Positions 1 through 64,000 of a stretch of 64,000 nucleotides of DNA are shown here, piece after piece. A program made the position numbers and the translations under genes. This stretch comes from Gammaproteobacteria bacterium (lineage in GTDB: Bacteria > Pseudomonadota > Gammaproteobacteria > Ga0077536). The notes under the pieces are model-generated. The model saw only the letters and a program-made list of their open reading frames with translations, made no database searches and was not told the origin of the DNA. The stretch is from assembly GCA_021773835.1 (NCBI GenBank), contig JAJFJQ010000020.1, positions 62,001 through 126,000 of the forward strand, read 5' to 3'. Position 1 is the first letter of the stretch. Every line of letters starts with the position of its first letter.

Positions 1-85
1 GCTCACCATGACCGTCAAGCGACCACAATAATACTTGGACAGCACAGGACAAGCCGGTCCGCAGCGTGCCCGGTTACGCACGTGC

Positions 86-829
86 TTATGGCGGATGAGA
101 TGAAAACTCGCCGGTTTTAATGAAGTTAAGTACTTGTTCTATAACGGCGTCATCTTTCATGATGAATGGGTGCGATACGTTAACAGCTCTAAAGTCCGCC
201 ATTCCCTCTACCTTTGTCCGCTCGACCGAGACCTTCCCATCATCTGGATTCGGTAGAAATTGCGATAGCATGGGGTTAAACGTTTTCGTGCCGGCGATAA
301 TACCGACGGAGTAGTCCACCGGTCCCAGTTGCAACGGGACACTGTTCTCGCCGGTTCCGAGCTGCAGGCCAGCCGGTCCATTCACCAAGGCAAATCCTGG
401 GACCTCGGCAAGATTATCGACTACCTCACTGCCCTGGTTTGGCGGCGCGATCATGACAACATGACCAAGATTCTCCAGTTTGTTATTTTTAAGGTAGTGA
501 CGAACTAATATTCCGCCCATCGAGTGCGTGACGAAATGAACAGCGTCATTCGACTCGGGTCCGCACATGCCAAGCCCAGTGCCAACGGCTAGCGGTGCCA
601 ATGCTTCGATGGTTTTCTCACGCGACGGATAATCGACATTTGCAACTCGATAGCCGCGCGCGTCCAATGCCGATTCCAACTTTGTCATGGACCCCGCGGT
701 GCGGGCCAAGCCGTGAAGCAAGATCACGCACTCGGCGTTGACCGACCCGGGGAAAATAACGCAAAAAACAACAATGAGCTTGAAGCTGCGAAACCCTTCC
801 ACAATGCGGTTCAAAAAGCGCTTACGCAC
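86..829 (-). CDS. Secreted alpha/beta-hydrolase, triacylglycerol lipase-like
   Basis: Predicted exported lipase/esterase of the alpha/beta-hydrolase fold. The N-terminus has a basic start and a hydrophobic stretch ending near VNA (about residues 17-32), which reads as a signal peptide. An oxyanion-hole motif ILLHG follows at about 36-40. The nucleophile elbow is THSMGG with Ser103. Asp196/197 in PDDGK and His220 in SHPF are in the right order to complete a Ser-Asp-His triad. The length of 247 aa suits small single-domain lipases, and no lid domain is obvious. It would hydrolyse ester bonds of lipids in the periplasm or outside the cell; the substrate cannot be told. It is followed on the same strand by the SnoaL-like gene with a 26-base gap, so the two may be co-transcribed. 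Confidence 0.85.
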   Translation of the reverse strand: MRKRFLNRIVEGFRSFKLIVVFCVIFPGSVNAECVILLHGLARTAGSMTKLESALDARGYRVANVDYPSREKTIEALAPLAVGTGLGMCGPESNDAVHFVTHSMGGILVRHYLKNNKLENLGHVVMIAPPNQGSEVVDNLAEVPGFALVNGPAGLQLGTGENSVPLQLGPVDYSVGIIAGTKTFNPMLSQFLPNPDDGKVSVERTKVEGMADFRAVNVSHPFIMKDDAVIEQVLNFIKTGEFSSHPP

Positions 830-855
830 CTGGCGTAGGTCTCTGCATATTAATC

Positions 856-1290
856 CTATCGATCAATATTCATGCGCAAGTCGACCCGCAGATGTTGATA
901 TTTCCATTCACCATCAACTTTCACATAGTCGTCGTCATAGCGTGCGGCCATCCATATTTCTTTATTATTTTCCGTCAGCGTCCACGGGCCCATGATGTAC
1001 CAGATACCCGTCGCGAGATTGCCGTTCACTTCGATGACTGGGTTACTAATATTGTGTTGAGAAAACGTGAACATTTTTCGAAATCCGGAAAATAACTCAC
1101 GTATATCCTTATGGCCCTGTGCTTGACCGAAATCCTCACTCTCCCAGATCCCATCTTCGGCAAACACCGATGCGATGGTGTCCGGGTTGTGCGTATCGTC
1201 ACAGATATGGCAATAACGGGCTTTAAGCTGCTTGATGGCCTCGATGTCTTCTAGACGCGTGATTCTTTTCTCAAGTTCCGCCATATCCAT
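856..1290 (-). CDS. SnoaL-like / NTF2-fold protein
   Basis: A 144-aa protein of the SnoaL-like branch of the NTF2-like fold. It begins with the typical helix (LEDIEAIKQLKARYCH), followed by the FAEDGIWE segment and a curved-sheet region ending in W..QHLRVDLR. Members include ketosteroid-isomerase-like enzymes, polyketide cyclases and dehydratases, and many proteins with no known reaction. The start at 1290 has AGGAG eight bases upstream; a second ATG lies two codons later. It precedes the lipase gene on the same strand. The substrate is unknown. The family call is good; the function is not known. Confidence 0.8.
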   Translation of the reverse strand: MDMAELEKRITRLEDIEAIKQLKARYCHICDDTHNPDTIASVFAEDGIWESEDFGQAQGHKDIRELFSGFRKMFTFSQHNISNPVIEVNGNLATGIWYIMGPWTLTENNKEIWMAARYDDDYVKVDGEWKYQHLRVDLRMNIDR

Positions 1291-1569
1291 CGTCGGTTCT
1301 CCTGTTACGGTTATTTAATCGATACCCATATTATCGCGACGAAAATGATTGACGCCATAGTTGTCACCGAAATCGTACAAAGCAATCATTAGTTCTCGTC
1401 GCTCCCACAGGCGCGATTCGATCGAGTAAATCGCTCAATTGCATAATCCTACGAGGTTTTCTACCGGCTTGTTGTGAATCGAACTGATTTTGCGGTACAA
1501 ATTTTTGCTTGAGTTTGCATCAAGCATCCGTCCATTATCCGCGTAGTTAATTGTATCGGGAAATAAACC

Positions 1570-2085
1570 ATGAATTGGGAAGCGATAGGGGTTCTCGCGG
1601 AGGTTATCGGGGCTCTCGGAGTGATCATAACGCGGTTCTATTTGGCCTATCAGATCCGGCAGAACACAAACCAACTTCAAGGGGATGCGATAGCAACGAT
1701 AAATGAAGCAGAGGTAACGTTGCTAAGAGACTTTAGAGATGATCTCGACCTGATTTCTGACTATGTCAATGTTTCTTCCGATTGGGATTCGGGGACGCCG
1801 CAGCAACAAGCGCGAGCACACGCTCACTTTGTGGCCTGGTTCAGAAATCGTGAAACGGCATACAACCTTTGGCAATCGAAGGCATTACCAGAAGCGATTT
1901 ATGAAACGCGCGAAAAGTTTGCCGTTTCGATAATTAGTGCGTCGGGTAGTCGGAAATGGTGGGACCGGCATCATCCGATGTTTGAGCCGAAATTTGTAAC
2001 GCGAATAACAGAGCGGGCGGGCAAGCAATCATTCTCTAGTCCCTTGGAAGGCGACTCATGTTTTGCGCCAGAACATTGGAGATAA
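1570..2085 (+). CDS. Short membrane-anchored protein, MNWEAI family (copy 1)
   Basis: A 171-aa protein of a family I recognise only by pattern. It starts with MNWEAIG, has one N-terminal membrane helix (AEVIGALGVIIT...), then a QIRQNT-like motif, and continues as a mainly helical soluble domain. The end has the WWDRHHPMF..KF pattern that I associate with this family (W-W, then an F/P-F segment). This copy carries an unusual Arg inside the predicted helix (ITRFYLAY) where the other copies have Leu. Three relatives on the opposite strand follow within 4 kb (starts at 4380, 5017 and 5765). No function is known to me. The N-terminal helix suggests inner-membrane anchoring with a cytoplasmic domain. 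Confidence 0.8.
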   Translation: MNWEAIGVLAEVIGALGVIITRFYLAYQIRQNTNQLQGDAIATINEAEVTLLRDFRDDLDLISDYVNVSSDWDSGTPQQQARAHAHFVAWFRNRETAYNLWQSKALPEAIYETREKFAVSIISASGSRKWWDRHHPMFEPKFVTRITERAGKQSFSSPLEGDSCFAPEHWR

Positions 2086-2154
2086 GCCGGATCCGTCAGA
2101 CAATCGGGCTGAGGTTGGTCGCGGTGACGGAAAACGGGCGTGTTTAATCCAAGC

Positions 2155-2514
2155 TCAGCGCTTATTGGCGCTGTAATGCTGCACTAATGGCGGAATGATT
2201 GCGAGGGCGCCGGGTATGAGCATTACCGCCAAAAAGAACGCAAAATCCTCAGTACCCATATGCGATGCCTCCGAAAGCAGCGATATCGTGCCTACTGCAA
2301 GGAGTACGCCAGCACTACCGACCAATGTACCCGGGTTTTTCTTTACATAAACCTTACTCATCACTCGGCCAATCGAAACAAATGCTAAAACAAGCAGCGC
2401 GAGCGCGATAAGGATCGCGATGCCGATGACGATCAAAGCTGTGAAATCCGACGCCTCGGCGAGGATCGGAACCGCGAGTAGCAGCAATATTGAAACTGAC
2501 TTATACATTTTCAT
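2155..2514 (-). CDS. Small membrane protein, unknown
   Basis: A hydrophobic protein with an apparent signal peptide or first helix (MYKSVSILLLLAVPILAEA), then a long helix (ALIVIGIAILIALALLVLAF) and two more hydrophobic segments near the end (about 75-90 and 100-118). I start it at the Met at 2514 because what follows reads as a signal peptide. The frame is open back to an ATG at 2625, which has an AAGGTGG-like site just upstream, but the 37 extra residues look non-coding. I do not recognise a family. It is isolated between a plus-strand gene and the RidA gene. Confidence 0.6.
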   Translation of the reverse strand: MKMYKSVSILLLLAVPILAEASDFTALIVIGIAILIALALLVLAFVSIGRVMSKVYVKKNPGTLVGSAGVLLAVGTISLLSEASHMGTEDFAFFLAVMLIPGALAIIPPLVQHYSANKR

Positions 2515-2707
2515 TCGGCTGGAGAATCGATTTCTAGGAAAGTTCGCTGTGCTAGCGAATCGCGATGCTTTCGCACTGTGTCCAAAATATCGGTCTCGAC
2601 GGCAATAGAGCCTGCAGTTTGCCATTCCACCTTAGGATCTCCCTAAATCGAAATTGCGAGATAAACAGTGATGCGGTCGGAGAACAATAGTAGCGACCGG
2701 AATTGCA

Positions 2708-3094
2708 CTAGGCGGCACTTGCTACAATCTTGATTTCGGCGATCAAGGCTGCGCCCCACAGTCCTTTCACCTCCATCGCAGTCCAAGCGGGATAAGGTTT
2801 CTTGGTGATATAGCGGCTTTTTACTTTCATAAACGGCTCTTTCTGCGGTGCGATGTCAACGTGCAGCGACGTAATGTCGACGACGTCGTTCCAGCCTAAC
2901 CCAGCCTGGCCGAGGATCGTGGTTATCTTCGAAAATGTGCTTTCGAACGCATCCTCAATCGACTGACCTTGGTCCGGAGACACGGTTACCCCAGATAACC
3001 ATACGAGATCACCAGCCCGAATTGCAGGCGACATACCGTAGTCACTTTCCATCCACTCCATACCTGGAGGTGTAAAAGTAAGGTGCTTAGACAT
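2708..3094 (-). CDS. RidA family (YjgF/YER057c/UK114) protein
   Basis: RidA-fold protein of about 128 aa. RidA proper hydrolyses reactive enamines and imines, but this family has many subgroups with other substrates. Seen here: the AIRAGDLVWLSG segment, a central DAFESTFSKI helix, and the end PYPAWTAMEVKGL followed by a beta strand. The canonical deaminase signature with Arg in the R..P.RS region is not clear: YPAWTAMEV is more like the Rid-other subgroups. The start at 3094 has AAGGAG seven bases upstream; a longer frame to 3130 lacks support. It lies downstream of the thioesterase gene on the same strand (gap about 100 bases) and is probably co-transcribed. Confidence 0.85.
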   Translation of the reverse strand: MSKHLTFTPPGMEWMESDYGMSPAIRAGDLVWLSGVTVSPDQGQSIEDAFESTFSKITTILGQAGLGWNDVVDITSLHVDIAPQKEPFMKVKSRYITKKPYPAWTAMEVKGLWGAALIAEIKIVASAA

Positions 3095-3196
3095 CGCAGA
3101 TCTCCTTGGCATTTGCGTTAATCTCGTCACTACCTACAGTCTATTCAAGCCATGTTTCATCGTCTCCTACGGGAGAGCTTAGGGTCGTGCGCTTTA

Positions 3197-3643
3197 TTAT
3201 CCTGAGCGCACAATCATCATGGTTGTGGCCAGGTGTGCAAACAATGTCCGTTCATTTTCTACTTCGGCGTAAATGTCGGCCGTACACACTGATAATGTGC
3301 GCCCCGGGCGTATTACATTCCCAAGTGCGACGATCGTATCGCCAACGCCCGGCGCAAGATAATTAATCTTGTATTCGACCGTGACGACATCGAAACTATC
3401 TGGAAGCAGCGTTTGTGCGGCATAGCCCGCTGCGCTGTCGCCCACTGCGCTGGCCACAATCCCGTGAACGTGGCCAGCGGGTTGGAGCATGTCACCTGTG
3501 GTAGGAAGCGAAATTTCTACTAGCCCCGGTTCGATTCGTGTTGCGGTTGCCCCAAGCATTGACGCCATGAACGGTTGGTTTCGGAGGCTCTCCCGGACTC
3601 GCGCTGCGTAATCCGAATACTTAGGTTCAAACGATTTCGACAT
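3197..3643 (-). CDS. PaaI-type hotdog thioesterase
   Basis: A 148-aa hotdog-fold acyl-CoA thioesterase of the PaaI/YbgC-like group. The family pattern is visible: LPTTGDMLQPAGHVHGIVASAVGDSAAGYA (given here in pieces: LQPAGHVHGIVASAVGDS, residues about 53-70), with the HG followed by the helix. VTVEYKINYLAP is the second signature strand. It would hydrolyse an aromatic or medium-chain acyl-CoA to free acid and CoA in the cytoplasm. GGAG lies eight bases before the ATG. It is upstream of the RidA gene on the same strand. Confidence 0.85.
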   Translation of the reverse strand: MSKSFEPKYSDYAARVRESLRNQPFMASMLGATATRIEPGLVEISLPTTGDMLQPAGHVHGIVASAVGDSAAGYAAQTLLPDSFDVVTVEYKINYLAPGVGDTIVALGNVIRPGRTLSVCTADIYAEVENERTLFAHLATTMMIVRSG

Positions 3644-3900
3644 TGGCTATTCTCCAAATGCCGAACAAAGCGCTAACGAATCGATTGCGCGGCATTTCAT
3701 CTGAGTGTGTACGAGCCAGGTACCGAACAAGTCCTCGAATACCCGCGAGTATTTTCTACTGTCATGCCAAAACTGGATGCCATTTCTCGATAGCCTCCCA
3801 GTTGATCACGTCTTCGTAGAAGCGCGTCGAACTTGCAACATGAAAACGAAATTAACGTAGGTGCCCCGGCGATTGCGAACAAAATTTCATGCCTATCTGG

Positions 3901-4380
3901 CTAGTCAGTGTTGGCCGCATCAGCCATTTGTGCATCTACCAGCTTTGAAAACTCGGAATCCATAGTATTCACAAATTCTCGTTCCGTTTTCCAATATCTT
4001 AATGTCCCGGGATTCCGCTTAAAAAACTCAGTGAGGTAACCGATGTCTGCCGACCGCTCGTATAGCGGGATGTATTTAAGCGTCGTTTTATAAGAGAAAA
4101 AACAGGTCATCACTAGATCGTTGGTAAATGTTCCGAGCCGGAGATCTTCGGCGTCGGTCAGCTTTTCATCGCGGTTTGCTTTTGCCAGCAGTTCAGTTAG
4201 ATCAGGGTTATCGATTATGTGAGATCGTGATTTATTGTATAGATCGATAGACGAGTAGGTTCCTTGCACCTGCGAGTCTTCTCGCGCAAGCCGGATCTGT
4301 ACGGCCACGTAAAGCAGAGTGATCACAACCGCCAAGGCACCGACGAGTTCGGCAATTACGCCGATCGCTTCCCAGTTCAC
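3901..4380 (-). CDS. Short membrane-anchored protein, MNWEAI family (copy 2)
   Basis: A 159-aa protein starting MNWEAIGVIAELVGALAVV with one N-terminal membrane helix and the VAVQIR motif at its end, followed by a soluble helical domain rich in charged residues (e.g. NPDLTELLAKANRDEKLTD). The N-terminal 30 residues are very close to the copies starting at 1570 and 5765, while the rest diverges. The segment NPDLTELLAKAN...LT is closest to SELADVLVKANTDEELT in the copy at 5256-5765. Function unknown. It is the last of three same-strand relatives. Confidence 0.8.
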   Translation of the reverse strand: MNWEAIGVIAELVGALAVVITLLYVAVQIRLAREDSQVQGTYSSIDLYNKSRSHIIDNPDLTELLAKANRDEKLTDAEDLRLGTFTNDLVMTCFFSYKTTLKYIPLYERSADIGYLTEFFKRNPGTLRYWKTEREFVNTMDSEFSKLVDAQMADAANTD

Positions 4381-4450
4381 CTGTCTTCTCCCGCAATCTT
4401 AGATGGGACTAACCGACCCAGTTTTGTTAATTGAAATGCTGTTCTAAAAT

Positions 4451-5017
4451 TTAGGCTGTGTCGCCATTGTCTGTCCTCGCACTCCTAGGATCCAAATACG
4501 CGCCAATGGGTCGTCCCCAGTCGTGGGTGTTGGGATCGTAGACGACCAAGTTTATCGGATCGATTCTCGACATTTCGCTTATGAATTCAGGCAGATAATA
4601 CTGCTTTGCTTCACGCCACAAATTCTTAAATCCAGGCTGACCGGACAACCCCGCAAGCACTTGCCGTTCGGCGGCCCATACTTCGTATTCGACTATCCCT
4701 GACCGGTATTGCATGTACACGTCTTGGAAGTGGGACAGTATATTAAGTATTGATGTTAGAAACCGTTGTGCGTCCAACTCGTCAAGATCTCCCGCATTGA
4801 GACCTTTAGCAAAGATGTCGATAGTCTCTTTGTCCTTGGAGATGCCTTCATAAAACAGAGCCGCTCGGCGACTGACGATATTGTGGTAACTCTGCTGCCG
4901 AGTTGCGGCCGTATTTTTTCGCAATTCAATGGCAAGAAAGAATAAAGTCGCGATGACGCCGGTCGCGCTCACGATCTCGGCAACGCTTGAAAGCTCAGAT
5001 AATGTCAACGTGTACAC
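4451..5017 (-). CDS. Short membrane-anchored protein, MNWEAI family, divergent (copy 3)
   Basis: A 188-aa protein with an N-terminal membrane helix (VAEIVSATGVIATLFFLAIELRKNT). The helix plus ELRKNT corresponds to the helix plus QIRQNT of the other copies, and the rest has the same helical organisation (DAQRFLTSILNILSHFQDVYMQ..., GIVEYEVW, then LVVYD). The usual MNWEAI start is replaced by MYTLTLSEL. Sequence identity to its neighbours is low apart from the helix and the middle motif. No function is known. A 73-base intergenic element shared with the region upstream of the gene at 6667-7083 lies about 100 bases upstream of its start. Confidence 0.75.
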   Translation of the reverse strand: MYTLTLSELSSVAEIVSATGVIATLFFLAIELRKNTAATRQQSYHNIVSRRAALFYEGISKDKETIDIFAKGLNAGDLDELDAQRFLTSILNILSHFQDVYMQYRSGIVEYEVWAAERQVLAGLSGQPGFKNLWREAKQYYLPEFISEMSRIDPINLVVYDPNTHDWGRPIGAYLDPRSARTDNGDTA

Positions 5018-5119
5018 CTTGTAGTCTTAAATTTGGTCATCTAATTCACTAAGCATTAAAGGGCGCCCGCGAACACATCACGCGGCAGAGTGTTATTTGC
5101 GACAAGCGACCTGTCCGCT

Positions 5120-5192
5120 AAGCACCAATAAACACGTATCCGACGACGATCCGGGTTGCGACATTTTCGTGCGGGATCCGTAAATTATTAGT
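5120..5192. repeat. 73-base intergenic repeat, copy 1
   Basis: This stretch aligns without gaps to 7138-7210, with about 51 of 73 bases identical by hand count. Both copies sit in non-coding DNA upstream of a minus-strand small membrane gene (5017 and 7083). Shared blocks include CCAAT, GTAT, GCGACAT, TCGTG and TAAATTA. No open reading frame explains the conservation. It could be a regulatory or mobile non-coding element; I cannot tell which. Confidence 0.55.
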
Positions 5193-5255
5193 CGTCCAAC
5201 GAGAGCTTGTCTGCATGAGCAATCTAACGTGTCGCCCAGCGAAATTCACCACTCA

Positions 5256-5765
5256 TTAGCTTTTTGTCGTCTCGAGATTCAGTCGTTCGATCGCTTTGTT
5301 GGCTGCAACGACAAATTGCGGCCCGAGCTCTTCGACTACATGTTCTACTTTGCGCCATTCATGAACTGAGCGCGGATTGGGCTCCATTATGCTAAGCAGG
5401 TGCGAAACATCTGCTTCTTCAGTGTATCCAGTCGTTCGGTGAAGTACCGAACGATATGACGTGACCGAGGTGTAGAACAACTCTTGAAAATAGGTTGAAA
5501 ATAAAACCTGTTCTCTTTCTGTCAATTCTTCATCGGTGTTCGCTTTGACCAAAACGTCTGCGAGTTCCGAGTTCGACAGTACTGTACGCCGCCATTCCGA
5601 GTACATATTCTGTTGGGCATTGAAGCCTTGCTGCGCCGCATGTTCCGAAGTCTCTTCAGCAGCGATCCGAGAAAGTCGAGTTTGGATCGAGAGGTAAATC
5701 AGAGTAATAACAACAGAAAGTGCCCCAACGATTTCCGCAACCGTGCTAATCGCCTCCCAATTCAT
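5256..5765 (-). CDS. Short membrane-anchored protein, MNWEAI family (copy 4)
   Basis: A 169-aa protein starting MNWEAISTVAEIVGALSVV with a single membrane helix and the motif LSIQTR, followed by a helical domain (NSELADVLVKANTDEELTE, then an EL-rich FYTSVTSYRSV helix). It is closest to the copy at 3901-4380. It appears stand-alone with its own attC-like element (5779-5834) immediately upstream of its start. Function unknown; the architecture suggests a small inner-membrane protein with a cytosolic domain. Confidence 0.8.
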   Translation of the reverse strand: MNWEAISTVAEIVGALSVVITLIYLSIQTRLSRIAAEETSEHAAQQGFNAQQNMYSEWRRTVLSNSELADVLVKANTDEELTEREQVLFSTYFQELFYTSVTSYRSVLHRTTGYTEEADVSHLLSIMEPNPRSVHEWRKVEHVVEELGPQFVVAANKAIERLNLETTKS

Positions 5766-5778
5766 ATAGGTTCCTCAG

Positions 5779-5834
5779 TGACGCCTAATGTCCTACTCAG
5801 TTGCCCTTTGCCGCAGCGCACTGGAGCGGTAGCG
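5779..5834. repeat. 56-base attC-like intergenic element, copy 1
   Basis: Starts TGACGCCTAA and ends GAGCGGTAGCG. It aligns without gaps to 6575-6630 at about 37 of 56 positions, with conserved flanks (TGACGC.TAA, CTCAG.TGCCCTT, ACTG.AGCGG) and a variable centre. Both copies lie just upstream, in the minus-strand sense, of the start codon of a short gene. Conserved ends and a variable centre are typical of integron attC sites, but the GTTRRRY core here has one mismatch (ATTAGGC). The assignment is tentative. Confidence 0.4.
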
Positions 5835-6105
5835 TAAATAACCAAAAGAAAAGCAGACGTAATCGAAACGAATGTCGCCATAAACGGCAGAACGCATTCG
5901 ACGTAGCCTCTATATGCTTCAATTACTGCGATTTCAGGCACTTTACTTAGGACGCCTACGCTGAGTTAAGCGGCGTGTTATAGCGAGCTTATTGGCGTGG
6001 GAAATGCGGATGCCCACAGAGAGAAGTCCGCTGAAGTACGTCCGCTCGACCGATTTTTTAGGCGTCGGTTCCATAAGTCAATTTTGTCCTCGTTAATTGT
6101 CGCTA
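5835..6105. other. Non-coding gap with a second weak attC-like motif
   Basis: No convincing gene. A segment near 5960-5985 reads CGCTGAGTTAAGCGGCGTG followed by TTATAGC, which resembles the 3' half of many gammaproteobacterial attC sites without matching the consensus core exactly. Together with 5779-5834 it forms the whole spacer between two minus-strand small genes. Nothing else is recognised. Confidence 0.3.
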
Positions 6106-6555
6106 TCAGTTTAACGCGCGAGCAATGACGGCAATACCAGCCAGGATGATTAGCACGCCCACGGCAATACCGTGGGAGCGATTCTTGCCATAAACGCCGG
6201 GGACTAAAACCGAAAAGGCTGGATTATCAGGATTGTAGTAAACGAATGGACGAGAATCGACAGTGAATTGTTGCGTGAAAGATTTTGATTCTTCTAGAGT
6301 GAAGATGCCGAAGAAGGAGACGCGATCGGACTCATATTTGATGCCGTTATGCTGGTACTCGTAGAGGATATCGCAGGTATAGGAGACCGGGTGGGGGCCG
6401 AACTCTTCAATTTCTGAATGCTTGATTTCACCGGGTAGAGTCGGCCAGTGTGCCGATGCCTTTGCGGCGCGAATATTTCGGCGTGAATAAACGATGACGA
6501 TTGGCCCGGCTAAGACCAAAGCAGCACCGATTAGGATTGGTAGAATGTTTTCCAA
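6106..6555 (-). CDS. DUF3592-like membrane protein
   Basis: A 149-aa protein with an N-terminal membrane helix (LPILIGAALVLAGPIVIVY), a central soluble beta domain with the pattern W..LPGEI, DILYEYQHNGIKYESDRV and VYYNPDNPAFSVLVPG, and a C-terminal helix (GIAVGVLIILAGIAVIARAL). This order and these motifs match DUF3592, whose role is unknown. The start codon is TTG at 6555, supported by a strong GAGGGGGG purine run just upstream. It stands alone between two attC-like elements, consistent with a mobile single-gene unit. Confidence 0.8.
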   Translation of the reverse strand: MENILPILIGAALVLAGPIVIVYSRRNIRAAKASAHWPTLPGEIKHSEIEEFGPHPVSYTCDILYEYQHNGIKYESDRVSFFGIFTLEESKSFTQQFTVDSRPFVYYNPDNPAFSVLVPGVYGKNRSHGIAVGVLIILAGIAVIARALN

Positions 6556-6574
6556 ATGGCCCCCCTCGCTTACC

Positions 6575-6630
6575 TGACGCTTAACCTTTTGCTCAGCTGC
6601 CCTTGAGGGTGGCTGACTGAAGCGGCAAAG
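6575..6630. repeat. 56-base attC-like intergenic element, copy 2
   Basis: Begins TGACGCTTAACC; GCTTAAC matches the attC inverse-core consensus RYYYAAC. It contains the imperfect hairpin CAGCTGCCCTTGAGGG / GGCTG and ends GAAGCGGCAAAG. It is related to 5779-5834 along its length. A looser relative starts at TGACG near 7098 (ACCTGACG, then GGATAACCTGC), again directly upstream of a minus-strand start codon. Confidence 0.4.
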
Positions 6631-6666
6631 AAAGGAGGACGCTGTAAAGGCCAGCTAAGCATCTGG

Positions 6667-7083
6667 TTAGCTTGCGGCCGACTCCACATTTTTCTTTCCA
6701 TCGGTTTGGTCCTTCCGGGCGTGTCGGCGAGCCTGCACCATGAACACAATGCTAATGCACCACGAAACGAATACGACGAAAAGTAATAATTCCGCCGCGT
6801 TCGTGGTCATGAAATCCGGGCTTCGGTCTGGTGAGAATGAACGAAGGTACCCGGCTTGCAACTCGCGGAGCGCGGTACCGGCCTCGTGCGCCGCCAGAAT
6901 AGGTAAAGGTGTGAACATCGTATAGAGAACGGTAATCCATCCGACTTGGGTTCTAGAAAGTTTCGGTCCAACGAAATACGCTGTCGCTACGTAACCAAAC
7001 ATTGCCGCGATGTAGTTGATCGCATGAAACCCAATCTCTGTACGATAGGTTGATATTGCATCGATGTATTCGTACTCGGACAT
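6667..7083 (-). CDS. Small membrane protein, unknown (full-length member of a two-copy family)
   Basis: A 138-aa protein beginning MSEYEYIDAI, with predicted membrane segments at about 22-40 (NYIAAMFGYVATAYFVGP), 45-65 (VGWITVLYTMFTPLPILAA) and 97-118 (AELLLFVVFVSWCISIVFMV), and a charged tail. No family name is known to me. A shorter relative is encoded at 21043-21282, sharing the first two segments and the YFVGP / YLVGP motif. The 73-base repeat and a loose attC-like element lie just upstream of the start at 7083. Confidence 0.75.
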   Translation of the reverse strand: MSEYEYIDAISTYRTEIGFHAINYIAAMFGYVATAYFVGPKLSRTQVGWITVLYTMFTPLPILAAHEAGTALRELQAGYLRSFSPDRSPDFMTTNAAELLLFVVFVSWCISIVFMVQARRHARKDQTDGKKNVESAAS

Positions 7084-7137
7084 TTGCTCTGGCTACCTGA
7101 CGTTTGGATAACCTGCAGATTACAGAATGCTTTTTGG

Positions 7138-7210
7138 AAGCGCCAATGGACATGTATTCGATAACAATTCTTGTCGCGACATAGTCGTGGAAGTGCCTTA
7201 AATTACTGGT
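7138..7210. repeat. 73-base intergenic repeat, copy 2
   Basis: Gapless relative of 5120-5192 (about 70 percent identical by hand count). It lies upstream of the minus-strand gene starting at 7083. See the finding for how it could be tested. Confidence 0.55.
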
Positions 7211-7680
7211 ATATAAGTCTCAGTGAAACAATGACGCGAGTATTGAAAGTATCAATCGCGAGTGGAACAACAGTGAGAGCGATTGGCAGATGAGCGGTGT
7301 CGGTTGTGTCCGGAGAATAAAGATGCAAACACAGGAAGACCGCTGAATTGTGGCCCGACTGACTTGTTTGCTAGGTGGACCCAGGTTGTCATGGGTGAGA
7401 GCGAAGGCAACCCGTCCGCGAAGCGCAGGTGCGGCGAGGGTGGGTCAGCAAATGGCGTTCGGCGGCGGTTCGGACCGTGGTGTCGTTAGAGCTGTCCCCA
7501 CATCCCCCCCTATTCCCGTCCGGCGGGCATGATGGTGGAGTGATCTTTGCTGATGGGCGCGAACATACGACGTACAGCTATGGTTGACCGTGGGTTTGGG
7601 GATCTGGGCGGCGAGGCCGGAGCCTTAGCGGGTCCGCGTACGGACCTGGGTGTATTCCTGTCGACTTCGGGAGCATTACT
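7211..7680. other. Gene-free stretch before the flavin oxidoreductase
   Basis: About 470 bases without a supported gene. The right part (about 7400-7670) is rich in G/C runs and has several short overlapping frames with no recognisable protein. The leader of the gene at 7681 must lie here. I see no clear promoter, and only a weak purine run (TCGGGAGC) before the ATG. It could include a remnant of an older gene or element; I cannot identify it. Confidence 0.35.
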
Positions 7681-8757
7681 ATGAGTAACATCAAATATGG
7701 GGTGTGCATCGGCGATCTGACGATGTCGGCGAGCGAAGCAATCGCGCTCGGACCAAAAATTGAAGCATGGGGCTACGACGCCATCTGGATGGCCGATCAC
7801 GTGATCGATATCGACGGTGCGATCGCGGATCCGTATACGGTGTTTGGCTATCTTGCAGCGGTTACCGAGAAGGTGACGTTTTGCGCCGCGGTATCCGACT
7901 GTCAGCGCATCCATCCCGCGAAGATGGCGCACATGATTGCCACGCTCGACGAGATAAGCGGTGGGCGCGCGAGCCTTGGTATCGGCGCCGGGGAGGCGAT
8001 GAACACCGTTCCGTTCGGATTACCATTCGAGGATGATCCCAAGATCCGGCTCGACCGCTTGCGTGAGTATATCCAGGTCGTGAAACTGCTGTGGTCTTCT
8101 TCAAGCGACAACCCAGTCAGCTTCAGCGGCGACCACTATAATCTGACCGATGCTTGGGTCGACCAGGCGCCAGCGACGAAACCGCATCCGGCGATTCACG
8201 TTGGCGTGCTTGGGTCGAATACGGGGCTACGCATTACGGCCGAGCTTGGTGACGGGTGGCAGCCCTTTTTCAGCACGCCAGAGTATTATGCGAAGCGTTT
8301 GAGCTACCTGAAGGAGCACACGGTCAAATATGGCCGCGATCCCGACAGTATTGAGGCGAGCGTGTGGGTCTACATGCACATCACGGATGACAAGGCAGAA
8401 GCAGAACGCATCCTTAGAGAAATGGCCGTCTTTTGTATCGTCGAGCGTGGCAGCCTAAAGCACGCCGGTTTTGATATGTCGAAGCTACCATCGCGTGAAA
8501 ATCATTTCGCGCGCTTGGTCGTCAACGACAGCGCGAGGATCGACGCCCTTGTCGAAGCGTCTAATGCTATCCCACTCGAACTGGTCAAGAAAATGCATTG
8601 TATCGGTACCGCCGATGAGGTTACGGATTTTTTCGAAGGCCACATCAATGCTGGTGTACAGCATTTTATTATCAATCCGTGTGTGAGCCCGGATCCTGCA
8701 GGCGCACTCGACGCGTTCAGTACCCAAGTAATGCCGCGTCTCAAAGGGGCCGTCTAA
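7681..8757 (+). CDS. LLM-class (luciferase-like) F420/flavin-dependent oxidoreductase
   Basis: A 358-aa bacterial luciferase-like TIM-barrel oxidoreductase. Seen: an N-terminal strand and helix (KYGVCIGDLTM..EAIALGPKIEAWGYDAIWMADHV, given in pieces), the DPYTVFGYLAAVTEKVTF segment, the RIHPAKMAHMIATLDEIS substrate-side helix, the GIGAGEAMN glycine motif and GLRITAELGDGW. GIGAGEAMN and the overall order are closest to the F420-dependent methylenetetrahydromethanopterin reductase / glucose-6-phosphate dehydrogenase branch. Whether F420 or FMN is used cannot be told. The next gene, an NTF2-like protein 62 bases downstream with a strong RBS, is probably in the same operon. The substrate is unknown. 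Confidence 0.85.
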   Translation: MSNIKYGVCIGDLTMSASEAIALGPKIEAWGYDAIWMADHVIDIDGAIADPYTVFGYLAAVTEKVTFCAAVSDCQRIHPAKMAHMIATLDEISGGRASLGIGAGEAMNTVPFGLPFEDDPKIRLDRLREYIQVVKLLWSSSSDNPVSFSGDHYNLTDAWVDQAPATKPHPAIHVGVLGSNTGLRITAELGDGWQPFFSTPEYYAKRLSYLKEHTVKYGRDPDSIEASVWVYMHITDDKAEAERILREMAVFCIVERGSLKHAGFDMSKLPSRENHFARLVVNDSARIDALVEASNAIPLELVKKMHCIGTADEVTDFFEGHINAGVQHFIINPCVSPDPAGALDAFSTQVMPRLKGAV

Positions 8758-8818
8758 AGGCCGCGTCGTCCAGCGAGTCGAATTCGACTGTTCTTGAAAT
8801 TTGCAGAGGAGGAAAGAC

Positions 8819-9256
8819 ATGAGTAACTCTCTGGCCACCCTCGAATCCGAGGCGGCGCAATGGTATCGCAACAACATGCTGAAGCCGATTGCCGGTAAAA
8901 CAGCTTTCGTGGATGAGGTGTCAGCCTTGTACTCGCCACCGTTCACATATTTGGAACTCGACGGCGAGATTCCGCTAACGGACGACAATGCCGCACGTGA
9001 ATTCATCCAAGGATTTTCGGACTGGTTGGATGAGAGCCCCGGTTGGAGTGCCGAGGTTGTCGACATTCAAACTCAGGCGCTGAATGACTCAGCAATGTTA
9101 CTGGTCGCGGAGTGGCGCCTGCTGGACGCCGAAGGCAAGCCGATCACCGAAGGCGACACGGCGCAGTTCTTCTACACACTCTCGAAACGCGCCGGCGTCT
9201 GGGGGATTGTCGGCGAAGCAACGGTATCGGCGAAAACCCGAGTTAACCTCGCATAA
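8819..9256 (+). CDS. NTF2-like (SnoaL / DUF4440-type) protein
   Basis: A 145-aa protein with an N-terminal helix (LESEAAQWYRNNML), followed by alternating strands and helix (FTYLELDGEI, AAREFIQGFSDWLDE, DSAMLLVAEWRLLDAEGKPI, AQFFYTLSKRAGVW), which reads as an NTF2-like fold of the DUF4440/SnoaL kind. The start at 8819 is set by AGAGGAGGAAAG six bases upstream; a longer frame from 8801 lacks an RBS. It follows the luciferase-like oxidoreductase and is probably co-transcribed with it. No reaction can be assigned. Confidence 0.75.
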   Translation: MSNSLATLESEAAQWYRNNMLKPIAGKTAFVDEVSALYSPPFTYLELDGEIPLTDDNAAREFIQGFSDWLDESPGWSAEVVDIQTQALNDSAMLLVAEWRLLDAEGKPITEGDTAQFFYTLSKRAGVWGIVGEATVSAKTRVNLA

Positions 9257-9272
9257 ACGGGAAAAGGGAAAC

Positions 9273-9320
9273 AGGGGACAGACCACGTTTCCCCAGAAGA
9301 TAAAACGTGGTCTGTCCCCT
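9273..9320. terminator. 18-bp perfect inverted repeat (REP-like hairpin / bidirectional terminator)
   Basis: The arms AGGGGACAGACCACGTTT (9273-9290) and its exact reverse complement (9303-9320) are separated by 12 bases. The hairpin lies between convergent genes (9256 and 9330) and could end transcription from both sides. The words GGGACAGACCACGTTT and AAACGTGGTCTGTCCC recur as repeated intergenic palindromes in many gammaproteobacterial genomes, so this is more likely a REP-type repeat than a one-off terminator. No long T run follows on either strand. Confidence 0.7.
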
Positions 9321-9329
9321 ATTGCGTTT

Positions 9330-9566
9330 TCATGTTTTCCTAAACGATGCGAAATACCAGCTTATTGCGCCAGAGATAACCAGCACACTATAGACGAACC
9401 AATAGCACCACTCCGACGGGCCGGAATGGCCAATTGACTCAATTCCGTATTGCGACTCTATCCAGCGCCATATGGGCGTCGTAATTACAGTGGCAATAAA
9501 GGCCAACGGTAAACTTAGGGCAAGATATGCTCCGGCTAGAAACAAGATCCGAATTGCTTTTCTCAA
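9330..9566 (-). CDS. Small membrane protein, unknown
   Basis: A 78-aa protein with two hydrophobic segments (about 6-28, LFLAGAYLALSLPLAFIATV, and about 52-70, WYFVYSVLVISGAIS-like) and a periplasmic or cytosolic loop between them. The start is a TTG at 9566, with AAGGA five bases upstream. The gene lies six bases after the stop of the neighbouring small membrane gene (9572-9868) on the same strand, so the two form a pair. I do not recognise the family. Confidence 0.6.
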   Translation of the reverse strand: MRKAIRILFLAGAYLALSLPLAFIATVITTPIWRWIESQYGIESIGHSGPSEWCYWFVYSVLVISGAISWYFASFRKT

Positions 9567-9571
9567 TGTCC

Positions 9572-9868
9572 TTAAACACCCAGCCAGCTACTCACATACG
9601 CGATGCCACCGAGTCCTGCCAATAAGGAGAACGATACCACCGCGCTGCGTGGGATCCACCGCCGAGGCGGGCATCGTTTGTAGATCAACACCACGGCGCT
9701 AACGAAAAATGTCACAGAGAAAATGAGATACGGGAATAAGAGTAGAAGATCCTTTTCGCCACCGCCGAAATTCAGCCACCCTTCAGCGATACTGAACAAC
9801 AGCATCGGTGCAAGTAGAAGAGGCAGCGCCGCGCCTGCCACCTGAAGTATTCGATTATTTCTACGCAT
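9572..9868 (-). CDS. Small membrane protein, unknown
   Basis: A 98-aa protein with three hydrophobic segments (about 8-25 VAGAALPLLLAPMLLFS, 41-62 LLLFPYLIFSVTFFVSAVVLIY, 76-95) and a short basic loop (KRCPPRRW). It is the first of a two-gene pair with 9330-9566. The start codon overlaps a GTTAGATG sequence, which matches the attC core GTTRRRY, an arrangement common at the 5' end of integron cassettes. Function unknown. Confidence 0.6.
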   Translation of the reverse strand: MRRNNRILQVAGAALPLLLAPMLLFSIAEGWLNFGGGEKDLLLLFPYLIFSVTFFVSAVVLIYKRCPPRRWIPRSAVVSFSLLAGLGGIAYVSSWLGV

Positions 9869-10149
9869 CTAACGCCCTATCAACCTGCGCTCGACGGCGA
9901 TGACCAGAGCAGCAGCGTAGGGGGATGGCGGTCAAGTATCAGACTCAATTGTTTTATAGATGGAACTCATCTTACAAGACTGCCGTCGCTGCGTGGAGGA
10001 CTTCTGGCCACGTGTTCAGGAGTTACGGCCATCCGTTTTCGCTGGTCAATTCGTTGGCGTCCCGTTCGGCCATTAGAATTTCGCGAGAAATCGAGGTTAT
10101 TTCTCGGCATAATCATTCGTACGAGAACAATTCAACTGGAGAAGTTGCT

Positions 10150-10608
10150 ATGCAGTCGCAAAATAGCCGCACCGTCCTATTGTTTGCAATGTTGTCGCTC
10201 ATTATGTTGCCTGCGTACCTCGCTGCGGAGGACGTAAAAGATGATCTTTCACTTTATAAACGAATGGGCGGTTACGACGTTATTGCCGATAGTGTCGATA
10301 ATTTCCTAGAGCGGTACGACAACGACCCTGAACTTCTACAATTTCTCGGTGGCTTAAATGCCGCCGAGAGCGCTCGAATTAGGCAACATTTTGTCGATTA
10401 TCTTTGCGAGAGAACCGGTGGGCCGTGTATTTATTTAGGGAGAGATATGGTTAAGACTCACCAGGGATTGGCGATCACTGACGCACATTACAACCGCGTT
10501 ATGGCCCACCTTAATCAAGCCTTTTCTCAAAATCGGGTGCCGTTGCGTGAGAAGGAGGAGATCCTAGCGATGCTGGAGGCACTACGGCCTCAAATGATCC
10601 GCCAGTGA
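10150..10608 (+). CDS. Exported group 1 truncated haemoglobin
   Basis: A 152-aa protein with a signal peptide (RTVLLFAMLSLIMLPAYLAAE) followed by a TrHbI/globin domain. The hallmarks are LYKRMGGYDVI, DNDPELLQFL, the GGP.IYLGRDM motif and KTHQGLAIT, whose His is the probable haem-binding proximal residue. The B10 position, usually Tyr in this group (F-Y), is F-L here, which would weaken O2 stabilisation. I chose the ATG at 10150 (GGAG 12 bases upstream, start of a good signal peptide) over the frame opening at 9925. Periplasmic truncated globins are uncommon; roles in O2/NO handling are likely but unproven here. Confidence 0.8.
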   Translation: MQSQNSRTVLLFAMLSLIMLPAYLAAEDVKDDLSLYKRMGGYDVIADSVDNFLERYDNDPELLQFLGGLNAAESARIRQHFVDYLCERTGGPCIYLGRDMVKTHQGLAITDAHYNRVMAHLNQAFSQNRVPLREKEEILAMLEALRPQMIRQ

Positions 10609-10633
10609 CGTGTGATGGTTATGTTCTTTTGCT

Positions 10634-11170
10634 TTACCAATAAACAGGGTCATTGAATTCCTTAACGCATACGGGACGTTCGTTGATAGTAGGAATTGGC
10701 TCTGCCGATAAAGATTGGCCAAGCCAGCCAAAAGGCATAGAAAGCTTTAGCGGTGCCTGAATTATTTTTTCTGAAAGCGCCTGAAATCCCACCTTTGAAT
10801 AAAAGGATGGGTCGCCATATGTGACAGCTACACTTACAGAGCGTTTTTTGAGTTCATTAAGCCCATAATTTATTAGTGCCTGCCCGACCCCTTTGCCTTG
10901 ATTTTCAGCGCTTACTGCAACCGGAGCGAGCATATAAACCCGAATAGGATTATTGAACTTAAGGCAAGTGAAGAATATAGAGCCTATGAGTGTTCCGTTT
11001 TCGTAGACACCGAAACAAATCGTTTCTTCATTGTCGATGCTTGATGCCAACTCTGAAGAAAGATTGCCAATCAATACTCCTTCCTTTTCTCCCTCTGATG
11101 AGGAGAATACAGAAGTAAACAGTTCTGCAATCTCTTTTTGGTTTGATTTGTCGAGAGTTTGATAATTCAT
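10634..11170 (-). CDS. GNAT family N-acetyltransferase
   Basis: A 178-aa GNAT-fold acetyltransferase. Seen: an N-terminal Q...EIAELFTSVFSS helix, the core strand AVSAENQGKGVGQALINYGL whose QGKGVG is the acetyl-CoA pyrophosphate loop, and a following VAVTYGDPSFYSKVGFQ segment typical of the YhbS-like subgroup. It would transfer an acetyl group to an unknown amine. It stands alone on the minus strand among other small genes. Its target cannot be predicted. Confidence 0.85.
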   Translation of the reverse strand: MNYQTLDKSNQKEIAELFTSVFSSSEGEKEGVLIGNLSSELASSIDNEETICFGVYENGTLIGSIFFTCLKFNNPIRVYMLAPVAVSAENQGKGVGQALINYGLNELKKRSVSVAVTYGDPSFYSKVGFQALSEKIIQAPLKLSMPFGWLGQSLSAEPIPTINERPVCVKEFNDPVYW

Positions 11171-11281
11171 ACTTTGTCTTTTAATTGTCGATGCTTATTG
11201 CTTTTGACCATAGCACCCCGCACCAGCGACAAAGTGCGCGCTCAGCGGGTACTTTGTCCCACTGCATGCGCTTATTAGCGG

Positions 11282-11683
11282 TCACTTCGATGGTCTTTGA
11301 TGAAATTCGATCACGTTCCCGTCCTGGTCACGGATGAAAAACATGACACCCCCATCGGGTACAGTAATCGGCCCCTCAGTAATCTCGATACCCAAAGTCT
11401 TTATTTCAGTTTCAATAGCTCCTATGTCCGTAACATCTAGCGCGATGTGGGTGTAACCAGGATATTTTTCTGGTACGTCCATCAGTATATTTTCTGTAAT
11501 TCCCGAATCGGCATTAAGAATTAGGTTTATATTTACTCCTGAAGCGTGCTCCATAATAGCTACCGGTTCTGAGCCAATTGGCCCGGCAAGAAATTCGAAT
11601 CCCAGCTGTTCGTAGAATTTTCTTGCCTCCGCCAAGTCGGTAACCCGAATACCAACATGATTAATTCCAAAGATTTCTTTCAT
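11282..11683 (-). CDS. VOC family (glyoxalase/dioxygenase fold) protein
   Basis: About 133 aa with two beta-alpha-beta-beta-beta modules. The N-terminal module starts IFGINHVGIRVTDLAEARKFYE and the C-terminal module has YTHIALDVTDI and FFIRDQDGNVIEFHQ. His12-type and Glu (VIEFHQ) metal ligands are in the usual places. I start at the Met at 11683 because the domain begins right there; the longer frame to 11785 only adds an unstructured leader. The fold covers lactoylglutathione lyases, methylmalonyl-CoA epimerases, dioxygenases and resistance proteins, and this one cannot be narrowed further. Confidence 0.8.
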   Translation of the reverse strand: MKEIFGINHVGIRVTDLAEARKFYEQLGFEFLAGPIGSEPVAIMEHASGVNINLILNADSGITENILMDVPEKYPGYTHIALDVTDIGAIETEIKTLGIEITEGPITVPDGGVMFFIRDQDGNVIEFHQRPSK

Positions 11684-12455
11684 GATAGATTTCCGCTTCG
11701 ACGAGGTCGGTACGTCGTGAAAATTTCCCTGGAATCTCTGTTTACGTTCATATGGCAATCCAAGGCACGGTGAGTGCAATGTCACTATTGTACTTAACTC
11801 TAGTTTTCAGAATGCGCTGGACAGCGCACCCGACCATCGCCGTCAATTATTCAACCTACCAACCGAGCGTTTTTAGCCATCTCGTTTGCCCACGGTTCGA
11901 CGGGATCGCACACAGGATCCCGATAACACTCTTCAAATTCCTCGCCGCACTCCTCGCCGCACTCATGATACTGACAGCAGATCGAGAGTTCACAATACGC
12001 TTGGACAGCGATAGCATCTTCGAGATTTTTACTCGTTTTGCAAACGACTCAACAATATGGCTACCCTTGCCCTTACCGAGGAAATCTAACGTCTATTAGA
12101 GGACCTAAACGCCGATTTATCTTCCGACAATTAGGTCGAATAAAAAATTTGTGTTTGATGAAATCAATATCTTAGTACTTGATAGTACGACCTGGAATAC
12201 TAAACACAAGAGCAAGGCGGCTCGCCATGGAAAATTCCCCTTGTCAGTTAGATCAGACGCGCGACGTATGGTGATGGCTTGGTAGAAGCACGAATTTGAA
12301 TCGCTAACTACGCGACGGAAATTACAACCGCCAATACAGTGACTACATCAGCTACTACGCGCTAACCGCTGCCTAGTCCATCAGATGCTCAATCCGGCGA
12401 TAAATAACACATTAGGCAATCGCCTACGGCGGGTTAGGTTTGGTAATTTGCGACT
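11684..12455. other. Gene-free stretch
   Basis: About 770 bases with no supported gene. A plus-strand open frame (11752-12099) has a composition and start unlike its neighbours and no recognisable motif. Near 12413-12440 the sequence ATTAGGCAATCGCCTACGGC followed by GGGTTAGGT has a GTTRRRY-like core and a CCTACGG loop word often seen in attC sites, but no paired core. The AT-rich part around 12130-12180 could hold promoters. Nothing else is recognised. Confidence 0.35.
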
Positions 12456-13742
12456 CTATCGTTTGAACATGCCCTTGGTGTGACTCTCTTTTTGAACTCC
12501 CCGACAATTGTCGCCCGCAAAAACGCGCCACATGAGAAGTTCAATGTCGAATGCGGCGATTTGCTCCTGCTTCCAACCGTCTTCTTCTGCGTAGAATTTT
12601 TCGATACCTTCGCGTGCCTCGGCATCTTGAACGGTAAAGTCCTCTTGCACGGGGACTTTCCAGCGCACTTGTCCCAACTGTCCGTTGATCCATTCATTGG
12701 CGGTTTCTTCGTTGTCGACTTTGGTCCAGCCACACTGAAAGTAGTAATGTGAGTTGGCATCTCTTGGCACGTAATACTCATTATGGATAACACCCGGAAA
12801 CGGCCATGGATCTACGGTTAGCGCACAGGGTAACCATGCACCGACCTTGGTGGCGAAATCCATCTTGCCAAACATTTCGATCTCTTCCGCTGTTTGACCA
12901 CCTGCGATTGGCAGGACAACTTCTTTTGCAGGGCCACCGTTGCGCCCAGGAATGGTCGCAGCAACCGACATACTTGTTTCCGATGCGATGCGGGTGAAGC
13001 CGCTAGGTCCATTCCCGCCGGTTTCATAAAGGCAGGTCTTCAGCAAAGTGTCTCTCGTTGATGTCCACCCGAACGTCATTGCGATGCGCGCGTTTATCGA
13101 ATATTTCGACCAATTATGGATAAAGTGATGACCAGGGTCGTAGCCGCCTTCGGATCCCAAGCGCCAATTCGAATGCACAACGTAAGGATCCGCAACACAC
13201 ACTGCGACATCCTCATCAAAGAATCCGACGGGCACATCTGCTTCGAGCGGCGGCGGTTCGATATCACCGACGAAAGTGAAAATGATGCCTTTCTCCTCGC
13301 GTACCGGATAGCTTTTGATTCCTTTTCGGCCAATCAACGACGACCCCTGATCATTGAGCAACGTTCGAATGCGGCCATCATCTAAATTGAAGGTGAAGGC
13401 GTGGTGCCAACAGGTGATCGTGTCGTCGGTGTAGCAGAGCGGCCTGATCGAGAAGCGAGTGCCGCGGTGGCAGCACCGGTCTTCGATCGCGTAGAGTTGC
13501 CCGGCGCGACGCAGGAACAAGATGTCCTCACCGAGGAGCTTGATCATCTTGTGCCCGTTATCCGGGATATTGCGGCTGGCTTCCGTTGGGTACCAGTGGT
13601 TACGGAACCCGAGCTCTGCCTCGAGCCATTTCGCCCACGGTTTTTCAGCCGATGGCTGGTCCGCACCATCGAAATTCATGTCTGGTGCATAGGCGGCAGT
13701 CCGTCGAAATAAGTCTTCCGCAATCGCGTTTGTCTTTGCCAC
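12456..13742 (-). CDS. Rieske non-haem iron oxygenase, terminal oxygenase (CarAa-like)
   Basis: About 428 aa. The Rieske 2Fe-2S motif is seen as DRCCHRG, then about 18 residues on, TCWHHAF (C-x-H and C-x2-H). A catalytic domain follows with the mononuclear iron region GGYDPGHHFIHNWS (His-His pattern). This resembles the alpha-only oxygenases of the carbazole 1,9a-dioxygenase type more than two-subunit naphthalene-type enzymes. It would hydroxylate an aromatic or alicyclic substrate using electrons from a separate reductase, which is not encoded nearby. The start is a GTG at 13742 with GAGGA seven bases upstream; the frame opens earlier but without support. It diverges from the malonyl-CoA decarboxylase gene. 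Confidence 0.85.
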   Translation of the reverse strand: MAKTNAIAEDLFRRTAAYAPDMNFDGADQPSAEKPWAKWLEAELGFRNHWYPTEASRNIPDNGHKMIKLLGEDILFLRRAGQLYAIEDRCCHRGTRFSIRPLCYTDDTITCWHHAFTFNLDDGRIRTLLNDQGSSLIGRKGIKSYPVREEKGIIFTFVGDIEPPPLEADVPVGFFDEDVAVCVADPYVVHSNWRLGSEGGYDPGHHFIHNWSKYSINARIAMTFGWTSTRDTLLKTCLYETGGNGPSGFTRIASETSMSVAATIPGRNGGPAKEVVLPIAGGQTAEEIEMFGKMDFATKVGAWLPCALTVDPWPFPGVIHNEYYVPRDANSHYYFQCGWTKVDNEETANEWINGQLGQVRWKVPVQEDFTVQDAEAREGIEKFYAEEDGWKQEQIAAFDIELLMWRVFAGDNCRGVQKESHTKGMFKR

Positions 13743-14011
13743 TTCAGAGTCCTCTTGTCGGGTGTCGAAAATTATAGTTAATATCTGGTGCGTCTTGCAC
13801 CGATGCGCCATGATACATTGAACGCCGAAGTATTTTAGCTGGTCCTCGTGCTTGGATGGCTCTGTGACCCAATTGGCCTCGGGACAGAGCATCTCAGGTC
13901 GCTAACGCGGTGGCCCATTCTGGTGCGCCGGACAGTATCAATATTGAGGTTTATTTTGCGGCATTCACAATCCACAGTCCTCCGCGTGGTCCTCTAGCCG
14001 AGGTCCTGGCG

Positions 14012-15292
14012 ATGGATTTTCTGAATCAAATATTGAAGTTCCCGACACGCCGTCGTCGGGACATCAATAGCGTGGTGAAATCGCTTTTAAAAATTAAGGG
14101 CGAAGCGTCTGCGATAAAACTTGCCCATCAGGTCCTCCAGCTATACGCCGAAGCCGATGATGACGGTAAGCGTAATTTTTTTCAGTTCTTGATCGACGAG
14201 CTTGGGCCGAACGACGCTAAGTTGGACGCAGCCATTAGGGCCTATACATTGAGCTCGGATCGCATAAATTACGTCGCGTTGCTTGATGCCGTCGAGCCGC
14301 AGCGACAAGACTTGATCCGAACTTTGAATTGGGCACCGCAAGGGACCGCTGCATTGATCGCGATGCGTGCCGACCTGCTCGAATATTCACGCGAGCGTGA
14401 CGATCTCAATTTAGTCGACTATGACTTCTTACATCTACTGACATCATGGTTCAATCGAGGCTTTCTAGAGCTCCGGCGCATCGATTGGAACACACCGGCG
14501 TTTATCTTAGAGAAACTGATCCGCTACGAGTCCGTACATGAAATTAAGGACTGGCCCGATCTTCAGCGACGACTCGCTAGCGATCGCCGCTGCTTCGCCT
14601 TTTTTCACCCGCAGCTACCAGACGAGCCTTTGATTTTTGTTGAAGTCGCACTGACCAAGGGTCTCGTTGCGAAAATAGATGAGGTTCTCGAGCGCTCATA
14701 TCCCGAAAGTGGCGACGACGAGCCGCAGGAGCCGGATACTGCGATTTTTTACTCGATCAACAATTGTCAGGCGGGCTTGCGCGGGATCTCCTTCGGAAAC
14801 TTTCTGATCAAGCAGGTAGCCGATGAGCTAGCTGAGGAGATCCGCTCCTTACGTCATTACGCAACCTTGTCGCCGATCCCCAATTTGCGAGAGTGGCTGG
14901 ATCCGATCCGTAACGAGCGAAGTGCCGACTGGTTGGATCCGAAAGACTACGTCTTACTAGCTGAACTTGACGTTGTCGATTGGTTTAAGGAAGAAGACAC
15001 CGCAGCCAGCTTACAGCCATTGATGGAGCGGATCTGCGCACACTATTTGACTGAAGAAAAACGCGAAGGCCAGCCACTCGATCCGGTGGCGCGATTTCAT
15101 TTGAGCAACGGCGCTCGGATCGAGCGCATCAATTGGATGGGTGATTTGTCCGAACAGCGTCTCGCTCAATCCTACGGCATGTTGGTGAACTACGTTTACG
15201 ATCGCCGATCGGTGATAAAGAATCACGAGGACTATGTCGGTAAAGGGCGTATTGCAGCGTCTTCGGCGATTTCATCGAAGGCGAGTTTCTGA
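14012..15292 (+). CDS. Malonyl-CoA decarboxylase
   Basis: About 426 aa, matching the full length of bacterial malonyl-CoA decarboxylases (malonyl-CoA to acetyl-CoA plus CO2). Seen: the N-terminal helical domain (RRRRDINSVVKSLLKIKGE), then the acetyltransferase-like catalytic domain with LASDRRCFAFFHPQLPDEP, the FYSINNCQAGLRGISFG segment bearing the catalytic-Ser region, FHLSNGARIERINWMGD with the catalytic-His region, and the end MLVNYVYDRRSVIKNHEDY. The start at 14012 has GAGG upstream; the frame from 13910 adds a non-conserved leader. It may support catabolism of malonate or odd substrates, or remove malonyl-CoA. Confidence 0.93.
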   Translation: MDFLNQILKFPTRRRRDINSVVKSLLKIKGEASAIKLAHQVLQLYAEADDDGKRNFFQFLIDELGPNDAKLDAAIRAYTLSSDRINYVALLDAVEPQRQDLIRTLNWAPQGTAALIAMRADLLEYSRERDDLNLVDYDFLHLLTSWFNRGFLELRRIDWNTPAFILEKLIRYESVHEIKDWPDLQRRLASDRRCFAFFHPQLPDEPLIFVEVALTKGLVAKIDEVLERSYPESGDDEPQEPDTAIFYSINNCQAGLRGISFGNFLIKQVADELAEEIRSLRHYATLSPIPNLREWLDPIRNERSADWLDPKDYVLLAELDVVDWFKEEDTAASLQPLMERICAHYLTEEKREGQPLDPVARFHLSNGARIERINWMGDLSEQRLAQSYGMLVNYVYDRRSVIKNHEDYVGKGRIAASSAISSKASF

Positions 15293-15433
15293 GCAGTACG
15301 TCGCATTACCGGGCTTATTTTCCGAATTTTACGGACGTTTATCACACCGACAGATCCTGAGACATTAGTTAACTGGTCGCCCAGGCCGGATTGTACCTAC
15401 ACTCCTGGAGTCCTATCGATATCTCTGGCGCCC

Positions 15434-16246
15434 ATGAACGAACAAACTACGGCCGTTTTCGCCGCGACGCAGGCGGTACCCGAACTCGCGGATCTAAAGT
15501 GCGGCTCTATCGCAATGTTCAGCACGCGTTCGCCGGCTAAAGACACCATCAACGAAGACGCTTATGCGGTGATTCCGATCGACGAGGACTCCATCGTGTT
15601 GGCCGTCGCGGATGGCGTTGGGGGACACCCGTTCGGGGATGCCGCTGCGCGACTTGCGATTCAATCGCTCATCGTAGAACTGAGACGGGCGCCGTCGACA
15701 GGTTTGGATACCGCCATCCTAAACGGCTTCGAAGTCGGTCAAGGCATGATCACGGGACAGATACCGGGAGCCGCGACGACACTAATTGTCGTTGAGATCT
15801 CGAAGCATGGTGCGCGGATGTATAACGTCGGCGATAGCGGCGCACGAATTATCGGGAGCCGCGGTAAAAATAAATTTCAAACGCTTTTCCATTCACCAAT
15901 CGGTTACGCCATGGCTGCAGGTATGCTTACGGAGACCGAAGCTATGCATCATGTTGCGCGCCATCTCGTGTCAAATATTCTCGGTAGCGAAAACATGGAG
16001 GTTGATATTGGTAAGCCGGTAAAGTTGGCGCCACGCGACACTGTCCTTATCGCGAGCGATGGACTTTATGACAATTTAATGAGTGCCGAAATCGCCGCAC
16101 TGGCCTGCCGAGAAACCTTACAAGAAGCATGTCAGGCATTGGTAGAAAAGGCGATGGCGCGGATGCATGAATGCAACGACGGACACCCAAGTAAGCCGGA
16201 TGATTTGACTATATTAATGTATCGTCGGCACCGCCGGTCAGTGTAA
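15434..16246 (+). CDS. PP2C-family protein phosphatase
   Basis: A 270-aa cytosolic phosphatase of the PPM/PP2C group. Motifs in order: INEDAY, VADGVGGHPFGD, NVGDSGARI, IASDGLYDN and PDDLTIL, which together hold the Asp residues that bind the two metal ions. It would dephosphorylate Ser/Thr residues. No Ser/Thr kinase gene of the Hanks type is nearby, so the substrate is unknown. It starts 140 bases after malonyl-CoA decarboxylase and runs convergently into the M20-like gene, whose stop is 10 bases away. Confidence 0.9.
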   Translation: MNEQTTAVFAATQAVPELADLKCGSIAMFSTRSPAKDTINEDAYAVIPIDEDSIVLAVADGVGGHPFGDAAARLAIQSLIVELRRAPSTGLDTAILNGFEVGQGMITGQIPGAATTLIVVEISKHGARMYNVGDSGARIIGSRGKNKFQTLFHSPIGYAMAAGMLTETEAMHHVARHLVSNILGSENMEVDIGKPVKLAPRDTVLIASDGLYDNLMSAEIAALACRETLQEACQALVEKAMARMHECNDGHPSKPDDLTILMYRRHRRSV

Positions 16247-16255
16247 GCGAGCCTT

Positions 16256-17596
16256 TTAGTCGAGTCCCATTTCCGAGCGCGTGCGCGTACACGAATCAAT
16301 AATACTGTAGATCACCGCTTTCACCGTTCCAACGAGATCCGGCACATTGGCGACACCCATGCCGCCTAGTCCTTCAGAGAATTCCTCGGGCATTTCTTTA
16401 TCACCGATCCACGGATAACCGATCCGCACTAACGGGATCCCTAAGCGGCAGATTGCCGCCGCGTCTGTTTGTCCAGACAGATAGGGCGTTTCAGTATATT
16501 TACGCCCGTGGACGGCCTCCCACGCACGGATGCTAGATTCAACGATCCAATGGTCGGGGTCGGTGCGCGCAGCATCGCAGGTTACGATTGTCTCCCACTC
16601 GGCGTCGACATCATCGTGGCGCGCCATGATCGCGCGCATTTCCTCGGCGAATTCTCTCTCGACCTGGGCGGCGGTTTGTCCTGGCGCGGTGCGAACGTCG
16701 ATATAAATTTCACAGGCGGCACCAGGTAACGCAGGCTTATCTGGCCAGCCGGCGCGTACCGCTGCAATCCAACCTTCTGGTTTAATCTGGTCGCTTGTAT
16801 GCCGATCGGGGTAGGCCGCGAGCCACTCTTCGATTTCTAGTATGACCTTGGCGCCCGGTACAATCGAACTGCGGAAACCCGGAGTGCCGCGCGGAATGCC
16901 GGCATAGCCCATCGTGCCCCAGGTTGTCACCTTGAACCAGATCATGCCCGGGTGCTCGTAGTACACCTCGTCCCAGGGTTTGACAATGATGCCGAAGTCC
17001 GCGGCAACTCCATGCGACAGCATGTGGCTAACCCCGTTGCTGATACCGGCATTGTTACGCTCGGCAACATTCCAGGGCATCCCGCCACCTGCTGTTGCAA
17101 CAATCACATCACCGGTTAGCTCGATGCCGGCGTCGACAATGCAATTTGCCGCTTCCGTGATCAACGAGACCATCGATTTAGGATTCGATGCACCAAGCCC
17201 AATCACGAGATCGCCATCGATGTACGGCTCTGGTCGCATATCGGCTCGCATCTCACGGCCCGCATGCGGAATATCCTTCGCCGGATCGCCTTCGAGTAAG
17301 GTATCCACTGGCGCGTACAGTAAAAGGCTCGGGCCGGTTCCTGATCCACGGAGGCGACCAACGCAGTTACCCGAGATATCGGTGATCGGTTGGTAGTGCG
17401 CCTCGATCCCTGCGGCATTCATATAGTCGACCATATACTCGCTGGCTTCGCGCTCGGCACCCGTGGGACTGTGGCGCGCCGTGAGTTCAAATATCAATTG
17501 CTTGAGGCGGCTCTGGTCGATGCGCGCGCAAGCTGCGTCGTACCAACGCTGTTGTTGCTCGGTAAATGGTAGGTCCTTTGTCTTCGCTGAAGCCAT
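16256..17596 (-). CDS. M20-family deacylase/peptidase-fold protein, metal ligands replaced
   Basis: A 446-aa protein with the ArgE/DapE/M20 layout: an N-terminal SPTGAEREASEYMVDYM segment, a catalytic-like domain, a dimerisation insert and a C-terminal helix. The canonical H-x-D first metal motif reads YAPVDT (Pro96 in place of His, Asp98 kept), the bridging D of the GxGxxD motif is Asn138 in LGASNPKSM, the Glu-Glu motif is absent in VATAGGGMPW, and the final metal His near the end is not seen. A canonical two-zinc site therefore cannot form. It may be a catalytically distinct or non-enzymatic member. It precedes the nu-class GST gene by about 40 bases in reverse order and may share its operon. 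Confidence 0.75.
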   Translation of the reverse strand: MASAKTKDLPFTEQQQRWYDAACARIDQSRLKQLIFELTARHSPTGAEREASEYMVDYMNAAGIEAHYQPITDISGNCVGRLRGSGTGPSLLLYAPVDTLLEGDPAKDIPHAGREMRADMRPEPYIDGDLVIGLGASNPKSMVSLITEAANCIVDAGIELTGDVIVATAGGGMPWNVAERNNAGISNGVSHMLSHGVAADFGIIVKPWDEVYYEHPGMIWFKVTTWGTMGYAGIPRGTPGFRSSIVPGAKVILEIEEWLAAYPDRHTSDQIKPEGWIAAVRAGWPDKPALPGAACEIYIDVRTAPGQTAAQVEREFAEEMRAIMARHDDVDAEWETIVTCDAARTDPDHWIVESSIRAWEAVHGRKYTETPYLSGQTDAAAICRLGIPLVRIGYPWIGDKEMPEEFSEGLGGMGVANVPDLVGTVKAVIYSIIDSCTRTRSEMGLD

Positions 17597-17638
17597 GTGT
17601 TTTCCTCGGTATGTAGGGGTGCTTATGCCCGCTGCAAA

Positions 17639-18355
17639 TTAAGTCTTAGTTGCCGCCGCGGCCGCAGCGGTTGATGCGGCCGTTTGCCCGAATAGCATTT
17701 TACGCTCGTGCTCATTTGGTGGGGCTTGGCGGCGAAATTCTTTGCCAACGTCAACACCGGCGCGAACCTGCGGCCGTGAGCGCATGGTTTCGTGCCAGCG
17801 CGCAACATTCGGAAAGTGGTCTAAGGTTTGTAAGAATTTCTTGTACAACATGATCCAAGGCCACGAGGCCATATCGGCGATTGAATAATCGCCGACGATG
17901 AAATTACGACCTTCAAGCCGCCGCTCGAGTACGCCGATGCAACGGTTGTACTCGTTGGCGTAGCGATCGCGAGAATATTCGTTACCGGCCTGCGGTGCGT
18001 AGTTGACGAAGTGGCTGATCTGTCCTGCCATTGGTCCGAGTCCGCCGACCTGCCAAAACAACCATTCCAAGGTCTCTTTGCGTGCGATAGGTTCGCTCGA
18101 CATGAAGCGCCCCGTCTTCTCCGCAAGGTATAACAATATCGCACCGGATTCGAATACGGATACGGGCTCGCCATCGACATCGTGATCGACAATTGCGGGC
18201 ATGCGATTGTTCGGACTGATCTCGAGAAACGCTGGCTTGAACTGATCCCCTTGTCCGATATTCACCGGGATCATTTTGTATTCAAGGTCGCACTCTTCGA
18301 GCATGATGGAGATCTTCCAACCATTTGGTGTTGGCCAGTAATACAGATCGATCAT
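17639..18355 (-). CDS. Glutathione S-transferase, nu-class (YfcG/YghU-like)
   Basis: A 238-aa GST. The N-terminal thioredoxin-like domain starts MIDLYYWPTPNGWKISIMLE and includes NNRMPAIVDHD and VFESGAILLYLAEKTG (the glutathione-binding ES). The C-terminal helical domain follows, then an Ala-rich tail. The TPNGWKIS start matches the nu/YghU-Ure2p group, which tends to have disulfide-reductase or peroxidase activity rather than classical conjugation. The start ATG overlaps the end of the CoA-transferase gene by four bases (ATGA), so they are translationally coupled. It is likely used in the same pathway. Confidence 0.88.
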   Translation of the reverse strand: MIDLYYWPTPNGWKISIMLEECDLEYKMIPVNIGQGDQFKPAFLEISPNNRMPAIVDHDVDGEPVSVFESGAILLYLAEKTGRFMSSEPIARKETLEWLFWQVGGLGPMAGQISHFVNYAPQAGNEYSRDRYANEYNRCIGVLERRLEGRNFIVGDYSIADMASWPWIMLYKKFLQTLDHFPNVARWHETMRSRPQVRAGVDVGKEFRRQAPPNEHERKMLFGQTAASTAAAAAATKT

Positions 18356-19554
18356 CTTGCAGGCCCTGTCGCTAATACCTTATCGCTCGCCAATTGCTCA
18401 ATTTCATCTGCCGATATTCCGATTTCGCTGAGTACCTCTACCGTGTCGCCACCTAAAGTTGGCGCGCCGAGTCGCGCGTTTGTTGGTGTACCGGAGAATT
18501 CGGCAGCATTGCGTGTTTGGCGTAAAGGACCAACATGTTCGTGCTCGTTTTCAACCACGATGCCATCGGCAATAACTTGTGGGTGTTGGATCATTTCGTT
18601 GCGCGTCAGCACCGGTGCACAGGGCACCCCTGCTTTTTCGAGACGTTCTAACCATTCAGCAGCAGGGCGTTTTAGCAGTTCCTTTTGGGTGATCGCGATG
18701 CGGTCGTTGATATTGCGATCACGCAGGGCGGGAGTTTTGAAGCGCTCGTCGTCGAGCCATTCCGGTTTCTCGAGCGCCTTGGTGAGCCCTCGCCACTCCT
18801 TATCCGACATCACTGCGACTGTTAGATAGCCTTCGGCGGATTCGTATACGAGGTCAACAAAGCTGGCCGCGGCCTGTTGCGGTAGTTCGTTGCCGACAAA
18901 GGTTTGGCTACCCATGTCGGATCCCCACAGAAAGAATATAACCGAGGCCAGCATCGACAACCGAACGTGTTGCCCTTCGCCGGTGCGCTCGCGCGCCAGT
19001 AACGCGGCGGTGATCGCCTGCGAGGCGGTCACCGCGGTTAACTTGTCCGGCAATATAGTCCGTACCAATCGCGGGCGTTCGTCGTCAGACCCTGCTTGCA
19101 CGGTGGCCAATCCCGATACAGCTTGAATAAGAGGATCGTAGACGGGTTTGTTTGCGTAAGGACCGGTGTGACCGAAGCCACTGATAGAAACGTAAATAAT
19201 ATTTGGCGCAACTTTGCGAATGGCATCCTCGCCAACCCCAATCCGATCGACAACACCCGGGCGAAAGTTTTGCACAAACACATCGGCATCCGCGCAGAGT
19301 TTGTGCAATACCTCGACGCCGCGAGGATCTTTTAGGTTCAATGCCACCGATCGCTTATTGCGATTGTTGTTCAAAAAAGCAGCGGAAAACTCCCCGCGCC
19401 GATTGGCTGCTTGACGCACGTAGTCGCCACCGGCGGCCGGATTCTCGACTTTGATCACATCGGCACCTTGGTCCGCCAAGATCATCGTCGCAAAGGGTCC
19501 AGAAATCATCGATGTGAGGTCGATGACGCGGTAGCCGTGTAAGGGTCCGGGCAT
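18352..19554 (-). CDS. Family III CoA-transferase (CaiB/BaiF)
   Basis: About 400 aa. Hallmarks seen: VIDLTSMISGPFATMILADQ, GADVIKVENP, the NRNKRSVALNLKDP motif, VFVQNFRPGV and GYLTVAVMSDKEW. The catalytic Asp of the family lies in the PVYDPLIQAVSG region. It would move CoA between an acyl-CoA and a carboxylic acid in the cytosol. The start is the Met at 19554; the frame is open further upstream but the extra 130 residues do not match the family. It is followed at once by a GST gene whose start overlaps its stop. Substrate unknown. Confidence 0.9.
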   Translation of the reverse strand: MPGPLHGYRVIDLTSMISGPFATMILADQGADVIKVENPAAGGDYVRQAANRRGEFSAAFLNNNRNKRSVALNLKDPRGVEVLHKLCADADVFVQNFRPGVVDRIGVGEDAIRKVAPNIIYVSISGFGHTGPYANKPVYDPLIQAVSGLATVQAGSDDERPRLVRTILPDKLTAVTASQAITAALLARERTGEGQHVRLSMLASVIFFLWGSDMGSQTFVGNELPQQAAASFVDLVYESAEGYLTVAVMSDKEWRGLTKALEKPEWLDDERFKTPALRDRNINDRIAITQKELLKRPAAEWLERLEKAGVPCAPVLTRNEMIQHPQVIADGIVVENEHEHVGPLRQTRNAAEFSGTPTNARLGAPTLGGDTVEVLSEIGISADEIEQLASDKVLATGPAR

Positions 19555-19716
19555 AGTTATTTTCCATCTGCGGGCGAGGGCCGCTTTGATGACGAGATTA
19601 GCGCAGACCCGGATCTGATTAAAGGCGTGGCGAGAAGCGGGTCGCAATCGCATCGACAGGCCCCCGACGGCAGGCGACAATGACGGGACTACAACCGAAA
19701 ATGATGATAACTGTCG

Positions 19717-20931
19717 ATGAATGATAGCGATTCGAAGGCTAAGAAGCCGCTCGATGGCATCCGGGTACTCGATCTCGCAACCTTTGTCGCCGCGCCATTT
19801 GCCGCGACCATTCTCGGCGAGTTCGGTGCCGAGGTGATCAAAGTCGAGCATCCAGACGGCGGCGATCCAATGCGCCGGTTTGGCACGGCGACCGAAGAAC
19901 CGAATCTGACGCTGGCATGGTTGAGCGAAGCACGCAATAAACATTCGGTGACGCTAGATCTGAAATCGGCGGACGGCGTAGAAAAATTTAAAGAATTGGT
20001 GCGGCGCTCGGATGTCGTGTGCGAGAATTTTCGGCCGGGTACTTTGGAACGATGGGGCTTGGGTTGGGATATTCTACGCGAGTTAAATCCACGCCTTGTG
20101 TTGCTCCGAATCAGTGGCTACGGCCAAGACGGCCCCTATCGGGACCGTCCCGGTTTCGCGCGCATCGCCCATGCGTTCGGCGGTTTAACCTATCTCGCCG
20201 GGATGCCCGATGGTCCGCCGGTTACCCCGGGTTCGACATCTCTCGCCGATTACATTTCTGGTCTATACGGCGCGGTTGGCATTTTGCTTGCGCTGCGTGA
20301 GGTGGAACGCAGCGGTAGCGGGCAGGTAATAGATGTTGCGCTATTCGAATCGATCTTCAGGGTACTGGATGAACTCGCGCCATTATTCGCGAAACACGGG
20401 ATCGTTCGCGCGCCGGAAGGTACCGGCACTCGCAACGCCTGCCCACACGGTCATTTTGTTTGTGCCGACGGTAAATGGGTTGCGATCGCATGCACGGCGG
20501 ATCGGATCTGGCGCCGCATGGCCAAAAACGTCTTAGAGATGCCGGAGCTGGCCGTGAGTCATCCGACAACGGCGTCACGTCTCGCCGATAGAGATACGAT
20601 TGAGCGCGCAGTCGAGGCGTTCACCAAGGCGCATCCGATGTCAGAGGTTGTTCTACGTTGCGCGCAGGGCGATGTGCCGTGTGGCGCCATCAATTCGATT
20701 GAGGATATCTTCGCCGATGAACATTTTGCTGCGCGAGGTGTGCTAACCGATGTTGTCCACGAGACCTTGGGAAAAATAGTGATCCCCAACGTTCTGCCGC
20801 GGCTGTCAGAAACGCCCGGCGCGATCGCGTCTTTAGGCCCGAGCTTGGGTGATTGGGATGGAGAGCATTTGACGCAACTCCTGGACGATCCGAGTCAAAT
20901 AAGGAGTGACTCTCAAAAGTCTAAAGCGTAG
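19717..20931 (+). CDS. Family III CoA-transferase (CaiB/BaiF), second copy, divergent
   Basis: A 404-aa CaiB/BaiF-type transferase with RVLDLATFVAAPFAATILGE, GAEVIKVEHPDGGDPMR, ARNKHSVTLDLKSADG, VVCENFRPGTLERWG and a RPGFARIAHAFGGLTYL segment holding the probable catalytic Asp/Arg region. It is divergent from the copy at 18352-19554 with only 160 bases between starts, which suggests a shared regulatory region. It is clearly a paralog, not a recent duplicate. It is likely part of the same catabolic or activation pathway; substrate unknown. Confidence 0.9.
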   Translation: MNDSDSKAKKPLDGIRVLDLATFVAAPFAATILGEFGAEVIKVEHPDGGDPMRRFGTATEEPNLTLAWLSEARNKHSVTLDLKSADGVEKFKELVRRSDVVCENFRPGTLERWGLGWDILRELNPRLVLLRISGYGQDGPYRDRPGFARIAHAFGGLTYLAGMPDGPPVTPGSTSLADYISGLYGAVGILLALREVERSGSGQVIDVALFESIFRVLDELAPLFAKHGIVRAPEGTGTRNACPHGHFVCADGKWVAIACTADRIWRRMAKNVLEMPELAVSHPTTASRLADRDTIERAVEAFTKAHPMSEVVLRCAQGDVPCGAINSIEDIFADEHFAARGVLTDVVHETLGKIVIPNVLPRLSETPGAIASLGPSLGDWDGEHLTQLLDDPSQIRSDSQKSKA

Positions 20932-21042
20932 TCGAGGTAGCCCCTTCCTCGTCCTAGCAAACGTATCCATGCTCAATGCGGCTAAGCGAAACGAAAGCGT
21001 CTGGACATCAGTGAATTTGAACTCGTCACAATATGGGATGAG

Positions 21043-21282
21043 ATGGCAGATTCCGTCGTCACCGTGTTGTTTGGCTATTTTTCCATTACCTCGGCGTTTC
21101 TAGCCGCCGGATATCTTGTAGGTCCTTCGCTACCAAAAGTTTTACGCCGAACGATCGTCGGCCTGTACTCGTTTATGGCGCTGACACTGATCGCATGGTG
21201 TGAGCGCTACGTCCAGTCTTTAATAATCCTAAGGGATCTCATGCGCGAGGGTGCGAGCTGGCACGTCGCGGTAAGCGACTAA
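21043..21282 (+). CDS. Short membrane protein, truncated relative of the protein at 6667-7083
   Basis: A 79-aa reading frame with two hydrophobic segments (VLFGYFSITSAFLAAGYLVG and IVGLYSFMALTLIAW). It aligns to the first ~85 residues of the gene at 6667-7083 (GYFVGP / GYLVGP and the second segment) and then stops, so the third membrane segment is missing. The homology continues upstream of the ATG: codons from 21007 read I-SEFELVTIWDE, aligned to MSEYEYIDAI.... The family's start ATG is ATC here. Either ATC is used as a start or the gene is decaying. It converges on the outer-membrane gene, sharing four bases at the stops. Confidence 0.55.
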   Translation: MADSVVTVLFGYFSITSAFLAAGYLVGPSLPKVLRRTIVGLYSFMALTLIAWCERYVQSLIILRDLMREGASWHVAVSD

Positions 21283-22349
21283 AATGCGAGCTGCCATCCC
21301 GCCGTCAGCGTGCAATCAGTTTCCATCTGCGGGCCGTGCAGGTCTTGCACCAACGGCAATCCACCTTCTATCGCGAGCCGGTGTCCGCGTAGGAACCCGG
21401 ATTGGGCGGAGAAGTTGAGCCCCAGTTTTAAATTGACTTTGTCGCCGCCATAGTTGTCCGGATCGGCGGTTTGCACTGGCGCAATGATATTGGGATCACG
21501 GCCTTCAATGGTGCCCATGGTGTCGTATTCGATTCGGATTGAGCCGCTGATCCAATTTCGGGGGCTGTAACTTAGCCATCCGGTGATAAGGTGCTTATCC
21601 CCCCATTGGTAGCCGTTGTCCTTTTCCATGCGAACCGTGCCCGCGTACTGGGCGCCCCAACCGACGCGCTTCGAATTGCCGGTGTAGGTAAGGCCCGGTA
21701 GCAGATCCACCGTGCCCGAGCCGAGCTGCATTGCGTAAGGTAGTCGCACCTGCGGCCTGCCTCCCATTGGCGTCAAGATCCTATCCGTCTCGTCAGTCGA
21801 GCCGCTCGGCAAGCTGATGCCGATGTTCAAGTGAGCGCGGTGTATCCCCGAATCTAATAGCCGCACGAGGCCGGTGACGCGTGTATCGCCGATCCCGGAA
21901 GACTCGGTAGTGAACTCGCCGAGCCGGGTCGTTCCCATCCCGCCTCTGAAAGTAACGTGCTCCATCTCCTTTTCCGTGTAGTTCAGCATTACCATCAAGG
22001 TGATCCAGTCGGCCGGCGCGAACATCAGACCGAACATGTGCATGTCCATCGTCATTGTCGTCGGTACGACCCGTAATGTTGGTGGTTGCATCGGCGAGCC
22101 GAAGAACCGGTTCGGGATTCTGGTGACGATTGTTTCCGGATTGACCTCATTGTCGCCGATCCGATTACCTGTCATGTCCATGTGCATGAAACGATAGGAC
22201 AACATCCAATGTCCCTGTTTGTGCAAGTGATCGCCCATTACGCCAATCGGGGCATGGCCGTCAGCGCGCAGCATGGTATCGGCGATCACCGGAGATGTTG
22301 TGGCCGCGCTCATTAGAAGGGCGATTGCAATTATTCGCAGAAATTTCAT
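21279..22349 (-). CDS. Met-rich outer-membrane beta-barrel protein, transporter-like
   Basis: A 356-aa protein with a signal peptide (LRIIAIALLMSAATTSPVIAD) and alternating beta strands ending in an aromatic residue (GWQLAF), as in outer-membrane barrels. Near the N-terminus it is unusually rich in Met and His (SYRFMHMDMTGNRIG, TMTMDMHMFGLMFAP). It matches what is often annotated as a MetA-pathway-of-phenol-degradation-like or generic transporter barrel. Together with the DUF2946 gene upstream (105 bases), this context suggests metal, perhaps copper, handling; that is inference. Confidence 0.75.
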   Translation of the reverse strand: MKFLRIIAIALLMSAATTSPVIADTMLRADGHAPIGVMGDHLHKQGHWMLSYRFMHMDMTGNRIGDNEVNPETIVTRIPNRFFGSPMQPPTLRVVPTTMTMDMHMFGLMFAPADWITLMVMLNYTEKEMEHVTFRGGMGTTRLGEFTTESSGIGDTRVTGLVRLLDSGIHRAHLNIGISLPSGSTDETDRILTPMGGRPQVRLPYAMQLGSGTVDLLPGLTYTGNSKRVGWGAQYAGTVRMEKDNGYQWGDKHLITGWLSYSPRNWISGSIRIEYDTMGTIEGRDPNIIAPVQTADPDNYGGDKVNLKLGLNFSAQSGFLRGHRLAIEGGLPLVQDLHGPQMETDCTLTAGWQLAF

Positions 22350-22454
22350 GTTCTAGTCCTCAGCAAAATCGATCAGGCGCCGCAGCTCTCACGTTTGCTG
22401 GCGGCGCAACGGGATGCGGGACCGGCTTTCGCGGTCCCGCGCAACAAGCATGGA

Positions 22455-22877
22455 TTAGCTGAGAAGGGGTGGGGCGCGAGCGAGGTTTCGACTCGGTAGG
22501 CGCCGGTCGAAAATATTATTGAATTCCCTGGGGCTTACTGCTCTTTCGGCGCGTGGCAGCGGGATCGTTTTACAGCTTGCTACCGCGGCAACGGCAGTAC
22601 CGGCCCAGATGGCGCAACTCGGGTCGAGAACCGCGAGTGTCGTGCCAGTAGATCCTTCTGTGTTGTCACCATGGTGATGGTGGTTGGTCACCTGAGAGCT
22701 AAGCCAGTTGCTTACCGTGGGCGACTGCTGTGGACAAATGACGAGCGATGGCAGGCCAAGCTCCCCGTAATTGGGTAGCTCGAGCATCCAACCGGATGCA
22801 ACGAACGAGCGCGCGGCTATCGCGAACAATAGGTAGGCGGCGATAGTGAACCGGTAGTTTCGTCGAGACAATGACAC
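22455..22877 (-). CDS. DUF2946-like protein
   Basis: A 140-aa protein with an N-terminal hydrophobic helix (FTIAAYLLFAIAARSFVASGWML), the CPQQSP segment, a His-rich linker (VTNHHHHGDNTEG) and a second hydrophobic patch (CAIWAGTAVAAVASC). This pattern is typical of DUF2946, small membrane proteins often found beside copper or TonB-linked genes. The start codon is GTG at 22877. The role is unknown; it is likely co-transcribed with the Met-rich outer-membrane protein downstream. Confidence 0.7.
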   Translation of the reverse strand: MSLSRRNYRFTIAAYLLFAIAARSFVASGWMLELPNYGELGLPSLVICPQQSPTVSNWLSSQVTNHHHHGDNTEGSTGTTLAVLDPSCAIWAGTAVAAVASCKTIPLPRAERAVSPREFNNIFDRRLPSRNLARAPPLLS

Positions 22878-23090
22878 GGTAGGGATTCTACCGATGGACT
22901 AGCAACGTGGCAAAACTGAACCAATTTAAGTCAGCGCGCGCCGCGAAAATTGCTGATCCGCTAGGCTGAAGAGATGCCCGGCCACACAATTTTGAGACTA
23001 TTGGCCTTGTCGATGCATTAGCTGCTTTAATGTAATTGTCAATTCGGGGATCGGCCGGTTCCTGAGAGAAAATTGCTGGATGACGGACTG

Positions 23091-25265
23091 ATGTACTTTT
23101 TCACCGATCAGGGTCAACTATCAGGCATACCCATCGTCGGTAGCTATGACCTTTGGTTGGTGGCTGCATCGTATGTCATCGCGTGGGCATCGGCCTACGT
23201 TTCACTGGTGTTGCTTTCCCGTATTCGCACCGCGCCCAGTGCAACTGTTCGAAAGGACCTGCGATTAGCCGCGATCGTGTCCCTGGGATCTGGCGTGTGG
23301 TCAATGCATTTCGTCGGCATGCTGGCGTTTACGTTGCCGCATGAGATGCATTACGACCCGGCCCTGACGATATTTTCCTTAGTTGTCGTTCTAGCCGCTG
23401 CCTATGCTGCGATTTTCCGCATTGGACGGCAGGAAACCCGCCTCGCCACGATCCTGACCAGCGGTGTTGTGATCGGATTGGGGATAGCGGCCATGCACTA
23501 TTTGGGGATGGCCGCGATGCGGATGGATGCCGTCATCTACTATCGGGTCGATATTTTTGTGCTGTCGATCGCGATCGGCGTAGGTGCTGCTATCGTCGCG
23601 GTCTGGTTGGGGATGGAATATTTCGCACGCCTGACTGGAACCCGAAAGTCCTTCGGTGTTCTCACCGCGGCGATCATGGGTATCGCTATTGTCGGTATGC
23701 ACTACACCGGCATGGCGGCGACAACATTTGTTCGCATTCCGCAAAGCTCGATAGTGGATCCGCTCAGCGCGAGTGCGGGTTTCACATTAGACCGAGAATT
23801 GGTTACGTATTTGATCGTCGCGGTAATGACGATCGTGCTGTGCATCTCGTCGCTGATTGCAGCTACCGACAAGCGCATGACGAGTAATCGGCGGCTAGGT
23901 TTGATGTCCCTTGTGTTGGCCGGTATTGCGATGATCAGCGGCGGCACTGCACTCATCGTATTGTACGACGCTACCTTCAAGCTAGAGCAAGAGCGTCTAA
24001 TCGTTGGCGTCGAAATGCAATCATTGCTGATCGACGCCGTTGCACGATTCGATGCACGGCACAGCGCGGACGATGTTCTCGGGGGGGCTAGCGCTGCGAC
24101 ACTTAGCCAAGTGCGCGATGCCCAAATGCGCGGGAACGGCTTTGGCGAGTCGGGCGAACTCTACTTAGTAAGGAAGTCCGGAAACAAACTCGAGTACGCA
24201 ACAAAGCCACGTTTGTATCCTGAGGATGCACCGATTGCCATGCCAATCGAGGAGACGCGGGATACCGTAGCATTACGCGCGCTCGGCGGCGTTGCGGGTA
24301 CCATGATCGGTAGCGATTACCGCGGCGTCAGTGTCCTGGCTGGCTACGGCCCAGTGCCGGAGTTAGATGCAGGAATTGTTATTAAGCTCGATATGGCGGA
24401 ATTTCGCGCACCATTCATGCGTACCGGTATCGCGGTTATTGTCGGGACCTTGGTACTGATCGCTGTTGGGTTGTGGTTGGTGCGAGATATTTCTAAGCCT
24501 GTTGTCGCTGAGCTCGAAGATAAGCACCGCCTTGAAATCGAGCTAGATTTCGCCCGGCAGGTGCAACAAGGCTTATTGCCAGATGCCCCGCCAGAGTTCG
24601 ACGGATACCAGTTTGCAGCGAAGTCGATCCCCGCTAGATTCGTCGCCGGCGACTTCTACGATTTCAATGTCGTATCCGATAGCACAATCGCGATGATCAT
24701 CGGCGATGTATCCGGCAAAGGCGTATCCGCGGCGCTGCACATGGCCAGGCTGTGTAGCGACTTTCGCTATGCGTGTGAAATCAACCCCTCGCCGGCGGCG
24801 ATTCTACGCTCGCTAAATTATCGCCTGCATGACAATGCGCGTAGCGGTATGTTTGCGACGGCGGTTTGCTTGCTCGTCGATTGTGAACGCCATCTCGTGC
24901 AGATCGCGAACGCCGGCCACCACGCAGCCTTACTGCGAACTCAACACGGAACAGTAACCGAAATTTCTCGACCTTCCGGTCCACCACTTGGTGTCCTCGG
25001 CGACAGCGAATATCAGACCGATTCGGTCGAAATGCAAGATGGACAGTTGATATTGCTGTATACCGATGGCGTTACCGAGACACGCAATGCCGAGCGCCAG
25101 GACTATGGGCTCGATCGACTCAGGAACCTGGTTGCGGCACACGATGCATCGCCAGTCAGCGTGTTGGACGCGGTCGACGGCGCGGTTGAGGCCTTCGCGG
25201 GGGATCTAGCGAAGTTTGATGACTTAACCCTTCTAGCATTTTCGAGATCGGCGTCGCATCAGTAA
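23091..25265 (+). CDS. MHYT sensor fused to SpoIIE/PP2C phosphatase (RsbU-like)
   Basis: About 724 aa. N-terminal MHYT membrane-sensor domain with three of its signature repeats visible (SMHFVGM, AMHYLGM, GMHYTGM) over about seven helices (residues about 20-280). A periplasmic or Cache-like segment follows (about 290-455) between two helices. The C-terminus is a SpoIIE/PP2C phosphatase with LEIELDFARQVQQGLLP, GDFYDF, IGDVSGKGVSAALHMA, ANAGHHAALL, LLYTDGVTETRNA and FDDLTLLAFS, i.e. the residues that bind metal. MHYT is more often joined to GGDEF/EAL or histidine kinase domains. An upstream TTG at 23073 is an alternative start. Likely a stress-signalling anti-anti-sigma phosphatase; no RsbV/RsbW gene is nearby. 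Confidence 0.88.
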   Translation: MYFFTDQGQLSGIPIVGSYDLWLVAASYVIAWASAYVSLVLLSRIRTAPSATVRKDLRLAAIVSLGSGVWSMHFVGMLAFTLPHEMHYDPALTIFSLVVVLAAAYAAIFRIGRQETRLATILTSGVVIGLGIAAMHYLGMAAMRMDAVIYYRVDIFVLSIAIGVGAAIVAVWLGMEYFARLTGTRKSFGVLTAAIMGIAIVGMHYTGMAATTFVRIPQSSIVDPLSASAGFTLDRELVTYLIVAVMTIVLCISSLIAATDKRMTSNRRLGLMSLVLAGIAMISGGTALIVLYDATFKLEQERLIVGVEMQSLLIDAVARFDARHSADDVLGGASAATLSQVRDAQMRGNGFGESGELYLVRKSGNKLEYATKPRLYPEDAPIAMPIEETRDTVALRALGGVAGTMIGSDYRGVSVLAGYGPVPELDAGIVIKLDMAEFRAPFMRTGIAVIVGTLVLIAVGLWLVRDISKPVVAELEDKHRLEIELDFARQVQQGLLPDAPPEFDGYQFAAKSIPARFVAGDFYDFNVVSDSTIAMIIGDVSGKGVSAALHMARLCSDFRYACEINPSPAAILRSLNYRLHDNARSGMFATAVCLLVDCERHLVQIANAGHHAALLRTQHGTVTEISRPSGPPLGVLGDSEYQTDSVEMQDGQLILLYTDGVTETRNAERQDYGLDRLRNLVAAHDASPVSVLDAVDGAVEAFAGDLAKFDDLTLLAFSRSASHQ

Positions 25266-25378
25266 CGCAAAAAATGTGCGCGCGCGCACAGCTCGAATCG
25301 AATCGATTGCAAGCGCTCCAGCAATGGGCTTTCCTTAGTCAAGGTAACTGTCCTTTCTTAAATGACATGGAGTTCACG

Positions 25379-25837
25379 ATGCGAAAAACTGTTCTGCCGG
25401 TCGCCGTTGCGGCCATCATATTATCCGGCTGTGGAACCACGCCCACTGAACGCACAACGAGCGGGGCTGGGATTGGTGCTGCGGCCGGCGCCGTTGTCGG
25501 TGCAGTGACGGGTTTGAGCGTTGCGCAAGGTGCAGTACTCGGTGCTGTTGCCGGTGGCGCCACCGGTGCGTTGACCAAAAAAGAGCAAGTCAATCTTGGG
25601 GAGCCGGCGTGGAAGCAAACCAACTATTCAGATCAAGTACCCGCGGGCCATCAGACCGTACGCGACATCCAGGCGCAACTACTGCGCCTAGGCTTGTACG
25701 ATGGCCGTCTTGACGGGTTAAATGGTCCGCAAACACGCGGCGCTATCAGGGCTTACCAACAACAGCGTGGCTTAGTTGTCGATGGTGTCGCGAGCCCGCA
25801 ATTGTTGTCGTACATGACGCAAAGTTCTGCGAGCTAG
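25379..25837 (+). CDS. Glycine-zipper, peptidoglycan-binding lipoprotein
   Basis: A 152-aa protein. Type II signal peptide with the lipobox LSGC (Cys19), then a glycine zipper (GAGIGAAAGAVVGAVTG ... GAVLGAVAGGATGAL, about residues 29-68), which can form membrane-embedded helices, then a C-terminal peptidoglycan-binding domain 1 (VRDIQAQLLRLGLYDGRLDG, RGAIRAYQQQRGL). I start at 25379 because GGAG lies six bases upstream and the signal peptide begins there; the earlier open frame from 25274 is not supported. It probably anchors the outer membrane to the cell wall. Confidence 0.85.
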   Translation: MRKTVLPVAVAAIILSGCGTTPTERTTSGAGIGAAAGAVVGAVTGLSVAQGAVLGAVAGGATGALTKKEQVNLGEPAWKQTNYSDQVPAGHQTVRDIQAQLLRLGLYDGRLDGLNGPQTRGAIRAYQQQRGLVVDGVASPQLLSYMTQSSAS

Positions 25838-25856
25838 TCCGGAACTCATTGTGCTT

Positions 25857-25890
25857 GGGTCAGCACCTGTAGCCTCACGGGTGTTGACCC
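25857..25890. terminator. Hairpin between convergent genes
   Basis: GGGTCAGCACC (25857-25867) pairs with GGTGTTGACCC (25880-25890) with one G-T pair and a 12-base loop. It lies at the 3' ends of the lipoprotein gene and the convergent cyclopropane-fatty-acid synthase gene, overlapping the latter's last codons. It has no T run, so its role as a terminator is uncertain. Confidence 0.5.
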
Positions 25891-27068
25891 CGCAATGAAC
25901 GATATCCTTGTTTGCATTGCGTTGGCGCCAATACCAGTTGCCACAGCTGAAGGCGGCGCGCACGAAATATTCCGGCAAACAATAACAAATAATATTTCCA
26001 CAAACGGTAGAAATCGGGCGGCATAGTTTTCTCGAATTGCGGCCAGGCATGCTCGAAATTCTCAAACCAAGCCATTAAGGTTTTGTCATAGTCCGTCCCA
26101 AAGTTTTCCAGATCTTCCAGGCGTAGTCGGTCGGTGATGGCATTGCAGATCCGATCCAGCGTCGGTACCTCGCTGTTTGGGAAAATATATTTCGTCACCC
26201 ATGGATCGACTCCGGTCCCGCGCTCAATGCGCCCGACCGTCTGGAGTATGAATAGGCCATCGTCGGTGAGGTTGCGTCCCACACACTCCATGTACGTTCG
26301 ATAGTTTTTATGTCCGACGTGTTCGAACATACCAAGGGACACAATGCGATCGAACTTTTGGTCAACGAAGCGGTAATCTTGCAACCGAATCTCGACGGGT
26401 AAACCGGCGCAGTATTCGCGTGCATAGGCGGCCTGTTCGGCCGAGATCGTGACACCGACGACTTTGGCCCCATATTTTTCGGCCGCGTAACGCGCAAAGC
26501 TACCCCAACCGCAACCGATATCGAGCACCGTCATTGAAGGCTTTAGATGCAACTTCCGGCAAACCAATTCAAGCTTGTGTTCCTGCGCCGTATCCAAATC
26601 TAACGCGTCTCTCCAGTAGGCGCAGGTGTATACCATCCGGTGATCGAGCATTTCACGATAGAAGTCATTGCCGATGTCGTAATGCACGGCGCCGACTTGG
26701 CCGGAACGGCCCAGACTTTGCAGGTTACGTACTAATGCGGATACGACCGCGAAGGTGCGCGGTAGGTTTACGACCTGCCGGTCGAGTTCGGCCGACATCA
26801 GGTGGGTAAAAAACTGGTCTAAGTGCGGTGAATCCCACCAACCGTCGACATAGCTTTCGCCGAGACCGAGTGAACCCTGTAAGGCTAGTCTTCGAAAAAG
26901 GCGTTTGTCGCGGACCAGCAGATCCCAATCGCGCCGGCCGTTAATCCGAATGTCGGCGTTGGAAAATAACCGCGTATAAGTCCGTTCAAGTATCCCTGGG
27001 CTGCGTTCGTCGTGGCGATACGATGGTGCAGATGGAAGTTGTGGAGAAAAGTTGAATTGCTTGTTCAT
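25875..27068 (-). CDS. cfa: Cyclopropane-fatty-acid synthase (SAM-dependent)
   Basis: About 397 aa, typical CFA-synthase length. N-terminal lipid-binding domain (TYTRLFSNADIRINGRRDWD, GESYVDGWWDS), then the methyltransferase with YDIGNDFYREMLDHRMVYTC, the SAM loop LDIGCGWGSFARYAA, VVGVTISAEQ and IVSLGMFEHVGHKNY, where the Glu and His groups sit near the active site. It methylenates unsaturated membrane lipid chains to cyclopropanes. I start at the Met at 27068 with GGGGAG five bases upstream; the frame to 27113 is longer but unsupported. It is followed downstream only by the convergent lipoprotein gene. Confidence 0.93.
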   Translation of the reverse strand: MNKQFNFSPQLPSAPSYRHDERSPGILERTYTRLFSNADIRINGRRDWDLLVRDKRLFRRLALQGSLGLGESYVDGWWDSPHLDQFFTHLMSAELDRQVVNLPRTFAVVSALVRNLQSLGRSGQVGAVHYDIGNDFYREMLDHRMVYTCAYWRDALDLDTAQEHKLELVCRKLHLKPSMTVLDIGCGWGSFARYAAEKYGAKVVGVTISAEQAAYAREYCAGLPVEIRLQDYRFVDQKFDRIVSLGMFEHVGHKNYRTYMECVGRNLTDDGLFILQTVGRIERGTGVDPWVTKYIFPNSEVPTLDRICNAITDRLRLEDLENFGTDYDKTLMAWFENFEHAWPQFEKTMPPDFYRLWKYYLLLFAGIFRARRLQLWQLVLAPTQCKQGYRSLRGQHP

Positions 27069-27309
27069 CAAAACTCCCCAATATATTGAATCTGGGTAAA
27101 CCTCGATGCCCAAAAGGCTGATCGTCGATCATAAGGATAGGGGCATTACGCCAATGATCAAGCCAATACGGCGTCTCTAAGCTCCGAACAGTGGACTAGC
27201 TTAGGTGCTAAGCGACGACGGGGAATTGACGTCAATCAGTTTTGGGGCTGAAAACCTAGAAACAGGGCCAGCACTCTTCGAGTTCAAGGCACCGATCCCT
27301 GTGAGCCTT

Positions 27310-28428
27310 CTAACTCGAAATAGGGTTCAGCCAGCTGTGTATTGGTGCCGGAAGTCCAATAAAATTGCCTTGACCAAAGCCAAATCCAAGCTCCCGGCAA
27401 ATTCGTATTTCATCCGCGGTCTCAAGCCCTTTAGCGATTGATCCGATACGCAAATCGTTGACGATTGATACCAAAGTCTGCAACATTTTCTGGCGAGCTA
27501 CGGGTGCTTGGTCGATTGCTCGGATCAGCGAGATATCAAACTTAATGTAATCGGGCGGTACCTCGATCAGCTCTACCAACCGCGCTTCACCGGCGCCGAA
27601 GTTGTCGTACGCCAACCCGATATTCATCTCCTCTAGGGCTGTGCGAAAGTTTGTCATGGCATTGGCATTGAGTACGGCTGCCTCATGCGTTTCGAGCACG
27701 ATGCCGGCTTCCGGGATCGACGTGCGGATCTCGAGTAGCGAATCCAGTATTTCGCCGGTACCGACTTCTGATCGATGGCACTTCACGAATAACTTGGGAG
27801 CCCCTGGTAGCACTTGCGCGAGGTATAAGCCTTTTTGCCGAAACAATTGACTGAGTTGTATTTCGAGATTGGCGCTCTCGGCGAGCTCGAACAGTGGGCT
27901 CGGGGCAACCGGTAGACCCGCGTGGCCGCCACGACCTCGAACTTCGAATCCGATCAAATCCTGCGCGTCGTTCAGACGCACGAGTGGCTGGTAATGGGGT
28001 AGCACCTGCTTTTGGTCGAGGAGCTCCTGGAGCGCCGGTATGCCGCCGACAAAATGTTCGGGCAGATCAAAATCCGACTTGGATAACAGTTTCGTCTGCG
28101 CTAATTGCCGCGTACTTTCCGTTTCGCGTCGCAACACGAACTCATTCGTCGAAAAGTGAATAATATCGCCATCGCTTAATGCGGTATCGGCGGTTATCCG
28201 TTCCCGATTTAGAAAGGTGCCGTTACTGCTGTTATGGTCGCGTAACCACAGGCCACCCTGACCTTCGAAGATCTCAGCATGCAGCTCGGACACGTGGTGC
28301 ACCGGTAGCTGTGCCTCTAGACCATCCGCCCGACCGATTCGAAATGGTACAGATGCGATCGGTATTCGGCGCGGAGTTTTCTCCGCGTCGACGTAACCGT
28401 GTAGATACCAGCCAGATTGCTCAATCAT
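27310..28428 (-). CDS. FHA domain fused to a degenerate EAL domain
   Basis: A 372-aa cytosolic protein. Residues 20-100 are an FHA phosphothreonine-binding domain (FRIGRADG, SELHAEI and HNSSNGTFLN, the Ser-Asn loop). Residues about 140-365 are EAL-like (HYQPLVRLNDAQDLIGFEVR). The EAL catalytic set is damaged: EVR replaces E-A/V-L, the DDFGTG loop reads YDNFGAG, AEGVE reads AKGLE and the metal Asn is missing. It would not be expected to cleave c-di-GMP. It may instead be a phosphoprotein-binding scaffold or c-di-GMP receptor. It stands alone on the minus strand. Confidence 0.85.
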   Translation of the reverse strand: MIEQSGWYLHGYVDAEKTPRRIPIASVPFRIGRADGLEAQLPVHHVSELHAEIFEGQGGLWLRDHNSSNGTFLNRERITADTALSDGDIIHFSTNEFVLRRETESTRQLAQTKLLSKSDFDLPEHFVGGIPALQELLDQKQVLPHYQPLVRLNDAQDLIGFEVRGRGGHAGLPVAPSPLFELAESANLEIQLSQLFRQKGLYLAQVLPGAPKLFVKCHRSEVGTGEILDSLLEIRTSIPEAGIVLETHEAAVLNANAMTNFRTALEEMNIGLAYDNFGAGEARLVELIEVPPDYIKFDISLIRAIDQAPVARQKMLQTLVSIVNDLRIGSIAKGLETADEIRICRELGFGFGQGNFIGLPAPIHSWLNPISS

Positions 28429-28628
28429 GGAAGTACAATAGGGTCTGCCGAAAGCTTACATTTCACTATCCTAGCATCCATCACGTCGATTGAGTATTGC
28501 GAGCGGATAGAAAAAATTTCCAAAAACTATTTACGTTTATAGTTGTTACGTAAACGCGATTGTTGGCCCCATATTGTTCAAACGTAAGGCCAGATCTCTA
28601 TCGTGATCCGTTGACCATAATACGAACC

Positions 28629-28663
28629 GCAACTGGCACCGGATCACGGACGGTGCCAGTTGC
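28629..28663. terminator. 13-bp perfect hairpin downstream of the Rieske gene
   Basis: The arms GCAACTGGCACCG (28629-28641) and its reverse complement (28651-28663) enclose a nine-base loop. It follows the stop of the Rieske oxygenase gene on the minus strand (28687). There is no T run, so it could be a Rho-linked stop, an mRNA-stability hairpin or a palindromic binding site. Confidence 0.55.
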
Positions 28664-28686
28664 ACAATGACGTCGAAAAGCTCGTA

Positions 28687-29919
28687 TCATAGATGCGCGT
28701 TCAATGGCGCTAAATCCAGCGCCTCACGATAGCTTCGATGGAAGTGTTGTAGCGCGGGTTCGTTGCGTCCGAAAATAAAGTGATCAACTTTGCCGCTTGC
28801 AGCGGCCTCCTGCGATTTTGCACCCATGTAATAGTCTTCCTCATCGAGCGTACTGCGGATAAGTTCCCGTTGAGTCTCGAGGTTAAACTCGAGACGTTGT
28901 GAAACATCTGCCGCATACACGTTGTCCCCGCTGAGCTTAGGTGCAATGTCATCTGCGAACGCGGAGCCGATGTGCTGCGCTTCGTAGTACGCAATCTGTG
29001 TAGTACTACGGCCGACCTCTGTACGACTTGGGTAAATACGAAAGACGCTAATGATCCGATTTGTTAACACGATCTGGGTGTTGGGGAAAACGTAATAAAC
29101 CAATACGCCGGCATCCGTAACGTTCCACTGGGGCTCGGGCTTGTCACGTAGCGTATCGATATATCGGCTCGGTAAGGTCATGCGATGATTACGCCCATAC
29201 TCGTCGTATGCGGTTGCGTCGCCATAGAACAGATTATTCAGTCGGGTGCCGTGCAGCGTATCGAAGTGGTAGTTTTCGCCAAACGTATCGTTGGCTATTT
29301 TCCAATTAAGCTTCCGGTCCAGGGTCGAATTTCCAAGATAGCGAGCTGCAGCAAAGTCCCAACTTTCAAACTGCTCGGCCAATTCAGCACCGAGCAATGT
29401 GTCGATGTCTAAATTGCCGTCGATTTGAGGGTGAACCACCAAAAGGCCATATTTTTCTGCGCTTGGCAGTTCTACTAATCCATGACATTTGCGATCGATG
29501 TTGCCAAATTTCTGTGGCGCACGAATGCCGAGCAAGCTGCCATCGCTTGAGTATGTCCATGCATGGAAGGGACAAGCAAAGCGACGCTGTTTACCGCGTT
29601 CTGCTTCGGTGAGCACGGCGCCGCGGTGGCGACAAGCGTTAACGAATGCATGAAATTTTCCGTCACTATCACGGGTCGCGAGAACCGGTATCCCGAGGTC
29701 GTTACTTGTCATAAACGATCCCTTCTCTGGTAAATCGGCGGACAGACCGATTATTTGCGGATGACGCTCAAAAAAATGTTCCCATTCTTGCCGCGCAAGA
29801 TCCGTACAGACGTACGAGGTCGTTGGGTTTTTGACTACCTGTCCCGCATCTTCGGTCGAATCGCTATCGATCATCGTTAGCATATGTTTCATCAACTCGA
29901 TCTGTTGGTGCTGTTTCAT
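28687..29919 (-). CDS. Rieske aromatic-ring-hydroxylating oxygenase, alpha subunit
   Basis: A 410-aa terminal oxygenase. The Rieske cluster motif is ACRHRG, then CPFHAWTY (C-x-H ... C-x2-H). The mononuclear Fe site is ENYHFDTLHGTR (His-x4-His). The family order, Rieske domain then catalytic domain, is intact. It belongs to the large branch with choline- and carnitine-type oxygenases as well as ring hydroxylases; the substrate cannot be told. RBS GGAG sits eight bases before the start. No beta subunit or reductase is beside it, so it needs partners elsewhere. Confidence 0.9.
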   Translation of the reverse strand: MKQHQQIELMKHMLTMIDSDSTEDAGQVVKNPTTSYVCTDLARQEWEHFFERHPQIIGLSADLPEKGSFMTSNDLGIPVLATRDSDGKFHAFVNACRHRGAVLTEAERGKQRRFACPFHAWTYSSDGSLLGIRAPQKFGNIDRKCHGLVELPSAEKYGLLVVHPQIDGNLDIDTLLGAELAEQFESWDFAAARYLGNSTLDRKLNWKIANDTFGENYHFDTLHGTRLNNLFYGDATAYDEYGRNHRMTLPSRYIDTLRDKPEPQWNVTDAGVLVYYVFPNTQIVLTNRIISVFRIYPSRTEVGRSTTQIAYYEAQHIGSAFADDIAPKLSGDNVYAADVSQRLEFNLETQRELIRSTLDEEDYYMGAKSQEAAASGKVDHFIFGRNEPALQHFHRSYREALDLAPLNAHL

Positions 29920-30083
29920 GCTATTACTCCTGCATTGTTTCTGGTAACCGCGTCAAACTTACGCATGACTATTGTCAAAACCTTCGCTCGTTGACACCGT
30001 GAGAAAACGCACACAGAGGTAAAATAAGATGCTAAATCTGGAAGACCTTGGCCGCTTGGGAGTAGTGCACGGCACGGTATAAA

Positions 30084-30107
30084 AAAAGCCCGCAGTTGCG
30101 GGCTTTT
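30084..30107 (-). terminator. Intrinsic terminator of the 30129-30509 gene
   Basis: A ten-base stem AAAAGCCCGC / GCGGGCTTTT with an AGTT loop. On the minus strand it is followed by a T-rich tail (A-run 30081-30087 on the plus strand). It lies about 20 bases after the stop of the minus-strand gene. The reverse direction also has a short T run, so it may act on both strands. Confidence 0.85.
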
Positions 30108-30128
30108 AAATGTCGATCAACGTGGACC

Positions 30129-30509
30129 TTAATTAATCGCAAACATCTTTCCGTTATAGGTTCGGCTGGCCAGTTCCAGTACTCCTTCAGTCGTGACACG
30201 AGATCCGTCAGATATCAGCGCGACACCATTGAGTTGCCATTGGTATCCGTCTTGGGCACCGATGACACCACTAGCTGTGCCCGAAAGGGCGTTGCCATCG
30301 TCAAGATACGCGGCAAAGTCTGCGGTATAGGCGCCAAGCTTAAAATCTGCCGACGTGCCGGAAATAGTGCCGACGATAGCGCCAGACCAACCGCCTGTAA
30401 CTGTTCCTTCAACATTGAGCACGAACGTGTGATTTCCCGCTGCGTCCCGACTTTTTGTCATTGACGTTATCGCCGAGGAAAATGCGCCAACTTCGTTTCC
30501 AACTGCCAT
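30129..30509 (-). CDS. Small beta-rich protein, unknown
   Basis: A 126-aa protein without a signal peptide or membrane helix. It is rich in Gly, Ser, Thr and Ala, with repeated beta-like segments (AGNHTFVLNVEGTVTGGW, ADFKLGAYTADFAAYL, NALSGTASGVIGAQ). I do not recognise it. The start at 30509 is strongly supported by AAAGGAG six bases upstream; the frame to 30641 has a leader with many Cys that is not supported. It has its own terminator (30084-30107). It lies divergent to the Crp/Fnr gene, which may regulate it. Confidence 0.65.
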   Translation of the reverse strand: MAVGNEVGAFSSAITSMTKSRDAAGNHTFVLNVEGTVTGGWSGAIVGTISGTSADFKLGAYTADFAAYLDDGNALSGTASGVIGAQDGYQWQLNGVALISDGSRVTTEGVLELASRTYNGKMFAIN

Positions 30510-30774
30510 TGTGTTCTCCTTTAAGTTTCGGATTGTTTGTTGCGTCGTCAAACGACATAGCGATTGGACGGTATTGCACCTGCGGTTGTCGCGGCAGTGA
30601 GAAAAATCACATTCGAGGAAATTCAAATTGGTTCGGTTCATGCGCTTGAATTGATAAACTGGAGCAGTGACGATAGCCGACTCAATGTGGTTATCATCCG
30701 ATTGTAGATTCGGGGTAGTATTTGTTTTGCCGCTCTATTAACAAATCGTTCAACTGAATATTGCAAACCGAGAC

Positions 30775-31470
30775 ATGAAACACCTGCCGATATCTGCGAG
30801 TTCTCTGTTGAGTGCTGAATTATTTCGCGAATTAGACGAAGCGTTGCGAGACACCATTGCTTGCCAATGTGTCGGTCACGCTTTTGATACCGACGAAGTG
30901 ATATTGTCGTCTGAGGATCAAGGCCAAGACGTCTATTTTATTCTATCTGGATCGGTGCATGTCACTTACTTCTCTGCGTCGGGCAAGGAAGTCACGTTTC
31001 GTGATCAATGTGCGGGAGAAGTGTTCGGCTTGTTATCCGCCATTGACGGGCAACCACGATCGGCGCATGTCGTTGCACGAGAATCGGTGACTATCGCGCG
31101 TATGAGTTGTGAAGGTTTTACTGAGTTGTTGGCCGCTCATTCTTCGGTTAACTCGCGGGTGTTACGCCACATGGCGAGATTGGTTCGCTCATTATCGGAG
31201 CGTGTTACCGAAGACGGCACCATGAAGGTCAATCAACGCATATATGCTGAGTTGCTGCGGCTTGCTGAGGAAGACGAAGCAAGTGATAGCGCTTTGATAA
31301 GTCCCGCACCGACGCATGCAGATTTGGCGAGTCGGATCGCAACCCACCGCGAGGCAATATCGCGCGAGCTTGGGCAACTTACCGTTCGCGGCATTATCGA
31401 GAAGCGTGCCGGCGACCTTGTACTCAAGCGTGTGTCTGAGCTCAAGTCGTTAATGTTAAATAGCGTTTGA
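30775..31470 (+). CDS. Crp/Fnr-family transcriptional regulator
   Basis: A 231-aa regulator. N-terminal cyclic-nucleotide-binding-type barrel (DVYFILSGSVHVTYFSASGKEVT, GEVFGLLSAIDGQPRSA), then a dimerisation helix and a C-terminal HTH_Crp domain (LASRIATHREAISRELGQLTVRGIIEKRAGD). The phosphate-binding cassette reads FGLLSAIDGQPRSA: the Arg is kept but the Glu that binds the ribose in cAMP proteins is Leu, so cAMP binding is doubtful. No Fnr-type Cys cluster is present at the N-terminus. Divergent to the small protein at 30129-30509; either or both may be targets. Confidence 0.9.
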   Translation: MKHLPISASSLLSAELFRELDEALRDTIACQCVGHAFDTDEVILSSEDQGQDVYFILSGSVHVTYFSASGKEVTFRDQCAGEVFGLLSAIDGQPRSAHVVARESVTIARMSCEGFTELLAAHSSVNSRVLRHMARLVRSLSERVTEDGTMKVNQRIYAELLRLAEEDEASDSALISPAPTHADLASRIATHREAISRELGQLTVRGIIEKRAGDLVLKRVSELKSLMLNSV

Positions 31471-31541
31471 GACGCCGCGCTGTTAATCGCTGAGCGCCGA
31501 GGAACCACGCTCATCGATCGTGACTAAGGACCGAATTATCG

Positions 31542-33119
31542 CTATTCCACAGCCCTTAGTGGTGGATCGCTATCGAGCGACTCCGTTTTCGGCGCGGATA
31601 ACTGTGGCGTTTCCGGCACTTGGCATCCCACCGGACAACAGCGACCTGGTTGGCTCTTGCGGGTTGGACGTCCGGACTCCGCTAGTATGCCGCGATCAAG
31701 TAGGCGCTCGGCTAACGCCGCCCGTTCCTCAAGCGGGTAGTAGCGGTAAATTTCACGTTTCATCGCCTCAGGTGAGCCGCCGCCGTGCAGGCTGATCACA
31801 GAGTACCAACCAGCGGTGTTCGATGCGGTGAGATCTTCCATCAAACGTGAGACTTCCATGCGGTAGTCATGGGGGATGTCCGATCGTGTCTGTAACATCG
31901 ACATGAGATCGCCTTTAGTCTCTGGGTTGTGGTCTTCGTCGGGGCCAGGGAGCGTGACGATGAGCCCGCCGGAAACATCGTGGGCTAGCCGATGCATATC
32001 GTAGATCTGAGTTGCCATCAATAGCTTGCCGACATTGGCGAAGACGCCATCGGGTTGAAACACGCCAGATGGATCTTTGAAGCCGTACACCGACGCGGCG
32101 ACGCCACAAGCATAAAAGCCTTCGACGATCTTTATTAGTTCGACGAGGTCATTGCGCAAATGTGGTGCGCGATCTGGGTCGAGTCCATTGGCCTCGATCA
32201 TGAGCACGCCGGCGCCGATCAATAGGTCGCCGAATCCGGCGCGCGCGCCAATACAGGTATGTCGATGGTGGGTTGCATAGGTGCTCGTTAAAAACTGCGA
32301 ATGCTGCCATTCGCCGGCGAGGAATACGCGATCCCACGGTACAAACACATCGTCGAAAATCGCAACGCCTGTTGATTGTCCATATTTGGCGCCGAACTTC
32401 GCCGCCTTCTCTCCCGGGCGCCCGGCCGGGCGGGCGACGATAGTCAGATTCTTCGCATCGATCGGTACGGCGCAGCACACCGCAAAGTCGGCGTCGCCTT
32501 CGGTCATGTTGCGACAGGGCATGACGAGCAATTCGTGCATGTAGGGTGCGCCCGTAATGATCGCCTTGGCACCACGAATGACGATGCCATCTTTGCGACG
32601 CGATTTGATGTGGACGTATGAGTCCGCATTGGGTTGGTCGCTCGGACGCAGCGATCGGTCACCCTTCCCGTCGGTCATGGCAACACCTAAAGTCAGGTCG
32701 TCGGCATGAACCTGATCGATATAGGCAAGAAATCGTTGGTGGTAGTCGCCGTTGGTGGCCGCGTCGACTTGGTACGTCGCTTGATGGATGGCATTCATCG
32801 CATCATGTGTGAGATAGCGTTGCGCACAGCCGCTTTCACGGCACACCAAGCGCGTTGCTTCAAGTTTACTCAACAGGTCCTGCGGCTCTTCGTCGATATG
32901 CAGCATGCGATTAACAGTGGCGCCATTCGCGCGATATTCAGCCGTCATCAAGTGACGGTAGCGGTCGTCAAGCGCAAAATCGTAGTTCACGCCAACTGCA
33001 GCGATCCCGGGAGCGAGCCTCGGATCATCGGCTACCGACTCGACTCGGTCACCGTTGACGAACACACGCGGCGAATAGCGGCGCAGGGATTCTCGATAGT
33101 CTTCACCTGACATTAACAT
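31542..33119 (-). CDS. HpaB-like flavoprotein (4-hydroxyphenylacetate 3-hydroxylase / 4-hydroxybutyryl-CoA dehydratase family)
   Basis: A 525-aa member of the HpaB/AbfD fold (acyl-CoA-dehydrogenase-like flavoproteins). Seen: GEDYRESLRRYSPRVFVNG at the start, HQATYQVDAATNGDYHQRF, the IRGAKAIITGAPYMHELLV motif and FDDVFVPWDRVF. His285 is present in HHRHTCIGARAGFGD, but where the 4Fe-4S dehydratases have a second Cys at +3 and one at +7, this protein has Tyr102 and Ala292. A cluster of the AbfD kind is therefore unlikely. It may be an FAD-only hydroxylase or oxidase. It is the last gene of an operon with the MmgE/PrpD and CitE-like genes. Confidence 0.85.
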   Translation of the reverse strand: MLMSGEDYRESLRRYSPRVFVNGDRVESVADDPRLAPGIAAVGVNYDFALDDRYRHLMTAEYRANGATVNRMLHIDEEPQDLLSKLEATRLVCRESGCAQRYLTHDAMNAIHQATYQVDAATNGDYHQRFLAYIDQVHADDLTLGVAMTDGKGDRSLRPSDQPNADSYVHIKSRRKDGIVIRGAKAIITGAPYMHELLVMPCRNMTEGDADFAVCCAVPIDAKNLTIVARPAGRPGEKAAKFGAKYGQSTGVAIFDDVFVPWDRVFLAGEWQHSQFLTSTYATHHRHTCIGARAGFGDLLIGAGVLMIEANGLDPDRAPHLRNDLVELIKIVEGFYACGVAASVYGFKDPSGVFQPDGVFANVGKLLMATQIYDMHRLAHDVSGGLIVTLPGPDEDHNPETKGDLMSMLQTRSDIPHDYRMEVSRLMEDLTASNTAGWYSVISLHGGGSPEAMKREIYRYYPLEERAALAERLLDRGILAESGRPTRKSQPGRCCPVGCQVPETPQLSAPKTESLDSDPPLRAVE

Positions 33120-33137
33120 GCTTGTACTCCAAAACGT

Positions 33138-34553
33138 TTAGTTCTTACTTAGTGCGCGAGTAAGCGATACGAGATTGGGCTCGTGCTCGAGTTCCAGCAC
33201 CAGCTGCAAGATACGCTCGGCATCTTCGGCAGCAATCGTACGTTCTGCATTGTCCCGGTATTTGTCCTTTATGTCGCTATCCGACATTGGATTCTCCGCG
33301 GAACCACGGTTCATCTGTTCACGATGATGCAATTTTCGACCATCGTTTGTATAGATATCGATTGCTCCGGAAAAATAATCAGGATAGGCAGAATCGGGAT
33401 CGGGTTCGTACGACACCTTGGCACACAGGTTCAGAATATCCGGGTCGCCAAGCACCTCGTCTTCAAGTTCCGCCAGGCCAAACTGCTCGCGCATGAAGGC
33501 AGCAGCGATCACGTAGTTAACGCTGAATTGTGCGTCATAGGAGTTTTGCGGTTTGAGCTTGTGTTTGACTGGTTCGCATATGACGGGGATTTCACTTGGA
33601 TGTACGTGGGCGACGACGCGATCCAGGTCCTTCGCTTCGAGCGCGTGTTCCCGTTTTAAGTACAGTGCGGCATCTGCGAAGGCATGCGTCATATGGCAGG
33701 CAGGGTAGGGCTTGAATGCAATGTTTAGCATCTCCCATTGTTCGCCGAGATGCTCAGTGAGCTTGCCAGGATTAATCGTGCGCCCGTGATGGGTATGCGC
33801 AGGGAACAAACCAAAGCGTCCAAAATAGGGTTCGCGCGGACCGAAAAAACCATGTTTTGCCATTACTGCTGCGGTTTGGGCGCACACACTTGCCCAGCCC
33901 GGATGGTTGCGCTTTGTCCACGCGCCATCGTCGAGGAACTGCATACTGCCGCTAGCCTTCGACAGGACAATACCTTGTGCATCCAATATTTGTTCGTGAT
34001 TCAACCCGTACAGGTAGCCCGCCGCGAGTACGCTGCCGAAGGCACCGACGACACCTGTGGGGTGAAAGCCCTTTTCGTGGAAGCCGCCGCGCGCGGCGGC
34101 GCCGATACGGCTAGCGCATTCCGATCCGATCACAAATGCACTGAGGGCGTCGCGCCCGCCGCAATTGTTCGCAAGTCCCGCGATCAACATCGTCGGTACT
34201 GTACTCGCGGATGTGTGCACAACCGCCTCGCTGTGAGTGTCATCAAAGTCGAGGCCGTGGATGAGTGTGCCATTGAGGTGTGCAGCGTCACGTTGCGGTA
34301 GGCGCAGATCGGATCCGATCACCGGATACTCGCCGACCCCGCCGAGCTCGGTGAGCGCGGCGGCCGTGGTTTTCGCAAATGGGTAATTACACGACGCAAG
34401 TCCGATCCCCAATGCATCGAGAATACTGAGTTTCGCGCGCGCGCAAACCGCCTCAGGTACGCGGTCGAGACTAAAGTTGGAAACAAAGTCAGCGAATCTG
34501 CTAGCCGTATCGACCGGCGACGCCGCTAGCTCAGCATTTGAGGATTTGTTCAT
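33138..34553 (-). CDS. MmgE/PrpD family protein
   Basis: A 471-aa protein of the MmgE/PrpD family (2-methylcitrate dehydratase-like). Seen: RAKLSILDALGIGLAS, the LNGTLIHGLDFDDTHSEAVVHTSASTV active-site region (given in pieces: HGLDFDDTHSEAVVH), a following GSECASRIGAAARGGFHEKGFHPTG segment and AFKPYPACHMTHAFADAAL near the C-terminus. Members dehydrate or isomerise hydroxy-acids; this one is not classical PrpD, as it is not with prpB/prpC. It starts six bases after the CitE-like gene stop and ends 18 bases before the HpaB-like start, so the three are one operon. Confidence 0.88.
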   Translation of the reverse strand: MNKSSNAELAASPVDTASRFADFVSNFSLDRVPEAVCARAKLSILDALGIGLASCNYPFAKTTAAALTELGGVGEYPVIGSDLRLPQRDAAHLNGTLIHGLDFDDTHSEAVVHTSASTVPTMLIAGLANNCGGRDALSAFVIGSECASRIGAAARGGFHEKGFHPTGVVGAFGSVLAAGYLYGLNHEQILDAQGIVLSKASGSMQFLDDGAWTKRNHPGWASVCAQTAAVMAKHGFFGPREPYFGRFGLFPAHTHHGRTINPGKLTEHLGEQWEMLNIAFKPYPACHMTHAFADAALYLKREHALEAKDLDRVVAHVHPSEIPVICEPVKHKLKPQNSYDAQFSVNYVIAAAFMREQFGLAELEDEVLGDPDILNLCAKVSYEPDPDSAYPDYFSGAIDIYTNDGRKLHHREQMNRGSAENPMSDSDIKDKYRDNAERTIAAEDAERILQLVLELEHEPNLVSLTRALSKN

Positions 34554-34558
34554 CTCAA

Positions 34559-35446
34559 CTAAGAATTCGTCGACTTACTAGCGGCTACCGCATCGTAGAG
34601 TGTGACAATGCGCTGGGCCTTTTCAACAATCGGATAATCGACGAAATACCCATCAACCTGAATCGACGCCAGCCCGTCGGCTTCGGCCACATCAAAACTC
34701 GAAATGATCTTGCGTGCCCACGCCGCTTCTTCATCGGTAGGCGTATATGCCGCATTCGTTGGTCCAACCTGATCAGGGTGGATGCAGAGTTTGCCCTGGA
34801 AGCCGAACTCGCGCCCTTTACGTGCCGAGCGCGCGAAGTGTTCGTGTTCTTTGATATGGATGAAGACGGTGTCGATTGGTGGATCGATATTCGCTAGTCG
34901 AGACGCGAGTACCACCTCCGCGCGCACCGCAGCGATCTCTTCTTCTTCGAAGGTCCACTGAAGGTTCAAGTCGCGGGTGTAATCCCCGCCGCCAAATGAA
35001 AGGCGTTTAAGCCTGCCGCCGCTCGCGGCAATCTCGCGTGCCGCGGCATGTCCTTGTGCGGTCTCGATGATTGGAATCAGATCGATCGTACCTGGTTCTA
35101 TCCCATGGCGTCGCTCGAGACTCGTCATCATCCAATCTACCGCCTGAAGGTCCGCTGCTCGTTCAACTTTGGGTAACATAATGCCGTCCAGCCACGGCCC
35201 CAATACCGCCTCGATGTCGTCGTAGCAAAACACTGTATCGATGCTATTGACGCGAATGTATCCACGACAAGTGCGAGGCTGCTTCAAAGCCTCCACCACC
35301 GTGGCGCGGGTCGCCGGTTTTTCTGCTACAGCAACGGCGTCCTCAAGATCGAGTATGACGGCGTCGCAGCCGGTCGTGAACGACTTTTCTACCCGACGCG
35401 GATGGTTGCCGGGCGCGAATAGAAAACTTCGATTCGGTTGCATCAT
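34559..35446 (-). CDS. CitE-like CoA ester lyase (HpcH/HpaI aldolase family)
   Basis: A 295-aa TIM-barrel lyase. Hallmarks: RSFLFAPGNHPRRVEK, AVILDLEDAVAVAEK, YIRVNSIDT, GIMLPKVE, IPIIETAQGHAAA with the metal Glu, SFGGGDYTRDL with the metal Asp, and the C-terminal GKLCIHPDQVGPTN. Citryl-, malyl- and methylmalyl-CoA lyases share this pattern; the exact substrate is not set. It lacks a catalytic-domain extension as seen in malyl-CoA lyases and has no acyl-carrier partner. It is the first gene of a three-gene operon. Confidence 0.88.
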   Translation of the reverse strand: MMQPNRSFLFAPGNHPRRVEKSFTTGCDAVILDLEDAVAVAEKPATRATVVEALKQPRTCRGYIRVNSIDTVFCYDDIEAVLGPWLDGIMLPKVERAADLQAVDWMMTSLERRHGIEPGTIDLIPIIETAQGHAAAREIAASGGRLKRLSFGGGDYTRDLNLQWTFEEEEIAAVRAEVVLASRLANIDPPIDTVFIHIKEHEHFARSARKGREFGFQGKLCIHPDQVGPTNAAYTPTDEEAAWARKIISSFDVAEADGLASIQVDGYFVDYPIVEKAQRIVTLYDAVAASKSTNS

Positions 35447-35905
35447 AGATTGTCTTTCCTGGCTTCAAGGGCTGCTGGTCATCTTAGCAACGTCCGCTGA
35501 GCGCGGCCATTACGACCATGATCGATAGTTTTCAGGCGACAGTAGGAGTCGCACTGCGGTGTTAACGCGGAGTATTCGACGGATCGCCACCCACCAGCAC
35601 CTGTCACAATCGATCGAAGCGATTACAATTGCCCTTCGATAACGGTCCCGGCAATTCCCAAGAGATCACAGTACGATGAAATTATGTGTACTCCTAATCA
35701 GCGGCACTAACAGCCATATCCTCTTGGTGGGTAGCCCAGTCTATTTTCCAACATCAGTGGTGGGTATGAGACATTTTGGACAGAACGTCAAACCGTTACC
35801 TAGCGCAGGGGACTGATGAGGTGATCGTGTTTTCGTCATTCCGGCGTAGGCCGGATTCCATCGTTCGTATGATAATGCCGATCCCCAAATAAAGATCACA
35901 CCGAC
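35447..35905. other. Intergenic stretch with a short palindromic repeat
   Basis: No gene. It must hold the promoters of both the CitE-like operon (minus) and the sulfotransferase (plus). At 35834-35860 the sequence CGTCATTCCGGCG followed by TAGGCCGGATTCCA resembles a very common chromosomal intergenic palindrome (GTCATTCCGGCGAAGGCCGG type) seen in many bacteria, with CCGGC / GCCGG arms. It is likely a REP-like element. Confidence 0.5.
35834..35860. repeat. REP-like palindromic element
   Basis: A 27-base element of the GTCATTCCGGC...GCCGGA type with short CCGGC/GCCGG arms. It sits 46 bases before the sulfotransferase ATG. Such elements are widespread repeats in proteobacterial genomes and often mark intergenic ends. 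Only one copy is seen in this window. Confidence 0.45.
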
Positions 35906-36811
35906 ATGAGCAATCAACAAACTGCAGCGCCAACCAAAACCACGGAACTTCAGAATCACCATATGGATTCAACCCGCTGGAATGATTTCAAGTTCCGCGA
36001 CGACGATATCGTTATCGCAACCTGGGCAAAATCCGGGACCACCTGGTTGCAGCAAATTGTTGGGCAGTTTGTCTTCGATGCCGCCGAAAATATACCGGTC
36101 ATGCAGATTTCGCCGTGGTTGGATTATCGAGCGATCCCGAAAGATGCGACGTTGGCGACGCTCAAGGCGCAGACTCACAGAAGGTTTATAAAAACCCACC
36201 TTCCAGCCAACGCATTAGTTGTTTCGCCGAATGCAAAATACATTTATATCGGACGTGACGGACGCGACGCTATCTGGAGCTGGTATGAACATCATTGCTG
36301 TTATACCGACTACATCTACAAGGCGTTGAACGAAAGTCCGGGCCTCGTCGGTCCACCGCTAGAGCGTCCCGGAAAGGATGTGGTTGAATATTATCACCAG
36401 TGGTTGGAAGGGAATGGGTATCCGATTTGGCCGTTCTTCTCGAACATCCAATCGTGGTGGGACATTCGCGATCAACCGAATGTTTTACTGCTGCACTTCA
36501 ACGCCCTGAAGGCCGATCTTGAAGGCGAGATGAGAAAGATCTGCAATTTTCTCGAATTTGACGTTGACGAAGCGCTGTGGCCGAAGATGGTTGAACATTG
36601 CACGTTTGACTACATGAAAAAGAATGCCGATGCGTTGACGCCAAGGCTTGGTGCGATATTTTCCGGGGGCGGCAAAAGCCTTATCAACAAAGGTAACAAC
36701 AAACGGTGGACCGAAGCGCTGAGCGATGCGGATAACCAAAAGTACGAAGCATTCGCAGCCGAACACCTATCACCGCAATGCGCACGGTGGTTGGCTTCGG
36801 GCACATTGTGA
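35906..36811 (+). CDS. PAPS-dependent sulfotransferase
   Basis: A 301-aa cytosolic sulfotransferase of the Sulfotransfer_1 group. The 5'-phosphosulfate loop is TWAKSGTTWLQQI (residues about 39-51) and the 3'-phosphate motif is YIGRDGRDAIWSWYEHH. The end has the TFDYMKKNAD and FSGGGKSLINKGNNKRW segments of the family (here GNNKRW rather than G..GDWK). It transfers sulfate from PAPS to a small-molecule hydroxyl or amine. It is followed 59 bases on by a GST gene on the same strand. Confidence 0.9.
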   Translation: MSNQQTAAPTKTTELQNHHMDSTRWNDFKFRDDDIVIATWAKSGTTWLQQIVGQFVFDAAENIPVMQISPWLDYRAIPKDATLATLKAQTHRRFIKTHLPANALVVSPNAKYIYIGRDGRDAIWSWYEHHCCYTDYIYKALNESPGLVGPPLERPGKDVVEYYHQWLEGNGYPIWPFFSNIQSWWDIRDQPNVLLLHFNALKADLEGEMRKICNFLEFDVDEALWPKMVEHCTFDYMKKNADALTPRLGAIFSGGGKSLINKGNNKRWTEALSDADNQKYEAFAAEHLSPQCARWLASGTL

Positions 36812-36870
36812 TTTTTGTTACGGCAACCGGGATCTAAGTGTCTTTTTCACTCAAGCGTGAGGCGTAACGC

Positions 36871-37617
36871 ATGAAGCTGCTCGTATTCCCGCACTCGCAT
36901 TTCTGCGAGAAAGCACGTTGGGCGCTCGATTTCAAAGGTATACCGTTCGAACCTGTGGCCGTTATGCCGGGTTTGCATTTACGTACCGTCAAAAAACTCG
37001 CGCCTAAATCCACGGTCCCCGTGTTAATCAATGGCGATGAGGTTGTTCAAGGTGCGGATGAAATTATTCACTATCTCGATCGATGCCATCCGTTACGTTT
37101 ACTTACCCCAACCGATACGGATGCGCGCGATGCCTGTCTTGCGCTAGAGCATAGTATGGATGCGCGGCTCGGTGAGAACATCCGTTGTATCCTCTACCAG
37201 ACGCTGATCAATTATCCGAAATTTATTTGCCACTGCTTCACCTACCCGATGCCGCGCCTGAAGCAACTAGCGTTCTATCTCATCTATCCGGTACTGCGGC
37301 GAAAGATCTATCAAACCTATGTAGTTTCTGATGCATTTGTTGATGAAGCCAGACGCAATTTCGATCTGGCGATGGAAGAACTTGGGCAGCGGATCTCGCA
37401 ACAGGAATTTATGGTGAACGACCAATTTACCCGTGCCGATCTTTCCGTCGCGGCGATGTTGTCTTTGATAGTTCTGCCACCGGAACACCCGTTTCCATGG
37501 GGCGGTTTGCCCGATCCGAAAGCCCAAGCATTCCTCGACCTATACCGGGACCATCCAGTGTCCGAGTGGGTTGGGAAAATGTACCGGGATCACCGCCGGC
37601 ACCGGCCGATGGAATAG
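36871..37617 (+). CDS. Glutathione S-transferase
   Basis: A 248-aa GST. The thioredoxin-like domain starts MKLLVFPHSHFCEKARWALDFKGI with a HFCEKARW motif (Cys in the Ser/Tyr position), includes KSTVPVLINGDEVV and ADEIIHYLD, and is followed by an all-helical C-terminal domain (ARRNFDLAMEELGQRISQQEF, TRADLSVAAMLSLIVLP). Its class is unclear. It lies between the sulfotransferase and the HEAT-repeat protein on the same strand; spacing of about 60 bases on each side permits one operon. Substrate unknown. Confidence 0.85.
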   Translation: MKLLVFPHSHFCEKARWALDFKGIPFEPVAVMPGLHLRTVKKLAPKSTVPVLINGDEVVQGADEIIHYLDRCHPLRLLTPTDTDARDACLALEHSMDARLGENIRCILYQTLINYPKFICHCFTYPMPRLKQLAFYLIYPVLRRKIYQTYVVSDAFVDEARRNFDLAMEELGQRISQQEFMVNDQFTRADLSVAAMLSLIVLPPEHPFPWGGLPDPKAQAFLDLYRDHPVSEWVGKMYRDHRRHRPME

Positions 37618-37672
37618 TCAGATCAGAACCCTCCGTATCTGAGCCGCAATCGCGCGCACCGATCTTATCCAC

Positions 37673-39517
37673 GTGCCACACCGGACTCCTCTGTTAGCCA
37701 TTATTTTGGCACCCATAGTGCTGTTGCTATTGGTCTTGTTATGGAACAAGGCCTTGATGCCGTTATATCGATTTGTCTGGTTTAGCCCAGCGGCAATCGA
37801 GTGGCGTCTAAATAGCGATAGCCCAGCCAAGCGTATCTCCGCGATTAGAGATATAGGGTACTTACCGTCTGTCGAAGGTGTGTTGCTCGACAAACTCATA
37901 CACCGCATGCGCAACGACGAGTCCTCTGATGTTCGTGTGGCCACGATTAACGCGCTCGGCCAGCATGGCCAGAAACGCGCGCTTAGCGATCCGACGATCG
38001 CGGCCTTGAGTGAACTCATTTTGACTGCCGAGGATGACGTCATATTGTCGGCTACCATCGTTGCAGTTGGACAGTCCGCGCTATACAACCAATATCGCGA
38101 GCAGGTTATCGATAGGATCGCGAGTGTATTCAATGAACAGCATGCGCCGTGGCTTTATTCGCGGGCCATCTCGGCACTTGGGCAGCTCGGTGCTGCGCAG
38201 CAGTTGCCAGAACACGTCGTTGCGGTCGTCAACGCGTTATTTACTGATCCGGTACGACCGGGGGACCGCGAAGATGTGGCGCGGGCGTTTAGCGAGATGT
38301 CTAAGGGTCGGTCGCTGCCGCTGTCGACCCTGACAATAATTGCCGATGCGTTGCCAACGGAACCAAACCACCGTATCCGCGGTTCGATTATTTATGCCAT
38401 AGCCTATTCAGCGGTCTACTACCCAAAGTCAGTTGCTGTTTTGAGAGAGGCCTTGAATAGTCCGGACCCGAACACGGTGCAGGCGGCCGAGCACGCACTG
38501 CACATCGTCCGGACCAGCGAGATGCTAGCGGATAAAGATCTTCTGATGCTGGCGCTTGACGTTTCCGAACCGCCGAAGGCGCGATTGACCGCCATGCGTG
38601 CCATTCGCGGTTCGCATATCGACCCGGCCATGTATCCGGCCATCGTATCGTTGGCAGCGGATCAGGAAACCGACATTGCCGTAGTGGCAATCGGTATGTT
38701 TCGACGCTTTGCCAAGTCGCCAACGGATGACTTTGAGAGCGCGGTACTGATCCCTGCAATAAAGCGGGCCATGACTGCGCCGGATCCCGCAATCCGCCAT
38801 GCAGCCTATGGCGTGTTGTCTCGGATTTCCCGGCGCCTGCCAAGCTACGTCCGCGCCGCCGACCTGCCGGCTCAAATTGATATAGGCATGAGTGATCCGG
38901 ATCCTAAAGTTCGGACTGTTGTTCTCCTTATGAAGATACGCGAAGCGTCCGTCGACGCTGAACGAGACTCGCTGATCCAGCGCGCCATCACCGATCCCGA
39001 TCCGTATGTCCGACGTATTGCGGTAGGCTGGTTAGGCACACCAACAATACAAAGTGCTAGGCGGCACACGTTCATTACCCAAGCCTTACAGGACAATGAT
39101 CACGGCGTTCGTGTCGCTGCCGAGAGCGCTCTGAAAAGATGGAATGGGCGTGAACGTCCTTGGCCGATTAAGCTGTGGCAAATGTGGCAAGCCGGCGACG
39201 TTGAGAAGTTCTGGGTTTCGATCCTTATTATGGTGACCGTTGCCACACCGATCCTGATCGGCGGGGCCTTTTTGCTCTATTTCGTAGCTCGGCTATTGAC
39301 CTATTTACAACAGCGCCGTTGGCGCGCAGCAGGGGCACTAGGGGTGGTGGGGATCTGGGGTGCGGCAAGTTACGGTCTATTTGTCCTGTACTTCTTCGCT
39401 GCGCTCGCCGGCGATGTTCAGGGTGCGGAGTTAGCAATGTTGAGCGGTGTTTTGTGGGGTGCCATCGCGGCCTACACGGCGCTTGGCTGGGGCATGCACT
39501 ACCTGGTGCGACGCTAG
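37673..39517 (+). CDS. HEAT-repeat membrane protein
   Basis: A 614-aa protein. One N-terminal membrane helix (LLAIILAPIVLLLLVLLW), then a long soluble part (about 60-490) made of HEAT-like helical repeats (e.g. DVRVATINALGQHG, PDPNTVQAAEHALHI, PDPKVRTVVLLMKI, PDPYVRRIAVGWLG), then three hydrophobic segments at the C-terminus (about 515-545, 555-580, 588-608). The start codon is GTG at 37673 without a clear RBS, so the exact start is uncertain. It is likely a scaffold in the inner membrane. No enzymatic motif is visible. Confidence 0.8.
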   Translation: MPHRTPLLAIILAPIVLLLLVLLWNKALMPLYRFVWFSPAAIEWRLNSDSPAKRISAIRDIGYLPSVEGVLLDKLIHRMRNDESSDVRVATINALGQHGQKRALSDPTIAALSELILTAEDDVILSATIVAVGQSALYNQYREQVIDRIASVFNEQHAPWLYSRAISALGQLGAAQQLPEHVVAVVNALFTDPVRPGDREDVARAFSEMSKGRSLPLSTLTIIADALPTEPNHRIRGSIIYAIAYSAVYYPKSVAVLREALNSPDPNTVQAAEHALHIVRTSEMLADKDLLMLALDVSEPPKARLTAMRAIRGSHIDPAMYPAIVSLAADQETDIAVVAIGMFRRFAKSPTDDFESAVLIPAIKRAMTAPDPAIRHAAYGVLSRISRRLPSYVRAADLPAQIDIGMSDPDPKVRTVVLLMKIREASVDAERDSLIQRAITDPDPYVRRIAVGWLGTPTIQSARRHTFITQALQDNDHGVRVAAESALKRWNGRERPWPIKLWQMWQAGDVEKFWVSILIMVTVATPILIGGAFLLYFVARLLTYLQQRRWRAAGALGVVGIWGAASYGLFVLYFFAALAGDVQGAELAMLSGVLWGAIAAYTALGWGMHYLVRR

Positions 39518-39519
39518 AA

Positions 39520-40056
39520 TTACAGCAAGGGTCGGTCCGATTTTGCGGTTTCCGACCAGTACAATGCTGCGCCACTGTTCGCGGGAACACCTTCGCCGGT
39601 TTTATACATGTTTGAAATTCTCGATTGAGAAATCTTGTGACCGTATTTCGCGGCGGTGAGAAACAATCGCGCTGCCTCAGTCAAATTGCCACCGTTATGC
39701 ATTGCAACTGCTTCGGCGTATAAAATCTGACACAGACGTGTTTGCTGGTTTTTGTCGCTGTACTCGGCGACCAGGTTTGGGTGATCGGGAAACGTTACTT
39801 CTTCCGCGCGGTTCGCACTCTCTACTGCTTTCTCTAGTTCGACCGGATCGTGATGTTCTTCACGATGGATGTGCATGATCGCGTAGGCGGATCTCATGTG
39901 CCCTGCACTCGACGACTTAAATAACCACCGTAGTGCTTCGCGTAAATCCTTACCAACACCTCGACCTCGGTAAAGGCACAAGCCGAGCAAGTATTGCGCC
40001 TGCGGGTTATCCACGTTCGCCGCGGCAAGTAAGGATCTGACTAAACGGGTTGCCAT
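39520..40056 (-). CDS. Sel1-like repeat protein
   Basis: A 178-aa soluble protein with Sel1-like (TPR-type) repeats: AQYLLGLCLYRGRGVGKDLREALRWLFKSSS (in parts: LGLCLYRGRGVGKDLREAL), a middle region with EEVTFPDHP, and EAARLFLTAAKYGHKISQSR followed by KTGEGV.ANSGAALYW. These repeats usually mediate protein-protein contact. It has no signal peptide. Its stop is three bases from the stop of the convergent HEAT-repeat gene. No partner is identifiable. Confidence 0.8.
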   Translation of the reverse strand: MATRLVRSLLAAANVDNPQAQYLLGLCLYRGRGVGKDLREALRWLFKSSSAGHMRSAYAIMHIHREEHHDPVELEKAVESANRAEEVTFPDHPNLVAEYSDKNQQTRLCQILYAEAVAMHNGGNLTEAARLFLTAAKYGHKISQSRISNMYKTGEGVPANSGAALYWSETAKSDRPLL

Positions 40057-40155
40057 GCTGTGCGCCCAGTTTCTAGTTCTTTGCTACCCAAAGTATAGAT
40101 AGCAAGGTAGGCCTAGTCCGGTAGTAGTTCCTATTTCGAACCCGATCGTTACTGT

Positions 40156-40797
40156 TCAGCTGCAAAACGGCCAAAACTGGTACCAATGTCGGCATCGGAA
40201 TTTCGCGTCGCATTGCTTTAATTGTTGTCCATATTCGTCAGCAGTCCGTGCGACCTTGTCGGCAACCTGCAATAGCTTTGGTTTTTTTTTGTAGCTCCCA
40301 CGTTTGTAGCCGCCGCGACCTTCGTGATAGGCGAGATAGAGGTCGCGCGTATTCCATTTGGATAGACCGAGTTGTTGATGGCTCTTGTGGTTGTACCAAC
40401 CGATAAAATCGAGCGCATCCTCCATGTCGCCTCGACTCCTAAACAAGCTACCGCGCTCTGCTTTATATTCTTTCCAAACGGGATCTTGGATCTGCGCGTA
40501 CCCAGTCGCCGACGATGGCCGTCCTAGCGGAATAAACAAAAACCACTCGAACGGCGGCTTGGCATTCTCACGATAGCTCGATTCCTGGCGCACGAACGCC
40601 ATTTGGATCTGGGGCGGGGTGCCCCACTGCGCTGCCGATTTCCGAGCGTAGTCATACCACGCAGGGTGTTGCTCAAAGACGGAGCAGATATTGTGTTGTG
40701 CTTTTGGCGGGGCACTGGCGCAACCAGCGGCGACGCATGCGATAACAAATACGCTGAGCGTATAACTTAGCTGGAACCGCCCATCACGGATCATCAT
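40156..40797 (-). CDS. Lytic transglycosylase-like (SLT) lipoprotein
   Basis: A 213-aa lipoprotein. The signal sequence ends in a lipobox (VAAGC, Cys about 26). The domain that follows contains QMAFVRQESSYRENAK, whose Glu is the catalytic residue of SLT lysozyme-like enzymes, then ATGYAQIQDPVWKEY in place of the common GLMQI motif, and DLYLAYHEGRGGYKRG. It would cleave peptidoglycan glycan strands with formation of 1,6-anhydro ends. A second hydrophobic patch is absent. The end is Cys-rich (RCRHWYQFWPFC). Confidence 0.8.
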   Translation of the reverse strand: MMIRDGRFQLSYTLSVFVIACVAAGCASAPPKAQHNICSVFEQHPAWYDYARKSAAQWGTPPQIQMAFVRQESSYRENAKPPFEWFLFIPLGRPSSATGYAQIQDPVWKEYKAERGSLFRSRGDMEDALDFIGWYNHKSHQQLGLSKWNTRDLYLAYHEGRGGYKRGSYKKKPKLLQVADKVARTADEYGQQLKQCDAKFRCRHWYQFWPFCS

Positions 40798-40849
40798 CTA
40801 TGTTTTTGGGCTCAATGTTGGTAGGCCCCGATCCACTGTCGGCATCCGA

Positions 40850-41443
40850 TCAATCCAATATTTCAACCATGCCAGGCAATGCGCGCATTCGCACAAGCCA
40901 TGCTTTAATTGCCTCATAGCCGTCTAAGCTGACGTTGCCGTCACCACATTGTGCGATCGCTGGGAAGGAAGCGACGTCCGCAATTGTCGGGCGATCTAAT
41001 GCTAGCCATTCGCGGTTTGACAGCCGGCCTTCGAACAGCTTCAAAGCCTTGGCGGTGTTCTCTTCGACCGCCCCGGCGTTAACGCAGAGCCACGGGAAAT
41101 GTACCGCGAGTCGGGCGTCATATGGCCCTAAGCGCAGTTCGTAGGCGGCTGCGGAAAGCCAAGAATTGACTTCGGCTTCTTCGTCCGGGTTTTTACCCAA
41201 CCATGCATCGCCGTATTTCCGTGCCAACCAGATCAGAATCGCTTGAGAATCGCGTAGCACCAATTCGCCGTCCGTAAGCACCGGCAACTGGCCAAACGGA
41301 TTGAGCGCGAGGAACTCGGGGGTCTGGTGAGCATTTTGCAATAGATCAATTGGTTCAAGCCGATGCTTTATATCCAATATCGACAGCAGAATTCTTACCT
41401 TGTAGCAGTTCAGCGCGAGCGGCATATTGTAGAGGGTGATCAT
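40850..41443 (-). CDS. Glutathione S-transferase
   Basis: A 197-aa GST starting MITLYNMPLALNCYKVRILL, with the NPFGQLPVLTDGELVLRDSQAILIWLA glutathione-binding region (in parts: FGQLPVLTDGELVLRDSQ) and the RPTIADVASFPAIAQC C-terminal signature. It is slightly short but complete. It lies downstream of the glutathionyl-hydroquinone reductase gene on the same strand (70 bases), and both may be expressed together. Class and substrate are unknown. Confidence 0.88.
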   Translation of the reverse strand: MITLYNMPLALNCYKVRILLSILDIKHRLEPIDLLQNAHQTPEFLALNPFGQLPVLTDGELVLRDSQAILIWLARKYGDAWLGKNPDEEAEVNSWLSAAAYELRLGPYDARLAVHFPWLCVNAGAVEENTAKALKLFEGRLSNREWLALDRPTIADVASFPAIAQCGDGNVSLDGYEAIKAWLVRMRALPGMVEILD

Positions 41444-41512
41444 CGAATTCTCCGAGTTTCGTGAATGGAGACGTTTGGATTTGACGCCGCTGGTATGGGA
41501 TCCAAACGCTCG

Positions 41513-42937
41513 CTAAGTGTTACTTCCCGACGGTCCTAGGGGCACGATGTTGTTACCGGTCCGGCCAAAGTAGCCCTTGCGGCAATGATCCAAGTTACTT
41601 GCTGCCGCGACTTCGGGAATAGCCAACATATCTGCTAGCCAGCGGGACAGCGATGGGATGTCCCGTACCATTCGTTCACCCAGATTAAACCTAAGGTAGT
41701 AAACCGGATCGAAGCGAAAAATTGTCGGGAATAATCGAACATCGGCCTCGGTGATCGCATCACCTAAGAGAAATCTTCGACCTCGAAGCATGTGGTCAAT
41801 GGTATCCAATGCGTCGAAGAAGATTCTGTAGGCCGCCTCGTACGCATCCTGGCCATCTGCGAACCCGGCCTTATATGCCCCGTTGTTGATCGCGTGATAG
41901 GTGAATGCATTTACCCGATCGATTTGTTTTTGGATTTCTTCGGGATAAAGCGCCGGCGTGTTCTCGGTAAACTCGCCGAAGCCCTGTTCAAACATGCGGA
42001 TGATCTCAGCAGATTCATTACTCACGATGGTTTCCGTTTCGCGATCCCACAATACGGGTACGGACGTCTCGCTCGATCCCACACGTTCGTATAAGTCGCG
42101 GATCGTGTTGTAGCCGAATATTGAGTCGGGCGTACATCCAGGTTCGCTTGGTTGAAATTGCCATCCGCGATCGGGATCACGCCGATAGAATAAGACGTCC
42201 ATCGATATGACGTCTTCTAGATGTTTAATCCGTCGAACGAGTGCGGTGCGATGACACCAAGGGCAGTTGTTCGCGATGTATAGATGATAGCGACCGCGTG
42301 CGGGTGGGAAACCGGATCCCCCGTCGACGGCGATGCGGTTTCGGTGCCCGCTGGTTTTACGCTTCCATTCGCCTTTGTCAGCGCGCACGGAATGGTCTTC
42401 CTCGATATCGGATTTATGTTGGTTCGCGCCGAAGCGCAGCTCGCGATCATGCGGCGCATCAAGATCGACTGCGCCCAACGGTATCCGCCGTTTTGGGTTG
42501 ATTAATTCACTTTCAAGATTGTAATGTCGTCTAAGCGATTCAAACTCGATCGCCTTCCTGAAACTCTGATCACTAAAAATATCCCGCAGATAATGGGCCA
42601 GGTTGGAAAATTCTTCGAGACGTTGATGATTGAGTTTGTACAGACTGTAGAAAACGGCTTCCTGTAACCACAATATTGTGGCGAACCACTGGTCTGCCGC
42701 GCTTGGTTCGTCCCCGCCAAGCAAATAGCGATGTACATTGAGTTCAGCATCGAGCGCATCCAGCGACCCGAAATATTGTGAGAAATTCGCGGCGTAGACC
42801 GCTGGATCTTCGGTCAATCCCGCGGCACGCGCGGTTTCATAGAGTTCCGCTTGCAAGCGGGATCGCCACGGAACATCGTCCGCTGTCGGCAGAATTGTTT
42901 GTAGGTCGAAGGGGGTATTTGCAGCGCTAGAGGTCAT
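41513..42937 (-). CDS. Glutathionyl-hydroquinone reductase (xi-class GST) with an extra N-terminal copy of its C-terminal domain
   Basis: A 474-aa protein. Residues about 210-474 form a complete xi-class enzyme: NNCPWCHRTALVRRIKHL (C225, C228), SVPVLWDRETETIVSNESAEII, then a helical domain with FLLGDAITEADVRLFPTIFR and FDPVYYLRFNLGERMVRDIP. Residues about 30-160 repeat that helical domain: YAANFSQYFGSLDALDAEL, HRYLLGGDEPSAADQWFATI, KLNHQRLEEFSNLAHYLRDI, LRRHYNLESELINPKRRIPL. Typical enzymes are about 320-330 aa without this part. It reduces glutathionyl-(chloro)hydroquinones with GSH. Confidence 0.85.
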   Translation of the reverse strand: MTSSAANTPFDLQTILPTADDVPWRSRLQAELYETARAAGLTEDPAVYAANFSQYFGSLDALDAELNVHRYLLGGDEPSAADQWFATILWLQEAVFYSLYKLNHQRLEEFSNLAHYLRDIFSDQSFRKAIEFESLRRHYNLESELINPKRRIPLGAVDLDAPHDRELRFGANQHKSDIEEDHSVRADKGEWKRKTSGHRNRIAVDGGSGFPPARGRYHLYIANNCPWCHRTALVRRIKHLEDVISMDVLFYRRDPDRGWQFQPSEPGCTPDSIFGYNTIRDLYERVGSSETSVPVLWDRETETIVSNESAEIIRMFEQGFGEFTENTPALYPEEIQKQIDRVNAFTYHAINNGAYKAGFADGQDAYEAAYRIFFDALDTIDHMLRGRRFLLGDAITEADVRLFPTIFRFDPVYYLRFNLGERMVRDIPSLSRWLADMLAIPEVAAASNLDHCRKGYFGRTGNNIVPLGPSGSNT

Positions 42938-43251
42938 TATTGAAGTGTAGCCCTCCTACCAGGGTCAAGTCTTCCGGCGAATACTCCAGGCGCGGGTAGA
43001 GAACAAGATTGTTTGGTCATGGGGCAAATACTCAGTGACCTTGGTGCCTCGGCAGTGACAAAGTGCTCTACCGAGGCATTCCTAGAGACTGTATATGCAA
43101 TATTGACCCGACATATATTGCTGACCATACTCGCCGGTGGGCGACCCTCAGGGGGTCGGTAGAATCCTGGCATATTTTCCTGGACCGTTGATCGGTAACG
43201 AGGACGAGTCCGTTTCCGAGCTTGGAAGGCTTTATTTCAAGGAGAAATTTC
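42938..43251. other. Intergenic stretch with two small hairpins
   Basis: About 310 bases without a gene. TGCCTCGG (43045-43052) pairs with CCGAGGCA (43071-43078) around an 18-base loop, and CGACCC (43142-43147) pairs with GGGTCG (43153-43158). The leader and promoter of the Ala-rich lipoprotein gene lie here; the AAGGAG site before 43252 is clear. No open frame is convincing. Confidence 0.4.
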
Positions 43252-43764
43252 ATGAAATTTGGAACGTTAGCAATGTTGGTCGCCGCGCTGTTAGTTTTCG
43301 CGGCTGGATGTAGCAAGGAAGCCGCAGAAGACACTGGCGCAAAAGTGAAACAGGCTGGTGATGCCGTAAAAAGTACATCTAATGCGGCGATGGAGGCCGC
43401 AAAAGACGTAGGAAGCGCAGCATCAGATGCGGCAAGCAAAGCGGCCGCGGGTGCCGGTGATATGGCATCGGATGCGATGGATAGCGCGACAGATGCGGCA
43501 AGTGCCGCAGCAGAAGGTGCCGGCGATATGGCATCGGACGCGATGGATAGTGCGGCAGATGCAGCTAGCGAAGCAGCAGAAGGTGCTGCAGACATGGCCG
43601 ACGACGCGACCGACGCCGCCGCGGAAGCTGCTGACGCGACGGCAGACGCCGGATCAGCATTAATGGAAAAAGTGAAAGAAGCAGCCGAGGACGTTATCGA
43701 TGAAAAGGGCGACGATGCAATGGACGCTGCTACGGATAAAGCGAAGGAAATGCTGAAGCAATAG
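43252..43764 (+). CDS. Ala-rich repeat lipoprotein
   Basis: A 170-aa lipoprotein: MKFGTLAMLVAALLVFAAGCSK gives a clear lipobox (AAGC, Cys about 20). The mature part is almost all helix-forming Ala, Asp, Glu and Met, built from a 22-residue unit (DMASDAMDSATDAASAAAEG) repeated about three times with decay, ending in a more charged tail. The composition recalls LEA-like or amphipathic-helix proteins. AAGGAG six bases before the ATG sets the start. The antisense open frame 43068-43793 is a shadow of the repeat composition. Function unknown. Confidence 0.8.
   Translation: MKFGTLAMLVAALLVFAAGCSKEAAEDTGAKVKQAGDAVKSTSNAAMEAAKDVGSAASDAASKAAAGAGDMASDAMDSATDAASAAAEGAGDMASDAMDSAADAASEAAEGAADMADDATDAAAEAADATADAGSALMEKVKEAAEDVIDEKGDDAMDAATDKAKEMLKQ
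43426..43617. repeat. 66-base coding tandem repeat
   Basis: Three tandem units of 66 bases (43426-43491, 43492-43557, and a decayed third from 43558) inside the Ala-rich lipoprotein gene. Each encodes a 22-residue helical unit. The first two are very similar at the DNA level and the third is diverged, so copy number may vary between strains. Confidence 0.8.
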
Positions 43765-43952
43765 ATTGCGGCGAGCGTAATCGCCGGGTGCACTCGTTAT
43801 TGAAGAATAGTTTGATCGAGTGCATCCGCTTCTTCGCCATCACGGTGAGGCCGCAAATGTAGCGTTAATGTGTTTATCCGCACGACTTATTCTGGTCCCA
43901 ACGGCTAGTGCGGATTTAATTTTGATCTTTGTATCGATCGTGGAGGGTGGTA

Positions 43953-44594
43953 ATGGCCGATCAATGGACGTTTAAGAGCAACACATTTGGCAGCTGCAAT
44001 TGTGATGCTAATTGTGGTTGTCAGTTCAATCTGCCGAGCACCCACGGCTTTTGCCAATTCGTTGAAGGCGGGGAAATCGTCGATGGGCATTTCAATGACA
44101 CTTCCCTAACTGGGCTTCGGTGGGCTTTCTTGATCAGCTGGCCCGGCGAGATCGCGGAAGGTGGCGGCACACGCCAAGTCATTATCGATGAACGGGCGGA
44201 TCCGGGGCAACGCGTTGCCCTTGAAAAGATCATCAACGGCGAGTGTGGCGCGCCAGGCAGTAATCACTTCTTCGTCTTTGCCAGTCTTTGTGCGGAGTTT
44301 TTAGAGACGCAATATCTACCGATTGAATATGCCATCGACATCGATCAGCGAACGGCCACGCTAAATGTTCCAGGGCTGATCCAAAGCAAGGGCGAGCCCA
44401 TGATCAATGCCTTCAACGGCGAGCCGTTTCATATCGCACTCGCCCGGCCAAGTGGCAGCTTTGAATTTACCTATGCGGAGATCGGTGCAGGCACTGCGCA
44501 GGTGACGGGCGAATTGAGTATGGATTTACAAGGAACCTATGCGCAGTATTGCGTGCATCACTATGACCAAGATGGACTCGTCACGGCTGCGTGA
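43953..44594 (+). CDS. DUF1326 protein
   Basis: A 213-aa soluble protein that opens with the DUF1326 signature: FKSNTFGSCNCDANCGCQFN, with a Cys cluster (CNC, CGC) suitable for metal binding. FVEGGEIVDGHF and TYAQYCVHHYDQDG are also typical. It starts at 43953 with GGAGGG about five bases upstream; the frame from 43929 uses a TTG and is less likely. Its stop overlaps the GTG start of the DUF2182 gene, so the two are translationally coupled. DUF1326 and DUF2182 are often adjacent; neither role is known. Confidence 0.88.
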   Translation: MADQWTFKSNTFGSCNCDANCGCQFNLPSTHGFCQFVEGGEIVDGHFNDTSLTGLRWAFLISWPGEIAEGGGTRQVIIDERADPGQRVALEKIINGECGAPGSNHFFVFASLCAEFLETQYLPIEYAIDIDQRTATLNVPGLIQSKGEPMINAFNGEPFHIALARPSGSFEFTYAEIGAGTAQVTGELSMDLQGTYAQYCVHHYDQDGLVTAA

Positions 44595-45385
44595 CAACTA
44601 CGTGGACCGCATCGAATAGGTCACTTCGCACTCGCGATTACATTCTGATTCTCACTGCGCTTGCCGGCATTACTGCGCTGGCGTGGTGTTATCTATACAA
44701 ACTAACGCTCGACATGGCCAATATGGATATGTCTTCGATGCCGATGTCGACAATGGTCGGCATGCGAATGTGGAGCGCTGCGGACTATCTCCTGATGTTC
44801 CTCATGTGGGCCGTGATGATGGTTGGGATGATGGTCCCTACGGCAATGCGCGCGGTGCTGGTTTATGCATCGATTGCGAAGCGCGCGGGTGGACAAGGAA
44901 CGCCGGTCGCGTCGACATACTGGTTTGTCGCTGGCTACATTGTGACCTGGACGGTGTTCAGCATTGCGGCGACCATTGTCCAGGGCGAGCTGGATGCTTG
45001 GGGCTTATTGTCTCCGATGATGGTGAGTGCTAGTGCAACATTCGGCGCGGTTTTGCTCATTGCCGCCGGGACCTACCAACTTACGCCGTTAAAAGATGTT
45101 TGCCTAAAACATTGCCAATCACCTGTTATGTATCTAGCTACCCGGTTCAGTCCAGGAGTACTTGGCGCTATCGGTCTTGGCGTACGCCACGGTATCTATT
45201 GCCTTGGCTGTTGTTGGGCAATCATGATGCTGTTGTTTCTTGGTGGGGTTATGAACTTGCTTTGGATTGTCGCGATCACTGGTTTCGTGCTGGCAGAGAA
45301 ATTGTTGCCTGCGAAGCTGCGACTTGCACGCGTCAGCGGGATATTGATGATTAGCACTGGCGCGGTATTTCTCGCGTTTTTATGA
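44591..45385 (+). CDS. DUF2182 membrane protein
   Basis: A 264-aa membrane protein with about six hydrophobic helices. The first periplasmic loop is strikingly Met-rich (MANMDMSSMPMSTMVGMRMW), the central part has the DUF2182 motif AVMMVGMMVPTAMRAVL, and later segments include CLKHCQSP and GIYCLGCCWAIMMLLFLGGV, with Cys pairs in the membrane. The composition suggests soft-metal binding, e.g. Cu(I). It starts with GTG inside the stop of the DUF1326 gene. The function of this family is not established. Confidence 0.88.
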   Translation: MTTTWTASNRSLRTRDYILILTALAGITALAWCYLYKLTLDMANMDMSSMPMSTMVGMRMWSAADYLLMFLMWAVMMVGMMVPTAMRAVLVYASIAKRAGGQGTPVASTYWFVAGYIVTWTVFSIAATIVQGELDAWGLLSPMMVSASATFGAVLLIAAGTYQLTPLKDVCLKHCQSPVMYLATRFSPGVLGAIGLGVRHGIYCLGCCWAIMMLLFLGGVMNLLWIVAITGFVLAEKLLPAKLRLARVSGILMISTGAVFLAFL

Positions 45386-45709
45386 TTTTTGTGTAGCTGA
45401 TCCTAAGCCAGTAGCAGCGTGTTGCCGACGCTTCGATTTCGTGCCGGAGACACCGTTCTGTTCCACTTTTCCCATCGGTAAGTGGCATTTTTTTCAGGCA
45501 TAACCAACCAAAATGTGCGCACAAGCGGCAACCCCGTGCCGCCGACGCCAACCAATTTGTTCCGCAAAGTGCGACGGTAATGATCGGTATCAACCATGCA
45601 GGCAATAGTGCTGATACGCGCCAGACCTGTGGCAGTGCTGCGTCAAAAACCAGTCGAAATCGGCCCGCTACGGCCCTCGATTCCCCGCAATACAAGGGTT
45701 TATCTACGT
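45386..45709. other. Intergenic leader of the prkA operon
   Basis: About 320 bases upstream of the sigma-54 promoter without a supported gene. A minus-strand open frame (45351-45695) overlaps the DUF2182 gene end and looks like a shadow. Enhancer sites for a sigma-54 activator such as NtrC would be expected within this stretch; no clear palindrome was found by eye. Confidence 0.35.
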
Positions 45710-45725
45710 TGGCACGACCTTTGCT
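45710..45725 (+). promoter_or_regulatory. Sigma-54 (RpoN) promoter of prkA-yeaH-spoVR
   Basis: TGGCACGACCTTTGCT matches the RpoN consensus TGGCACG-N4-TTGCW at every position, with the -24 GG at 45711-45712 and -12 GC at 45723-45724. The predicted start of transcription is about 45736, leaving a 45-base leader to the prkA ATG at 45781. The gene order and spacing agree with RpoN control of yeaGH in E. coli, where nitrogen limitation and NtrC drive it. Confidence 0.88.
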
Positions 45726-45780
45726 GTATCAATCAATGAGCGGTCTTTTACGGTAGGACAGGTACATAGGGGAAGCGCAT

Positions 45781-47703
45781 ATGAGCATTTTCGACCAGTT
45801 TACCCATCGTTACGCGCAAAGCGTTCATTTTGAGATGTCCTTACACGACTACCTCGACATTTGTCGTGAGGATGCGATGGCCTATGCGTCGGCCGCCGAG
45901 CGAATGTTACGGGCGATCGGGGAACCCGAAATGTTGGATACGCGATGCGATCCGCGCCTCGGGCGCATTTTTTCCAACAAGGTGATGAAGATCTATCCGG
46001 CCTTCCGTGAATTCTACGGCATGGAAGAGACCATCGAGAACATTGTTGCGTTCTTTACCCATGCTGCACAGGGACTAGAAGAAAAGAAACAAATTCTCTA
46101 TCTGTTAGGACCCGTAGGGGGCGGTAAGTCCTCGATAGCTGAAAAATTAAAATCGCTCATGGAAGCATATCCAATCTATGCGTTGAAGGATTCTCCGGTG
46201 CATGAGTCGCCGCTCGGTTTGTTCCATCCGGAGTTGGACGCGGAATTGCTCGAGGGCGACTATGGTATCCCCCGAAGGTATTTATCCGGCCATATGTCGC
46301 CGTGGGCGGCGAAACGGCTAACCGAATACGAGGGCGATTTGTCGCGATTCACGGTCGTGCGGATCACGCCGTCAATTCAGCATCAAACCGCGATCGCCAA
46401 AACGGAGCCAGGTGACGAAAATAATCAGGACATCTCCGCGCTCGTCGGCAAGGTCGACATCCGTAAGCTTGAACACTATGCGCAAAACGATCCGGACGCG
46501 TACTCATACTCTGGCGGCCTATGTCTAGCCAATCAGGGTCTTCTCGAATTTGTCGAGATGTTCAAAGCGCCGATCAAGGTGCTGCATCCACTGTTGACCG
46601 CAACCCAAGAAGGTAACTTCAATGGGACCGAGGGCCTCTCCTCGATTCCATTTAGTGGCATCGTGCTGGCACATTCCAACGAATCGGAATGGCAGTCATT
46701 CAAAAACAACCGCAACAACGAGGCATTTCTTGATCGCATCTATATCGTCAAAGTGCCGTACTGCTTGCGGGTGTCTGAAGAGATAAAGATCTACGAGAAG
46801 CTGTTACGCAATAGTTCCTTGAGTGAGGCGCCAACCGCGCCTGGCACGTTGGAAATGATGGCGAAATTTTCGACCCTGTCGCGCCTGAACGATCCTGAGA
46901 ATTCTTCGATCGAGTCGAAGATGAGAATTTACGATGGAGAATCACTCAAGGACATCGATCCGAAGGCGAAATCGTATCAGGAATACCGCGATTACGCCGG
47001 AGTCGATGAAGGGATGGACGGAATGTCGACCCGCTTCGCATTCAAAGTCCTGTCCCGCGTATTTAACTACGACCACACGGAGGTTGCGGCGAATCCAGTA
47101 CACCTGCTCCACGTTCTCGAACAACAAATCATTCAGGAACAATTTCCAAAGGAAACCGAAGAGCGATATCTCTCTCACATTAAGGGCATTCTGGCAAAGC
47201 GTTATGCAGAATATATCGGTAAGGAGATCCAAACTGCATACCTTGAGTCTTACTCGGAATATGGACAGAATATTTTCGATCGCTACGTGATGTATGCCGA
47301 CTATTGGATCCAAGACGAAGAATATCGCGATCCCGATACAGGTGAGATGCTCGACCGGGCGGCTTTAAACGAAGAGTTGGAGAAAATAGAGAAGCCGGCC
47401 GGCATTAGCAATCCGAAGGATTTTCGCAACGAGATCGTCAACTTCGTGTTGCGCGCACGGGCCAATAACAATGGCAACAACCCCGCCTGGACCAGCTACC
47501 AAAAGTTGCGCGAAGTTATCGAGCACAAAATGTTCTCCAATACTGAAGAACTGCTACCGGTCATCTCATTCAATGCGAAGAGCTCTGGCGATGAAAGCCA
47601 GAAGCACGACGACTTCGTCAAGCGTATGGTCGAGAAAGGTTACACGGAGAAGCAGGTGCGCCTGCTATCGGAATGGTATCTACGGGTTCGGAAGTCTTCC
47701 TAA
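45781..47703 (+). CDS. prkA: PrkA/YeaG Ser/Thr kinase-like AAA protein
   Basis: A 640-aa protein (E. coli YeaG is 644). AAA domain with Walker A LGPVGGGKSSIAEKL (about 109-123), a helical lid, then the PrkA C-terminal domain. It matches the family end to end: NKVMKIYPAFREFYGMEE at the start, DPDAYSYSGGLCLANQG in the middle and EDTEKQVRLL-like end (GYTEKQVRLLSEWYL). The family is linked to phosphorylation in nutrient stress, and recently to protease-like action in Bacillus PrkA; the exact activity here is open. It is first in the operon, behind a sigma-54 promoter, and is followed by yeaH (18 bases). Confidence 0.95.
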   Translation: MSIFDQFTHRYAQSVHFEMSLHDYLDICREDAMAYASAAERMLRAIGEPEMLDTRCDPRLGRIFSNKVMKIYPAFREFYGMEETIENIVAFFTHAAQGLEEKKQILYLLGPVGGGKSSIAEKLKSLMEAYPIYALKDSPVHESPLGLFHPELDAELLEGDYGIPRRYLSGHMSPWAAKRLTEYEGDLSRFTVVRITPSIQHQTAIAKTEPGDENNQDISALVGKVDIRKLEHYAQNDPDAYSYSGGLCLANQGLLEFVEMFKAPIKVLHPLLTATQEGNFNGTEGLSSIPFSGIVLAHSNESEWQSFKNNRNNEAFLDRIYIVKVPYCLRVSEEIKIYEKLLRNSSLSEAPTAPGTLEMMAKFSTLSRLNDPENSSIESKMRIYDGESLKDIDPKAKSYQEYRDYAGVDEGMDGMSTRFAFKVLSRVFNYDHTEVAANPVHLLHVLEQQIIQEQFPKETEERYLSHIKGILAKRYAEYIGKEIQTAYLESYSEYGQNIFDRYVMYADYWIQDEEYRDPDTGEMLDRAALNEELEKIEKPAGISNPKDFRNEIVNFVLRARANNNGNNPAWTSYQKLREVIEHKMFSNTEELLPVISFNAKSSGDESQKHDDFVKRMVEKGYTEKQVRLLSEWYLRVRKSS

Positions 47704-47721
47704 TTAGACCGGGCGGCGATT

Positions 47722-48987
47722 ATGCTGCAAGTCATCGACAGACGCCTCAATGGACGCCATAAGAGCGCCGTTAATCGGCAACGTTTCATCCACCGTTATA
47801 AGCAACAGATCCGCAAGGCAGTAGCCGACGCGATAACCGATCGAAGTATCACCGACACCAGTAGCGGTGAAAAGATCAGCATTCCGACCCGTGATATCAA
47901 GGAACCATCGTTTCGCCATGGCCGCGGCGGCAGTACGGAGACCGTGCATCCGGGAAACAAGGAATATACCGCTGGCGATACCATCAAGCGGCCCCCTTCA
48001 GGGGGGGGCGACGGTCGCGGCCCGAACGCCTCGAAAGATGGTGAAGGCGAGGACGATTTTGTCTTCCAACTTTCGCGCGAAGAATTCATGGATCTGTTTT
48101 TTGAAGATTTAGAGTTGCCGAATCTAGCCAAAACTCAGATTACCCGTACCGTGGAGCACGACTCGGTTCGCGCAGGCCATACCCGTGACGGCATTCCCGC
48201 AAGCATCGACATCGTACGTTCATTGACCGGCGCGATGGCACGGCGAATCGCCCTACAAACGCCGTTGAAGCGCGAGTTGCGTAGTGTTGAAGAAGAATTA
48301 GAAGCACTAAGCGAGTGTGATGAGCCAGACCAGAACCGCATCGTTGTACTGCAGGATCAGGTTCAACATTTTAAAACGCGAATCAAGGCAATACCGTATG
48401 TGGATGAATTCGACCTCCGTTTCCACAATCGCGTGTTGCGGCCGCGGCCGAAGACCCAGGCCGTGATGTTTTGTCTGATGGATGTGTCTGGATCGATGGA
48501 CGAGCAGCGCAAGGATATCGCTAAACGATTTTTCATTTTGCTTTACTACTTCTTGAACCGTAGTTACGAACATATTCAGGTCGTCTTTATTCGCCACCAC
48601 ACGACTGCAACCGAGGTCGACGAGGAAGAATTTTTCCAATCCCGTGAAACCGGCGGCACGGTTGTCTCAAGCGCCCTTGAATTAATGAACAAAATCATCG
48701 CGCAGCGTTATCCACTGTCGGATTGGAATATTTATGCGGCGCAAGCGTCCGACGGTGACAACTGGCCGCAGGACAGCGGTCGCTGTCGAGAGTTGTTGGT
48801 CGAGCAGATTTTGCCGAAACTGCAGTACTACGCCTATGTCCAGATCGCGGTCGAGCGCCAACAGCAACTGTGGCAGGAATACGATGCCATTCGCGCCGAG
48901 CACCCACACTTTGCGATGCAAACGATTATAGAACGTGCGCAAATTTATCCGGTATTTCGTGAACTCATGCAGAAGCGCGAAGCATGA
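47722..48987 (+). CDS. yeaH: YeaH/YhbH family protein (DUF444)
   Basis: A 421-aa DUF444 protein, close in length to E. coli YeaH (427). It has an acidic N-terminus with a GRGGSTETVHPGNKEY segment and a VWA-like fold with FCLMDVSGSMDEQRKD, a MIDAS-type D-x-S-x-S metal site at the start of the fold, and GGTVVSSALELMNKII. Partner of PrkA in an operon conserved across proteobacteria. The last four bases overlap the start of the SpoVR-like gene (ATGA), so translation is coupled. Exact role unknown. Confidence 0.95.
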   Translation: MLQVIDRRLNGRHKSAVNRQRFIHRYKQQIRKAVADAITDRSITDTSSGEKISIPTRDIKEPSFRHGRGGSTETVHPGNKEYTAGDTIKRPPSGGGDGRGPNASKDGEGEDDFVFQLSREEFMDLFFEDLELPNLAKTQITRTVEHDSVRAGHTRDGIPASIDIVRSLTGAMARRIALQTPLKRELRSVEEELEALSECDEPDQNRIVVLQDQVQHFKTRIKAIPYVDEFDLRFHNRVLRPRPKTQAVMFCLMDVSGSMDEQRKDIAKRFFILLYYFLNRSYEHIQVVFIRHHTTATEVDEEEFFQSRETGGTVVSSALELMNKIIAQRYPLSDWNIYAAQASDGDNWPQDSGRCRELLVEQILPKLQYYAYVQIAVERQQQLWQEYDAIRAEHPHFAMQTIIERAQIYPVFRELMQKREA

Positions 48988-50486
48988 GTAGTCAGGTTAT
49001 ATCGCCGGGGTCTGATTGGACGTTCGAAATCATCGAATGTTATGAACGTGAGATCGCGCGTATCGCGGCCAATTACAATCTAGATACCTACCCTAACCAG
49101 CTCGAAATCATCAGTGCCGAACAAATGATCGACGCCTACTCGATGGTAGGGCTCCCGGTCGGTTACACCCACTGGTCATACGGTAAGCAGTTCTTGGCGA
49201 CCGAGCAGCGCTATCGGCGCGGTCAAATTGGCTTGGCTTATGAGATAGTGATCAACTCGAATCCGTGTATCTCTTATCTCATGGAGGAGAACACCTCAAC
49301 AATGCAAGCCTTGGTGATCGCGCATGCGGCGTTTGGCCACAACTCGTTTTTCAAAGGCAACTATCTGTTTCGGACTTGGACAAACGCGGATGCCATTGTC
49401 GACTACTTGGTATTTGCGCGTGATTACATTGCCGAATGTGAGCGGCGCCACGGCGAGTTGGAAGTCGAATTGTTGCTCGATTCATGCCACGCATTAATGA
49501 ACTACGGCGTTGACACCTGTCGCCAGCCGTACCTGCGTTCCGATGAGGAGGAACGTGCGAAACAACTCGCGCAGGAGCAATATATTGAGGAGCAATATAA
49601 CGACTTGTGGCGGACATTACCGGTCGAGCCCAATCTCGATCGACGCGAGGACAATGTGCGCTTTCCAAGCGAGCCACAGGAAAATATTTTATATTTTATT
49701 GAGAAACACGCGCCGCACATGGACCCGTGGAAGCGTGAGATTGTGCGGATTGTGCGCAAGATGGCGCAGTATTTCCATCCGCAGCGCCAAACCAAAGTCA
49801 TGAACGAGGGTTGGGCTACGTTTTGGCACTACACGCTCATGAATACACTTTACGACGAAGGGTTTTTGAGCGACGGCTCGATGTTTGAGTTTCTCCAGTC
49901 TCATACGAGTGTGATATTTCAGCCTGGATTTGACGATCCGCGTTACAGCGGCATAAACCCGTACGCACTCGGCTTCGCGATGATGAGCGACATTCGCCGT
50001 ATCTGTGAATCCCCGACCGAGGAAGACCGGCGTTGGTTTCCGGACATCGCGGGAAGTGATTGGTTAAAAACAATGGACTTCGCGATGCGTAATTTTAAAG
50101 ACGAGAGTTTTATCGCGCAGTACCTCTCGCCGAAACTTATGCGCGACTTCAAGCTTTTTTCGATTCTTGATGATGATACTAAAGACCATTTGGCTGTTAA
50201 CGCGATCCACGATGAAGCAGGTTATAGCCTGATCCGGCAAGAGCTGGCCGAGCAATATAATGTTGCAAGTCAGCAACCGGATATCAAGATCGTCGATGCG
50301 AATCGACGAGGCGACCGCTCACTCACACTTGCGCATTCGCGCCGTGCCCGTCGCCGCCTAGATGACACCGCCGACGAGGTGCTTAAACACGTCGCGTTTC
50401 TATGGGGGTTCGACGTGCGGCTCGACGAGATTGATGAAGGCGGCAAGATTGCGGTGACCAGAGAGACAAAAATTTGCGCCGCATGA
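48984..50486 (+). CDS. SpoVR family protein (YcgB-like)
   Basis: A 500-aa SpoVR-like protein (E. coli YcgB about 510). Seen: GSDWTFEIIECYEREIARIA near the start, the GLPVGYTHWSYGKQFL motif, IAHAAFGHNSFFKGNY, the HPQRQTKVMNEGWATFWHYT motif with His and Glu in metal-like positions, and HEDRR.. -free C-terminus. In this operon it accompanies PrkA and YeaH. The family is named for a Bacillus sporulation gene but is common in non-sporeformers; it is induced in stationary phase or nutrient stress. No biochemical role is agreed. Confidence 0.95.
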   Translation: MSSQVISPGSDWTFEIIECYEREIARIAANYNLDTYPNQLEIISAEQMIDAYSMVGLPVGYTHWSYGKQFLATEQRYRRGQIGLAYEIVINSNPCISYLMEENTSTMQALVIAHAAFGHNSFFKGNYLFRTWTNADAIVDYLVFARDYIAECERRHGELEVELLLDSCHALMNYGVDTCRQPYLRSDEEERAKQLAQEQYIEEQYNDLWRTLPVEPNLDRREDNVRFPSEPQENILYFIEKHAPHMDPWKREIVRIVRKMAQYFHPQRQTKVMNEGWATFWHYTLMNTLYDEGFLSDGSMFEFLQSHTSVIFQPGFDDPRYSGINPYALGFAMMSDIRRICESPTEEDRRWFPDIAGSDWLKTMDFAMRNFKDESFIAQYLSPKLMRDFKLFSILDDDTKDHLAVNAIHDEAGYSLIRQELAEQYNVASQQPDIKIVDANRRGDRSLTLAHSRRARRRLDDTADEVLKHVAFLWGFDVRLDEIDEGGKIAVTRETKICAA

Positions 50487-50675
50487 ATGTGGCCATGCCA
50501 TCGCCTGGTGGACCATTCTAAATTCGTCATGAAAACCGCTCTATGCGCCGCTCGGCACGCGGTCGTGTGTGCCGATCATTTGGTATTCTCGCAGAAGACC
50601 GAGGCTTCGCTTAGAATGCGCACATATGTGCTGCATTAGCAGCTACAATTAGCGATAAATAACTAGAAAATACGC
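50487..50675. other. Spacer between spoVR and the LolA-like gene
   Basis: About 190 bases without a gene. It contains no strong hairpin with a T run after the spoVR stop, so read-through from the sigma-54 operon is possible. A separate promoter for the LolA/RND genes could sit around 50600-50650, which is AT-rich, but no clear box was seen. Confidence 0.4.
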
Positions 50676-51518
50676 ATGCGAAATCGTTACCGAAATTTAA
50701 TAGGTGTCTTAGCGCTGATAGGTGCCGGAGGAATCAACTCCGCTCTAGCGACGAATTGCGCGTTGATCACTGATGAAGCCGCGCGCGCCTGCTGTGACCG
50801 TAACCTACCTGAACAATCGATGCGCCAACAAATCCGCTTGGCCGTGATTGACGAGAAGGGCACCGTTAGCGATATTGGTGCGAAGTTGTCATGGAAGCGA
50901 TTTGACGATGGACAAGCTCGGGCGCGCGTTGACATTACCGCACCGGCGCGCCAGGCGGGCACAATCGTACTGCTTACAGAGCGTGAATCTGAGCAAGGCG
51001 AAGAAGTGCCGGAGCCAGAAGTTGTCATCTACAAGCCAAGTGAGCGCCGCGATCGCTTGGTTACGGTCAGTGCACTGTCGGGCGAAATGTTCGGTACGGA
51101 TTTTAGCTATGAGGACTTCGCACATTTTTATGGTACGGATAAGGAAGTCGATATCGTCCGATTGGCAGATGAGCAATTAGACGGACGTGCCGTGGTCGTG
51201 TTGCAGTCAACGCCAAAGGATTTTGACGCGGCGTTCGATCGCGGTTCGATCTATGCCCGCATAGTAACCCGTTTTGACGCTGCGCAATGCGTCCCGATTT
51301 CAACTCAATTCTATGAGGAAGGCGATGAGTTACGGAAGGAACTTACTGCCACGTCGGAACATATCAAGCAGCTCGATGAACGCTGGATCCCCTATGAAAT
51401 GGTGATGACGGATCTGGCTGAGGAATCTAAAACAGCGCTTACCATCGAAAGCATAGAATTCGATCCCGGTATTAAGGATCGAGTTTTTTCGCGATCCTCT
51501 CTTAAACGCGGGCGCTAA
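50676..51518 (+). CDS. LolA-like outer-membrane lipoprotein-sorting protein
   Basis: A 280-aa periplasmic protein. Signal peptide (RNLIGVLALIGAGGINSALA), then a domain with alternating strands resembling LolA-like beta-barrel half-shells (RQQIRLAVIDEKGTVSDIGA, QARARVDITAPARQAGTIVLLTER, VVIYKPSERRDRLVTVSALSG, GTDFSYEDFAHFYG, VVVLQSTPKD). Members act as periplasmic lipid carriers and are often encoded beside MMPL-type RND exporters, as here: the RND gene starts 18 bases later. Likely supplies or accepts lipid or lipoprotein for that exporter. Confidence 0.85.
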   Translation: MRNRYRNLIGVLALIGAGGINSALATNCALITDEAARACCDRNLPEQSMRQQIRLAVIDEKGTVSDIGAKLSWKRFDDGQARARVDITAPARQAGTIVLLTERESEQGEEVPEPEVVIYKPSERRDRLVTVSALSGEMFGTDFSYEDFAHFYGTDKEVDIVRLADEQLDGRAVVVLQSTPKDFDAAFDRGSIYARIVTRFDAAQCVPISTQFYEEGDELRKELTATSEHIKQLDERWIPYEMVMTDLAEESKTALTIESIEFDPGIKDRVFSRSSLKRGR

Positions 51519-51536
51519 GTCCACAGGTCCACACGC

Positions 51537-54251
51537 GTGCGCGCCCGGCTGATCGATTTCATCATCAACCGCGCAAGCATCGTTGCCTTGGCGGCGCTGC
51601 TACTCGCTAGCTATAGCTGCTATCGCCTGGTCGATTTCAATTCCGCATCGCTGAATATAGAAATTGACGCGTCGCTGATGGGCTTGTTACCCGTTCGCGG
51701 TGGCCCGTTGGAAACGTACGAGCGCGTCCGCGATCGGTTCGGTGGCGATGACATTTTGCTGGTCGCTTGGTTCGACGATGATCTTTTTTCTTCCGATGTG
51801 CTGCGACGCTTCAAACGATTTTCGCGCCGGGCGCAGAGAGTAGACGGTGTCGCCGGTGTTGATAGCCTGGCTAATGCGCTAAATGTGCGGAATGTTGATG
51901 GAGATATTCGAGTCGACCGGTTCCTAAAAAGGCTACCGAAAAAAAACACCGCACTCGATACCTTAAAAGCCGATGCGCTAGCGAGTCCTTTGTATCGCGG
52001 GCAACTAGTCTCAAACGATGGTCGCGGTGCGCTGGTCGCGATTTATTTTGATCCGGAAATAAACTCCTCTGATCTGAAGCGAGCAGTAGAGGAAGTCATT
52101 TTAGCCTCGCATGAAGAGGCGGGCGAGGTTGAGAATTTCGTCTCGGGCCCGGTTCACGCACGCTTAGAAATTAGTCGGATCTTGTTTCAAGACATCCGAC
52201 TCGCATTACCGCTCGCAATACTTGTCACGGCGCTGATTGCCGCGCTGACGCTACGTAACATTCGAGGCGTAGTGCTTCCTTTGTTCGCTACAGGAACCGG
52301 GCTGATAGCTACGCTTACGTTTTTTGTCGCGAACGGTCACGCGCTCAATTTTGTCACCGCCATTGCCCCACCAGTCATATTCGTTATCGGCTTTGCTTTC
52401 GCCGTTCACGTTGTCAGTGAGTTCGATCACGCTTTCACGTCAGTCACTGACAAAATTCTCGCCGTTCGATCGACAGTCGAAGAAGTTTTCGTGCCATTAA
52501 CGTTAACTGCGGTGACGACAGCGGTCGGATTTGCATCACTAGCAACCAGCCCGATTAGTTCGATTCGGGTGTTCGGTATCTACACCGCGCTCGGTACCTT
52601 GTTGTGTTTGGTCGCGGCGCTCCTCGCCATCCCAGCCTTGTTACTTATTTCACCAGTACGCGTTAAGTCGCATGCAGCAAAGAGTCGCTTAGCCGCGTTT
52701 GCGCCGACCCTTGCGCGTTTTGATATTCGCTTCCGTAAACAAATATTCATTGGTAGTGCAATTGTTGCGCTGTTGGCATTGGGTGCGGCCTCACGTCTTG
52801 AAGTCAGCACCGATTATCTGAGCAATTTTTCGGACGATAGCCCGGTGACTCGTAATTTCGAACGTATCCGCACGGAGTTTACCGGTGCTGTACCATTGCA
52901 GATTCTGATTGAAAGCGATGTTCCCGGCGCGTTCTCCGATCCGGTTCACCTCACAAGTCTTGAGAAATTCGAGCAGTGGCTAGAGTCGCAACCCGAAGTT
53001 GGCGTCGCAACCAGTTTGGTCGATTTTATTGGCGTCTTAAACCGTACCTTTCATGCGGAAATCCCTGATATCGGCGCAATTCCTGCAACGCAGGGGGAAG
53101 TCGATGATCTACTGTTCATAGCCGGCGGCGATGAGGCCGAGCGCTTCGTCGACTCGCGTTACCAAAGCACCCTGATTCAAGTACGCACGTCCGCGGTGTC
53201 GACCAATGATCTCACCGGCCTTATTAATCGGGTGGAGGATCGCCTGGCTGATTTGCCCGCTCACCTCAATGGTCAGGTCACGGGCAGTTCCGTACTGCTA
53301 GCGAGAACTTTGGACGATATCGTACGTGGGCAGCTGCTAAGTCTCGCCGGTGCGTTGGTCGTGATATACGTGATTCTCATCGTACTGTTTGGTTCTGTGC
53401 GAGTCGGCGCCATTGCCTTGTTACCAAACGCATTACCGATCGTTTGTTTCTTTGGGATCTTGGGTGTCAGCGGTATAACCCTCAATCTAGCGACGAGTTT
53501 GGTCGCCGCGGTAGTGCTTGGGATAGCGGTTGATGACAGTATCCATTTTCTGTCACGTTTCAATGCCGAGGCGCGCCGGGTGGCTAGCGAATCGGAAGGT
53601 ATTGAACGGGCATTAACCTCTGTTATCAGGCCGGTAACATTTACAACCGCGGCCCTATGTTGCGGATTCATGACCCTCACCCTGGGTGAACTTCGCAGTC
53701 AAATTGAGTTCGGCGGTCTCGCGGCGGCAACCTTATTCATCGCATGGTTTTTTGATTTAGTTTTTACACCGGCACTCGCGGGTCAATTGCGTTTCGTTAC
53801 CTTATGGGAGGTGCTGGCCCTAGATCTCGGCGCGGCACCAAACAAATCCATCCCATTCTTTTCCGGCTTAACAAATCGGCAGGCGCGCATTGCCGCAATC
53901 CTAGGCACGATGCAATCGTTTAAGCAGGGTGAACCCATTATGAAACTGGGCGAACATGGAAAATCCATCCATGTCGTGATCGAAGGCGAAGCTAAGGCTT
54001 ATTTGCTACGCGACGACGGCGAGCACATCTTGAGAACACTCAAACGCGGCGATTTGATCGGAGAAGTCGCATTATTTCACGGCACTCGAACCGCCAATGT
54101 CGATGCGACCAGCGATATGCGGCTGCTGCGTCTCGACAACCCGTGCTTGCAACGTATTCAAACCCGCTACCCCCGCATCGCATCGCAGCTGTATCAAAAT
54201 TTGGCGGTTATTTTGGCTGATCGCTTGGCCGACGTTACAGAGCGACTTTAG
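51537..54251 (+). CDS. MMPL/RND exporter with a C-terminal cyclic-nucleotide-binding domain
   Basis: A 904-aa protein. Twelve-helix RND layout: TM1 about 13-34, a large periplasmic loop with D-rich segments to about 215, five helices (about 218-375: ALPLAILVTALIAALTL, FATGTGLIATLTFFVANG, IAPPVIFVIGFAFAVHVVSE, TAVTTAVGFASLATSP), a second TM and loop, and a second set of helices to about 745. Residues about 778-895 are a CAP-type cNMP domain. Its phosphate cassette IGEVALFHGTRTANV keeps both key residues, Glu843 and Arg851. This implies that cAMP or cGMP gates the exporter. The gene starts at a GTG. Confidence 0.9.
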   Translation: MRARLIDFIINRASIVALAALLLASYSCYRLVDFNSASLNIEIDASLMGLLPVRGGPLETYERVRDRFGGDDILLVAWFDDDLFSSDVLRRFKRFSRRAQRVDGVAGVDSLANALNVRNVDGDIRVDRFLKRLPKKNTALDTLKADALASPLYRGQLVSNDGRGALVAIYFDPEINSSDLKRAVEEVILASHEEAGEVENFVSGPVHARLEISRILFQDIRLALPLAILVTALIAALTLRNIRGVVLPLFATGTGLIATLTFFVANGHALNFVTAIAPPVIFVIGFAFAVHVVSEFDHAFTSVTDKILAVRSTVEEVFVPLTLTAVTTAVGFASLATSPISSIRVFGIYTALGTLLCLVAALLAIPALLLISPVRVKSHAAKSRLAAFAPTLARFDIRFRKQIFIGSAIVALLALGAASRLEVSTDYLSNFSDDSPVTRNFERIRTEFTGAVPLQILIESDVPGAFSDPVHLTSLEKFEQWLESQPEVGVATSLVDFIGVLNRTFHAEIPDIGAIPATQGEVDDLLFIAGGDEAERFVDSRYQSTLIQVRTSAVSTNDLTGLINRVEDRLADLPAHLNGQVTGSSVLLARTLDDIVRGQLLSLAGALVVIYVILIVLFGSVRVGAIALLPNALPIVCFFGILGVSGITLNLATSLVAAVVLGIAVDDSIHFLSRFNAEARRVASESEGIERALTSVIRPVTFTTAALCCGFMTLTLGELRSQIEFGGLAAATLFIAWFFDLVFTPALAGQLRFVTLWEVLALDLGAAPNKSIPFFSGLTNRQARIAAILGTMQSFKQGEPIMKLGEHGKSIHVVIEGEAKAYLLRDDGEHILRTLKRGDLIGEVALFHGTRTANVDATSDMRLLRLDNPCLQRIQTRYPRIASQLYQNLAVILADRLADVTERL

Positions 54252-54329
54252 ATTTTGCTGGCATAGCACAGCGCACGTCGATCGCTATGCGTTAAACTAC
54301 TCCGCTGGATATTCCTCTGATTCTGAAAT

Positions 54330-57300
54330 ATGGGTTTACTCGATGATATCGCCCAGGTGCGGGCGCATCTGGAACAAAATGGTCGTGTGTCCTACCGCGT
54401 ATTGAAGCGCGAGTTCGGGCTCGATGAAGAGGGTCTCGAAGATATCTTGGATGAGCTCGTCGACATGCAAGAGGTCGCGATCCGCGAAGAAAAGGGTTTG
54501 CGATGGCGCGGTGGTGGCGCTACGGGCGTCTCTGAGCCGACCCGTGAGATCCCCGAACCAAGCGCCTATACGCCCAAGCATCTGGCCGAGAAGATCTTGC
54601 AATCACGCTCGGCACTCGAAGGCGAGCGGAAACAAGTGACGGTCTTATTCGCGGACGTTAAGGGATCGATGGATCTTGCCGGCCAGCTTGGCGCAGAGGG
54701 GTGGCACACGATCCTCGATCGCTTTTTTGCGATCTTAAACGATGGTGTGCATCAGTTTGAAGGTACGGTGAATCAATATACCGGTGACGGCATCATGGCC
54801 CTGTTCGGTGCGCCGATTGCGCACGAAGACCATGCACAACGAGCTTGTTACGCCGCACTACAGTTACGCGACGAACTGCGCCGATTCTCAGTCGAACTTC
54901 GAGTCGAGCGAGGGATTGATTTCAGTACCCGCATTGGGATCAACTCCGGTGAAGTGATCGTTGGGAAAATCGGAGACGATCTGCGTATGGATTACACGGC
55001 CCAAGGTCACACAGTTGGCATTGCCCAACGCTTGGAGGCGATAGCGGAATCCGGACACGTCTATCTCAGCGAACATACGGCGCGTCTGGTCGAAGGCTTT
55101 TTTACACTATCCGATCTCGGTGCGGCACAATTGACCGGGGTAGAGGACGCTATCGGGATCTTTGATCTTGAAAGCACCACGGCGGCGCGCACGCGCCTAG
55201 ACGTGTCGCGGTCACGTGGACTCACCCGTTTTGTTGGCCGGGTTGATGAGATGCAAAGTTTGAAGTCGGCCCTTGCCCGAGCACGCCAGGGCCACGGCCA
55301 GGTCGTCGGGGTAATGGGTGAGCCGGGTTTGGGTAAAAGCCGGTTGTGTTTCGAGTTTGTCGAGCGCTGTCGTGGCCAAGGCTTGGCGGTGTATGAGGCG
55401 CACTGTCCCTCGCATGGGAAATCGATCCCGTTCATCCCGATCGTCACGCTGTTTCGCAGTTATTTCGATATCTCAGAGCAAGATTCGGCGGCACAGACAA
55501 GGCAGAAGATCGCGGGCGCCTTGATGTTGCTCGATCCGGGGATGCATTCCAGCCTACCGGTGTTGTTCGAGTTTCTCGGGGTCAATGATCCCAATAACCC
55601 CGCCCCTTCGATGGATCCCGATGCGCGTCAGCGACAGTTGTTCGAGATGCTGCACAAGATATCGCGGGTACAGAATGAACGTCGCATTGCATCGGTGGTG
55701 TTCATAGATGACCTGCATTGGATCGACGACTGGAGCGATGAGTTCGTGGCACAGATGGTGGAGGCGTTTCAGGTCAGCCACACCTTGTTGTTGGTTAACT
55801 TTCGTCCGGAGTATCAGGCGGCGTGGACGGTGAAGCCGCATTATCAACAGTTGCCGTTAGTGCCGTTGGGTCAAGACGCGGTACGCGATATGGTTGCAAG
55901 CCTGCTCGGGGATGATGATTCGGTGTTGCCGTTGACGGAGCGGATCATGCAATGGACGGGTGGTAATCCGTTGTTCTCGGAAGAAGTGATCAACACCTTG
56001 ATTGAGACCGAACAACTGACCGGTGTTCGTGGTGCGTATAGAGTGCAAGGTGATATCGATGCGTTGGAGGTCCCGGCGACGGTTCAATCGATCATAGCCG
56101 CCCGCATCGACCGGCTTGATGAGAACAGTAAGCAACTGCTACAAAGTGCGGGGGTGGTGGGTAAAGAGTTCTCTAGGCCGCTGATCGAGAGCATCTGCGG
56201 GCTCGCCAAGGCGGCGGTGTCCGCTGCGATCGAACGATTGAAGGCATTGGACTTTATCTATGAGACATCGCTATATCCGACCATTGAGTATTCCTTCAAA
56301 CATCCTTTGGTGCATGAAGTCGCCTATGAGACGCAGTTAAAGGACCAACGCGCTGCTCGTCACCAACAAGTGGCGGAGGCGACCGAGGCGTCTGCCGGTG
56401 AACGGCTAGACGAGGTTGCGTCGATGTTGGCGTATCACTGGGAACGTGCCGGTCAAATCGACCAGGCTTTGCATTGGCACCGGCATGCGGCGTTTGTGTT
56501 GTCCAGGTCCGATCTCACGGCGTCGCAACAACATTGGTCCAACGTTCGGCAATTGGTCGATGAGGTCGAACCCACGACGGAGATATTGTCGCTCGGGGCT
56601 GAGGCTTGTTCCTATTTGAATGCGTTCGGTTGGCGCTTGGGCGGCAGCGAACAGGCGTCACAAGCGTATTTTGAAGATGGCAAGGCGATGGCCGAACGTG
56701 CGGGCAATGATCTCCTGCTCGCAACGATCAATGGTACCTATGGGTCGTTTCGTGGCGTAACTGTCGGCGATGCAAACGACTATGTTCGTTTTGCGGACGA
56801 AGCAGTGCGTATTGCGATTAACACTGGCAATCGAGAATTGGAATGCGCGATGCGGGCGTACCAGATATGGGGCTACCTTTTTAGTGGAAGGTTCGAGGAC
56901 GGCCTCGCTGTAGTGAAGAAGATGATGAAGGAGGGGGAGTCTCAAGATGCATTTTACGGTACGCGTTATTCAGGCGGTATTCCGGTCGCGTTTGCGACAC
57001 GCCTAGGCGCAGGGTTGGGGTACTGCTGCATCGGTGAGCGAGAGCGTTCGCTCGAAAGTCTACTTGAATACACTCCCGATGCCTCAACACATCCCGATAT
57101 TCGCTACTTCCACAAGGCAATGGCCTCGTACTGTCTCGGCTTATTAGGTGATTTTGATGAGGCCTTGGCCCACGGAAAAAGAGCAATTAGTGAAGCTGAA
57201 GCAGTCGGTTCGGCCTACAGCAGGGCCACGTTCGCTGGGTTCTTAGGTTCGGTTCAGTACCGCCACGGTGACCTGAGCGACGCTGCGGTGACACTGAGAT

Positions 57301-57731
57301 ATGCGGTCACCGTAATGGAGCAGTCGAAGGCTGCGGGCGGTATGGCAAGTGCTCTCGTCGGAAATCTCGCCCATGTCGAGGTGGCAACAGGTAGTGTGGA
57401 GCCGGGTCGAGCGCGGGCGCAAGCCTGCGTCGAATTCTGTCGGGCACGCAGCTTGTATTGGAACCTAGATCCGTGGCTGGCGCTCACTGATGCGAATATT
57501 GCGCTTGGCAATGAGGTGCAAGCGCTAGAAGCGGTGCAAGAAATTCAACAGCTGATCGATCAAACCGGTAACGTCATGTTTCAGCCGTACCTGCACGAGT
57601 CGCGTGCGAAATATGCCGCAGCGTTTTCATCCGATTGGGATCGCGACGATGAGCTTCGTACCGCCCACCGTTTATTTACCGAATTGCGCGCGCCTGGCCA
57701 TGCCGATCGCATCGCGAAGGAATTCGACTGA
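54330..57731 (+). CDS. Class III nucleotide cyclase-AAA/STAND ATPase-TPR protein (copy 1, winged-helix N-terminus)
   Basis: A 1133-aa protein. Residues 1-60 are a winged-helix-like domain (GRVSYRVLKREFGLDEEG). About 95-265 is a class III cyclase: VTVLFADVKGSMDLAG (metal Asp109), QYTGDGIMALFGAP (Asp153), and GHTVGIAQRLE with Arg234 kept but the expected Asn at position 230 replaced by Gly. About 295-700 is a STAND-type ATPase with Walker A GEPGLGKSRLC (330-340) and FIDDLHWID. The rest is a TPR-like helical tail (EASAGERLDEVASMLAYHWE). It starts 78 bases after the RND gene. It would make cNMP from NTP, controlled by the ATPase and TPR part. Confidence 0.92.
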   Translation: MGLLDDIAQVRAHLEQNGRVSYRVLKREFGLDEEGLEDILDELVDMQEVAIREEKGLRWRGGGATGVSEPTREIPEPSAYTPKHLAEKILQSRSALEGERKQVTVLFADVKGSMDLAGQLGAEGWHTILDRFFAILNDGVHQFEGTVNQYTGDGIMALFGAPIAHEDHAQRACYAALQLRDELRRFSVELRVERGIDFSTRIGINSGEVIVGKIGDDLRMDYTAQGHTVGIAQRLEAIAESGHVYLSEHTARLVEGFFTLSDLGAAQLTGVEDAIGIFDLESTTAARTRLDVSRSRGLTRFVGRVDEMQSLKSALARARQGHGQVVGVMGEPGLGKSRLCFEFVERCRGQGLAVYEAHCPSHGKSIPFIPIVTLFRSYFDISEQDSAAQTRQKIAGALMLLDPGMHSSLPVLFEFLGVNDPNNPAPSMDPDARQRQLFEMLHKISRVQNERRIASVVFIDDLHWIDDWSDEFVAQMVEAFQVSHTLLLVNFRPEYQAAWTVKPHYQQLPLVPLGQDAVRDMVASLLGDDDSVLPLTERIMQWTGGNPLFSEEVINTLIETEQLTGVRGAYRVQGDIDALEVPATVQSIIAARIDRLDENSKQLLQSAGVVGKEFSRPLIESICGLAKAAVSAAIERLKALDFIYETSLYPTIEYSFKHPLVHEVAYETQLKDQRAARHQQVAEATEASAGERLDEVASMLAYHWERAGQIDQALHWHRHAAFVLSRSDLTASQQHWSNVRQLVDEVEPTTEILSLGAEACSYLNAFGWRLGGSEQASQAYFEDGKAMAERAGNDLLLATINGTYGSFRGVTVGDANDYVRFADEAVRIAINTGNRELECAMRAYQIWGYLFSGRFEDGLAVVKKMMKEGESQDAFYGTRYSGGIPVAFATRLGAGLGYCCIGERERSLESLLEYTPDASTHPDIRYFHKAMASYCLGLLGDFDEALAHGKRAISEAEAVGSAYSRATFAGFLGSVQYRHGDLSDAAVTLRYAVTVMEQSKAAGGMASALVGNLAHVEVATGSVEPGRARAQACVEFCRARSLYWNLDPWLALTDANIALGNEVQALEAVQEIQQLIDQTGNVMFQPYLHESRAKYAAAFSSDWDRDDELRTAHRLFTELRAPGHADRIAKEFD
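54580..56700 (+). repeat. Long tandem repeat region shared with 57940-60060
   Basis: The cyclase and ATPase core of copy 1 (about 54580-56700) is nearly identical in protein sequence to copy 2 (about 57940-60060), while many third codon positions differ. Similarity falls off in the TPR tails (after about 56740 and 60100). The repeat is thus old or kept by selection, and not a fresh duplication. Confidence 0.85.
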
Positions 57732-60700
57732 GTGATGAATTGCCCAAACTGCCGACATGACAACGAAGCGGATGCGGCATTTTGCGAAGCCTGCGGTAGC
57801 AAACTCGAACTCAGCTGCCCGCACTGCGCCCGGGTGCTAAAACCGACGGCAAAATTTTGTCCAGGTTGCGGGAACTCGATATCCGCCGCCGAGGAATACG
57901 TTGAACCGGCGCCACGCGCGACCGTCGACTACACGCCGCAGCACCTAGCGGAGAAGATCCTGCAATCGCGCTCGGCCTTGGAAGGTGAACGCAAACAAGT
58001 CACGGTGTTATTCGCGGACGTTAAGGGATCAATGGATCTCGCGGGTAAGCTAGGAGCAGAAGGTTGGCACACCATTCTCGATCGTTTTTTTGCGATCCTA
58101 AACGATGGGGTTCATCAATTTGAAGGCACGGTGAATCAATACACCGGTGACGGCATCATGGCCTTGTTCGGTGCCCCGATCGCGCATGAAGACCACGCAC
58201 AACGGGCTTGCTATGCGGCGCTGCAGTTGCGTGATGAGTTGCGCCGGTTCTCGGTTGAGCTTCGAGTGGAACGGGGTATCGACTTCAGTACCCGCATCGG
58301 AATCAACTCGGGCGAAGTGATCGTCGGCAAGATCGGAGATGACCTACGCATGGACTACACGGCGCAAGGTCACACCGTCGGCATTGCGCAGCGCTTGGAG
58401 TCGATTGCGGAATCTGGACACGTCTATCTCAGCGAACATACGGCGCGCCTAGTCGAAGGGTATTTTAAACTCGGCGATCTCGGTGCGGCGCCACTGGCTG
58501 GCGTTGAAAACCCTATTGGTTTATTCGATCTTGAGAGTACGACCGCCGCGCGCACACGCTTAGACGTCTCACGGTCACGCGGACTCACCCGCTTTGTCGG
58601 TCGGGTTGATGAGATGCAGAGTCTCGATTCGGCACTTGCCCGCGCGCGTCAAGGGCACGGCCAAGTCGTCGGCGTAATGGGTGAGCCCGGTCTAGGCAAA
58701 AGCCGCTTGTGTTTCGAGTTTGTCGAGCGCTGTCGCGCGCAAGGGTTGGCGGTGTATGAGGCACAGTGTCCGTCGCATGGGAAATCGATCCCGTTCATCC
58801 CGATCGTGACCTTGTTCCGCAGTTATTTTGATATATCGGATCAGGATTCCGCTTCTCAGACGCGTCAGAAGATCGCGGGAGCCCTGATGTTGCTTGATCC
58901 GGGGATGCATTCCAGTCTACCGGTTTTGTTCGAGTTTCTAGGGGTCACCGATCCCAATAACCCCGCCCCATCGATGGATCCCGATGCCCGCCAGCGGCAG
59001 CTGTTCGAAATGCTGCATAAGATATCTCGGGTACAAAATGACCGTCGTGTCGCGTCTGTTGTGTTCATAGATGACCTGCATTGGATCGACGACTGGAGCG
59101 ATGAATTCGTGGCGCAGATGGTGGAGGCCTTCCAAGTCAGCCATACGCTGCTGCTGGTTAATTTTCGCCCTGAGTATCAGGCAGCGTGGACGGTCAAGCC
59201 GCATTATCAACAATTACCACTAGTCCCCTTGGGCCAAGACGCGGTGCATGATTTGGTTGCGAGCTTACTCGGGGATGACGATTCGGTGCTGCCGTTAACC
59301 GACCGGATCATGCAATGGACTGGGGGTAATCCCTTGTTCTCGGAAGAAGTGATCAACACGTTGATTGAGACCGAACGGCTGGTTGGTGTGCGTGGCGCCT
59401 ATAAAATACAGGGTGATATCGATGCGCTCGAGGTCCCAGCCACGGTTCAATCGATCATTGCCGCACGTGTCGACCGTCTAGATGACATCAGTAAACAACT
59501 TCTGCAAAGTGCGGCGGTGGTGGGTAGGGAATTCTCGCGACCACTGATCGAGAGCATCTGTGGCATCGCCAAGGCGGAGGTGTCCGGTGCGATTGAACGA
59601 TTAAAGGCATTGGACTTTATCTACGAGACATCGCTATATCCGACCATTGAGTACGCTTTCAAACACCCCTTGGTACATGAAGTCGCCTATGAGACCCAGT
59701 TAAAAGATCAACGAGCTGCTCGTCATCAACAAGTGGCAGAGGCAACGGAAGCCGCTGTCGGCGAACGGGTTGACGAGGTTGCCTCGATGTTGGCTTATCA
59801 CTGGGAGCGTGCAGGTCAAATTGACCAAGCCTTACATTGGCATCGGCATGCAGCCATCGTGCTGTCGGCATCGGATCTGACGACAGCCCAACAACATTGG
59901 CTTAAGGTACGGCAGTTGGTCGATGAGGTCGAACCTACGACAGGGGTTCTGTCGCTCGGCGCTGAAGCTTGTACCTACTTAAACGCGTTTGGTTGGCGCT
60001 TGGGTGGCAGCGAAGAAGCCTCACAAGCGTATTTTGCAGACGGCAAGGCGATGGCGGAACGTGCCGGCAATAACGTTTTACTCGCGACAATAAATGGCAC
60101 CTACGCTTCGTCGCGCGGCATTCTCCTGGGCGATTCAAACGACTACGCGCGATTTTCTGACGAGGCGGTACGCATAGCGAATAGCACTGACGATATCGAA
60201 TTGCGCTGCGCGATGCAGGCCTATCAAGTTTGGGGTTATCTCACCACTGGCAGAAATCATGACGGGATCGCTGTCGCGAATGCAACAATAGAACAGGCGT
60301 CGCCGGAGCCAGGGTATGGTGCTCGCTACACGGGCGGAATGCCGGTGCGGATGGCGTCAACCTTAGGGGCCGGATTTGGGTACTGTAGTGTCGGTGAGCG
60401 GGAGCTCGGATTTGAACTCTTCGATGGAGAGGTTGGAGACGAAACAGGTCATTCGGATTTCCGCTATTTCCACCCAGCGATGAAGGGGTATTTCCTTGGG
60501 TTGCTAGGTGATTTTGACGAGGCCTTGGGACCCGTAAAAAAAGCAATGACCGGCGCTGAAGCGATGGGATCTGCTTACAGTAGAGCGGCATTCGCTGGGT
60601 TTTTAGGTTCAGTTCAATACCGGCCCGGAGACCTTAGCGATGCCGCGACGACGCTTAACTATGCCGTTCGCTTAATGGAAGACGAGAAGACCGCACGCGG

Positions 60701-61091
60701 TTCAGCCGGATTTATTCTCGGAAACCTTGCACACGTTGAAGTGGCAACGGGTGATCCCGAATCTGGTTGTGCACGGGCACAAGCCTGTGTGGAATTTTGC
60801 GAGGCGCGCAACACCTATTGGAGCCTTGACCCGTGGTTGGCACTCGCCAGCGCCAACACAACGCTCGGCAACGCGGCACAAGCCTTAGGCGCGATAAAGC
60901 AACTACAGCAATTAATCGATATGTCAGACGGTAAATTGTGGCAACCGTTTTTGCACGAGGAGCGTGCGAATTACGCTGCGGCGTTTGAGTCAGATTGGGA
61001 TCGAGATGATGAGCTTCGCACGGCTCATCGGTTGTTTACTGAACTGCGGGCCCCGGGCCAAGCCGATCGGATCGCAGAGAAACTAAACTAA
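57732..61091 (+). CDS. Class III nucleotide cyclase-AAA/STAND ATPase-TPR protein (copy 2, double zinc-ribbon N-terminus)
   Basis: A 1119-aa paralog of copy 1. The N-terminus is replaced by two zinc ribbons with four CxxC pairs (C4/C7, C18/C21, C29/C32, C43/C46). The cyclase core (FADVKGSMDLAG, QYTGDGIMALFGAP, GHTVGIAQRLE) and the ATPase (GEPGLGKSRLC, FIDDLHWID) match copy 1 almost residue for residue. The TPR tail has diverged (e.g. SSRGILLGDSNDYARFSDE against GSFRGVTVGDANDYVRFAD). It starts directly after the stop of copy 1 (GTG-ATG, no gap), so they share a message. Confidence 0.92.
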   Translation: MMNCPNCRHDNEADAAFCEACGSKLELSCPHCARVLKPTAKFCPGCGNSISAAEEYVEPAPRATVDYTPQHLAEKILQSRSALEGERKQVTVLFADVKGSMDLAGKLGAEGWHTILDRFFAILNDGVHQFEGTVNQYTGDGIMALFGAPIAHEDHAQRACYAALQLRDELRRFSVELRVERGIDFSTRIGINSGEVIVGKIGDDLRMDYTAQGHTVGIAQRLESIAESGHVYLSEHTARLVEGYFKLGDLGAAPLAGVENPIGLFDLESTTAARTRLDVSRSRGLTRFVGRVDEMQSLDSALARARQGHGQVVGVMGEPGLGKSRLCFEFVERCRAQGLAVYEAQCPSHGKSIPFIPIVTLFRSYFDISDQDSASQTRQKIAGALMLLDPGMHSSLPVLFEFLGVTDPNNPAPSMDPDARQRQLFEMLHKISRVQNDRRVASVVFIDDLHWIDDWSDEFVAQMVEAFQVSHTLLLVNFRPEYQAAWTVKPHYQQLPLVPLGQDAVHDLVASLLGDDDSVLPLTDRIMQWTGGNPLFSEEVINTLIETERLVGVRGAYKIQGDIDALEVPATVQSIIAARVDRLDDISKQLLQSAAVVGREFSRPLIESICGIAKAEVSGAIERLKALDFIYETSLYPTIEYAFKHPLVHEVAYETQLKDQRAARHQQVAEATEAAVGERVDEVASMLAYHWERAGQIDQALHWHRHAAIVLSASDLTTAQQHWLKVRQLVDEVEPTTGVLSLGAEACTYLNAFGWRLGGSEEASQAYFADGKAMAERAGNNVLLATINGTYASSRGILLGDSNDYARFSDEAVRIANSTDDIELRCAMQAYQVWGYLTTGRNHDGIAVANATIEQASPEPGYGARYTGGMPVRMASTLGAGFGYCSVGERELGFELFDGEVGDETGHSDFRYFHPAMKGYFLGLLGDFDEALGPVKKAMTGAEAMGSAYSRAAFAGFLGSVQYRPGDLSDAATTLNYAVRLMEDEKTARGSAGFILGNLAHVEVATGDPESGCARAQACVEFCEARNTYWSLDPWLALASANTTLGNAAQALGAIKQLQQLIDMSDGKLWQPFLHEERANYAAAFESDWDRDDELRTAHRLFTELRAPGQADRIAEKLN

Positions 61092-61094
61092 ACA

Positions 61095-64000
61095 GTGAAC
61101 TGCCCGAGCTGCCAACACGAAAACAACGACAACGCTAAATTCTGCGAATCCTGCGGGACCAAGCTCGGTCGAGCCTGCGCGAACTGCGGTGAGAGTCTCT
61201 CAAGCGAAGCGCGCTTTTGTCCGAGATGCGGTACCGCTGTTGTAGCTAGCGCCAACAGCGAACGTCCGGTATCGCGAACAGCCGCCGACTACACCCCAAA
61301 ACACCTGGCCGACAAGATCCTCAATTCACGCTCTGCGCTTGAAGGTGAGCGCAAACAAGTCACGGTGCTATTTGCGGACGTTAAACAATCGACAGAATTA
61401 GCTGCCGCTGTGGACGTCGAAGATTGGCACCAAATTCTCGATAGATTTTTTACGCTATTGAGTGAAGGCGTACATCGTTACGAAGGTACGATTAACCAAT
61501 ACACCGGTGATGGCGTAATGGCATTGTTCGGCGCGCCGGTGGCGCATGAAGATCATGCCCAGCGCGCGTGTTGGGCCGCATTATCGTTGCTGGAGGACAT
61601 TCGTAATTTCGCGCAGGAGATCAGGCGTCGGCACGGGCTGAACTTTCAGATCCGGATTGGAATTAACTCAGGCGAAGTGGTCGTCGGTAAAATTGGCGAT
61701 GATTTGCGGATGGATTACACAGCCCAAGGCGCCGTGGTTCATCTCGCATCACGAACACAAGATCTAGCTGAGGCAGGCACCGCTTACCTCGCGCCGGTCA
61801 CAGCAGAACGGGTCGGGCCTTACTTTCAGCTGGAAAGCCTCGGCGAATTTCAAGTTAAGGGCGTTGATGCACCGCAGAGCCTTTATCGTCTAATTGGCGC
61901 AGGTGAAGCGAGTTCCAATTTCGACGTAGCGCGCAGTCGGGGCCTCACGTCGTTCGTTGGCCGCAACAATGAAATGCAGATCCTCGAGGCGGCGCTCGAA
62001 CAGGCACGCGCCGGCAACGGACAGGTGGTGGGGATCGGGGCGGAAGCCGGGACTGGCAAGAGCCGATTATGTTTTGAATTTTTGCAGGATTTACGCGATC
62101 GCGGTCTAAAGGTCTTGTATGGGACTTGTGTCGCACACGGTAAGAACCTCGCCTTTCATCCAATTCTGCAAGTGCTGCGCAACTACTACGGCATCATCGA
62201 TCAAGATTCGGCTGGTGAGGCTCGCCAGAAAGTTGACGCGCGCATGGCTGCCTTAGGCCACAGCTTTCGCGAGGACCTACCGCTAATCCATGAATTTCTT
62301 GGTATTTCCGATCCCAACGAACCGCCGTCGACGCTACCACCGGAAGCGCGTCAGCGGCGCCTATTCGCATTGCTTCGCGAGAATCTGCGACACGGCCCTG
62401 AGCCGGGACAACGGGTCGGTATCGTTGTGATTGAGGATCTGCACTGGATTGACGAAGGCAGCGATGAATGGATAAGCCATTGGGTTGACTCGACGGCCGG
62501 CGCACATAGTTTGTTGGTCGTCAATTTTCGCCCCGAATATCATCCGACCTGGTCGCACCGCACCCATTATCAGCAGATCTCCTTAGCGCCGTTATCTCTC
62601 GAGACGACTCGCGAATTGCTGACGTCTCTGTTGGGTCACGATGCCTCAATCCCCAGCCTTATCGACCGTGTGCATTTGGAGACCGGCGGCAATCCATTTT
62701 ATGCGGAGGAGGTTGTGCAAAGCCTGATTGAATCCGCGCAACTCATCGGCCATCCAGCGAATTATGTTCTCCAGCGAGAGGTCGCGCGACTCAATATCCC
62801 AGCAAGCATCCAAGCCGTTCTGGCGGCGCGTATTGACCGCCTTAATGAGCGCGGAAAACGTGTTCTGCAAGTTGCTTCGGTGATCGGAAAAGATTTCGAA
62901 GAATCTGTATTAGGTGAGGCCGTTGAGTTATCTGAGACGGAATTGCGTGAGGCAATTAATCTGTTGCGCGAGGCGGAGTTTGTCAACGAGCAGCAGTTGT
63001 ATCCCGTTACAGTCTATTCTTTTAAGCATCCGCTAACGCAACAGGTCGCCAATGAGTCGCTGCTCCGCGAGACGCGCTGGGAGTTACATAAAAAAGTCGC
63101 AGAAGCGCTGGAAAGACGAAGTTCGGATCTGGGTCGCGACGCCGCCTTGCTTGCTCACCATTATGATGCGGCGAATGAACCTATTACCGGTGCGCGTTGG
63201 CATTCGCGCGCTGCAGAGTGGATCAATGTTAATGATGTAAGCGCTGCCGCAACACATGCCCGTGCCGTGATCAATGCACTGGAAAACCGGGAAGATACGG
63301 AAGGCGCTTATACACTTTTAGCGGCAGCGGCTTGGAAGTTGTTGGGATTGTGCATTCGGATAGGAGTCCTGCCAGACGCCGACGATATTTTTTTGCGTGG
63401 TACGAAATGGGCTGAGCATGCGGGTGACCCGTCAGTAGAGGCCGCGATTTGCGGACTCTATTCCGGGATCCTCGCGGTCGATGGCCGAATGACAGAATCG
63501 ATGGAAGTTAACGACCGATATAAGGCGCTTGCCGTAGAGGTTGGCGATCCCGAGTTGATTCTCATCTCCAATGCCTGGGCATACCAGATTATCCGTATGG
63601 GCAGGTTCGACGAAGCGGAGGCTGGGGTCCGAAAGGCGATTTCTGTCGGCGAACGGAATCCGGAGTTTGGTAGAAAATTTTACGGGGTTGGTATGACGGG
63701 TTTGTTTCTGTTCTGGTTAGCGGACATCCAGGCGCACCGCGGTCATAGCCGAGACGCGAGCAATGATTTTGAGCAGGCTCTCGCATGGGTCATAAGGCAC
63801 CAGGAGACCGAGGCGCATATCTATCTGATGTACACCCTATCGGCGCGGATCAGAGTTTTCGGAGGGGCGCACGAGCGTCTGCCGATGCTCCGCGATGGCG
63901 CTGCAATGGCAGAGGAATTCGGTGCGGTGTGGCCGCTGACGATAGCCCGTGTGGCCCTTGCGGAGGTGCTGCTCGCTGTTGGCGGTGCAGCGGACGAAGT
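61095..64000 (+). CDS. Class III nucleotide cyclase-AAA/STAND ATPase-TPR protein (copy 3, partial at the window end)
   Basis: An open frame from a GTG at 61095 to the right edge, at least 968 codons, with no stop seen. Two zinc ribbons open it (MNCPSCQHEN, FCESCG, CANCGE, FCPRCG). Cyclase part: VLFADVKQSTELAAAV, INQYTGDGVMALFGAP, then AQGAVVHLASRTQ, where the Asn is His and the second Arg position is kept. The ATPase Walker A is GAEAGTGKSRLC, with IEDLHWIDEGSD as Walker B. Identity to copies 1 and 2 is clearly lower throughout. It starts three bases after copy 2. Confidence 0.9.
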   Translation, partial: MNCPSCQHENNDNAKFCESCGTKLGRACANCGESLSSEARFCPRCGTAVVASANSERPVSRTAADYTPKHLADKILNSRSALEGERKQVTVLFADVKQSTELAAAVDVEDWHQILDRFFTLLSEGVHRYEGTINQYTGDGVMALFGAPVAHEDHAQRACWAALSLLEDIRNFAQEIRRRHGLNFQIRIGINSGEVVVGKIGDDLRMDYTAQGAVVHLASRTQDLAEAGTAYLAPVTAERVGPYFQLESLGEFQVKGVDAPQSLYRLIGAGEASSNFDVARSRGLTSFVGRNNEMQILEAALEQARAGNGQVVGIGAEAGTGKSRLCFEFLQDLRDRGLKVLYGTCVAHGKNLAFHPILQVLRNYYGIIDQDSAGEARQKVDARMAALGHSFREDLPLIHEFLGISDPNEPPSTLPPEARQRRLFALLRENLRHGPEPGQRVGIVVIEDLHWIDEGSDEWISHWVDSTAGAHSLLVVNFRPEYHPTWSHRTHYQQISLAPLSLETTRELLTSLLGHDASIPSLIDRVHLETGGNPFYAEEVVQSLIESAQLIGHPANYVLQREVARLNIPASIQAVLAARIDRLNERGKRVLQVASVIGKDFEESVLGEAVELSETELREAINLLREAEFVNEQQLYPVTVYSFKHPLTQQVANESLLRETRWELHKKVAEALERRSSDLGRDAALLAHHYDAANEPITGARWHSRAAEWINVNDVSAAATHARAVINALENREDTEGAYTLLAAAAWKLLGLCIRIGVLPDADDIFLRGTKWAEHAGDPSVEAAICGLYSGILAVDGRMTESMEVNDRYKALAVEVGDPELILISNAWAYQIIRMGRFDEAEAGVRKAISVGERNPEFGRKFYGVGMTGLFLFWLADIQAHRGHSRDASNDFEQALAWVIRHQETEAHIYLMYTLSARIRVFGGAHERLPMLRDGAAMAEEFGAVWPLTIARVALAEVLLAVGGAADE

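Follow-up and report, generated by a model that had tools for sequence, protein, structure and literature searches.

A possible cyclic-nucleotide-controlled envelope-export locus in a gammaproteobacterium

Introduction

The locus described here raises the question of why a gene for a LolA-like periplasmic protein, a gene for an RND exporter that ends in a cNMP-binding domain, and three genes for giant cyclase proteins should stand in a row on one strand, at the end of a 64,000-nucleotide stretch of gammaproteobacterial DNA (the window). To our knowledge, no RND-superfamily pump is under direct cyclic-nucleotide control, and a search of the literature turned up no description of a cNMP domain in an RND or MMPL protein. 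The evidence assembled below indicates that the locus is probably an envelope-export module under cyclic-nucleotide control.

Organization of the locus

The five open reading frames were recovered on the forward strand where a preliminary description of the DNA had placed them (Table 1), with gaps of 18, 78, 0, and 3 bases, and the parts which it had named were all matched in Pfam: a LolA-like protein, an exporter with MMPL and cNMP_binding domains, and three Guanylate_cyc-AAA_16 giants. The observation as a whole was thus confirmed by the ORF check and Pfam. The third giant ends 466 bases beyond the window, at contig position 126466 (window coordinate 64466), and the likely start of CYC2 is the ATG at 57735. 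A scan of the 78-base gap upstream of CYC1 found no terminator-like site, and the promoter and terminator scans of the locus gave a signal at or below chance.

The neighbors of the locus are housekeeping genes (PrkA-YeaH-SpoVR, ALDH, and APH-like), and no defense genes were seen nearby. The idea that a lipid-synthesis pathway in the neighborhood might name the cargo was rejected, because conservation between loci does not extend to the genes on either side.

Table 1. Features of the locus in window coordinates
Feature	Coordinates	Strand	Length or composition	Basis
LolA-like periplasmic protein	50676..51518	+	280 aa	ORF, PF17131 E=8e-33
MmpL-type RND exporter with C-terminal cNMP domain	51537..54251	+	904 aa	ORF, Pfam, predicted fold
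Asp666-Asp667 in TM10	53532..53537	+		residue conservation
Cytoplasmic cNMP-binding domain	53844..54248	+	residues 770-904	PF00027 E=5e-17
Phosphate-binding cassette (GEVALFHGTRTA)	54063..54089	+	Glu843 to Arg851	conservation, PKG alignment
CYC1	54330..57731	+	1133 aa; winged-helix-like N terminus, class III cyclase, AAA_16/STAND ATPase, TPR	
CYC1 class III cyclase domain	54621..55199	+		catalytic-residue comparison
CYC2 (CYC1 paralogue)	57732..61091	+	1119 aa; double zinc ribbon, cyclase, AAA_16, TPR	
CYC3	61095..64000, runs past the window	+	1123 aa in full; double zinc ribbon, cyclase, AAA_16, TPR	

The exporter and its carrier

The exporter has two stretches of the MMPL domain (PF03176, 98 bits against a cut-off of 20.5, E=7e-28), and its AlphaFold2 model (pLDDT 86.8, pTM 0.80) predicts 12 transmembrane helices. 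This domain, together with a 12-TM fold whose periplasmic loops follow TM1 and TM7, is the criterion for the branch and places the protein in the MmpL/HpnN-like (HAE) branch of the RND proteins. No named subfamily claims it, given that all the models (HpnN, BstA, MmpL/actII, and HAE3) fall below their curated cut-offs, with 184 against 352 bits for HAE3, 78 against 752 for HpnN, and 31 against 1400 for BstA. The closest solved folds are those of MmpL5, MmpL4, MmpL3, and HpnN (TM-score 0.6-0.8), which bears out the likeness to lipid exporters seen in the preliminary description, and the sequence itself matches HpnN (E=6.5e-9). The Asp666-Asp667 pair, which we take to sit where RND proteins have their proton relay, is invariant in alignment A1, and Asp666 is invariant across the 42 sequences of alignment A3. 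The exporter shares this fold and Asp pair with MmpL3, MmpL4, MmpL5, and HpnN, whose known cargo is lipid or lipid-like, but differs from them in its LolA-like partner and its cNMP tail, whereas the known MmpL and HpnN regulatory tails are not cNMP domains.

The partner is a member of the carrier family PF17131 (114 bits against a cut-off of 30), and matches the sequences of 3bk5 and 9tp6, an "outer membrane lipoprotein-sorting protein". Its hydrophobic N terminus, read by eye from the sequence, is signal-peptide-like and ends in ALA (...LALIGAGGINSALA). In the locus survey, a LolA-like gene adjoins most of the exporter orthologues.

The cNMP domain (PF00027 at residues 793-874, 62 against 27.5 bits) matches the sequences of PKG, the PKA regulatory subunits, and SthK. 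The range of residues first proposed for it, 778-895, fits a folded domain in the AlphaFold2 model, with strands at 791-867 and helices to 903. The cassette aligns with that of PKG, its loop being one residue shorter than in PKA and PKG, and Glu843 and Arg851 are kept in at least 90% of the relatives, in alignments of 24 and of 42 sequences. The fold and the cassette Glu and Arg identify a domain of the CAP/PKA type, and these residue comparisons support the view that it retains its nucleotide pocket. One exporter in the survey (L042) has lost both the Glu and the Arg.

A cytoplasmic cNMP domain at the C terminus of a transport protein also occurs in the SthK and MloK1 channels and in the cNMP-tailed SulP permeases, although these are channels and permeases of unrelated fold, which lack a dedicated adjacent cyclase. 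A SulP-cNMP protein was found near one of the exporter loci (L142).

Recurrence of the pairing

The cNMP-fused exporter is present in 21 of the 369 sampled Gammaproteobacteria, and also in the Myxococcota, which were sampled only through named loci; the exporters of the survey loci were called from stop-to-stop frames, which suits GC-rich loci (L073 and L078). A giant cyclase lies within 10 kb of 9 of the 72 sampled exporter copies and 63 have none, loci cut by contig ends being counted, and no cyclase adjoins the nearest orthologue of the exporter (L041, 56%). Most relatives thus keep the exporter without the cyclases, an outcome that the preliminary description had named as evidence against its own reading, and the locus is therefore not a fixed or obligate operon. 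Cyclic-nucleotide control is still allowed by this distribution, because a class III cyclase is found somewhere in 20 of the 21 exporter genomes, in comparison with 218 of the 348 genomes without the exporter (p=0.0016).

Eight other loci show the pairing too, far more than chance would give, which supports the view that cyclases and exporter belong together; in these loci the cyclase branches vary and the genes stand in another order. The order is cyclase-LolA-exporter on one strand in two Solimonas loci (L078 and L079) and in L140 (genome G146) and L141 (G060), with a cyclase of the same kind being cut by the contig end in L139 (G262), while it is cyclase-exporter in L063 (G002) and L064 (G009), and the two genes are divergent in L046 (G006). 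The full set is held by Solimonas sp. SE-A11, which is in culture.

Gene-family expansion might account for this pattern if numerous, mobile giant paralogues land anywhere, three of them having arrived here by chance. Giants are indeed numerous in some relatives and mostly lie away from any exporter, as in G006, where 28 of the 29 matches are not next to one, and both the tandem duplication of CYC1 and CYC2 and the many exporters with no adjacent giant are compatible with such a process. Against this, adjacency is observed in 6 of the 11 other genomes that hold both genes (the window excluded), where 0.10-0.19 would be expected by chance, the sampled genomes being partly related, so that the probabilities overstate independence. 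In eight genomes of the same family with giants, 4 of 8 fused exporters lie within 5 kb of a giant, in contrast with none of the 46 other RND transporters listed (one is at 8.4 kb), and three genomes (G146, G060, and G009) have exactly one giant, always next to the exporter. This evidence already makes coincidence a decidedly unlikely explanation.

Mapping adjacency onto the trees gives at least seven changes for the exporter and seven for the cyclase, and on the cyclase tree the exporter-adjacent cyclases have their closest kin elsewhere in the genomes. The trees show that giant cyclases from different branches have repeatedly been recruited to the exporter loci. The first interpretation is partly supported, namely in the parts and in their pairing, whereas the gating of a lipid exporter by nucleotide from these cyclases is still putative.

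The giant cyclases

The three giants, each of approximately 1120 residues, have a Guanylate_cyc domain (PF00211) over the cut-off (E 1e-20 to 1e-22), an AAA_16 domain (E about 1e-22), and weak, below-cut-off TPR matches. The N terminus of CYC1 gives a weak winged-helix-like match (FeoC-like, E=0.002), and those of CYC2 and CYC3 are double zinc ribbons (E about 1e-13). CYC1 and CYC2 are 83% identical overall (95% in the cyclase and ATPase, 67% in the TPR), and CYC3 is 39% identical to both. Three giant genes are present, as first described, but they are one family rather than three independent parts, because CYC1 and CYC2 are recent-looking paralogues that arose by tandem duplication.

The P-loop GxGKS and a downstream Asp are invariant among 13 giants, which together with the TPR matches marks these proteins as STAND ATPases, a class defined by Walker A and B motifs with a repeat sensor. 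The giants share a cyclase and ATPase with TOMM_kin_cyc (TIGR03903, 275-276 bits against a cut-off of 706, E=6e-82), but no kinase region was found in them. The Rv0386-type mycobacterial proteins likewise fuse a class III cyclase to a STAND-type ATPase and repeats, and Rv0386, an active cyclase, has Gln in place of the Lys. We know of no exporter linkage in either the mycobacterial proteins or TOMM_kin_cyc.

Both metal-binding Asp residues of class III cyclases are kept in all the giants. The canonical set of substrate-specifying Lys and Asp with transition-state Asn and Arg was not found in CYC1-3, in which Gln replaces the Lys, Thr replaces the Asp (as in CyaB), and the Asn has become Gly in CYC1 and CYC2 and His in CYC3, with the Arg being kept; cyclase activity is therefore not assured. 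These replacements would suit an arrangement in which the exporter is controlled by cyclic nucleotide from other, canonical cyclases, and the giants are non-enzymes, acting as contact regulators or merely sharing the locus, with the degenerate cyclase domains having a structural or nucleotide-binding role within STAND sensors. The 23 PF00211 matches in the window genome, several of them outside the giant family, are consistent with this, as is the spread of the exporter through genomes that hold class III cyclases but no adjoining giant. The retention of the metal Asp residues argues the other way, as do the Solimonas giant, which retains the transition-state Asn, and a Xanthomonas campestris class III cyclase, XC_0250, which makes cGMP in vitro with Asn replaced by Leu and Arg by Ala (PMC3770947).

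The constraint on these proteins also counts against non-enzymes. Between CYC1 and CYC2, dN/dS is 0.020 in the cyclase domain against 0.115 in the TPR, and in Solimonas it is 0.009 in the cyclase, 0.017 in the cNMP domain, and 0.088 in the RND core. Within each protein, constraint is strongest in the cyclase or cNMP domain (dN/dS about 0.01-0.03), and the cyclase values (0.009-0.020) are tighter than those of the rest of the protein. It thus seems unlikely that the giants are non-enzymes.

Comparison with known cyclase-effector pairs

The adjacent XC_0250 and XC_0249 genes encode a TPR-linked, non-canonical cyclase and a cNMP-domain effector, the latter being activated by cGMP (PMC3770947). 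By description, the locus resembles this pair in placing a cyclase gene next to that of a cNMP-domain effector. The effectors are of different families, a GGDEF diguanylate cyclase in XC_0249 and an exporter with no GGDEF here, and XC_0250 is a protein of 886 aa with an N-terminal cyclase and no reported ATPase domain, whereas the giants have AAA_16. The locus would thus be a linked cyclase-effector pair, a known arrangement, in which the new part is the exporter as effector.

The Pycsar systems also place a cyclase gene next to a gene whose product is a membrane effector carrying a cNMP domain. If the locus were a defense of this kind, a cyclase triggered by infection would make cCMP or cUMP, and the RND protein would kill the cell. 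In PADLOC, the cyclase domains matched PycC weakly (best E=2e-20) and the cNMP domain matched PycTIR/PycC, but these matches span only the generic domains. The putative effector, by contrast, is a whole MmpL exporter, proton relay and LolA partner included, which many genomes keep without the cyclase, and its neighbors are housekeeping rather than defense genes, all of which makes a Pycsar-like role highly improbable.

Proposed mechanism and significance

The export-module reading is observed in its parts, their repeated, non-random pairing, the retained pocket residues, and the strong constraint on the domains at the two ends of the proposed signal path; catalysis, binding, gating, the cargo, and the direction of control are what we infer. 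The RND protein would extract a lipid, or some other hydrophobic compound, from the inner membrane, driven by the proton gradient, and pass it to the LolA-like carrier in the periplasm. The giants would be STAND-type sensors that take in cytoplasmic signals through the zinc ribbon or winged helix and the TPR, with the ATPase acting as a switch and the cyclase domain making the nucleotide close to the exporter. Binding of this cyclic mononucleotide to the cytoplasmic C-terminal domain of the exporter would alter transport, and the three giants would provide three inputs to a single output.

The recurrent pairing in unrelated bacteria suggests an undescribed on/off switch for lipid export. In its most specific form, the proposal that a cyclic nucleotide made by dedicated STAND cyclases directly opens or closes an MmpL-type outer-envelope lipid pump through the pump's own cNMP domain, the signal perhaps being cGMP or a pyrimidine nucleotide in view of the non-canonical cyclase active sites, with independent recruitment in several lineages, is evenly balanced between being right and wrong. 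If true, this would be the first case of an RND transporter governed directly by a cyclic nucleotide, and bacteria could turn the export of envelope lipids on or off within seconds, at the level of the protein. The abundant giant cyclase-STAND-TPR proteins would gain a defined target, and their sensing and role would be open to direct test in cultured Solimonas sp. SE-A11.

The five-gene row and its neighbors

The gammaproteobacterial genome bearing the window (C12:62001-126000, C12 being the contig) has 6.1 Mb. Five consecutive plus-strand genes, separated by gaps of 18, 78, 0, and 3 bases, encode a LolA-like protein, the RND exporter, and three giant proteins (CYC1-CYC3), a row proposed in the preliminary description and confirmed here by the open reading frames, strand, gaps, and Pfam domains. 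Pfam assigned LolA_like to the carrier gene, MMPL and a C-terminal cNMP_binding domain to the exporter, and cyclase, AAA_16, and weak TPR domains to the giants. At the N terminus, CYC2 and CYC3 carry zinc ribbons, and CYC1 gave a weak winged-helix-like match. The 3' end of CYC3 (1123 aa at full length) lies beyond the window. A PrkA-YeaH-SpoVR trio (Pfam) is located upstream of the row, and aldehyde-dehydrogenase-like and APH-like genes, identified by reading the translations, lie on the opposite strand, downstream of the giants.

Features of the window and of other exporter loci
Locus	Position	Feature	Setting
Window	50676-64000	LolA-like protein, exporter, CYC1-CYC3	plus strand
Window	51537-54251	Exporter, 904 aa	plus strand
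Window	23073-25265	SpoIIE-type phosphatase fused to MHYT repeats	
Window	37673-39517	HEAT-repeat protein, 614 residues	amid GST/sulfotransferase genes
Window	43929-45385	DUF1326 and PpoB2 proteins (copper-chaperone-like)	overlapping pair
L064 (genome G009)	16493-18154	CRP-family regulator, N-terminal extension of ~340 residues	immediately upstream of giant and cNMP-fused exporter, same strand
L041 (genome G017)	14045-14866	CRP-family regulator	after closest exporter orthologue
L077 (Myxococcota)	358-2697	Patatin/NTE-like phospholipase with own cNMP domain	just upstream of cNMP-fused exporter
L095	12608-13576	Stand-alone cNMP-domain protein	adjoins exporter without fused domain
L156	12233-12613	Stand-alone cNMP-domain protein	adjoins exporter
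L169	8472-10070	HAMP-cyclase-like protein, both metal Asp lost (Glu, Ala)	near cNMP-fused exporter
L142	14630-17437	Sulfate permease with STAS, cNMP, and rhodanese domains	close to cNMP-fused exporter

The exporter and its cNMP domain

The AlphaFold2 model of the exporter (42 relatives as input; pLDDT 86.8, pTM 0.80) has 12 TM helices and two periplasmic domains, with a cytoplasmic beta-roll and a C-terminal helix following TM12. The closest solved folds are MmpL5, MmpL4, MmpL3, and HpnN, which export lipids or lipid-like compounds, and every named subfamily model compared with the exporter was missed by a wide margin. An Asp pair in TM10, presumably at the RND proton relay position, is invariant in one alignment of relatives, and its first member also in the alignment of 42. 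The cNMP domain matches PKG, PKA, and SthK in sequence, and Glu843 and Arg851, which are taken here to be the positions that contact the ribose and phosphate in known cNMP domains, are retained in at least 90% of 24 and of 42 relatives, down to ~25% identity. Compared with PKA/PKG, the intervening loop lacks one residue, and neither of the two residues is preserved in one relative (L042).

The cNMP-fused exporter was found in 21 of 369 genomes sampled across the Gammaproteobacteria, in many members of the family that the window comes from, in further classes of its phylum, and, via named loci, in the Myxococcota and other groups. On an unrooted tree of 78 exporters, two changes suffice for the cNMP domain, which is therefore probably old and was probably lost in two branches. 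Class III cyclases occur in 20 of the 21 genomes with the fused exporter versus 218 of 348 without it (p=0.0016, genome sizes pooled).

At L064, the shared strand brings sensor, exporter, and regulator together. The stand-alone proteins at L095 and L156 are possibly receptors in trans, the L169 protein is an apparent pseudo-cyclase, and the phospholipase at L077 hints at a phospholipid, or the product of one, as a possible cargo.

Recurrent adjacency of giants and exporter

The link between cyclase and exporter that was first noted in the window recurs in eight other loci with a cNMP-fused exporter, but most sampled exporters have no giant alongside, so the arrangement is not obligatory. The order cyclase-LolA-exporter, on one strand, is found in Solimonas sp. 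SE-A11, a second Solimonas, and genomes G146 and G060, and thus differs from that of the window, where the giants lie downstream. The cyclase of G262 is that of G146 (83% identical), cut at the contig end; G002 and G009 have cyclase-exporter. In G006, the two genes are divergent, and their adjacency is possibly due to chance, given the 29 giant-family matches in 4.5 Mb, a large expansion specific to that lineage. In G146, G060, and G009, the sole giant of the genome adjoins the exporter.

Leaving the window out, adjacency (within 10 kb) occurs in 6 of the 11 genomes with both genes, against 0.10-0.19 expected, a nominal probability of 1e-9 to 1e-11 that must be discounted because some genomes are kin. 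In eight same-family genomes with giants, none of 46 other RND transporters among the matches listed lay less than 5 kb from a giant (one was at 8.4 kb), compared with 4 of 8 fused exporters within 5 kb. A giant adjoins 9 of 72 exporters with the cNMP domain versus 0 of 52 without it (p=0.006, or p=0.05 when both flanks reach at least 4.5 kb), a comparison confounded by lineage.

The exporter tree calls for at least seven changes in adjacency, and that of the giants for seven, counts which alone fit gain or loss alike. For the window, G002, G006, and G009, the closest kin of each adjoining cyclase are encoded elsewhere in genomes, which favors repeated gain. The upstream-order lineages (Solimonas, G146, and G060) may share a single ancestral pairing, as both proteins cluster together on the trees, although on long branches.

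Constraint and the cyclase active site

Between the two Solimonas species, the modules under the tightest constraint, by dN/dS, are the cyclase domain (0.009) and the exporter cNMP domain (0.017), against 0.088 in the RND core and 0.105 in the remainder of the cyclase protein. The pair G146/G262 agrees (cNMP 0.025, core 0.078). Among four pairs in which no giant adjoins the exporter, two have a cNMP domain under stronger constraint than the core, and in the others the two modules are level. All these counts are low.

CYC1 and CYC2 are duplicates carrying unlike N-terminal domains, 95% identical in the cyclase and ATPase and 67% in the TPR. Their cyclase domains differ by 88 synonymous and 12 non-synonymous changes (dN/dS 0.020, versus 0.115 in the TPR), a pattern indicating that this domain is certainly not decaying, and which fits a single output with diversified input.

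The main rival explanation is that the giants are pseudo-cyclases, the nucleotide being supplied by other enzymes. Aligned to Pseudomonas CyaB (3r5g), CYC1-3 have the two metal Asp and the Arg of the transition state intact. Gln replaces the substrate Lys, Thr occupies the Asp position (a feature shared with CyaB), and the Asn of the transition state has become Gly in CYC1 and CYC2, and His in CYC3. These non-canonical residues do not settle the activity of the predicted cyclases, because the TPR-linked cyclase XC_0250 of Xanthomonas, with Asn replaced by Leu and Arg by Ala, makes cGMP in vitro (PMC3770947).

A proposed circuit

The giants' cyclase domains would synthesize a nucleotide which, once bound by the cNMP domain, would gate the exporter, in one direction or the other, and thereby the movement of its putative cargo. 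XC_0250 operates in a functional circuit with its neighbor XC_0249, an effector bearing a cNMP domain (PMC3770947); the logic of adjacent cyclase and effector matches that of the window, where the effector is a lipid-type exporter. A literature search, with most subscription journals beyond reach, recovered no publication describing a cNMP domain on an RND or MMPL protein. Given the parts, their recurrent pairing, the kept pocket, and the selection, an exporter under cyclic-nucleotide control with dedicated sensors is the best supported reading, and the repeated pairing of different family members with a receptor-bearing exporter is the pattern to be expected if the receptor reads the cyclase product.
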